This document shows, one piece after another, positions 1 to 31,836 of a stretch of 31,836 nucleotides of DNA. The stretch comes from a virus. Below the pieces are notes generated by a model, which did not search any database, was not told the DNA's origin, and saw nothing but the letters and a program-made list of their open reading frames with translations. Location: positions 1 to 31,836 of IMG/VR virus record IMGVR_UViG_3300008954_000171; one strand, written 5' to 3'. Made by a program: the position numbers and the translations under genes. Position 1 is the stretch's first letter. Each line of letters opens with the position of its first letter.

Positions 1-153
1 ATGGGTGAGATTGACTACGACAAACTACTCGGTGAGTACGCAGACGATGCTCGGTTCTGGCAGGAACGAGCCGAACACTACCGTGCATTGCTTGAGAAAA
101 TTGGTCGAGATAATCCCGATATTGATGTGAATACAATGATGAAAGAAACATAG
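1..153 (+). CDS. Small hypothetical protein (early region)
   Basis: An open frame of 50 codons begins with ATG at the first base and ends with TAG. The product is charged and probably helical (for example DKLLGEYADDARFWQERAEH). I do not recognise a family. Because the window starts exactly at this ATG, the ribosome binding site cannot be seen and the true start could lie upstream. The G of the stop codon is also the first base of the following tRNA gene, so the two abut completely. Its position before the tRNAs and other small genes suggests an early accessory gene. Confidence 0.5.
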   Translation: MGEIDYDKLLGEYADDARFWQERAEHYRALLEKIGRDNPDIDVNTMMKET

Positions 154-225
154 CCCACGTAGCCCAATGGCAGAGGCAGTGGACTTAAAATCCATACAGT
201 GTGGGTTCGAGTCCCACCGTGGGTA
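153..225 (+). tRNA. tRNA-Leu (anticodon TAA), short variable loop
   Basis: A full cloverleaf can be folded. The acceptor is GCCCACG with CGTGGGT (one G-T closing pair), the D stem is GCC/GGC with GG in the loop, and the anticodon arm is GTGGA-CTTAAAA-TCCAT. The T arm is GTGGG-TTCGAGT-CCCAC and the discriminator base is A. The anticodon is TAA, which reads UUA leucine codons. CCA is not encoded. The gene is 73 nt with a 5-nt variable loop (ACAGT), whereas bacterial tRNA-Leu is normally class II with a long variable arm. The identity is therefore from the anticodon only. Its first base is the last base of the preceding stop codon. Confidence 0.85.
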
Positions 226-229
226 TCTT

Positions 230-302
230 GGGCTGGTAGCTCAGGGGTTAGAGCACCCGACTCATAATCGGTATGTCGTGAGTTCAAATCTCACCCAGCC
301 TA
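230..302 (+). tRNA. tRNA with CAT anticodon, probably tRNA-Ile2 (or elongator Met)
   Basis: A 73-nt cloverleaf folds cleanly. The acceptor is GGGCTGG/CCAGCCT, the D arm is GCTC...GAGC, and the anticodon arm is CCCGA-CTCATAA-TCGGT. The T arm is GTGAG-TTCAAAT-CTCAC and the discriminator is A. The anticodon is CAT. The stretch around the anticodon (GACTCATAATC) and the D arm resemble E. coli ileX (tRNA-Ile2, lysidine-modified, reading AUA) as I recall it, more than the initiator. Elongator tRNA-Met shares the CTCATAA loop, so the identity is not settled. It lies 4 nt after the first tRNA, and CCA is not encoded. Confidence 0.85.
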
Positions 303-337
303 TTCGTAATTAATGCCTAGAATAAGGAGACTTAGGC

Positions 338-520
338 ATGGGAATAATGTTTGATCACGAGATTGAAATTACTATTAAAACCTACGTTCTTGCTGCTGAT
401 ATGGATGGTCCCGACTATCCTAGTGACGTTTTGGACGCTCTAAAATCGGAAGTTAATGGAATGAAAACTGGGGACGATCTAAACTATGAAGTTATTTCTT
501 CAGAACGAGAGGAGTATTAG
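338..520 (+). CDS. Small hypothetical protein
   Basis: A 60-aa product starts at an ATG with a strong AAGGAG site about 9 nt upstream. The N-terminal half alternates hydrophobic and polar residues (EIEITIKTYVLAAD), suggesting a beta strand. The C-terminal half is acidic and probably helical. It is not recognised. It is the first gene after the tRNAs and is followed after 4 nt by the next small gene, so it belongs to the early small-gene operon. A second in-frame ATG three codons later is less well placed for the ribosome site. Confidence 0.75.
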   Translation: MGIMFDHEIEITIKTYVLAADMDGPDYPSDVLDALKSEVNGMKTGDDLNYEVISSEREEY

Positions 521-524
521 ATAC

Positions 525-746
525 ATGAAAGAATATATTATCCCCATCGAAGTTGTTTCTACAACATATGAAATCTGTGAGGCAATTGTGGAAGCCAACT
601 CACCCGAGGAGGCTGTTAGGTTATTTGAAAAAGACCCTTATAATTATGAATGGGACTTCTGGGAAACCATTGATTCGGTAACTGCGTCTTGGGAAATAGA
701 CAAATACTCTCCTGTGCGAGAATGGAAGGAAACAAACAATGCCTAA
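525..746 (+). CDS. Small hypothetical protein, paralogue of the 1145-1378 product
   Basis: The 73-aa product begins MKEYIIPIEV. I chose the ATG at 525 because GAGAGGAG lies about 10 nt upstream; the same frame is open further up, but that part overlaps the previous gene and has no ribosome site. The protein shares a pattern with the product of 1145-1378: a beta-like N-terminus, then EA(I/Y)VEA-S-EEA-LFE, a D/NP--Y-W step, DS and finally WEI. The two are evidently diverged duplicates. No known function is recognised. The gene overlaps the next one by 8 nt, implying translational coupling. Confidence 0.75.
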   Translation: MKEYIIPIEVVSTTYEICEAIVEANSPEEAVRLFEKDPYNYEWDFWETIDSVTASWEIDKYSPVREWKETNNA

Positions 747-1152
747 GTTTAAAACTATAATTGATGACAAGCCTGACATATGGGGTACATGCCCCACCTC
801 CTCTATGTGGGGTGTTCCGCCTGATGGTGACGCATACTATGAGGATCGTAAGCACCTTCACTTCAACGAGGAAGTGTATTGGTTACAGCGTGAGGCTAAG
901 TTCTGGAAACAGGCAGCCACAGATTTCTTCTGGATGTGCGGCGGTCGTGATGGCTGTGGTGAATGGAATGCCATCGACGAACTATGCCAGCACTATGCTC
1001 AGTGGTTTGAGGATAACGAATGCGTTATGTGTGGTACTACTGAAGACCTGTTTACCTGTGAGGGTACACTCTTTGGCGGCTATGAGGGTACTTATCATAT
1101 GTGCCGTGTGTGTAAACATGAACTACTAGAAGAAGGTATGAACGATGAGTAA
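739..1152 (+). CDS. Cys-rich, probable zinc-binding hypothetical protein
   Basis: The 137-aa product carries two CxxC pairs near its C-terminus (C95/C98 and C122/C125) with another Cys at 107. This spacing is typical of a zinc ribbon or treble-clef-like knuckle. Residues 38-92 are rich in Trp, Phe and charged residues and look helical. GGAAGGAAA precedes the ATG. The gene overlaps its neighbours by 8 nt on each side and sits between two paralogous small genes. The family and target are unknown. T7-like phages often carry small host-takeover proteins here, but that role is inference only. Confidence 0.75.
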   Translation: MPKFKTIIDDKPDIWGTCPTSSMWGVPPDGDAYYEDRKHLHFNEEVYWLQREAKFWKQAATDFFWMCGGRDGCGEWNAIDELCQHYAQWFEDNECVMCGTTEDLFTCEGTLFGGYEGTYHMCRVCKHELLEEGMNDE

Positions 1153-1378
1153 GAAGAGATATAAAATTGAACTAAATATAACCTGTATGTCTTGGGACTC
1201 TGCTGAGGCCTATGTCGAGGCCGAGTCAGAAGAGGAAGCACGCAAGTTGTTCGAGAGTAATCCTTCGGATTATGACTGGGGCAATAGGAAAACTCAAGAC
1301 AGTGAGATTCGTGACTGGGAAATCGAAAGCGTTGAAGATATTGATTTCGATTTCTGCAGTGTTTGGTATAATGAGTAG
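1145..1378 (+). CDS. Small acidic hypothetical protein, paralogue of the 525-746 product
   Basis: The 77-aa product starts MSKKRYKIEL behind GAAGAAGG and overlaps the previous gene by 8 nt. It repeats the layout of the 525-746 product: a short basic/beta start, EAYVEAESEEEARKLFE, NPSDYDW, DS and DWEIE. It ends in a more acidic tail (EDIDFDF). The internal match supports gene duplication with the Cys-rich gene caught between the copies. I do not recognise the family. The shared repeat of about 50 residues may be a small alpha/beta domain. Confidence 0.75.
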   Translation: MSKKRYKIELNITCMSWDSAEAYVEAESEEEARKLFESNPSDYDWGNRKTQDSEIRDWEIESVEDIDFDFCSVWYNE

Positions 1379-1392
1379 TTAACGGAGTGAGG

Positions 1393-1572
1393 ATGAACCC
1401 TGAAGACGAAATTGAAGCCATGATTAACGACGATTATTATATAGATGGTATTGATTCCATCCTTGACTGGGACTCTCATGAGGGTCTTGTGGTAGAAGAT
1501 AGCGAAGACATAGATGAAGCGGCATTAGGACGTATGACTTATTTCATGTCACAAGACGATCTTATTGATTGA
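1393..1572 (+). CDS. Small very acidic hypothetical protein
   Basis: The 59-aa product begins MNPEDEIEAM and is dominated by Asp and Glu with almost no basic residues. I prefer the ATG at 1393 because ACGGAG lies 5 nt upstream of it. An in-frame GTG at 1387 overlaps that ribosome site. Strongly acidic small early phage proteins can act as DNA mimics or polymerase inhibitors, but nothing here identifies such a role. The gene lies 14 nt after its upstream neighbour and 11 nt before the next. Confidence 0.7.
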   Translation: MNPEDEIEAMINDDYYIDGIDSILDWDSHEGLVVEDSEDIDEAALGRMTYFMSQDDLID

Positions 1573-1583
1573 AGGGATAGAAA

Positions 1584-1901
1584 TTGAAGAATAATAAATT
1601 TCTAAATTGGTTGGACGTAGAGGCTCTAGAGAAGGTTAAGCTTACCGCTTTGATTCTTGAGGGCAAGGTAGTTGTTAGGCCGGAAGGTTCTGAATATGGA
1701 GATTTATCTCACCTGCCTAAGAACAGAGAGATTAGTCCTGAGGATCAGATGAGAGCAGCTAAGCTGGACGCTCTTGCTAAAGTATTTGTTGCAGATGCAG
1801 CTAAGAATGGTAGGAAGGTATTACTTAAGCGTAAGTATAACGATCTTAAGTTCCATCCTAGATACAAGAGAGAGATCGCAGAGCTTAAACGTCAACCATA
1901 A
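1584..1901 (+). CDS. Small basic hypothetical protein
   Basis: The 105-aa product starts at TTG (GAAGGGAT lies 5 nt upstream); no ATG in this frame fits better. The C-terminal half is Lys/Arg rich (GRKVLLKRKYNDLKFHPRYK), which could suit nucleic-acid binding, while the N-terminal half is more neutral. No family is recognised. The stop codon lies inside the 21-nt element that precedes the RNA polymerase gene, so this gene probably closes the first small-gene operon. Confidence 0.65.
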   Translation: MKNNKFLNWLDVEALEKVKLTALILEGKVVVRPEGSEYGDLSHLPKNREISPEDQMRAAKLDALAKVFVADAAKNGRKVLLKRKYNDLKFHPRYKREIAELKRQP

Positions 1902-1915
1902 AAGGTAGATGTATA
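1895..1915 (+). promoter_or_regulatory. Repeated 21-nt promoter candidate upstream of RNA polymerase
   Basis: The sequence reads ACCATAAA, then A, then GGTAGATGTATA. It matches the element at 12431-12451 at 20 of 21 positions. A further AAGCTA-n-TGA follows both copies at slightly different spacing. This copy ends 35 nt before the RNA polymerase start and covers the TAA of the previous gene. Length and position suit a promoter for the phage polymerase. The terminal TATAGA could instead be a host -10 box, although no good -35 is seen at 17 nt. Confidence 0.5.
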
Positions 1916-1950
1916 GAAGCTATTGATACACCTAAGAAGGAGAACATCTA

Positions 1951-4440
1951 GTGTGTGAAACTATTTGGGACAGCCTTTCTATTGCAGAACAACGAGAGCT
2001 GGAAGCTCGTGAACTGTTTCGGGAAGAGGAGATGCTTAGCCTTGGGTCCTCTAGGTACTGGAGAACTACAGAAGATAAGAAGGGTAAACCAGAAGAAGCT
2101 TTCATTATGGAAGCAGGTACCTTTCTTTACCCTGCAATAGAAACTATTAGGCTAGAGTTAGCCAATACATATGAAGAAGGTGGAGCTAAACGCCTGCCAG
2201 AGTGGGCTCCTGCTTTCCTTTGGTTGAGTAATGAGCATATCTTAGTTCTTTTATTGAGAACTCTGTTGCCTACTACTAGTACCTTTAGACATTTCGAGGA
2301 GCTGCGACAGTCTTCTTGTTCTAAGCCTTGGGATAAACTACAGCAGACCGCTGCGAGAGAATTGTCCCAAGGACTGTGGGCCTTGTGCCAATACCATGAG
2401 GCTAGAGATACCTTTATGGAACAGTGGGAGAAGCAGTCCCATTACATTAAGAACTGGGACAATAGACAACAGCGTAGGTTTGTTAAGAAGGTAATGAAAG
2501 TACCTCGACTCTCTGTTAAGGCACGGCTCGCCCTAGGAGTCAAGCTCTTAGAGGTAGCAGAGGTTGGAGGAATAGTAGATCGTAAGCTTATCGAGAGTCA
2601 AGATAACTCTAAGCTAAAGAGACGAGTGTTCTATAGGCTACGTCCAGAGATACTTACAGAGCTGCATGCTAGGCATGATTTGTTTCAATGGATTAGACCT
2701 AAGTGGGGACCGATGGTGTCTCCTCCTAATGACTGGGAACAAAGCGACTCGGGTTATTGGACAGGTGGCTATTACATTGCTGGTATGCAGATGCGTTTTA
2801 TTAGACCAGCAACACCGGGGTATGATCAACTCGGCTTGACCAAGCCCGGCGACGTAACAGTAGAGGCTATTAATACTATACAACAAACAGAGTATGCTAT
2901 TAATCCCTTCATTCATGCAGCGATGTCTTTGGTGTATAAGAATAACCTAGAGTTAGGAGACTGTCCTAAGAGTCACTTAGAAGACTGGGCATTTCCTAGG
3001 TTTGAGGGAGAAGAAAGAACACATGATGGTAAGCTGACCAAGGAACTACAGCTGCATCTAAAGGAACTAGAGATTAGTCACGGGGAGTGGCATAAGTCTG
3101 AGGCTGATAGGCTTCGTATGTTAGAGCGTCTTGCTCTAAGCAAAGACCTGTTAGGGTACGATGCTTATTGGCTGCCCATAACACTAGACTTTAGGACTAG
3201 ATCCTACACTAGTACTGAGATGGTATCTCCACAGGGTTGTGACTTTGATAAGGCACTGTGTTGTTTTGCTATCAAGAAACCTCAAACAGATAGAGGTAGG
3301 TACTGGCTTAAGGTTCATATAGCTAATATGTTTGGTATAGATAAGGTGTCCTATGATGATAGGGTTGCTTGGGTAGATGAGAATGAAATACATCTCCTTG
3401 CCTGTGCTAAAGATCCTATCAATAATAGAGCGTGGATTGCTGCTGATAATAAACACAAGTGGCAGGCCTTAGCTGCTATTCGAGATCTATATATTGATCC
3501 TGAGTGGACTAGAGTACCAGTACAAAGAGATGGTTCTTGTAATGGTATGCAACACTGGTCTGCCTTAGGTAGAGATCCTGTTGGTGCCAAGGCTACTAAT
3601 CTACAGGATGCAGAAAAACCTGAGGATCTTTACACAGAAGTAGCAGAGGAATTATTAATTCTGTTGGAAGCTGATTTGAAATCAGAAGATCCAGAAAAAG
3701 AAAGATGGGCTAGGGCTTGGTTGCCTCAGGCTAAGAAGAATGGTAGGGCTTTGACCAAGAGAAGCTGCATGACATATCCGTATGGTGTTACAGCCAACGG
3801 TATTCAAAAGGCTTTGGTGAATGACAACCATTGTGATTGGCTATCTAAAGATGTACAGTACAAAGCAGCAGGGTATCTAACAAAGAAACTGCTGGAAGCC
3901 ATTTCTAAGGTTGTACATTCAAGCTACTTCTACATGCAGTGGATTAGAGAGGTCGCTAATGTAGCCAGTGCTAAGGGAGTAGTACTCTCTTGGCCGACAC
4001 CTTCTGGTAGTATTATTAATCATGGTTACTACGAGATGGAGACCAGTACATTAAATGTTTCTAACCAGCGGGTTAGGTTTGTTATACCTAGAATGGATAC
4101 TGGAACCATCTGTATTAGGGAAGCACGCAACGGTGTGGCTCCTAACTTTATACACAGTTTAGACGCTGCTCACATGCAACTAACAGTAGTTGCTGCTAGT
4201 GACGAAGGCTTAAACTGCTTTAGTATGATACATGATTCGTATGGAGTTCATGCAGTAGATATTGACACATTAGATATACATATTAGAGAGCAGTTCTTTC
4301 TAATGTATAGTTGTTGGTGTCCTATCAGTATGTTTATTGATGCCTTAACTAAATCTGTCAAGGCAGAGGTTGACGACTTCCCCGATAAGGGTGAGTTCGA
4401 TATCTCTTTAGTCAAGAAAGCGAGGTATTTCTTTTCATGA
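1951..4440 (+). CDS. T7-like single-subunit DNA-directed RNA polymerase
   Basis: The 829-aa product (T7 gp1 is 883 aa) transcribes phage middle and late genes. Conserved motifs are clear. DFRTRSYT resembles T7 DYRGRVYA. Motif A is DGSCNGMQHWSALGRDPVG, with the catalytic Asp at about residue 527. The O-helix-like motif is TKRSCMTYPYG, with Lys603 and Tyr611 spaced as T7 Lys631 and Tyr639. NGVAPNFIHSLDAAH and HDSYG follow, the latter with catalytic Asp762. The C-terminus ends in Phe-Phe-Ser rather than the T7 FAFA. GTG is the start, with AAGGAGA 7 nt upstream. The 21-nt element lies just before it and the next gene overlaps by ATGA. Confidence 0.97.
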   Translation: MCETIWDSLSIAEQRELEARELFREEEMLSLGSSRYWRTTEDKKGKPEEAFIMEAGTFLYPAIETIRLELANTYEEGGAKRLPEWAPAFLWLSNEHILVLLLRTLLPTTSTFRHFEELRQSSCSKPWDKLQQTAARELSQGLWALCQYHEARDTFMEQWEKQSHYIKNWDNRQQRRFVKKVMKVPRLSVKARLALGVKLLEVAEVGGIVDRKLIESQDNSKLKRRVFYRLRPEILTELHARHDLFQWIRPKWGPMVSPPNDWEQSDSGYWTGGYYIAGMQMRFIRPATPGYDQLGLTKPGDVTVEAINTIQQTEYAINPFIHAAMSLVYKNNLELGDCPKSHLEDWAFPRFEGEERTHDGKLTKELQLHLKELEISHGEWHKSEADRLRMLERLALSKDLLGYDAYWLPITLDFRTRSYTSTEMVSPQGCDFDKALCCFAIKKPQTDRGRYWLKVHIANMFGIDKVSYDDRVAWVDENEIHLLACAKDPINNRAWIAADNKHKWQALAAIRDLYIDPEWTRVPVQRDGSCNGMQHWSALGRDPVGAKATNLQDAEKPEDLYTEVAEELLILLEADLKSEDPEKERWARAWLPQAKKNGRALTKRSCMTYPYGVTANGIQKALVNDNHCDWLSKDVQYKAAGYLTKKLLEAISKVVHSSYFYMQWIREVANVASAKGVVLSWPTPSGSIINHGYYEMETSTLNVSNQRVRFVIPRMDTGTICIREARNGVAPNFIHSLDAAHMQLTVVAASDEGLNCFSMIHDSYGVHAVDIDTLDIHIREQFFLMYSCWCPISMFIDALTKSVKAEVDDFPDKGEFDISLVKKARYFFS

Positions 4441-4718
4441 GTGATGACAATGATACCACACAAACAGGTAAGTATGATAAGGCTAGACGAACTGTAGCAG
4501 AATACAGCAAGGATGCCAATGCTTCTCCTGTAAAGAGGAGGATTGCTCAATTGAATAAAGAAAAAAGATCGAGTGCGGGCAAAGGGGATAGTAAAAGACC
4601 TTGCTCTATAAGTAATGATGAGTATGGATTGCGTTATGATTTAGCCACGGGTCGGATGACTGTTGAAGAGTTTGAAGAGGCGATGGCCGCTCTCAAGACA
4701 AAGCAAGGAGAAGATTAA
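4437..4718 (+). CDS. Small hydrophilic hypothetical protein
   Basis: The 93-aa product overlaps the RNA polymerase stop by ATGA and ends one base into the phosphoesterase start, so all three are probably translationally coupled. It is highly charged: an acidic start (MSDDND), a Lys/Arg/Ser-rich middle, and a probable C-terminal helix (MTVEEFEEAMAAL). There are no transmembrane segments or cysteine motifs. I do not recognise a family. T7-like phages often have one or more small genes directly behind RNA polymerase. Confidence 0.7.
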   Translation: MSDDNDTTQTGKYDKARRTVAEYSKDANASPVKRRIAQLNKEKRSSAGKGDSKRPCSISNDEYGLRYDLATGRMTVEEFEEAMAALKTKQGED

Positions 4719-5425
4719 TGTCCAATGTTTTAGTAATTGCTGATACACATTGTCCGTGTATGCATGACGATTATGTTGACTTCCTATTAGAAATACAGGA
4801 GTCTTGGTCATGCGACAGAGTAGTGCATATCGGGGATGTAGTAGACTGGGCAAGTATCAACTACCATCCTAAGGCACCTAGTCTTAGAAACTCGGAAGAG
4901 GAGTTTGCTAAAGCCTATGAGCAAGTGCAGTGTTTATACTCTGCCTTTCCTAAGCTTGATTGGCTAGTAGGTAATCATGATTGTTTAACAGAGAGGAACG
5001 CTGCCGACATAGGCATGCCTGTGAATGTTCTTAAGGATTACAATAGTTTATGGGAAGTTGATAAGAACGATTGGACTATACATAGACGGTTCAAAGATCT
5101 GATTATTGATGGTGTTATCTATAGACACGGAGACAAGGGTAAGGGTGGAGGCTTTCCCGCCTTTGCTAATGCTCAAGTAGAGTTCCAGTCTGTTGTACAG
5201 GGACACTTTCATTCTACTTCTGGTGTTCTCTTCGGTGCTAATAGAAACTCTAGATACTTTGGAATGCAGGTCGGGTGTGGGGTTGACTATAGGTTATCAG
5301 CTATGGACTATGGAATCAAGTATGCCAAGAGACCTATACTTGGCTGCGGTGTTGTACTTAATGGGGAAATCCCTATCTTTGAGCCAATGCTTTTGACTAA
5401 TAAGAAAGGTATCCTCGAATGTTAA
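4718..5425 (+). CDS. Calcineurin-like metallophosphoesterase
   Basis: The 235-aa product has the ordered metal-binding motifs of the calcineurin-like phosphoesterase superfamily: DTH (residues 9-11), GDVVD (39-43), GNHD (85-88), His137 in a YRHGDKG segment, and GHFH (162-165). Such enzymes use two metals to hydrolyse phosphomono- or diesters. The substrate here is unknown; DNA ends, nucleotides and signalling dinucleotides are all possible. The ATG has AAGGAGAAG upstream. T7 itself has no equivalent gene at this site, but phosphoesterases occur in many marine podophages. The gene sits between RNA polymerase and SSB, so a nucleic-acid or nucleotide role is plausible. Confidence 0.88.
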   Translation: MSNVLVIADTHCPCMHDDYVDFLLEIQESWSCDRVVHIGDVVDWASINYHPKAPSLRNSEEEFAKAYEQVQCLYSAFPKLDWLVGNHDCLTERNAADIGMPVNVLKDYNSLWEVDKNDWTIHRRFKDLIIDGVIYRHGDKGKGGGFPAFANAQVEFQSVVQGHFHSTSGVLFGANRNSRYFGMQVGCGVDYRLSAMDYGIKYAKRPILGCGVVLNGEIPIFEPMLLTNKKGILEC

Positions 5426-5568
5426 AGGCAAGAGAAAGTATATCAAAACTTTGGGAGAGGTTTGCTTTCTATATTGCTCTAGTGTTTTTACCTCTCTCAT
5501 TTGCTGCTGTGATTATAGGATCAGTAGCTTGGGCCATTAATATGATAGGAGAATTAATCAATGGCTAA
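5419..5568 (+). CDS. Mini membrane protein
   Basis: The 49-aa product starts MLKARESISKLWERF and is followed by one long hydrophobic stretch (FYIALVFLPLSFAAVIIGSV and onward) to about residue 42. It is thus a single-pass, N-in type candidate with basic N-terminal residues. It overlaps the phosphoesterase by 7 nt and the SSB gene by 8 nt, which supports a genuine coupled gene. AAGAAAGG precedes the ATG. It could be a small inner-membrane early protein or, less likely at this position, a holin. No family is recognised. Confidence 0.65.
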   Translation: MLKARESISKLWERFAFYIALVFLPLSFAAVIIGSVAWAINMIGELING

Positions 5569-6121
5569 TTTATATGGCAAACCCTTTATTACGGGTGATG
5601 CAACGGTTATGTGGGGTCATCTTCATAAGCTTGACACTAAGTTTGGTGATGGGAACCACAACATTACAGTCGCGTTGACTGATGATCTTAAGGAGCTTCT
5701 TGCAGGTTCTATTGAGGCTAATGGCTGGAAGGCTACGAAGATCAATGGCATGTCTACCAACAAAGAAGGCGTAGAAGTGCTTAAGGTCAAGAACAGTCAG
5801 CTGGCACGTAAGGGCATTTCTGTCTTTACTTGTGTTGATGGTAGTGCTCAGCCAACTAAGGCTAGTCCCTTCGGTAACGATGTGGTTCGTCTTCGTTTGG
5901 TTCCGTGCAGCATCGAACGTGACGGTAGTGTTTCGTTCTATCTGGAGGCTTGTCAGATCATTGAGAAGCAGCCTTATGATAGCACGGAGAGCAGCGGGTT
6001 CTCGGCTGTCGAAGGTGCTTACGATGGTTCAGATGCTGAGGTTCCGGAAGAGCGGATTGCCTCTAGTGTCGCTGCTGAGGATATTACTCCAGAAGACGAA
6101 GATGTAGATCTTCCGTTCTGA
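5561..6121 (+). CDS. Single-stranded DNA-binding protein (T7 gp2.5-like)
   Basis: The 186-aa product resembles gp2.5-type SSBs in size, position and architecture. It has an OB-fold-like N-terminal body (about residues 1-135) with alternating strands. A strongly acidic tail of about 30 residues ends in DVDLPF; an acidic tail with terminal Phe is how gp2.5 contacts polymerase and helicase. It starts at ATG behind AGGAGAA. Codon use is biased to CGT for Arg and is more GC-rich than in neighbours, consistent with high expression. It would coat single strands and organise the replisome encoded downstream. Confidence 0.85.
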   Translation: MANLYGKPFITGDATVMWGHLHKLDTKFGDGNHNITVALTDDLKELLAGSIEANGWKATKINGMSTNKEGVEVLKVKNSQLARKGISVFTCVDGSAQPTKASPFGNDVVRLRLVPCSIERDGSVSFYLEACQIIEKQPYDSTESSGFSAVEGAYDGSDAEVPEERIASSVAAEDITPEDEDVDLPF

Positions 6122-6128
6122 GTAACCC

Positions 6129-6512
6129 TTGGCAAAACACTTACATAAGTGTGATGTCAAACCGTTATCTACAAACGAAGCATACATAGGACGCAAGAGG
6201 AAGACAGGTAAGTACAGAACTTATGAGATTGTCCTACCTAGAGCCTTACCCCCTAAAGAAAAGATCAATCTACCCGATGATGGGCCGATAGGTCTTACTA
6301 TTAGGGCTGGGTTTTCTAATAGGCAGTCTGATATAGACAACTGTATCAAGCCTTTCGTTGATATCTTGCAGAAAGTATATGAGTTTAATGATAACAGAAT
6401 ATATCGTCTAGATGTGACTAAAGTTAAGGTAGCCAAGGGTGAGGAGTACATCGCTTTCGATGTCTTTGGTCTTGACGAGGAACCCACAGACGATCCGGGC
6501 CTGCTCGGCTGA
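6129..6512 (+). CDS. RusA-like Holliday junction resolvase
   Basis: The 127-aa product carries the RusA-family core: SDIDNCIKPFVDIL with acidic D68 and D70, Lys74 and D78, followed by FNDNRIYRLDVTK with D88. These fit the metal-binding acidic residues of RusA endonucleases that cut Holliday junctions. In T7 this slot holds endonuclease I (gp3), so RusA probably resolves branched replication and packaging intermediates here. The start appears to be TTG at 6129 with only a weak ribosome site; no ATG occurs before the conserved core. A terminator stem overlaps its last codons. Confidence 0.85.
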   Translation: MAKHLHKCDVKPLSTNEAYIGRKRKTGKYRTYEIVLPRALPPKEKINLPDDGPIGLTIRAGFSNRQSDIDNCIKPFVDILQKVYEFNDNRIYRLDVTKVKVAKGEEYIAFDVFGLDEEPTDDPGLLG

Positions 6513-6533
6513 AAGGTCGAGCAGGTCTTTTTT
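6500..6533 (+). terminator. Rho-independent terminator after rusA
   Basis: CCTGCTCG (6500-6507) pairs perfectly with CGAGCAGG (6518-6525) around a 10-nt loop and is followed by TCTTTTTT. The stem begins inside the last codons of the resolvase gene and the stop codon is in the loop. It should separate the SSB/resolvase transcript from the primase-helicase unit, at least partly. Confidence 0.9.
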
Positions 6534-6571
6534 CTAATGAATAACTAATCGTGTGCAAGAAGGAGATTCTA

Positions 6572-8299
6572 ATGCAGACTGTTGAAGATGAGCTGACCTA
6601 CGTAGTAGACAGGCAGCAGTGTCCTAAGTGTGCCGATTCGGGCAAGGATAGTTCTGGTGATAACTTAGCTGTATACAATGATGGACATTCACATTGTTTC
6701 GCTTGCTCTCATCACGTTAAAGGAGATGGGACTAAAGTTATTACTAGCCCTAAGAACGAAGTAAGTGGAGAATGGAAGCCCTATCAAGGCAGCTTCTCTG
6801 ACCTATCTTCTAGACAAATTAATGTGAAGACCTGTAGACTGTATGGATATAAGCAGGCTGTTGTAGGAGACCAGAGCTTTGACTTCTGGAACTGCTACAA
6901 TGATGAAGGACAGCTCGTAGCACAAAAACTACGAGGAGAAAACAAGAAGTTTAAGTGGCACGGTAACAGTAGAAACCCACAGCTATTTGGACAACACCTC
7001 TATAAAATAGGTGGACGTAGGTTGATTATCACAGAGGGTGAGATTGATGCCATGACTGTGAGTCAGCTCATGGAAAACAAATGGCCTGTAGTATCCTTAC
7101 CTAATGGTGCAGCCTCTGCTTTGAGGGATATTAAAAACAATCTTACGTTTGTATCTTCTTATAAGGAGGTTGTGTTACTCTTTGATAATGATGCCGCCGG
7201 TAGAGAAGCAGCAGCGGCTGTTGCTGATATTCTACCTCCCGGTAACTGTAAGATTGGTAGGCTTATGCTTAAGGATGCTAACGAGCATCTCCTTGCCGCC
7301 GAGACTAGCTCTTTAATGACCGCTGTGTTCGAGGCTCAGGTATATACACCTGATGAGATTGTACACGTTAGTAATATCATGGCTGATAGCAAGAGCTTCG
7401 ATAGAAAGGTGTGGGCATTCCCTTGGGAAGGCCTAACTAATTTCTGCGTCGGACAAAGAAGCGGAGAGATTACTCTCTGGTCTAGTGGTACAGGCTCTGG
7501 TAAGAGTACCATCATTAGAGAACTTATCTTAGGTCACATTGATGAGGGACGTACTGTAGGTGCTATTATGTTAGAGGAGAGTCCTCAAGAAACCATTGAT
7601 GATTTAATTTCTCTCATGCTTAATAAGCCTGTACGTGCAATCAAGTCTCAGGAGATGTTAAACACCCTGAGGGAAGACATGGGACTACAAGCAGTTCCTC
7701 TTGAGAATCTAGGTACTGTTACTAACGAAGAATATAATGATGCTAAGGCTGAGCTTGGTGAGAAGGGCTTGTATATCTATGACCATGAGGGACATAATGC
7801 TATGCAAAACCTTATGACACGTATGGAATACATGGCTATTAGTTTAGGTGTAGATGTTATTGTTCTTGATCACATCACAGCGGCGGCTACTGCAATGCTT
7901 ATGGTAGAAGAAGGCATGAGTGATGAGAGGCTGCTTATTGATAAGCTGATGAAGGGTATGCGAAGTCTTGTTGCTAGAACAGGTGTTCATATTGATGTCG
8001 TGTCTCAACTTAAGAAGACTGACAAGGCGTATGAAGAGGGATCTAGAATTACTTTACAAGATCTACGTGGCTCTGGCTCTCTCGGTAGTGTTGCAAACAC
8101 AGTGATTGGACTTGAGAGAAACAGACAGATGCCAGATGAGCTGGAAGCCAATACCACTACGGTTCGTATTCTTAAAGATAGACTTACAGGACGAGCTGGT
8201 GTTGCTAGCTACTTATATTATGACCGTAAGCTTTCTAGGCTCAAAGAAATTGATGAACCCTCTTCGGATTCATTCACTGATGTAACCAAAAAGAACTAA
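6572..8299 (+). CDS. DNA primase-helicase (T7 gp4-like)
   Basis: The 575-aa product (T7 gp4 is 566 aa) unwinds DNA and primes lagging-strand synthesis. An N-terminal zinc ribbon has C17, C20, C42 and C45. The TOPRIM primase core has E155 in ITEGEIDAMT and D205/D207 in LLFDNDAAG, at nearly the T7 positions. The RecA-like helicase has Walker A GTGSGKST (Lys311), a Walker B-like VIVLDH, and VVSQLKK. It also has GSGSLGSVANTVIGLERN and a C-terminal KDRLTGRAG finger region. I chose the ATG at 6572 because AAGGAGA lies 6 nt upstream; an in-frame GTG at 6551 precedes that site. Confidence 0.97.
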   Translation: MQTVEDELTYVVDRQQCPKCADSGKDSSGDNLAVYNDGHSHCFACSHHVKGDGTKVITSPKNEVSGEWKPYQGSFSDLSSRQINVKTCRLYGYKQAVVGDQSFDFWNCYNDEGQLVAQKLRGENKKFKWHGNSRNPQLFGQHLYKIGGRRLIITEGEIDAMTVSQLMENKWPVVSLPNGAASALRDIKNNLTFVSSYKEVVLLFDNDAAGREAAAAVADILPPGNCKIGRLMLKDANEHLLAAETSSLMTAVFEAQVYTPDEIVHVSNIMADSKSFDRKVWAFPWEGLTNFCVGQRSGEITLWSSGTGSGKSTIIRELILGHIDEGRTVGAIMLEESPQETIDDLISLMLNKPVRAIKSQEMLNTLREDMGLQAVPLENLGTVTNEEYNDAKAELGEKGLYIYDHEGHNAMQNLMTRMEYMAISLGVDVIVLDHITAAATAMLMVEEGMSDERLLIDKLMKGMRSLVARTGVHIDVVSQLKKTDKAYEEGSRITLQDLRGSGSLGSVANTVIGLERNRQMPDELEANTTTVRILKDRLTGRAGVASYLYYDRKLSRLKEIDEPSSDSFTDVTKKN

Positions 8300-8310
8300 G
8301 GAGAACTAAT

Positions 8311-8601
8311 ATGCCTAGAGTAGGACCAAGATTAGTTAGAATAATACAAGCAATGGATAACTATCCTAGAGGAAGACAACAGGATTCGAGCCTTTGGCTT
8401 ACAGACGATGGACAACATCTTCTTGTATCTTGTGTACATGATGAGGATTTTAATATTGGATTCTTCGAGTCAATGATCTTTCCCTCGAACGAGGATGGAG
8501 ATATTGTTGGAGATACAGTATACGAAAGCTTTAAGTTTGAGACAAACCCAGAAAGTATGTATAGATATTGGGAAACTATTAAGGATATAAACAATGACTG
8601 A
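8311..8601 (+). CDS. Small hypothetical protein between helicase and polymerase
   Basis: The 96-aa product starts at ATG with AAGGAGAA upstream and overlaps the DNA polymerase start by 8 nt. It has a basic N-terminus (MPRVGPRLVR), a predicted beta-rich middle, and an acidic C-terminal half. No motif is recognised. T7-like phages carry small genes (4.x) here, so the position is typical, but no function can be assigned. Confidence 0.7.
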   Translation: MPRVGPRLVRIIQAMDNYPRGRQQDSSLWLTDDGQHLLVSCVHDEDFNIGFFESMIFPSNEDGDIVGDTVYESFKFETNPESMYRYWETIKDINND

Positions 8602-10429
8602 TCGAATCTTAGCATTTGATATTGAAGCTAATGGATTAGCAGAGGTCAATATCGTAGGTCAGGGACAGCCTGATCCTGAGATAAGTAAGATTCATTGTAT
8701 TGTTGCTGTTGATATTAAGACTAAGGAATTGTTTAAGTTTCGTAGTCATCAGGTCAAGGAGGCTTGGGATTTTCTTAGTGAAGCTAAGGTTTTAATCGCA
8801 CACAATGGATTGACTTATGATATCCTTGTACTAAACCGTCTGGTTGGTGCATCCTTTGTTGACTATAAGAAGATGCTTGACAAGACATACGATACTCTTC
8901 TTATGTCAAGGCTTATGTGGCCCGATAGACAGAAGAATCCAGCAGGTGGCTATAGCCTTAAGGCTGTAGGTGACTATGTTGGTGGGCAGCAGAAGGCTGA
9001 TTACTCTGGTGATTGGGAAGCCTTCTCTCAAGAGATGTTAGACTACTGTGTGCAGGATGTCTTAACAACGATAAATATATTTAATTATCTGACAAGAGGA
9101 CTCAAGGATCGTGGAGTTTCATCTAATGTTATTAAGATGGAACATGACTTTGCTAGGATCATTGCGTTACAGACAGAGCGTGGGTGGTGCTTCGATATTG
9201 ACAATGCTGAGAAGGTGTTGTTTCAAATCTTGGAGACCAAGAGAAGCATAGAAGATCAGTTGCGTTCTGTGTTTCCAGATACTGTCAAGCAAATGACTAG
9301 TGTAGAATACTATGTAGATCCTCAGACTAATCTAAAGTATTCAACCAAGAGTGAGGTTAAAGGTAAAGGGAGTGGTGCTATTAGGGCTAGGCTTATTGCT
9401 GGGCCTTATAAAACTAAATCAATACCATTCAATCCCGGCTCGTCTTTACAAATTACCCAGCGTTTCGGGGAGAAGTATGACTGGGTTCCAGACAGGAACA
9501 TTGAGACAGGTAACCCTATCTGTGATGTCAGTGTTCTTGAATCCTTAGACTTTCCTGAAGCGGCTTTACTTCTTAAGTATAGAGAGGCAGATAAGCTTAG
9601 AGGACAGATTGAGGATTGGATTCATCGGTCTGGTATTAGTAGGGATGGAAGAATACATGGTTCTTTGAATACATTAGGTACTGTGACAGGGAGAACATCT
9701 GCTAAGCAACCAAACATCCAACAGGTGTCTGGAGATTCTTTAGCTAGAGACCTGTGGACAGTACCACAAGATTCCTTTATGGTAGGTTGTGACCTGTCTG
9801 GACTAGAGCTTAGGTGCTTAGCACATTATCTCTATCCATTTGATGGGGGTGTATATGCTAACGAGATTCTTTCGGGAGATATACATAAGCTCAATCAAAA
9901 TGCTGCAGGTTTAGAAACTAGAGACCAAGCAAAAACATTTATCTACGCCCTAATCTATGGCGGAGGCAACGCAAAGATTGGTGAGGTTGTAGGAGGGAAC
10001 GATAGACAAGGTGCAAGTCTTAAGTCTAAGTTCTTCAAACGATTGCCTGCACTTAAGAATCTTATTGAGAATACCAAGGGAGAGGCTGGTCTGATGGGTA
10101 ACATTACCCTTATTGACGGAAGGCCTGTACCTTTAAGGTCTGAGCATAAGGCCTTGAGTGTTCTATTACAGGGATGTGGAGCCATTGTGGCAAAGCAATG
10201 GTGCATCGAAGCGCATAAGATCTTAGAGAGAGATGGTGCTTCTGATAACTGTTTTCAGATTGGCTTTATTCATGATGAGATGCAGTGGGAATGCTCAGAT
10301 GATTCCTCTGCAACCTATCTATGCGATGTGTTAGAACAGGCTGCTGTGAATGCTGGAGAATATCTGAACATGAGTATACCAATTGAAGCTGAGGCTACAA
10401 TTGGTCGTAATTGGAGTGAGTGTCACTAA
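8594..10429 (+). CDS. Family A DNA polymerase with 3'-5' exonuclease (T7 gp5-like)
   Basis: The 611-aa product replicates the phage genome. The exonuclease has D9 and E11 in FDIEANG, an HNGLTYD motif and YCVQDV. The polymerase has GTVTGRTSAKQPNIQQ, motif A DLSGLELRCLAHY (D400), the O-helix KTFIYALIYGGG (K447, Y451, Y455, spaced as T7 K522, Y526, Y530), and HDEMQWE (D561). It is about 90 residues shorter than T7 gp5. Nearly all of the missing length (about 79 residues) lies before motif A, about the size of the T7 thioredoxin-binding insertion. It overlaps the preceding gene by 8 nt. Confidence 0.97.
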   Translation: MTDRILAFDIEANGLAEVNIVGQGQPDPEISKIHCIVAVDIKTKELFKFRSHQVKEAWDFLSEAKVLIAHNGLTYDILVLNRLVGASFVDYKKMLDKTYDTLLMSRLMWPDRQKNPAGGYSLKAVGDYVGGQQKADYSGDWEAFSQEMLDYCVQDVLTTINIFNYLTRGLKDRGVSSNVIKMEHDFARIIALQTERGWCFDIDNAEKVLFQILETKRSIEDQLRSVFPDTVKQMTSVEYYVDPQTNLKYSTKSEVKGKGSGAIRARLIAGPYKTKSIPFNPGSSLQITQRFGEKYDWVPDRNIETGNPICDVSVLESLDFPEAALLLKYREADKLRGQIEDWIHRSGISRDGRIHGSLNTLGTVTGRTSAKQPNIQQVSGDSLARDLWTVPQDSFMVGCDLSGLELRCLAHYLYPFDGGVYANEILSGDIHKLNQNAAGLETRDQAKTFIYALIYGGGNAKIGEVVGGNDRQGASLKSKFFKRLPALKNLIENTKGEAGLMGNITLIDGRPVPLRSEHKALSVLLQGCGAIVAKQWCIEAHKILERDGASDNCFQIGFIHDEMQWECSDDSSATYLCDVLEQAAVNAGEYLNMSIPIEAEATIGRNWSECH

Positions 10430-10776
10430 TGAGAATTTATATTGCAGGACCTATGTCTGGTATGCCTAACAATGGTTACGATTCTTTCGATAGAAAAGAA
10501 AAGCAACTTAGAGAGGCTGGTTGGATAGTAATTAATCCAGCTGAGATGGACAGAGAAAATGGCCTAGAAGAAGAAAGAGAATTTAGCCGTGCTGATTATA
10601 TGCAGGCAGCACGAAGAGATCTAATAGCGTTACAAACAGTTGATGCTGTTTATATGCTAGATGGGTTTGAAGATTCCCCCGGTGCTTGTTGGGAATGGGC
10701 ATATGCTAAAGAGCTTGGTTTGTCTGTATTTTATGAGATACCTCTTCCCGTTAAGGGAGGTGGACCATGCAAATAG
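10429..10776 (+). CDS. DUF4406-like / nucleoside deoxyribosyltransferase-fold protein
   Basis: The 115-aa product begins MRIYIAGPMSGMPNNGYDSF, the signature of DUF4406 and related nucleoside 2-deoxyribosyltransferase-fold proteins. Later AVYMLDGFEDSPGACWEWAYAKELG matches the family's acidic/Glu active-site helix region. It probably acts on nucleotides, but the exact reaction is unknown. The ATG overlaps the polymerase stop (TAATG). A GTG three codons upstream is closer to a GGAG and could be used. It overlaps the kinase by 10 nt. With the following gene it forms a nucleotide-metabolism pair behind the polymerase. Confidence 0.78.
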   Translation: MRIYIAGPMSGMPNNGYDSFDRKEKQLREAGWIVINPAEMDRENGLEEEREFSRADYMQAARRDLIALQTVDAVYMLDGFEDSPGACWEWAYAKELGLSVFYEIPLPVKGGGPCK

Positions 10777-11612
10777 TAGCCTTAACAGGGCAAGCTAGGT
10801 CAGGAAAGACTTATGTTGCTCAAGAGCTGGCAAAGATAGCCTTTAACAAAGGGCTCTTGCCCGTCTTCGTAAGCTTTGCTGGTGCTCTAAAGAGAGAAGC
10901 AGCAGAGCTGGGATACGACAAGGATACCTTACCTGATAAGTATAGAACATACTGTCAGGACAGAGGGGCAGAGATGAGAATAGAAGATCCCGACTACTGG
11001 GTGAAGGAAACGGCAAAAGAAATTGTTACTATTGCTCAGGCTGAAAAAGAATCCATTAAGAATAATGACAAACACTGGGAGAGGGTGGTTTTAATTGATG
11101 ATGTAAGATATCTAAATGAGATAGCTCTTATTGCTAAGATGGATGGTGTCTTTATTCATGTATATGCTGGTAGTAGACTACCAGATCCTGAGGGTGAGTG
11201 GAGACAGCATGAAAGTGAAAGCCTCTCAAAGATTATTGATGGGACTAAAGAGGACTTAGATAAAAGAGAGTTTATCTTTTGTTCTAATAGAGAAGAAGAT
11301 GATGATAAGCCAGATTATGATATCTCTGTATTCTGGTTAGATAACGAAACAACAAAAGATAAGTTAAGTACTATTCTTGAAAAGTTTGGACCCTTCTTCT
11401 TAGGTATTCGTTTGGTTGGTGATGTTGTAGGACCGCCTGCTACAGATAGTATTACTATTGACCTACTAAAAGAAAAATACAATAAACTACAAGGCTTTTT
11501 AGATCAAATTCTAGGAGAAATAGATGATGACGAGCAAGGATGGAGACCCGAGGACGATGGATGGAGTCCCGGAAACGGACCTACCGAAGATCCCTACTCT
11601 GACATTGATTGA
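10767..11612 (+). CDS. P-loop kinase, dNMP-kinase-like
   Basis: The 281-aa product has an N-terminal Walker A GQARSGKT (residues 8-15). A later VVLIDDVRYLNEIALI segment is typical of the deoxynucleoside monophosphate kinase family (T4 gp1 type), where an Asp-Val-Arg-x-x-Asn-Glu motif follows. It would phosphorylate dNMPs for DNA synthesis. The C-terminal third (after about residue 190) is unlike the kinase core and ends in an acidic, Pro/Gly-rich tail. That tail is encoded by DNA that also encodes the start of the exonuclease (89-nt overlap). A strong GGGAGGTGG precedes the ATG. Confidence 0.8.
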   Translation: MQIVALTGQARSGKTYVAQELAKIAFNKGLLPVFVSFAGALKREAAELGYDKDTLPDKYRTYCQDRGAEMRIEDPDYWVKETAKEIVTIAQAEKESIKNNDKHWERVVLIDDVRYLNEIALIAKMDGVFIHVYAGSRLPDPEGEWRQHESESLSKIIDGTKEDLDKREFIFCSNREEDDDKPDYDISVFWLDNETTKDKLSTILEKFGPFFLGIRLVGDVVGPPATDSITIDLLKEKYNKLQGFLDQILGEIDDDEQGWRPEDDGWSPGNGPTEDPYSDID

Positions 11613-12366
11613 TGGTGACTGGGTAGCATACACTGCTGCCTACTGGGCTGAGAAGGAAGGGTATGACGCTCTTTTTGATAGGCTCTCATATGATATCAGG
11701 TGTTATACGCCAGCGTCAGCGGACAGTATACTCTGTGTGTTCAGTGACAGTAGGACTAACAACTACAGAAGAGACTCTTGGCCTATTTACAAGATTAATA
11801 GGGATGACAAGGAGGCTCCTCAGTTCCTTAACGACTCCAAGAAATACCTTGAGGATAATTATCCGTCAAGAACAGTGTTGCGGTTAGAAGCAGACGATCT
11901 TATAGGCCTTGCTGTCAGCAAGGGAGTTGCTTCTGCTGTCTCTATTGATAAGGATATGAGGACTATTCCGGGATGGCATTGGAATCCTAATAAAGAGGAT
12001 GATATGACCTACGTTACACAAGCTGATGCTTACAGAAACTTCTGTAAACAGCTTGTTATGGGAGATAGTACTGATAATATCTTCGGTATGGTAGGTAAAG
12101 GTGCAGCACACTTCGAGAAGAACATTGCTATCTTACCCCCAGAGGATTGGATGGATGCCATTATCGAGGGATATGCAGAGTCCTTTAAAAACCCCGGTAA
12201 GAGGTATATTAGTAAGGTAAAGAACATCAGAGAGGATCTCTTATTTGATGACCCTTATGATTACTTCCTGTCTCAGGCTAGATGCTTGAGGATCCTTCAA
12301 TTTGAGGACTATAACAAGGATACTGGGGATATAGATCTCTGGAATCTGGATAAGGTTATGCGATAG
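11524..12366 (+). CDS. 5'-3' exonuclease (T7 gp6-like, FEN/PIN-type)
   Basis: The 280-aa product shows the metal-binding pattern of phage 5' nucleases: LIDGDWVAY near residue 30, LEADDLIG, SIDKDMRTIPG and VMGDSTDNIFG. It would remove RNA primers and degrade host DNA, as T7 gp6 does. AGGAGA lies 5 nt before the ATG pair at 11524/11527, supporting this start despite an 89-nt overlap with the kinase. An internal ATG (MDGVPETD) could give a shorter form without losing the conserved core. A perfect terminator hairpin follows the stop by a few bases. Confidence 0.9.
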   Translation: MMTSKDGDPRTMDGVPETDLPKIPTLTLIDGDWVAYTAAYWAEKEGYDALFDRLSYDIRCYTPASADSILCVFSDSRTNNYRRDSWPIYKINRDDKEAPQFLNDSKKYLEDNYPSRTVLRLEADDLIGLAVSKGVASAVSIDKDMRTIPGWHWNPNKEDDMTYVTQADAYRNFCKQLVMGDSTDNIFGMVGKGAAHFEKNIAILPPEDWMDAIIEGYAESFKNPGKRYISKVKNIREDLLFDDPYDYFLSQARCLRILQFEDYNKDTGDIDLWNLDKVMR

Positions 12367-12372
12367 CCTTAG

Positions 12373-12399
12373 GGTACCCTAGAAATAGGGTACCTTTTT
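12373..12399 (+). terminator. Rho-independent terminator closing the replication genes
   Basis: GGTACCCTA (12373-12381) pairs perfectly with TAGGGTACC (12386-12394) around a GAAA tetraloop, followed by TTTTT. It starts 7 nt after the exonuclease stop. This marks the boundary between the replication and late regions. Confidence 0.93.
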
Positions 12400-12430
12400 A
12401 GCACCAGTTGGGGATTTTAGGCTCTTCTAG

Positions 12431-12451
12431 ACCATAAATGGTAGATGTATA
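12431..12451 (+). promoter_or_regulatory. Second copy of the 21-nt promoter candidate, head of the late region
   Basis: ACCATAAA, then T, then GGTAGATGTATA, matching 1895-1915 at 20 of 21 positions and again followed by AAGCTA-n-TGA. It lies 32 nt after a strong terminator and about 70 nt before the first late gene, where a late promoter is expected. The gap 12400-12519 holds no other convincing feature. The overlapping TATAAT at 12448-12453 could be a host -10 box, but the corresponding -35 position is poor. Confidence 0.55.
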
Positions 12452-12519
12452 ATGTAAAGCTAATGAAGTCACAAGGAACTTACAGTTGATATGAGTTACT
12501 GTAGAAAGAGAGAAGCTAG

Positions 12520-12852
12520 ATGGATATACATAATGATATACACAATGCATCCCACTGTCCTTGCTTGCTTTGCAGAGCTAATCTACAGTGGGCAGATGAC
12601 GAGATCGCAGAGGTAGAATACATAGCCCTTTTAGAAAGTTTTATTGCACCTGTTCTAATTGCTATTTCGTCTGCATCTAAGGAAAGAAACCCCGGATGCA
12701 AGAAAAGCCCTATTGCTTTGATGTGCCTTCTAGGGTGCTTCCTCGCAAAAAGTGCTTCAGTCCTTGATATGCTCAATCATCAAGGACCTAAAGAAACATC
12801 AGATGCTTATATGCTTAAGGCATGGGCAGAATCATTAACAGCAGAGGACTGA
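12520..12852 (+). CDS. Hypothetical protein, first gene of the late region
   Basis: The 110-aa product begins MDIHNDIHN, encoded by an imperfect 12-nt tandem repeat (11 of 12 bases alike). Then comes CPCLLC, a Cys cluster that might bind a metal. Two hydrophobic segments (around FIAPVLIAI and PIALMCLLGCFLA) suggest membrane association or a hydrophobic core. The ribosome site (AGAGAG) is modest. It is not recognised. It is the only gene between the late promoter candidate and a strong terminator, so it may be made at high level relative to genes beyond that terminator. Confidence 0.65.
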   Translation: MDIHNDIHNASHCPCLLCRANLQWADDEIAEVEYIALLESFIAPVLIAISSASKERNPGCKKSPIALMCLLGCFLAKSASVLDMLNHQGPKETSDAYMLKAWAESLTAED

Positions 12853-12883
12853 TGTCCTCGGATTTAAAGTTAGATCTCCTTGG

Positions 12884-12919
12884 CCTGCTTGCCCCTCTTC
12901 GGAGGGGTGGGTGGGTTTT
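12884..12919 (+). terminator. Rho-independent terminator with TTCG loop
   Basis: CCCCTC (12892-12897) pairs with GAGGGG (12902-12907) around TTCG. The stem can be continued outwards through several G-T pairs to CC at 12884-12885 with GG at 12914-12915, and TTTT follows. It lies between the first late gene and the lysis-like cassette. Termination may be incomplete, giving graded expression. Confidence 0.82.
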
Positions 12920-12948
12920 CAAGGGATCTCATTACAAGGAGAAGTACA

Positions 12949-13245
12949 GTGACAAACACTACAACTAAAACAGAAGAATCAGCGACCGAAGAGACTATGC
13001 CGCCAATCGGCATCGCTATTAACACCTTGGGCCAAGCCGCTCAAAACATTCATGAAGCTGCTGGAGCATTACATCCCGGTGATCAGGGTATTATGGTATC
13101 TCTTGCAGCTCAGATTGGTACTGTTGGACAAATGTTTATGCATGCTGTTAAGCAAGCTCAAGAAGCAGAGCAAAAGGCTAACGATGCAGAATTAGAAGAT
13201 GACACTATGGTTTTAGATAAGGAAGTAACGGCTACTGATGCTTGA
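12949..13245 (+). CDS. Small helical hypothetical protein next to the holin-like gene
   Basis: The 98-aa product starts at GTG with AAGGAGAA about 6 nt upstream. The same frame is open further upstream, but that stretch is the terminator and has no ribosome site. The N-terminus is Thr/Glu-rich and disordered. The middle (about residues 18-60) is a moderately hydrophobic, Ala/Gly/Gln-rich region, followed by a helical KQAQEAEQKANDAELEDD segment. It overlaps the holin-like gene by 8 nt. No family is recognised. It could be a structural or lysis accessory protein. Confidence 0.7.
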   Translation: MTNTTTKTEESATEETMPPIGIAINTLGQAAQNIHEAAGALHPGDQGIMVSLAAQIGTVGQMFMHAVKQAQEAEQKANDAELEDDTMVLDKEVTATDA

Positions 13246-13654
13246 TATTCTAGTTACTTTAGGCGGAACATTATTAGGTTTTGTTATGAAGATGATGGCT
13301 AACAAAGCAGAGCGAGATGCTTTGCATTTTGAACAAGCCCTTGCTCTTCATAAGGTATCAGAAGAATCCCACCAAGCTGCTTCTAAGAGGGACGGTAAGG
13401 CTGGAAGATTTGTACGCAGGATTATCGTTATTGCTGTTCTATTCAGCTTAACTGTTGTGCCTGTACTCGCTCCTCTGATGGGTATGCCTGTAATTACCGA
13501 GACTAAAGATAGCTGGGATCTCTTCTTAGTTGACGGATCCAATACTACATTCACCTATCTCTATGGTGTGTTTCTAGTACCAGAAGTTCGTATGGTTCTT
13601 CTATCTATTGTAGGTTTTTATTTTGGAACCTCAGCAGCGAGATCAACTAGATGA
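13238..13654 (+). CDS. Holin-like membrane protein (three-helix)
   Basis: The 138-aa product has a hydrophobic N-terminus (about residues 2-19), then a charged helical segment with Lys/Arg (21-61). A strong membrane helix follows (62-82, RRIIVIAVLFSLTVVPVLAP), and a last one (about 108-131) ends GFYFGTSAARSTR. A terminal aromatic-Gly helix with a basic tail is characteristic of the three-helix holins of gene transfer agents and related phages (Holin_3TM type). I infer an inner-membrane holin controlling lysis timing. It overlaps the lipoprotein gene by ATGA, which fits a lysis cassette. A structural membrane protein is the alternative. Confidence 0.65.
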   Translation: MLDILVTLGGTLLGFVMKMMANKAERDALHFEQALALHKVSEESHQAASKRDGKAGRFVRRIIVIAVLFSLTVVPVLAPLMGMPVITETKDSWDLFLVDGSNTTFTYLYGVFLVPEVRMVLLSIVGFYFGTSAARSTR

Positions 13655-13872
13655 TTAGAATCTTTGGATTATTACTTACTCTTAGTATAACGATAGCTGG
13701 TTGCACAATTCCCTCAACACGGACAGTGATTCAGCGACCCGGACTTTCTTACCCTCAATCTAATACTGAGATTAATCAAGACTACCAGCCCGTTGTGGTT
13801 GGTCTTGTTATCTTCTTCATTCTAGCAGGACTCTTCCTCCTCTGGAAATGGGAGACAGAAGATAACGATTGA
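13651..13872 (+). CDS. Small lipoprotein with C-terminal membrane helix (spanin-like candidate)
   Basis: The 73-aa product has a signal peptide ending in a lipobox (LSITIAGC, Cys18), a short 29-residue soluble part, and a second hydrophobic helix (about 47-65) with an acidic end. An N-terminal lipid anchor plus a C-terminal membrane helix is the topology of a unimolecular spanin, which joins outer and inner membranes at lysis. The soluble part is unusually short to span a periplasm, so it may instead be a small inner-membrane lipoprotein. It directly follows the holin-like gene (ATGA overlap) and precedes a terminator. Confidence 0.6.
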   Translation: MIRIFGLLLTLSITIAGCTIPSTRTVIQRPGLSYPQSNTEINQDYQPVVVGLVIFFILAGLFLLWKWETEDND

Positions 13873-13879
13873 CATCACG

Positions 13880-13913
13880 CCTAGCCCCCCTTCGTTGGGG
13901 GGCTGGGTCTTTT
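13880..13913 (+). terminator. Rho-independent terminator after the lysis-like cassette
   Basis: CCTAGCCCCCC (13880-13890) pairs with GGGGGGCTGGG (13897-13907), including one T-G pair, around TTCGTT. TCTTTT follows. It separates the lysis-like genes from the fibre gene. Confidence 0.92.
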
Positions 13914-13924
13914 GGAGAATACAC

Positions 13925-15283
13925 ATGACCTTAACGATTACAAATCCGAATGCTACAATCTATGATCCGGAGGAAGTTTCCACAGGGGTTTATCATATTA
14001 AGGCATACTTACCGGATGGATCGGTAACTATTACTACATCCAGTGATCTTACAGTTCCTACAGGACTCTTAGTTACTGTGCCATTTGGAGAGCAGGGTTT
14101 AATTGAACCTTACTCTTCAGAAGAGAGTGGTTATCCTGTAGTGAATGTAATGGATCCACAAACTAATGGTATCCTAGATATTGTACTTAGAGCTAGGTAC
14201 GATGATGTTGCTACTAATTATACCATTGAAGACAAAGACGTAATTGCAGTACTTGTAGACACTAATCCTGCTGTCTACCAGAATCCAGATACTACTGGTA
14301 TTGCTGGGCCACGAGGACCTGCTGGACCTGCTGGTGCTACAGGACCCGCAGCAACTGTAGCAAGGCTGTTCGATGATGACAGTGATGCAGCAACTGCTAC
14401 AAAAACAACTACAAACAGTATTAACCTTGAGTGTGGCTCCGGAACCATCTCACTTAAGGATAGTGTAAAGACTAACTTAATTTGTAACTCTTCATCTACT
14501 ACAGTCTACAGCGATGCCTTCCAGTATACTAATGGCTTGGCTACCTTTGAAGATATTGCTTGTGAGGACCTTACCGCATCTGGTAACATAACAGTAAGCG
14601 GAACTCTGACAGCAGCGGGTGCTTTAGCACTAACGAGCTTGACTGTCAGTGCAGCTCCTACTGCAATAGACCACGTTACACGTAAGGATTATGTAGATGA
14701 TGCGATAGCTGCCGTTACTGTCACACTCTCTAGTGATACATATCTTGAAAAAGCCGGGGATACTATGTCCGGTGATATAACTATGTATGACTCGGAGACT
14801 AACGCGAGTGGAGATATTATCTTCCCGATGGTTGTGACCGAATCAACAAGTTCTATAGGAACAGTTAATGATACTGTTGAAGATCATACTATTGAGTTTG
14901 ATGGTACTCCTGACTTATCTGGCATCACAGCTGGAGAGGATTACTTAGAGATTAAGAATAGTTCTAATGTTCAGGTGTTATATAGCTTAATTGATTCTGT
15001 AGATGTTGATGGCTATAGTGTTGATGTAGCTGCTAATGTTACCAATGATGCATACAATACTATGGATGCATACCATGTAGATATCACTAATTCCTTTAAT
15101 GGAAAAATAACAGGTCTATCCTCTGCTGTAGGGGATGATGATGATGTGGCTTCTCAAGGGTATGTAGATACTATTTCTCAAGGTAATGTCGATACCTTAG
15201 AAGAGGAAATAAGAGCCTGCATTGCTGCCTCGTCAGATTTTGCAGACTTTCTATCAAGAGCACCCACTTGGGATGCTTCTTAG
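13925..15283 (+). CDS. Fibre protein with collagen-like triplets (head or tail fibre)
   Basis: The 452-aa product starts at ATG with GGAG upstream; earlier in-frame codons lie in the terminator. Residues 1-120 form a beta-rich head. Residues 128-142 are Gly-X-Y triplets (GPRGPAGPAGATGPA). The shaft contains ITVSGTLTAAG-type repeats, then DHVTRKDYVDDAI and YLEKAGDTMSGDITM, motifs common in phage fibres. Later there is QGYVDTI near the C-terminus. It is probably a trimeric fibre. Its location before the portal genes, away from the tail-fibre cluster, would suit a head fibre or an extra adhesin. The attachment site cannot be told from sequence. Confidence 0.75.
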   Translation: MTLTITNPNATIYDPEEVSTGVYHIKAYLPDGSVTITTSSDLTVPTGLLVTVPFGEQGLIEPYSSEESGYPVVNVMDPQTNGILDIVLRARYDDVATNYTIEDKDVIAVLVDTNPAVYQNPDTTGIAGPRGPAGPAGATGPAATVARLFDDDSDAATATKTTTNSINLECGSGTISLKDSVKTNLICNSSSTTVYSDAFQYTNGLATFEDIACEDLTASGNITVSGTLTAAGALALTSLTVSAAPTAIDHVTRKDYVDDAIAAVTVTLSSDTYLEKAGDTMSGDITMYDSETNASGDIIFPMVVTESTSSIGTVNDTVEDHTIEFDGTPDLSGITAGEDYLEIKNSSNVQVLYSLIDSVDVDGYSVDVAANVTNDAYNTMDAYHVDITNSFNGKITGLSSAVGDDDDVASQGYVDTISQGNVDTLEEEIRACIAASSDFADFLSRAPTWDAS

Positions 15284-15293
15284 GAGACTGAAG

Positions 15294-15422
15294 ATGGAAG
15301 CGTTTTTAGGAACTGTTTGGTTTTGCGTACTTTGTTTTGTTGCCGGTGGATTTTTTGGAAGACCGTTATGCCGCTTTGTGCATACCTTTCTTCCTTGGGA
15401 ATGCCCCTGCGGCAAGAAGTGA
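15294..15422 (+). CDS. Mini Cys-rich membrane protein
   Basis: The 42-aa product begins MEAFLGTVWFCVLCFVAGGF, a single hydrophobic helix. A basic region (GRPLCRFVHTF) and a Cys-rich C-terminus (WECPCGKK) follow. TAGGAGA lies about 7 nt before the ATG, immediately after the fibre stop. It is not recognised. It could be a small inner-membrane protein. The lysis cassette lies upstream rather than here, so a holin role is less likely but not excluded. Confidence 0.6.
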   Translation: MEAFLGTVWFCVLCFVAGGFFGRPLCRFVHTFLPWECPCGKK

Positions 15423-15445
15423 TCTAATTTAACAAGGAGAAATAT

Positions 15446-15721
15446 ATGAGAGATCCAAGAAGAAAAGGTGTTGAGGCTGCGTTAGAGATTCTTAGGGTTA
15501 ATCCTATGATTAGAAACTCTAATAGCCTTCTTGACCCACTGTACCGTGAGGTTCTTAGGCTTAGAGAAGACAACGAAGCGTTACTCTCACAGCTTAAGGA
15601 ATTAAATAGCCAATACAAGCAGCTTGAATGTTGTAAGACTGTGGTAGATCCTGAGTGGCTTGATTATATGAACGAAGTTTTAAACGAAGACAATGACGAA
15701 ACCTCTTTGCCCTCGGAATAA
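15446..15721 (+). CDS. Small coiled-coil hypothetical protein
   Basis: The 91-aa product starts at ATG with AAGGAGAA upstream. It has a basic N-terminus (MRDPRRKG), then a heptad-like stretch around residues 33-61 (LYREVLRLREDNEALLSQLK). The C-terminus is acidic. A short coiled coil points to oligomerisation. It overlaps the next gene by 29 nt. No family is recognised. Its place among small genes before the portal resembles the gene 6.x/7.x area of T7. Confidence 0.7.
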   Translation: MRDPRRKGVEAALEILRVNPMIRNSNSLLDPLYREVLRLREDNEALLSQLKELNSQYKQLECCKTVVDPEWLDYMNEVLNEDNDETSLPSE

Positions 15722-16193
15722 GGTTAGCGTAGTTTTCTATGAAAGCAACGACAAATATGATTACGTAGATTTTTGTGTGAGAGCTTGTACTAATTCTAGT
15801 TATACCCATGTAGCTTTACAAATAGGGGACTGGTGTCTACATATTGGACACAACTTCCCTAGCCAATGGTTATATGCTAGTGAGATGTCTAAACTATGGT
15901 CTCCTGCAAAGGAGATTACACTTGGAGAGTACTGGTTACATGCTTTAGAAGATAGGTTTATTAAGTATGAAGGCAGAACTCTTAGTAGAATTAGGCTATG
16001 GTTGTGGGGGTGGTTATCCCTAGCAACTTGGCCTTCTATTAAGATGAAGCAACCTGATTCTTGTTTAACTTTAGTTGCTGAAATACTAAAGAAAGAGTTT
16101 GGGGTAGATGTAGAAATACGGACACCCTTCTTACTGTATAAAAACCTTAAAAACTTAAGCCTACCGGAGTGTTATTATGAGAAATGTAGATGA
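15693..16193 (+). CDS. Permuted NlpC/P60 (YiiX/LRAT-type) papain-fold candidate hydrolase
   Basis: The 166-aa product shows the circularly permuted NlpC/P60 layout. An early SYTHVALQIGDWCLHIG has the candidate catalytic His39 in a strand. A late PDSCLTLVAEILKKEFG has the candidate nucleophile Cys124 at the start of a helix. Known members cut peptides, including peptidoglycan stem peptides, or act as acyltransferases. No T7 amidase homologue is seen between SSB and primase, so this could be the endolysin or a virion-associated wall enzyme; that is inference. The ribosome site is weak and the start overlaps the previous gene by 29 nt, with the next gene overlapping by 17 nt. Confidence 0.6.
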   Translation: MTKPLCPRNKVSVVFYESNDKYDYVDFCVRACTNSSYTHVALQIGDWCLHIGHNFPSQWLYASEMSKLWSPAKEITLGEYWLHALEDRFIKYEGRTLSRIRLWLWGWLSLATWPSIKMKQPDSCLTLVAEILKKEFGVDVEIRTPFLLYKNLKNLSLPECYYEKCR

Positions 16194-16359
16194 GTGGCCC
16201 TACATTGATGATAGGACCATTGAACTATTGAGAGATTCCTATAAAATTACAGATGGATCTTTGTCTTTATCTGATTGGGATAGAGCTTTCCTTTGTGGGC
16301 AACGCTCTGTCGTAGATAAATTAGAATCAATCAGGAAACTACAAGAGAAGAAGAGATGA
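16177..16359 (+). CDS. Small hypothetical protein
   Basis: The 60-aa product starts at ATG with CCGGAG upstream and overlaps the previous gene by 17 nt. It begins MRNVDEWPYIDDRTIELLRD. A C-terminal helix follows (about 33-60), rich in Arg, Lys and Glu. No motif is recognised. The 70 nt after it (16360-16429) contain only very short frames and no clear terminator. Confidence 0.6.
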   Translation: MRNVDEWPYIDDRTIELLRDSYKITDGSLSLSDWDRAFLCGQRSVVDKLESIRKLQEKKR

Positions 16360-16429
16360 TCTAATGGCTTGGAACGGTTTAAGAATAGTGTTAAAGAACA
16401 AGAAAGATTAAAAAAGAAAGAGGTTTCTA

Positions 16430-16768
16430 ATGGGATTTGGTGGATCTGCATATAAAGGCCCTTCAGAGGCCGAACTCGCCACTAGGCGAGCAGAAGAACG
16501 TGCTTACAATGAATCAATTCGTCAGAAAATGAGAGCAGAAGCTCAAGCTGATGAAGACAGACGTAAGAAAGAAGAAGAAGCAGCAAGACAGAAGAAGGCA
16601 AAGTGGGCCGCTGATAAAGAGAAGGAACGTCTTAGTAAAGAGAAGAAAGCATTAGATGCCGCAGGCTCAGCTGATGAAGCAGAGAGCCGGAAGAAGGCTA
16701 TAACTACACAACAGGGTGGAAGTTTCTCTAACATTGGTATTGATCCTTCAAGTGTACGACCTCAATGA
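16430..16768 (+). CDS. Ala/Lys/Glu-rich helical protein, probable virion component
   Basis: The 112-aa product has a glycine-rich start (MGFGGSAYKGPSEAEL), a long charged single helix or coiled coil (about 14-95, rich in Ala, Lys, Glu and Arg), and a Ser/Gly-rich tail. Its place 12 nt before the portal gene and its composition recall small tail or head proteins such as T7 gp6.7/gp7.3. No direct sequence match is claimed. The upstream region is A-rich with GAAAGAGG as ribosome site. Confidence 0.7.
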   Translation: MGFGGSAYKGPSEAELATRRAEERAYNESIRQKMRAEAQADEDRRKKEEEAARQKKAKWAADKEKERLSKEKKALDAAGSADEAESRKKAITTQQGGSFSNIGIDPSSVRPQ

Positions 16769-16779
16769 GGAGAAACTAG

Positions 16780-18417
16780 ATGGTAGAATATCAAACAATA
16801 AAGAATTCGGAGTCTACTAGTAAAATTAGTGAGATTCCGGAGGGTACTATTGAAGAAAGATATAGAGCATTAGATACTCAGCGTCAGTCTAAACTTGCTA
16901 GATCACGTAAATGTGCAGCAAGAACTCTCCCAGAGTTACTTCCTCCACAGAACTGGACAGAAGACAGGCAGCTTCCTATGCCTTATGCTAGTACTCCGGG
17001 GCGAGGTGTTTCCGCACTTAGTTCTAGAATGCTTTCAGCTACGTTACCCCTGAATGATATGCCCTTCTTTAAGTTAGGTCTTAAGGATGGAACAGAACCA
17101 GCATTAGAAGCTCAAGAATATCTTGAGACTTTATCTTATCAGCTGTACAATAAGCTAAGCTCCAAGAATCTTAGAGAAACAATTTACCAAGCACTTCAGC
17201 ATTTGATTGTGATTGGGGATGTTCTCTTGGTTTTTGAGGATGATTATTCTTATCGTACTATACGTGCTGATATGTATGTTGTACGTAGAGATGTCAAGGG
17301 TGATGTTCGTGAGATTATTTACTATGAGTATGTAGCGAACCCTGCTACAGAGCCTGCAGAAAAAGAGAACTATGAAGGACTCTTTAATCAAGCCCGAAAG
17401 AAGGGCCACGATACGATCTTTACTCGCTGTGTATGGGATGAAGCAAACGAGAATTGGTTGTGTCAGAAAGAAAAAAACAAAGAGATATATGAAAGTGGAA
17501 CATACTTAGTTCTTCCTTACACTGCCCTTCGATGGCAAGGTGTTACAGGTGAGAACTATGGTAGATCTCATGTAGAAACTATGATGGGTGATATTGATTC
17601 CCTTGAAAGTTATACTGAAGCAATGATCCAAGGCATGGCTGCGGCTTCATCCTTTTGGCAAGGCGTAGATCCGGCTGGAATTACTGAGCTAGATGATTTA
17701 GCTAGTGCTGAAAACGGTGCTTGGGTTCCTGCTAGAGAGCAAGATATTTTTACCATCAGTCCCAGTATTACAATGAAGCCTCAACTTGATGCTTCTATGC
17801 AATCAGTTCAAATGATGAGAGCAGAAGTAGGTAAAGGATTCCTGCTGGACAGTGCCTCAATGCCGACAGGTGATCGAGTTACTGCCACAGCTATTCGTGC
17901 TATTGGTCAGGAACTAGAGAATGTTCTAGGTGGTGCTTTTAGTGCTATTGCTAGAGATCTTATGGTTCCTATTGTACGAAGAACATTATACCTAATGATT
18001 AGTGATGGTGAGATTGATGAGAGATTGTCTAAGGAGTTTACCGAGGATGGTTTGCTCTCGATTGATATCATCACTGGACTTCAAGCCCTATCTAGAGATA
18101 ACGACTTATCTAAACTATTACAGATGGGTGAGATGGTTAGAAACTTACCTGAACAAGCAGCCGCTAATTTTAAGTGGGATGCTTATGCGTCTTCCTTGAT
18201 TCAAGCCTTAGGGTTTGATCCACGTAACTGGGTCAAGAGCGAGGAAGAAGTTAAGGAAGAACAAGCTGAGTTAGAGCAACAGCAGATGATGGCTCAGATG
18301 GCTCAACAGGTTAGTGGAGCAGTTGCTGGAGGCGTAGGTGCTGCAGCACAGCAAGATATACAAGAAACAGGTGGTGAAGGTATTGCCCAAGCCGCTGCAG
18401 AAATGGGCTTGGCCTAA
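16780..18417 (+). CDS. Portal (head-tail connector) protein, T7 gp8-like
   Basis: The 545-aa product (T7 gp8 is 536 aa) forms the dodecameric ring at the packaging vertex. Typical segments are LPMPYASTPGRGVSALSSRML near residue 70, YTALRWQGVTGENYGRSHVE, and the DRVTATAIRAIGQELENVLGG segment. The last resembles the T7 RVTAEEIRYVASELEDTLGG region. A Gln/Ala-rich C-terminal tail follows. GAGGAGAAA precedes the ATG. It is followed by the scaffold gene after 17 nt. Confidence 0.95.
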   Translation: MVEYQTIKNSESTSKISEIPEGTIEERYRALDTQRQSKLARSRKCAARTLPELLPPQNWTEDRQLPMPYASTPGRGVSALSSRMLSATLPLNDMPFFKLGLKDGTEPALEAQEYLETLSYQLYNKLSSKNLRETIYQALQHLIVIGDVLLVFEDDYSYRTIRADMYVVRRDVKGDVREIIYYEYVANPATEPAEKENYEGLFNQARKKGHDTIFTRCVWDEANENWLCQKEKNKEIYESGTYLVLPYTALRWQGVTGENYGRSHVETMMGDIDSLESYTEAMIQGMAAASSFWQGVDPAGITELDDLASAENGAWVPAREQDIFTISPSITMKPQLDASMQSVQMMRAEVGKGFLLDSASMPTGDRVTATAIRAIGQELENVLGGAFSAIARDLMVPIVRRTLYLMISDGEIDERLSKEFTEDGLLSIDIITGLQALSRDNDLSKLLQMGEMVRNLPEQAAANFKWDAYASSLIQALGFDPRNWVKSEEEVKEEQAELEQQQMMAQMAQQVSGAVAGGVGAAAQQDIQETGGEGIAQAAAEMGLA

Positions 18418-18434
18418 TTCAAGGAGAACTATAA

Positions 18435-19394
18435 ATGACTGATGACGTACAAATTAATGAACCTGTAGAAGAAGTTATGGAAGAGGTTGTAGAGACACCA
18501 GAAATTCCACAAGCTGCTTTAGATGCAGCGAATGCAGAGCTTAGTCAAGACGCAAGACAATACATTTATGAAAAGAAAGCTTTTGTAGATGGTTCTATGG
18601 CTACTGACCAAACATTACCAGAGAATTTTTCTGACTTTGGTGCTTATTTTGATAGCCTTAAGGAAGCTGCTGGTCAGTTTACTCAAGGTAGACAAGAGGT
18701 TAGAGAGCTAGAGCGTAAGCTTGCTATAGCAGAAGGAAAGATTGAAGAGGAGCCTGCTGAAGTAGAGGATGTTAATCCAAATGACGAGCTTCTCGTACCA
18801 GAACCTAAGCAAGAAGAGGCACCAGTTGAAGAGGACGATACAGAAGTCGTTGAGGTTGGTGTTGATGAAGACACATGGAACGCTTGGGGTAATGAGATTG
18901 ATACTACTGGAGAGTTAAGTGAGAGTAGTATAGAGAGTGTGTTAAAAGCCTTCCCCGGTGTAACACCAGAAATGGTAAGCCAGTTTGTTTCTGGACGTTC
19001 AGCTACACTTAAGCAGAATTTCCACACAGCTGCTGAGGTTGTTGGCGGTCAAGAGACTCTTAATGATATCTTAGCATGGTGTGGAGATAACCTTTCGCCA
19101 GCTGAGAGAGAAGCTACTAACCAAGCATTGCAGACATCTGCAAGAAACGCTACACTTTTAGGTCTTAAGGCTCAGTACGAAAATGCTACGCCTACTACCT
19201 CTCGTACACGCGAGCCTACTATTACGGCTCCCGGTACGATTAATAGAGCAAGCAGTAAAGATCCTATCGAGCCCTTCGCTACTACAGAGGAGCTGATTCG
19301 AGCACAGCGAGATCCAAGATATAGCACCGAAACAGATTACACATCTTGGGTGCAACAGCGTATGCAAAAGTCAACTTGGCTATATTCAACGTAA
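18435..19394 (+). CDS. Scaffolding / capsid assembly protein (T7 gp9-like)
   Basis: The 319-aa product lies between portal and major capsid, has the expected size (T7 gp9 is 307 aa) and is very acidic, Glu/Val-rich and largely helical. A charged, low-complexity middle covers about residues 105-155. A later domain (GVTPEMVSQFVSG, ILAWCGDNLSPAERE) resembles gp9 C-terminal helices. It ends in a positively charged region, the part that contacts coat protein in scaffolds. AAGGAGAA precedes the ATG. The 190-nt gap after it holds a hairpin and a mini ORF. Confidence 0.87.
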   Translation: MTDDVQINEPVEEVMEEVVETPEIPQAALDAANAELSQDARQYIYEKKAFVDGSMATDQTLPENFSDFGAYFDSLKEAAGQFTQGRQEVRELERKLAIAEGKIEEEPAEVEDVNPNDELLVPEPKQEEAPVEEDDTEVVEVGVDEDTWNAWGNEIDTTGELSESSIESVLKAFPGVTPEMVSQFVSGRSATLKQNFHTAAEVVGGQETLNDILAWCGDNLSPAEREATNQALQTSARNATLLGLKAQYENATPTTSRTREPTITAPGTINRASSKDPIEPFATTEELIRAQRDPRYSTETDYTSWVQQRMQKSTWLYST

Positions 19395-19396
19395 TC

Positions 19397-19418
19397 GAGG
19401 GTTAATGCGAATACCCTC
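19397..19418 (+). other. Hairpin between scaffold and capsid genes
   Basis: GAGGGT (19397-19402) pairs with ACCCTC (19413-19418) around a 10-nt loop, just after the scaffold stop. No T-tract follows, so it is not a classical terminator. An RNA-processing or stability element for the capsid mRNA is one possibility. Confidence 0.35.
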
Positions 19419-19468
19419 AAACTTGAGAACAGAAGTAACTATACAGCACCCTGCATGAGCGGCTTGTT

Positions 19469-19591
19469 ATGTACTACTTTAGTTCTCCCATAGATGAAGA
19501 CTCCCTCACGGGAATAATCTATATATTTGTGGCCTACCAAACTTTCGCAGTATTTCTAATTCTTTTTAGAAAGGTAGGTGGAACATGGTAG
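19469..19591 (+). CDS. Possible 40-aa membrane protein overlapping the capsid start
   Basis: An ATG frame of 40 codons encodes MYYFSSPIDEDSLTG, a 19-residue hydrophobic helix (IIYIFVAYQTFAVFLILF) and a basic end (RKVGGTW). Its TAG overlaps the capsid ATG by 7 nt, as other neighbours do in this genome. The acidic front and basic rear suggest a single-pass membrane protein with the C-terminus inside. The ribosome site (GAGCGG) is weak, so it could be untranslated leader. It explains most of an otherwise empty gap. Confidence 0.4.
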   Translation: MYYFSSPIDEDSLTGIIYIFVAYQTFAVFLILFRKVGGTW

Positions 19592-20715
19592 ATCATGCTC
19601 CAATCACTACATGGGGTCAGGACGCGGCAGTCCCGACCGTTACAACCAACACAACCAATACTCCAGTAAGTCTGGATCTTTGGTTGCCAACTTGGGCTGG
19701 AGAAGTAATTTCAGCCTATTCAGCTTACAATGTTTTTGAACCATTGGTCGATTCTAGAACCATCACAAGTGGTACTACGATTGAGTTCCCAGTCATGGGT
19801 ACTATTGGTCTCGAAGATGCTTGGGAAGCTGGCGAAGAGCTCATGGGTGGAGGTTCCTCAACCACGAAGTTCTCGATCAGTCTGGACCGGCGTCCTATGG
19901 CTGCTCACTTTGAAGAGGATAACATTCAGCTGATGGTTCAGCAGATTGATTATCGTCAGGGTCGTGCTCGTGAGTGCGGCCTGCGTCTTGCTAACGAAAG
20001 AGATCGTCAGATTGCTCGCCTTATCACTAAGGGTGCAAAGACCTCGACTTCCCGTCAGCATGAGCGAGACGGTGAGACTCCTGCGGCTGATGCCTCAGGT
20101 GGTCTTGACACACGTTACGTGGGTCACAGCTACGTCACTCTCGACGAGACTGGGACGATTGTTGACACGGGTGAAGCAAAGGCTCTTAAGGTCCTTGCCG
20201 CAATTGAGGATCAATTGGTTCTCTTCCGTGAGCTTGATGTTGCTGAAGAAGGTACGTACTGTGCTGTCAGCCCGGCTCTCTTCCATGAGATCCGTAGGCT
20301 CGGTATTGCAGATGCTACAGGGGACTTCGCGTCCGGCGGTAGCCGTCCTATGTTCGGTGGCGACACTGGTATGGGTGCGAGCGCTGGTGCTCCTTACACA
20401 GAAGCTGTTGGAATGGCCGGTAAGCTTCGTTACATGGGAGTTACTATCTGTAGCTCCAACCACATTGCTTCCCAAGGCAGTGCGTGGGCGGCTGCAGGTG
20501 ATACCAACTATCGTGTTGATATGACCAATGTCCGTGGTTTGATTTGGCAAAAGGGCGGAGTTGCTTCTATCGTGAAGCAAGGCCTGAACGTCAAGTCCGT
20601 CAACGATGTCCGTCGAAACACAGTCTTTACTGTGGCTTCGATGTATCGTGGTGGTGGTGTCCTTCGACCGGAGCTTTGTGCTACGATTGAAATTGATCCG
20701 ACCCTGACGAGCTGA
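19585..20715 (+). CDS. Major capsid protein (T7 gp10-like, HK97 fold)
   Basis: The 376-aa product (T7 gp10A is 345 aa) forms the icosahedral shell. It has the usual order: an N-terminal arm, then LWLPTWAGEVISAY, then an E-loop-like SGTTIEFPVMGTIG with EAGEELMGG. A long helical and P-domain region follows, and VNDVRRNTVFTVASMYRGGG stands near the end. About 21 of 24 Arg codons are CGN, whereas AGA/AGG is common elsewhere, and the gene is noticeably more GC-rich than its neighbours. This fits selection for very high expression. A strong terminator follows, as Tphi does in T7. I see no sign of a frameshifted 10B form. Confidence 0.95.
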   Translation: MVDHAPITTWGQDAAVPTVTTNTTNTPVSLDLWLPTWAGEVISAYSAYNVFEPLVDSRTITSGTTIEFPVMGTIGLEDAWEAGEELMGGGSSTTKFSISLDRRPMAAHFEEDNIQLMVQQIDYRQGRARECGLRLANERDRQIARLITKGAKTSTSRQHERDGETPAADASGGLDTRYVGHSYVTLDETGTIVDTGEAKALKVLAAIEDQLVLFRELDVAEEGTYCAVSPALFHEIRRLGIADATGDFASGGSRPMFGGDTGMGASAGAPYTEAVGMAGKLRYMGVTICSSNHIASQGSAWAAAGDTNYRVDMTNVRGLIWQKGGVASIVKQGLNVKSVNDVRRNTVFTVASMYRGGGVLRPELCATIEIDPTLTS

Positions 20716-20739
20716 TGCTAAGTAATTAGCGTTCACTTG

Positions 20740-20775
20740 CCCTAGGCCCCCTCGCAGGGGCCTAGGGTATTTTTT
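20740..20775 (+). terminator. Strong Rho-independent terminator after the capsid gene
   Basis: CCCTAGGCCCC (20740-20750) pairs perfectly with GGGGCCTAGGG (20757-20767) around CTCGCA, followed by TATTTTTT. The position matches T7 Tphi, which lowers transcription past the capsid gene into the tail genes. Confidence 0.95.
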
Positions 20776-20805
20776 ATCTACCTTACACATCTTGAAGGAA
20801 ATATA

Positions 20806-21639
20806 ATGAAGATTGATATAAGAGAACCAATCGACCCTTATGAAGGTAAGGATATGTCATCTTTGGTTAAGTCTAGACTTGTGGATGTAGACTCAAAGTC
20901 TGTGAAGTATAGGAAATTCATGGGTGTGTTCAGTGCTTTTCGAGAAGGATTGGCTCGGCACGGTATTTTCTCTACTACTAGTAACTCCTCAAGCTTCTCG
21001 GATCTTGTAGTTCAGTGGGGACATAGGAATATCCCCAGATCTGATGCTTGTAACAATTATTTAATTATAGAGCATGGTTATTATAACAACCGACTATGGG
21101 GAACATACAGCATTGGGTTCAATGGGCTTAATGGTGAAGCAAACTTTGTGAACCAAGAGTCTGATGGTAACAGATGGGCTGAAGAAGACATGATTAAACC
21201 ATGGATAACGAGAGATAATGGGTATGTTCTTGTTATTGGACAGACACCTGAAGATGCCACTCTGTTTAGTAAGACACTAGATCCTGTTGATATAGATCTC
21301 TGGGTACAAGAGACTAAGCAGCAGTATGAAGCCATGGGTCATGATGTCAGGATTCGATTTCATCCTAATGTTGTACCTCCAGAAAGAACCCTTCAGCAGG
21401 AGTTCGACGAAGCCAAGCTAGTTGTCACTTGTTCTTCTAATACAGGAGTAGAAGCTGTCATGGCTGGTATTCCTACTGTAGCCACATACCCTACTTCTAT
21501 GGTTTACAAACTATGTAAGCATACCACCACCCCAGATAGAGAGCAATGGTGTAAAAATCTCTCTTATTGTCAGTGGACTGAAGAAGAGATTCGTAGGGGC
21601 GATGCGTGGGAACATTTAAAAAGATTTTACACAGAATAG
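20806..21639 (+). CDS. GT-B glycosyltransferase-like protein (capsule/CDP-glycerol transferase type)
   Basis: The 277-aa product lies between the capsid and tail tubular A genes, where T7 has none. The C-terminal half looks like a nucleotide-sugar binding domain of GT-B enzymes: DNGYVLVIGQTPEDA (about 137-151), RFHP (184-187), then CSSNTGVEAVMAGIPTVATYP (209-229). Capsular polysaccharide and polyglycerolphosphate transferases share this HP...SS-(x)n-EA-GIP layout. The N-terminal half (IIEHGYYNNR, SFSDLVVQWG) would be the acceptor domain. Targets could be host LPS/capsule or virion proteins. AAGGAAA precedes the ATG. The family assignment is by motif only. Confidence 0.6.
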   Translation: MKIDIREPIDPYEGKDMSSLVKSRLVDVDSKSVKYRKFMGVFSAFREGLARHGIFSTTSNSSSFSDLVVQWGHRNIPRSDACNNYLIIEHGYYNNRLWGTYSIGFNGLNGEANFVNQESDGNRWAEEDMIKPWITRDNGYVLVIGQTPEDATLFSKTLDPVDIDLWVQETKQQYEAMGHDVRIRFHPNVVPPERTLQQEFDEAKLVVTCSSNTGVEAVMAGIPTVATYPTSMVYKLCKHTTTPDREQWCKNLSYCQWTEEEIRRGDAWEHLKRFYTE

Positions 21640-21648
21640 GAAAGAACT

Positions 21649-22326
21649 ATGGCATTATCCGAACTAGACGCGGTTAATTACTGTTTAATATGTGCAGGAG
21701 AGAGTCCTGTTAATAGTCTATCAGGAAGCGATCAGGCTGTAGATACTTCTACTGCATCCTTCTTATTAGATCAGGTTGTAGCAGAGGCACAGGAAAGGGG
21801 CATAGATGAAAACGTTTATACTTCCTTCTATATTCCAGACGCTGTAACTGGTCAGATTTCCCTTCCTTCTACTGTTATAGATGTGTATCTTAAGGATGAT
21901 CTTCTTAACCTAGATTCCAAAGTTGGTGGTTATGTTGATGCCCAAGTTCGTGGTGCTCTCCTATGGAATCAGACCAACCAAACGGACAACTGGCTAACCC
22001 CTAATGATTACTCTGCAAGTGTAGGTTCTGATGGGTTTGAGATTACTGTTAAGGTTCTCTTAGATTGGGATGACTTGAATGTAAACACCCGAAGAGCAGC
22101 AATGACTGAGGCAGCAAGACGATACCAATTAGTTACTCAAAATGATCCTGCGGTTAACAGAGCACTGGAAGTAGAGAGTAACATGTCTAGAGCGAAGTCT
22201 CGTTCTAATGATGTGAACAACAAGAACAGAGGGTTGTTTACTCATGGTGACTGGTCTAGAGTCCGAGCTGTTAATAGACACCTGTCTTTTCTTTCAGATC
22301 CTTACTATACCCGAAGAGGAAACTAA
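21649..22326 (+). CDS. Tail tubular protein A (T7 gp11-like)
   Basis: The 225-aa product has the gp11-type pattern of a ring-forming head-tail adaptor. MALSELDAVNYCLICAGESPV is followed by a helical SFLLDQVVAEAQERG segment, then a beta-rich domain, and a C-terminal helical stretch with RRAAMTEAARRYQLVTQ. T7 gp11 is 196 aa. AGGAAAG precedes the ATG. It is followed after only 3 nt by tail tubular B, with which it builds the tail tube below the portal. Confidence 0.9.
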   Translation: MALSELDAVNYCLICAGESPVNSLSGSDQAVDTSTASFLLDQVVAEAQERGIDENVYTSFYIPDAVTGQISLPSTVIDVYLKDDLLNLDSKVGGYVDAQVRGALLWNQTNQTDNWLTPNDYSASVGSDGFEITVKVLLDWDDLNVNTRRAAMTEAARRYQLVTQNDPAVNRALEVESNMSRAKSRSNDVNNKNRGLFTHGDWSRVRAVNRHLSFLSDPYYTRRGN

Positions 22327-22329
22327 TCT

Positions 22330-24660
22330 ATGCCTGCTGAGAAACAAGTTATTAGAATCAATTCATTGGCTGGAGGAGTGGCAAAGCAATCTACTACAAA
22401 GCGTCTTCCTAGTGAAGTAAGTGAAGCTGATAATGTTATGTTAACTCTTGAGAGATCAGCAGAAAAAAGGCACGGAACTCAGTATATCGACACCGATGAA
22501 TCTACTTACGGTGATCTTGATATTACAGACTATGATGATGATATCCTTTACTATTACTTCAATATAGATGGTAGTAATAAGCAGATTATTGTGCTGAACC
22601 CCGGTGCTACTGATGTAGGAGATATCATGCAGGTATTCTCTGCAGAAACAGGGGTAAAGGAAACAGCAGCTTCTTTAGTTACTTCATTAGAAGCAGCAAT
22701 TAATACGAACTTTAGAGCATACCTTGACTTTGGTAGTAGCTCCTACAGAGATAAGCTTAGGTTTATTGAGATCAAGGGAAACCTAATGATTCTTAATACA
22801 GAAGCTGATGCTAAGTTCCTTGTTACTGGTAATGGGGCTGCTGTATCCTATACAGATCCTGTTACTGGTGGTCTTGTTAGAGACCTAAACCAAGAGAGCG
22901 ATCCTAATGGTGTATTACAAGACATTGGATTAAACAGAAAGAACTACAGTCAGTTTAGGCTCCCTCCAGATCCTTCCGATCCGATTAAAAGCAACGGTGC
23001 AGACACATTAGTAGGCAGTGGTCTTGTGTGGTACGCAAGAGAAAGCTACTTAGACTTTCCCGGTCAGGCTTTCTTTAAAGCTAACAGCTCTACTCAGCAG
23101 CCTTGGTATACTCTTGTTAGAACAGAGCAAGCAGGTAGCCTCTTCGATGGGGACACATGGCCTTGGCTCCTTGAGTATGATGCCAGCTCAGATGACTTTG
23201 CTATTGGTAAGCCTATTTGGGCTCCAAGATATTCTGGCACTAGAGAAAACAACCCCGGCCCCTCGGCCATCAATGAGACTTCCGATCCTTATAATCCTAC
23301 TCTTGCTACTGGGGTTAAGTTAACAGCTGGAGTATTCTTTAGAAATAGGTTGTGGTTTGCTGCTGGAGACATTCTGTTCTCCTCACAATACAACGATCAC
23401 TTTGATTTCTTTATCAAGGATCCATCTACTATTGTAGATACAGATCCTATTGATATTACAGCATCCTCTGGAGAAAACAGTACGATATCTTGGTTAGTTC
23501 CTTACTCGGACTTTCTTTTTGTCACAACTACTGGACTTACACAGTATGAGCTTAAGGGATCTAACAACTTTATTGGACCTAAGACTGCGGCATTAGAGCC
23601 AACAAGTTTCTATGGTACATCTAGATTTACTAAGCCAATGAAGGTTGGTTCTTTGTTGTTCTTTACGGATGCTGGTAGGCTATTCATGTACTACGGTTCC
23701 TCTACTAATAATATTCAGACAGCAGTGAACATTAGTCAAAATGTCTTTGGGTATTTCCCTACAACTATTGATACGGTAGCCTCTGCTCCCAATCAAGATA
23801 CCTTAATCTTTGGGGACGCAGATAACAAGAACCATCTTTATATGTATACAGCAAGGTTTGATGCGGATAAGATGCAGCAGAGTGCTTATTACCGATGGAT
23901 ATTAGCCGAAGACAGTCAAGTTCAATATACTTACGTTATTGATAATGAGCTCTACCTCTTGCTTCGTAGGCCTAATGAAAGAGTATTTGGTACTCCTGAT
24001 GTAGACCAATATGGAACATTCGTAGAAAAGGTTAGTATGGAACGAACAGCTCCAACTGATGTTCACTTAGACAGGAAGTCTACTGTTGTTCCTGACCAAA
24101 TGCAGGACGATGATACGCTTATTCCTATTCCTTTTATTCCTTCTAGCGATGCTGGTTCAGAGGTTGTTGCTTGGTATGATAACCAAGAGCTTACAGGAAC
24201 TGTAGAGTACGATAACACTGCTCCCCCTGAGCCTATTTACTACTTTAGAGCAACAGGTGTAGACTTAAGAACCCAAAATGTTGTAGTAGGCGAGAGATAT
24301 ACTATGACTATTGATATGTCAACTCCTGTGATGCGGGATCAGTATAATAACTTCATTGATGGACGGTTAACACTGAAGGACATGAACATCTCTCATCACA
24401 ATACAGGTAAATATGATGTCTATTTCTACAGATGGACAAGAAATCCTACTTCTGTTACTTTTGATCCTACAAGAGCCAACAACCCGAATGCTCCTCTCGG
24501 ATCTTACTATGAAGTTGAGGGATCATACTCTCCTAAGGTACAGTCTACTGGTACTTCATCAATTAAAATCACAAGTAACTATCCAGTTCCGGTGAATATT
24601 ACTAATATAGAATATCGGGTGGACTTTGCTCCGTCATTGAGCAGTACACTTACGCAATAG
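22330..24660 (+). CDS. Tail tubular protein B (T7 gp12-like nozzle)
   Basis: The 776-aa product (T7 gp12 is 794 aa) begins with the family's typical INSLAGGVAKQSTTKRLPSEVSEADN segment. It continues as a large beta-rich protein, including LWFAAGDILFSSQYNDHFDFF and the NMYTAR-like HLYMYTARF region. It would form the tail nozzle that binds fibres and lets DNA out. AGAGGAAA precedes the ATG. It is coupled to tubular A upstream (3-nt gap) and followed after 12 nt by a fibre gene. Confidence 0.93.
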   Translation: MPAEKQVIRINSLAGGVAKQSTTKRLPSEVSEADNVMLTLERSAEKRHGTQYIDTDESTYGDLDITDYDDDILYYYFNIDGSNKQIIVLNPGATDVGDIMQVFSAETGVKETAASLVTSLEAAINTNFRAYLDFGSSSYRDKLRFIEIKGNLMILNTEADAKFLVTGNGAAVSYTDPVTGGLVRDLNQESDPNGVLQDIGLNRKNYSQFRLPPDPSDPIKSNGADTLVGSGLVWYARESYLDFPGQAFFKANSSTQQPWYTLVRTEQAGSLFDGDTWPWLLEYDASSDDFAIGKPIWAPRYSGTRENNPGPSAINETSDPYNPTLATGVKLTAGVFFRNRLWFAAGDILFSSQYNDHFDFFIKDPSTIVDTDPIDITASSGENSTISWLVPYSDFLFVTTTGLTQYELKGSNNFIGPKTAALEPTSFYGTSRFTKPMKVGSLLFFTDAGRLFMYYGSSTNNIQTAVNISQNVFGYFPTTIDTVASAPNQDTLIFGDADNKNHLYMYTARFDADKMQQSAYYRWILAEDSQVQYTYVIDNELYLLLRRPNERVFGTPDVDQYGTFVEKVSMERTAPTDVHLDRKSTVVPDQMQDDDTLIPIPFIPSSDAGSEVVAWYDNQELTGTVEYDNTAPPEPIYYFRATGVDLRTQNVVVGERYTMTIDMSTPVMRDQYNNFIDGRLTLKDMNISHHNTGKYDVYFYRWTRNPTSVTFDPTRANNPNAPLGSYYEVEGSYSPKVQSTGTSSIKITSNYPVPVNITNIEYRVDFAPSLSSTLTQ

Positions 24661-24672
24661 CAAGGAGAGCGT

Positions 24673-26181
24673 ATGTCTACATCTGTTAATTATACAGCAA
24701 CAGGCAATGCTGGTCCTTATCAGTTTAACTCATTAGAATTGATTGAAGGAGTAACGCCTAATAACCAGATTCAAGTCTTTGTGGCTGGATCTTTACAGAC
24801 AGAAGGCATTCATTACACAGTTAATATCACGGAAGAAAGTATTTCTTTTATTCTTCCGTATCCAACAGTTGGTTTAGCTATTGCAATTAATAGACAGCTT
24901 TTAACTAGCAGGCAATATACTTATTCTGATGGTTCTGCTCTTAATGCTTCGGAAATGAATGCTAACTATGATCATATTCGTCTTTTATACGAAGACCTAG
25001 TAGATTATAGTGATGATCCTCCCACACCTAGGCCTGCTACTAACATATTTGAGTTGGCTGATGTTGATCAGGCCAGTTATGTTCCTCTTGATGGTCAGCT
25101 GCTACAGTATGATTCTACTACTGAGAAGTGGAAGCCCGGATACTTAGCTCTTACTATAGATAACTTAGATGATACTGATATTACTGGGTTTTCTACAGGA
25201 ACTGATGTACTAGCTTGGGACGGAAGCTCTTCTAAGTGGAAGCCGTGGGAGATTCAGGACTTCAGACCAACTGAGCAGCAGCAACTATGGGGAACGGACT
25301 ACCATGGTATTGCTTTTCTTGAGAGACCTTACGTTTCTAATGAGGCTTTGTTGTCAAGCGGTGTATTAACTACTCCTGCTGCTAATGAAATCCCAACAGT
25401 TAGGGACGTAGCTGCTATGTGGGATGATGTTGCTGTCAAAAGTGGCTATAACCTAACCAAAAGAATCGACGATGCTTTAGACAGTTTAGAGGGAACAGCA
25501 CTAGAGGCTGCACTTTTGTCTGCAGTTGAGTGGAAGTATGGTGTTAGGTTCGGCACATGGAGAGAATACTCTAATTCTACAGCAGACTGGCCCCAATTAA
25601 ATGGACCAGTTGCCTATGGAGATACACTTCCTGATGGAACAGATGCTATTATTGAAACCACTGGATCTACTGATGTTAGTACAACTAGTGGACCAAACTT
25701 TCTAAAGAATCCAAACCGAAGATTCTTGCCTACTATGTACCAAAACAGAGTAATAGGCTCATTTACTGTTGATCCGGGAAGTTACTTGGCTTTTACTGAT
25801 TATACAGGAAACCTTACTGACCAAGGTCTTTGGATAAGAGACCTTGGAGGCTTAGTAGACGGTATTAGAATCTGTGGTTGGAGAGCTAATCCAGATAATG
25901 ATCATATTCTAGAGATAGAAGTAGCATTGAGCTGTGCTCAGTCTACATCCAAGATTCTTGTATTAGGCAGCAGGACAGGGGCTGTACCTTTAGTTAGTGA
26001 CTATGCAGGAACCTTAGGATATGCTGGAATGTGGAATATATATCCCAAGTCCTTTAGATTAAACTTACCTACTGCTGCCTTTTGTAGTGGTAATAGTACC
26101 TATTCTCCTCAGTACTTTAGAGTATATGGAGATAGATCTTTAGATGCTTCTGTTAGAACGACTCAAGCACCTTTCATATAG
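24673..26181 (+). CDS. Tail fibre with T7 gp17-type N-terminal anchor
   Basis: The 502-aa product starts MSTSVNYTATGNAGPYQFNS. Residues about 10-110 follow the T7 fibre N-domain plan: QIQVFVAGSLQTEGIHYTVN, then a beta hairpin, then YTYSDGSALNASEMNANYDHIR, which parallels gp17 VDFTDGSILRAYDLN. This part attaches fibres to the nozzle. Next come two LL-YDSTTEKWKPG / LAWDGSSSKWKP modules. The rest (about 190-502) is a beta-rich domain with no recognised enzyme motif. It may be an adaptor fibre that carries the following large protein. CAAGGAGAGC precedes the ATG. Confidence 0.83.
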   Translation: MSTSVNYTATGNAGPYQFNSLELIEGVTPNNQIQVFVAGSLQTEGIHYTVNITEESISFILPYPTVGLAIAINRQLLTSRQYTYSDGSALNASEMNANYDHIRLLYEDLVDYSDDPPTPRPATNIFELADVDQASYVPLDGQLLQYDSTTEKWKPGYLALTIDNLDDTDITGFSTGTDVLAWDGSSSKWKPWEIQDFRPTEQQQLWGTDYHGIAFLERPYVSNEALLSSGVLTTPAANEIPTVRDVAAMWDDVAVKSGYNLTKRIDDALDSLEGTALEAALLSAVEWKYGVRFGTWREYSNSTADWPQLNGPVAYGDTLPDGTDAIIETTGSTDVSTTSGPNFLKNPNRRFLPTMYQNRVIGSFTVDPGSYLAFTDYTGNLTDQGLWIRDLGGLVDGIRICGWRANPDNDHILEIEVALSCAQSTSKILVLGSRTGAVPLVSDYAGTLGYAGMWNIYPKSFRLNLPTAAFCSGNSTYSPQYFRVYGDRSLDASVRTTQAPFI

Positions 26182-26189
26182 GAGGCAAT

Positions 26190-29100
26190 ATGTCTTTATT
26201 ACCTGTTGTTGTACTGCCAAAGAATTTAGATGAGAAAGAAGTCTTACATCTTTCTGGAATGGTAACTAAAACACCAGCGTATGTTGATTATATTGGATAT
26301 CCTTATGCTGAGAGTACATCTACACGGGTAGACGATTTCATTACATCTTTTGATTCTACTGAGGATGGTTACTTTTATAAGTCTAACCAGACTTGGGTAT
26401 TTCAAGCCTTTAGTTCTTTAACAACAGACGATCTTTCTGATGTTTCTTTAGATTCAGCAGGTACCGATGGTACTCCCGATTCTCCTGATGATGCTATTTA
26501 TAGTAAAGCTATTCTTTCATATGATAGTACAGCAAGGAAGTGGGAATGGCATCATGCTTCTTCCCAAGATACAGACTGGTTTGATATTACAGTAGGAGGG
26601 AACGATACTGTCGATAAAGACGATCCCGAAGCTTTCTGGGCTAATACAGACCCAGAAAACCACAGCTTTGGTCTTGATGGTTTCTCTCCTCATACAGAGT
26701 TTCATGTATTCTTTGGTACTGGCTTTGGAACTACTCCAGCAAGTACTTTAGATATTGGTGGGTATTGGGAAGGTGATGAAAACTCTCCTTCTGCTGTATG
26801 GGTACAAAAGTTTGCACAAGCTAAGCCCTCTTGGTCTTCAGAAACATTTCCTAATGTGTCTAAAGATACCCAAGAGTGGAAAGCTATGAAGCCACAAGAG
26901 ATGAAAGCTCGTCCTATCTCAGCTTGGGAAGACTTTTCTTTTGCAGGAGGAAGTAGCCGTGCTCCAAAAAGAGTATTTACTAAAGGTCACTGGAGGTTCA
27001 AAGGATCAGGAGCTACAGGCTTAGGTCACGATACATCTCCTTCCAGTAAAACAGACTGGGATAATATCTCAGCTATTAGTGTTTGGCTATCGTTAGGTAT
27101 TGACACTCCCGGCACATATTTACAGGATTGGGAAGGCTTTGGCTCTAAAGATTACTTTACTAAGATTACTGCACTTTGGGAAAGTATCATGGAACCTACA
27201 ACTATGCGGTGGTATGGTTACTTTGCACAAAGCGTCGGAACAAATGCAGGATGGGACTACTACCACGATAGGCCTTCTATATACCTAAAGAATCCAGAGG
27301 ACTTTACATTATCAGCTCCGGGATACTATACATCTGACTCCTTCCCAAAAACAGTAAACTTCTGGCCTGAGAATATTGGTAGAAGATTAAGTAATTTAGA
27401 CACCTATATAAAACGATGTGATCATGAGGGGTTTACTTTTGATGAGACTACGGGAAAAGAAGATGATATTTTTTCTCAGCGTCTTGTGGGAGGAGCAGCT
27501 AGAACAAAACTTGATCTTGTAGTTCCTTCTGTAGCTTCTGTGTTTAGTAACTACTACTCAGCCTCAGAGTATGCCTTTGAAGAAGTAACCAGAAGGTTAG
27601 ATCTTCTTCATGAGGTTGCAGAACATAGTCATGGTATGGACTTCGGTAGGCTTGGTTGGCACACTAGAAAAACCCCAAAGTATAAAAACTATGAACCCTT
27701 TCCTGTAGACTCTTCAGTAGAAACCCACTTATCGTTAGATGATCTTGAGTCTAGAAACTATATAACCCCCTATAATGGGTCTCTTCTTTCTACAAACTTT
27801 GATATCACAGAAGCCAGATCTCGTGGGCTGCTTAAAAAATACAATGAAAGATCTTTTGGTGGGTGGGAACCTTCGTACTTCATTAAGACTCCTGAGATCT
27901 GGGATGATACAGGTAAAGAATATGCTCATGGAGAAAACTGGCATACCAAAAGATGGGTTAGCAATCCTCAATCACCTGTAAACCCATTTCCTAAGTATCA
28001 TAAATGGTTAAGTGATATGACGTTTCAAGATACCCACAATATTGTTAATAATGTTGGGTCTTGGGCAATCAAGAAAGATATGACAGCAGTCTTTGGAAGT
28101 AACATAAACGAGATATATGTTAACTGGAGAAGACCCTTTGCCTTCCCTGAGCTTTTTAGAGAAGGGGAACTACCCAATGGGTTGGCAAGGTATGATTATT
28201 ATCCTGTGAGTGTCACTACTAACTCAGGAACCACATCAGGAGAAGATACTCACTTCTTCTCGGGAGATAGAAACTGGATCCATTCCCAAAGAGCAAGAGA
28301 TTACATTAGTCTAACTATTGTATTTGAAAACCCTCTTCCAGTTGAAGACTATGCTATCGTTGCCTTTCCTAATACGCCTTATGAGCGAGAGCTTCCAGAC
28401 CCACAAACGGACTGGGAAGATGTTTGCTCCTCTAACTTCACAGGAAAAGACGGTTGGCCTGTAGATAATACGATTAGTGAGGGTTACTTCAATCGTTGGG
28501 GATACCCTCTATACGTTCGAGATTACTACTACGACAATGGGTATCCGACGAGTTCAATATCTTGGAGACTTTCAGATCAAGTGGCTCTTAGAAACCTATC
28601 CTACAGCGATTTTCAAAACATTGATGTTCTCGCTACTGGTTATGATTGGTATGGACCAGAGTATTTTGACCAACCACAAAACGGAAAGCCTGTTTGGGTT
28701 GCTGGTCCATTACTCAATAGTGTTTATACAGCAGAGATAAAAAGATATAATACTACTTATCTTGCTTTTACTTATCCTAGGCTTGTTGCTTGTCTTCCAG
28801 ATTTTTCTGATTGCGATCCAGTTATTACGCACCATGATGTTGTTGGTGGTGGAGACTGGAGAGTTTGTAGAACAGGATTTGCTGGTACTCAAGGATGGGA
28901 TTACACAGATAGTAATATAAACAATGTTCCCTTTAGCCATAGTTACTGGAGAGATTCTTCAGATTCTCCGGGGGTGGACACATGGACAGACAGAATAGCT
29001 AGAGAACCTTTCCTTACTATGAATGGGGATACTTCCTTTAGAAGAGAAGACAACGAAGATCTCAACACTACTTATTTTGATACAACTATAAGTTTAAGTG

Positions 29101-30770
29101 GAACGACAACACATGCAGGTAATACTATTAAGCAGGCTAGAGGACAGTATACAAGAGTCTTATACAGAGATAAAACTTCTTGTACTATTCTTGTTCCCGC
29201 CGACTGGTGGGATAGATCAAAACATTTAGATGCAGTAGATTTCTCTATTAGGCTTCTTAGAAGAACATCATCTTATGCTAAGGGAATATGTCATCCTGAT
29301 TTAGTACAAGAGGATTATTCCTCACCTATTTATGACTGGTGGCAGGTTCCTTATACATCTAAGTGGTCAGGAAACTATTTTAGGTATGGAACTAGGTTTA
29401 CTCCAGAGGCTTATCCTCTAATTTCTAAACATGGTTATGTAAGCGTATTTAATCCAACTATCTTACCAGACTATAAAAGAAATGGCGACTTTCATATTGG
29501 AAGTAGAATTGGCGATCCTCCGGTAAGTAGTGTTTTTTTTAATTCTGCTTATACACATCACTGGATTAGCATGCAGAACATTGTAGACCAATGTCCTTCT
29601 TTTATTAGACCATTTAGTAACTGGAAAACAGACTTTGATACTCCTGTTTTCATTGGTGAGGAAAAGTACCTATGGTATGATGAGTCAGTTTATGACTTCT
29701 GGAAACCCCTTGGACAATACAGTAGCTTTAAAACTCCTACTGAAGATCTGTTGGATATAATCAAGCAGGTTGTACCTTTCACTAGTAATGATACACGGGT
29801 AGGAATGCCTGATTTTACTGCTAATGATGTTTCTAGTGCTGCTACAGTATCTAAAGGTACGCCTATACGTTGTATTCCTTTCTTAAGTAAGGCCGATGTT
29901 TCGGTAGGAGATGATGCGTATGTGGCTTATATGCCGTCCTATGGTTATGTTACTTCCATCACATTTGAGCATGATGTTAGGTTTGTTCCAAAGAACTCCT
30001 ATGATCATACAAGTCCGTCTGGACCAGATGATGCTCCTACAGGACGAGAGTTAGTTCTCTTTGTTGCTGGTACTGATGCTGGTCTTGGAGGATCCTTTGG
30101 TATTCAATCTATTAACTTCAATACTCTATATGGAGCATCTAATGCTACCGTAGCTAAGGTTACTGGTTTTATTGATTCCGATAGTACAGATCCTACGGAT
30201 TGGGTTATAACAAAAGGAACTACTGTTACCTTACCTTACCCAGTTCCTTTAGCTTTTGATAATACTTATGAGGATTCATCAGGAGATCCAATTGAACCCA
30301 ATCCAGCCCTCTATCAACCGTATGTTGGTATTGCTTTATGTACGCCAGATATATCTCATATAGATGGATCAGGAAATCCAATTGCAGCCTTTGAAGTAGA
30401 TATAAACTACCTACCGAATCTTTATACGGGTGGAGGCTACAGTGGAACGAGCAATAGTTCTCATAATATATCACCAGATACATCTTATTCTGATATTATG
30501 ACACAGAGTAGGGAAAGTAACTCAACTACAAGTGCAGTTTTCGTTAAACTGGGCTTTCAAAACATTTTCGGGGAAGCTGAAACATTAGAAGTCCCCAGCG
30601 ATATATATGGTCCTGCCGGTGAAGGTTGGGGCTATATTTCTAATAAATTCGGAGGCCCCGGTACTCCTCAGTGGGAAGGTCAGGATGTAGATCCTTGGCT
30701 AGATCCTGAGGGTTTGCTGGACCTTGACGATAACCTCAACTCGGGATTTGGAGATCCCAACAATGTATAA
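26190..30770 (+). CDS. Very large Trp/Tyr-rich unrecognised protein in the tail-fibre cluster
   Basis: The 1526-aa product has no signal peptide, transmembrane helices, collagen repeats or enzyme motif that I recognise. It is extremely rich in Trp, Tyr, Phe, Asp, Ser and Thr. Near the N-terminus, DDLSDVSLDSAG followed by LSYDSTARKWEW matches the module in the two flanking fibre proteins, so it probably belongs to the tail. The C-terminus is acidic and Gly/Pro-rich (DPWLDPEGLLDLDDNLN). Long aromatic segments suggest a large adhesin or spike. It stands where T7 encodes core proteins, but its composition is unlike gp15/gp16. AGGAGGCA precedes the ATG. Confidence 0.75.
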   Translation: MSLLPVVVLPKNLDEKEVLHLSGMVTKTPAYVDYIGYPYAESTSTRVDDFITSFDSTEDGYFYKSNQTWVFQAFSSLTTDDLSDVSLDSAGTDGTPDSPDDAIYSKAILSYDSTARKWEWHHASSQDTDWFDITVGGNDTVDKDDPEAFWANTDPENHSFGLDGFSPHTEFHVFFGTGFGTTPASTLDIGGYWEGDENSPSAVWVQKFAQAKPSWSSETFPNVSKDTQEWKAMKPQEMKARPISAWEDFSFAGGSSRAPKRVFTKGHWRFKGSGATGLGHDTSPSSKTDWDNISAISVWLSLGIDTPGTYLQDWEGFGSKDYFTKITALWESIMEPTTMRWYGYFAQSVGTNAGWDYYHDRPSIYLKNPEDFTLSAPGYYTSDSFPKTVNFWPENIGRRLSNLDTYIKRCDHEGFTFDETTGKEDDIFSQRLVGGAARTKLDLVVPSVASVFSNYYSASEYAFEEVTRRLDLLHEVAEHSHGMDFGRLGWHTRKTPKYKNYEPFPVDSSVETHLSLDDLESRNYITPYNGSLLSTNFDITEARSRGLLKKYNERSFGGWEPSYFIKTPEIWDDTGKEYAHGENWHTKRWVSNPQSPVNPFPKYHKWLSDMTFQDTHNIVNNVGSWAIKKDMTAVFGSNINEIYVNWRRPFAFPELFREGELPNGLARYDYYPVSVTTNSGTTSGEDTHFFSGDRNWIHSQRARDYISLTIVFENPLPVEDYAIVAFPNTPYERELPDPQTDWEDVCSSNFTGKDGWPVDNTISEGYFNRWGYPLYVRDYYYDNGYPTSSISWRLSDQVALRNLSYSDFQNIDVLATGYDWYGPEYFDQPQNGKPVWVAGPLLNSVYTAEIKRYNTTYLAFTYPRLVACLPDFSDCDPVITHHDVVGGGDWRVCRTGFAGTQGWDYTDSNINNVPFSHSYWRDSSDSPGVDTWTDRIAREPFLTMNGDTSFRREDNEDLNTTYFDTTISLSGTTTHAGNTIKQARGQYTRVLYRDKTSCTILVPADWWDRSKHLDAVDFSIRLLRRTSSYAKGICHPDLVQEDYSSPIYDWWQVPYTSKWSGNYFRYGTRFTPEAYPLISKHGYVSVFNPTILPDYKRNGDFHIGSRIGDPPVSSVFFNSAYTHHWISMQNIVDQCPSFIRPFSNWKTDFDTPVFIGEEKYLWYDESVYDFWKPLGQYSSFKTPTEDLLDIIKQVVPFTSNDTRVGMPDFTANDVSSAATVSKGTPIRCIPFLSKADVSVGDDAYVAYMPSYGYVTSITFEHDVRFVPKNSYDHTSPSGPDDAPTGRELVLFVAGTDAGLGGSFGIQSINFNTLYGASNATVAKVTGFIDSDSTDPTDWVITKGTTVTLPYPVPLAFDNTYEDSSGDPIEPNPALYQPYVGIALCTPDISHIDGSGNPIAAFEVDINYLPNLYTGGGYSGTSNSSHNISPDTSYSDIMTQSRESNSTTSAVFVKLGFQNIFGEAETLEVPSDIYGPAGEGWGYISNKFGGPGTPQWEGQDVDPWLDPEGLLDLDDNLNSGFGDPNNV

Positions 30771-30789
30771 CCTAAGGAAATAAACCCAA

Positions 30790-31836
30790 ATGTCTACAAC
30801 TACCTTACTAACTTTTAATGATGAATATAGTGCAGGATCTGTCTTTGATTTATCCAGCATTGCCTTTTCTGATGCTTCAGGAGTAGATATAGACTCTCAG
30901 CTAAAGGTAACACTTAATGGTAATGCCTTAAGTCTTACCACAGATTACACTCTCAATACCGATCAGCTCACCTTAATAGGAGCTATGGTTGATGGAGATG
31001 AGCTTATCTGCTATAGGATGTCAAACATAGACTCCTTCTATACGGCAGGAGAAACTGGTGCTGCCTTAGATAACGCAGAGCAGGCCCTATTCCGCTTGCA
31101 AGATATCGAAGATCTTATTCTTCCTGAGGGTGGTGAGGTTGGTCAGATTCTTGCAAGAACCAGTGATAACCCAAGAGAACATAAGTGGATTTCTCTTGGC
31201 TTAAATAACAATCCTACTGAGGCTGCTGCTAGAAGTTGGTTTACATTAGGTAATCTTGATGATGTTAGTCTGCTTGGGCTTGCAAACAATAAGGTTCTTA
31301 CATATCTAAACGGTACGTGGTATCCTGTTGACCCCCCAACAAATCAAGGACCACCCGGTCCTCAAGGTGAGCAGGGTATTAGAGGAAAAACTGGTGGTAC
31401 AGGACCAAGAGGAGCAGGTGGACCTTCGGGGAGAACTGGAGATGCAGGACCTGTAGGTCCAGCCGGTGCTTCGGCCTTTGATATTTGGTCTCAATATTAC
31501 TCAGGTGGAGTACAGCCTACCGAAGCTACGTTCTTAGCAGACATTGTTGGTGCTACAGGACCTGCTGGACCGGCTGGACCTACAGGTGCTGCTGGCACTG
31601 ATGGTAGAGGGTGGTATGATACTAATATTGTTGATGAAGCTGGAGCATATACGGTTGAATTCTTATCACACGATGGTTTAGGGTTTATTACTGATAATAT
31701 ACGTGGTGAGCAGGGTGTTCAAGGTGCTACTGGTGCTCAAGGTCCTCAAGGTAATCAAGGTCCTCAAGGCGATACTGGTGCTACTGGTGCAACAGGTGCA
31801 ACAGGTGCTACTGGTGCTACTGGTGATCAAGGTCCT
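30790..31836 (+). CDS. Fibre with gp17-like anchor and collagen repeats, truncated by window end
   Basis: The frame runs 349 codons and is still open at the window end. Residues about 40-105 repeat the gp17-type anchor plan: KVTLNGNALSLTTDYTLN, GDELICYRM, YTAGETGAALDNAEQALFRL. Two KW-type modules follow (VGQILARTSDNPREHKWIS; NLDDVSLL then LTYLNGTWYPV). From residue 187 come Gly-X-Y blocks of 14, 7 and at least 14 triplets, the last ending in many GAT units. The repeats predict a trimeric collagen-like shaft with an adhesin tip beyond the window. AAGGAAA precedes the ATG. The gene lies 19 nt after the large protein. Confidence 0.87.
   Translation, partial: MSTTTLLTFNDEYSAGSVFDLSSIAFSDASGVDIDSQLKVTLNGNALSLTTDYTLNTDQLTLIGAMVDGDELICYRMSNIDSFYTAGETGAALDNAEQALFRLQDIEDLILPEGGEVGQILARTSDNPREHKWISLGLNNNPTEAAARSWFTLGNLDDVSLLGLANNKVLTYLNGTWYPVDPPTNQGPPGPQGEQGIRGKTGGTGPRGAGGPSGRTGDAGPVGPAGASAFDIWSQYYSGGVQPTEATFLADIVGATGPAGPAGPTGAAGTDGRGWYDTNIVDEAGAYTVEFLSHDGLGFITDNIRGEQGVQGATGAQGPQGNQGPQGDTGATGATGATGATGATGDQGP
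31348..31836 (+). repeat. Collagen-like Gly-X-Y coding repeats
   Basis: Three blocks of uninterrupted Gly-X-Y codons lie at 31348-31473 (14 triplets), 31549-31611 (7) and 31705-31836 (14 and still running). The last block includes a 9-nt tandem unit (GGT-GC(T/A)-AC(T/A)) repeated five times in succession. Blocks are separated by short non-repeat beta-like stretches. Slippage in the tandem units could change shaft length. Confidence 0.85.

What the first reader, a model, noticed from the sequence alone, without database searches (positions are those of the whole stretch)
1895..12451. 21-nt element duplicated before RNA polymerase and before the late genes
ACCATAAA-(A/T)-GGTAGATGTATA occurs at 1895-1915 and 12431-12451 with 20 of 21 bases alike. 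Both are in or next to non-coding gaps, one right after a strong terminator. AAGCTA-n-TGA follows both at slightly different spacing. A match of this length between two such short gaps is very unlikely by chance. Size and placement suit the promoter of this phage's own RNA polymerase, which would then also activate its own gene, unlike classic T7. A host promoter ending in TATA(G/A)(A/T) is the alternative.
Basis: partly seen in the sequence, partly recalled or inferred. Interest (0 to 1): 0.75.

Follow-up and report, generated by a model that had tools for sequence, protein, structure and literature searches.

The report
Paired promoters for phage's own polymerase
Two almost identical 21-letter DNA signals, one before an uncultured virus's RNA polymerase gene and one before its late genes, are very probably the start sites used by that same polymerase, because distant relatives keep a matching pair at the same two places but with a different spelling in each virus.

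Summary
Confirmed: 1895-1915 and 12431-12451 match at 20 of 21 bases. They are the only copies in the record and the only strong gap-to-gap match in it. The polymerase gene (1951-4440) is an intact T7-type RNA polymerase.

The decisive evidence is comparative. Relatives with about 40% identical polymerases (L008, L105, L106) also carry a pair in the same two gaps, before the polymerase and after the 5'-3' exonuclease. Each pair has its own sequence: 15-20 of 21 bases agree within a phage, 6-11 between phages before the polymerase. Aligned at the predicted start, all fit a T7/SP6-type promoter of -21 to +1, with A at -1 and nearly always G at +1. The polymerase's promoter-recognition loop is less conserved than the rest. 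No sigma-70 promoter fits.

It is a new member of a known kind. LUZ100 has a phage promoter before its own polymerase gene; Syn5 has only two promoters. No transcript data exist.

Not settled: two relatives encode a second single-subunit polymerase and a giant late protein with polymerase motifs, so which enzyme reads the element is inferred. The window is truncated at both ends.

The parts
1895..1915 (+). Promoter element 1 (P1), -21 to -1; predicted +1 is G1916. Overlaps the stop codon of the preceding ORF.
   Evidence: orthologous elements before RNAP in L008 (9946), L105 (4294), L106 (9918)
12431..12451 (+). Promoter element 2 (P2), -21 to -1; predicted +1 is A12452. Heads the late region.
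   Evidence: orthologous elements after the exonuclease gene in L008 (20442), L105 (16379), L106 (20004), L094 (10715), L102 (5567), L120 (3839)
1951..4440 (+). T7-type single-subunit RNA polymerase (829 aa), proposed reader of both elements
   Evidence: PF00940 E 4.6e-86; phrog_414 E 2.9e-166; equivalents of T7 D537, K631, Y639, D812 present
1584..1901 (+). ORF before the polymerase, no family match; its stop codon lies inside P1
11524..12366 (+). 5'-3' exonuclease-like gene that ends the replication block; its end marks the orthologous late gap
   Evidence: PF02739 E 3.4e-6, below the curated cut-off; 47% identical to L008:19675-20430
12371..12398 (+). Intrinsic terminator (11-bp stem, GAAA loop, T run) between the replication genes and P2
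   Evidence: -19.4 kcal/mol, z -4.5
6497..6535 (+). Strong intrinsic terminator inside the P1 transcription unit
   Evidence: z -5.1
12520..12852 (+). First ORF after P2 (68 nt downstream of the predicted start), no PHROG match
12873..12951 (+). Conserved leader structure before the first conserved late gene: anti-RBS TCTCCTTGGCC (12875-12885), hairpin, RBS CAAGGAGA (12935-12942), start GTG 12949
20738..20775 (+). Intrinsic terminator after the major capsid gene (19585-20715)
   Evidence: z -5.4

Best explanation
The two elements are promoters, about 21 bp upstream plus +1, for the phage's T7-type single-subunit RNA polymerase. P1 (1895-1915, start G1916) transcribes the polymerase gene itself and the replication genes behind it. 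After a first round of polymerase is made by read-through from upstream early transcription, P1 gives positive feedback (an autogene). P2 (12431-12451, start A12452), insulated by the terminator at 12371-12398, transcribes the late (structural) block. The polymerase and its two sites have diverged together in each lineage. Shown: the pair, its placement, the parallel pairs in relatives, the intact polymerase. Inferred: that the elements are promoters at all, which polymerase reads them, the start positions, and the feedback.
For: Pair real and unique. Three relatives have lineage-specific pairs in the same two gaps: L008 GTTAAGTTTGGTACACC(T/C)ATA|G at 9946 and 20442, the only copies within 3 mismatches in 63.3 kb; L105 GCCCTT(A/G)AGCGTACAC..AA|G at 4294 and 16379; L106 CCACTTAGT..CAAC.A.A|G at 9918 and 20004, the only copies in 61 kb. 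Gap shuffles: p about 2e-7, 1e-5 and 7e-3 for L008, L105, L106. Identity within a phage 20, 20, 18 and 15 of 21; between phages 6-11 at the polymerase site. Columns aligned at the predicted start: A at -1 in 10/10, G at +1 in 9/10, A at -7 in 9/10, like T7/SP6 promoters. Polymerase catalytic residues kept; specificity loop 34-55% identical among L008, L105, L106 against 60-64% overall. In L008 and L105 the late RNA would begin with a stem that starts at the predicted +1 (z -3.0 and -3.9), and in L102 at +2 (z -2.2). No sigma-70 match at either copy on the + strand. All late genes in the L008 contig up to about 62 kb lie on the same strand, with no further strong copy.
Against: No transcript or binding data. 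The window has only two copies. The start base differs (G and A). The L106 pair is weak on its own (p 7e-3). A motif predicted the same way in the KP34 phages failed as a promoter in vitro (PMC6834552). The loop comparison mixes promoter contact with general divergence; window against L008 is 41% in the loop and 42% overall, so the window itself adds nothing there.
Confidence: 0.8

Rival explanations
1. The elements are promoters, but for a second phage polymerase (RNAP-B), which would switch on the main polymerase and the late genes in a cascade.
For: L008, L106 and L108 encode a second single-subunit polymerase of 641-682 aa upstream of the main one, with intact catalytic motifs. L008 has a third, weaker copy of the element near its left end, 1.8 kb before RNAP-B.
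Against: The window's early region is missing, so RNAP-B is not known to be there. The elements look like T7/SP6 promoters, and the main polymerase is the T7-type enzyme, with its own gene directly behind P1. RNAP-B has a differently shaped loop region.
Confidence: 0.1
2. Host sigma-70 promoters whose -10 box is TATAAT (copy 2) or TATAGA (copy 1).
For: Copy 2 ends in a perfect TATAAT; the host and its promoter grammar are unknown.
Against: No acceptable -35 and no sigma-70 match at either copy on the + strand. The conserved block reaches back to -21 without a break, unlike two hexamers and a spacer. Relatives keep a pair but not a -10 box (ACTAAAAG, AACTACAG, AACAAAAG). A host promoter would not need to differ by lineage in step at both sites.
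Confidence: 0.05
3. A site for another DNA-binding function, such as a repressor operator, a replication origin or a nick site, placed at two unit boundaries.
For: KP34-type phages have a duplicated early motif that was first called a promoter, was suggested to be a nick site, and failed as a promoter in vitro (PMC4411677, PMC6834552).
Against: Same strand at both sites, always just upstream of a transcription unit, no dyad symmetry in the element, and a promoter-like -7 to +1 shared with T7, SP6 and Syn5.
Confidence: 0.05

Closest known systems
Pseudomonas phage LUZ100 promoter phi1 and its polymerase (PMC10134795)
   Same: A phage-specific promoter lies directly upstream of the phage's T7-like polymerase gene, with proposed positive feedback; the set has a lineage-specific 17-bp motif unlike T7's.
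   Different: LUZ100 has eight mapped phage promoters; here two strong copies. The motif is different (LUZ100 GGCAATTACCACACAG-like).
Cyanophage Syn5 promoter ATTGGGCACCCGTAA and polymerase (PMC3950665)
   Same: Only two promoters in the genome, one of them serving tens of kilobases; the late elements of L008 and L102 (ACCCATA|G, ACCCGTA|G) resemble its CACCCGTAA|G end.
   Different: One Syn5 promoter lies inside its polymerase gene (PMC6834552) rather than before it; sequence otherwise distinct.
Coliphage T7 gene 1 and class II/III promoters
   Same: Enzyme family, catalytic residues, -17 to +1 promoter size with TATA at -4 to -1, order polymerase, replication, structure.
   Different: T7 gene 1 is preceded by the host C promoter, and phi1.1A comes after the gene; T7 needs about 15 phage promoters (PMC3950665).
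Klebsiella phage KP34 group
   Same: Two copies of a conserved motif proposed as phage promoters.
   Different: That motif did not work in vitro; the real promoters were elsewhere. A direct caution.

Membership tests
Promoter of a T7-type single-subunit phage RNA polymerase | Genome encodes an intact T7-type single-subunit RNA polymerase | tested here: met
   PF00940 and phrog_414 matches; equivalents of D537, K631, Y639, D812 conserved
Promoter of a T7-type single-subunit phage RNA polymerase | Continuous conserved block of about 17-23 bp on one strand, upstream of transcription units | tested here: met
   21-bp block, + strand, before the polymerase and before the late genes, in four lineages
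Promoter of a T7-type single-subunit phage RNA polymerase | A/T-rich -4 to -1 and purine +1 | tested here: met
   TATA or variants, A at -1 in 10/10, G or A at +1
Promoter of a T7-type single-subunit phage RNA polymerase | Promoter sequence diverges together with the polymerase | tested here: met
   Within-phage identity 15-20/21, between-phage 6-11 at the polymerase site; specificity loop less conserved than the whole among L008, L105, L106
Promoter of a T7-type single-subunit phage RNA polymerase | Transcription initiates at the element by the cognate polymerase | not testable with these tools
   needs in vitro transcription and 5'-end mapping
Bacterial sigma-70 promoter | -35 and -10 hexamers 16-18 nt apart | tested here: not met
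   no + strand match at 1895-1915 or 12431-12451; not kept in relatives
Family Autographiviridae (T7-like phage) | Own single-subunit polymerase, T7-like replication and capsid/portal genes, unidirectional genes | tested here: met
   RNAP, T7-type primase-helicase, family A DNA polymerase, head-tail connector, T7-type scaffold. Formal taxonomy was not tested; the genomes of relatives (over 60 kb) exceed the usual size

The most novel reading that the evidence does not exclude
The two elements are the middle and late nodes of a transcription cascade run by three T7-fold polymerases in one T7-like phage: a giant injected virion protein carrying a (possibly circularly permuted) polymerase domain, a compact second polymerase (RNAP-B), and the main T7-type enzyme that reads the paired promoters. 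The three components occur in the L008 contig; for the window only the main enzyme can be seen because both ends are missing.
Probability: 0.15. Interest if true: 0.85.

Novelty: new member of a known kind. Interest (0 to 1): 0.5.

Why it matters
It gives a testable polymerase-promoter pair, plus three or more parallel pairs, for a large-genome T7-like phage group that appears uncultured. Predicting cognate promoters is a recognised bottleneck: one survey failed for 18 of 44 polymerase families (PMC11475235). The comparative trick that worked here, matching the two conserved gaps within each relative instead of seeking one shared motif, finds promoters that exist in only two copies and that copy-number motif finders would miss. 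If right, these polymerases transcribe very long units (about 41 kb from P2 in L008) from one promoter, as proposed for Syn5. The relatives also raise the question of why a T7-like phage carries more than one such polymerase.

Tried and rejected
The exact 21-mer in IMG/VR: no other record. Looking for the pair in the 30%-identical polymerase relatives (L009-L029): no equivalent before the polymerase; the L016/L019 group has a different candidate (see noticed items). Weak matches to the 21-mer elsewhere in the window (15/21 or lower) are mostly coding or on the other strand and were rejected. Sigma-70 scan: no support. Host search through bacterial genomes: nothing. Rfam: only the two tRNAs. 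A structure model of the giant protein's polymerase-like domain failed (pLDDT 40, pTM 0.24), so no fold search was made; PDB sequence search with it gave nothing useful.

Full report
OBSERVATION. The two copies are at the stated coordinates and differ at one base of 21. Two matches within three mismatches stand against 0.01 expected. The window is the whole virus record (31,836 bases, linear, probably a fragment), so no further copies can be sought in it. Comparing each gap with each gap, the pair is the only match above threshold in the window; shuffling the two gaps gives p about 1e-6. Copy 1 overlaps the stop codon of ORF 1584-1901 and ends 35 nt before the polymerase start. Copy 2 follows a strong intrinsic terminator (12371-12398).

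CONTEXT. The gene at 1951-4440 is a T7-type single-subunit RNA polymerase (PF00940 E 4.6e-86, phrog_414 E 2.9e-166), only about 32% identical to any cultured phage's. It is followed by metallophosphatase, RusA-like, primase-helicase, DNA polymerase A, nucleotide-metabolism and exonuclease-like genes. After copy 2 come the head-tail connector, scaffold, capsid and tail genes. Equivalents of T7 D537, K631, Y639 and D812 are all present.

RELATIVES. Profile searches of IMG/VR found a clade with 40-45% identical polymerases: L008 (63.3 kb contig), L105 (20.1 kb), L106 (61.0 kb) and fragments L093, L094, L103, L104, L108. In L008 a different sequence, GTTAAGTTTGGTACACC(T/C)ATAG, sits just before the polymerase and again just after the exonuclease gene; no other copy within three mismatches lies in 63 kb. 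L105 has GCCCTT(A/G)AGCGTACACYAWAAGAG in the same two gaps. L106 has CCACTTAGTWYCAACWAMAG, again only twice in the contig. Gap shuffles give p about 2e-7, 1e-5 and 7e-3. L102 and L120, whose contigs lack the polymerase region, carry a matching element at the late gap. Within a phage the two sites agree at 15-20 of 21 bases; between phages the polymerase-side sites agree at 6-11. This lineage-by-lineage matching of two sites 10-12 kb apart is what a shared, co-evolving reader predicts.

FORM. Anchored on the predicted start, the elements read like T7 (TAATACGACTCACTATA|G, from general knowledge), SP6 and Syn5 promoters: A at -1 in all ten, G at +1 in nine, A at -7 in nine, G at -11 in most. The window's copy 2 would start with A; T7 phi2.5 does so too (general knowledge). 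In L008 and L105 the late transcript would begin with a stem whose first base is the predicted +1, and in L102 one that begins at +2, which independently favours that start. The window does not show this. The polymerases' specificity loop (T7 739-770) is 34-55% identical among L008, L105 and L106, against 60-64% for the whole protein.

MECHANISM. Most likely the elements are promoters for the main polymerase. P1 gives positive feedback on the polymerase gene and expresses the replication genes; P2 expresses the late block. First polymerase must come from upstream transcription; no strong + strand terminator lies between 300 and 1895. In the L008 contig all later genes up to about 62 kb are on the same strand and no further strong copy exists, so P2 may serve about 40 kb; Syn5 polymerase is reported to transcribe over 37 kb from a single promoter (PMC3950665). 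In L008 there is a third, weaker copy (CCTAAGTTTGGGATACCCATAG, contig 1842) in the early region, so 'two' is the number of strong copies.

RIVALS. Sigma-70 promoters do not fit. A non-promoter binding site cannot be excluded; the KP34 case, where a duplicated motif called a promoter failed in vitro, is a fair warning. The main open alternative is a different phage polymerase as reader.

SECOND POLYMERASE AND GIANT PROTEIN. L008, L106 and L108 encode a second single-subunit polymerase (RNAP-B, 641-682 aa), upstream of the main one, 38% identical between L008 and L106, with D421, R425, D537, K631, Y639 and D812 equivalents intact; its best cultured matches are about 22-28% identical over parts. 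L008 and L106 also encode a 4,245-4,286-aa late protein. In L008 it holds motif A (SIDGSQNGVRH) and motif B (KFAKKPVMVLPYG) of this polymerase family (PF00940 over cut-off; aligned to H4/4 gp29 with E 2e-13), and the L106 one matches phrog_414 (E 1.6e-5). A motif-C-like HDD lies before motif A in all three homologues, suggesting a permuted order, but the structure prediction failed, so this stays a sequence-level lead. Cultured Alteromonas phage H4/4 already shows two real single-subunit polymerases in an Autographiviridae genome, so two is not new in itself. The window is cut at both ends and cannot show these genes.

COMPARISON AND NOVELTY. LUZ100 has a mapped phage promoter directly before its polymerase gene with proposed feedback (PMC10134795). 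Syn5 has only two promoters (PMC3950665). T7 itself has the host C promoter before gene 1 and phi1.1A after it. The finding is therefore a new member of a known kind, with unusually clear comparative support. Interest 0.5: well supported and useful, not surprising in kind; the polymerase set of the relatives is the more surprising part, but lies outside the window.

Noticed in passing
L008:1674-3722, L106:4242-6167, L108 (about 1980-3911): A second single-subunit RNA polymerase (641-682 aa) with all catalytic motifs intact, upstream of the main one, in phages of this clade. Other contigs with a second polymerase-like ORF of about 600-665 aa: G007, G012, G016.
   Followed up: partly
L008 contig 46191-58928 (L279:5191-17928; L285), L106 contig (L283 minus strand, L287), L286: Giant late protein (4,245-4,286 aa) with polymerase motifs A and B of the T7 family and an HDD motif-C-like stretch placed before them (order C-A-B). 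Possible injected virion polymerase with a permuted palm; structure prediction failed.
   Followed up: partly
window 12873-12951; L008 20520-20600; L105 16453-16530; L106 20050-20122; L102, L094, L096, L120: Leader of the first conserved late gene holds an invariant anti-RBS TCTCCTTGG that can pair with the gene's RBS (C)AAGGA across a long hairpin. RBS-paired and RBS-open folds lie within 0.3-2.7 kcal/mol in window, L008 and L106; in L105, L102 and L120 the RBS-paired form wins. Looks like translational control or an RNase III site.
   Followed up: partly
L019:6814 and 13719; L016:1492 and 8716: More distant relatives (31% polymerase identity) have a repeated TTGGGGCTACTGATA|GGGAC element in two gaps, a candidate T7-like promoter pair.
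   Followed up: partly
L277:1842-1863 (L008 contig 1842): Third, weaker copy of the L008 element right at the end of an early ORF, 1.8 kb before the second polymerase.
   Followed up: partly
L008:1-3771 and L277: The left 6 kb of the L008 contig has 55-58% G+C against about 40% elsewhere, with five similar G+C-rich hairpins followed by CTCC(T/G)(T/G)TTTGA between early genes.
   Followed up: no
window RNAP, equivalent of T7 DWRGR (421-425): The window polymerase reads DFRTR where nearly all relatives and T7 have D-x-R-G-R.
   Followed up: no
window 153-303; L106 9764-9916; L008 7018-7091: Phage tRNA-Leu(TAA) genes recur in the early region of these phages, in L106 directly before the polymerase promoter.
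   Followed up: no
window 31700-31836: The contig ends inside a collagen-like repeat (ggtgctactggtgct...) of a long ORF starting at 30790, so assembly probably broke there.
   Followed up: no
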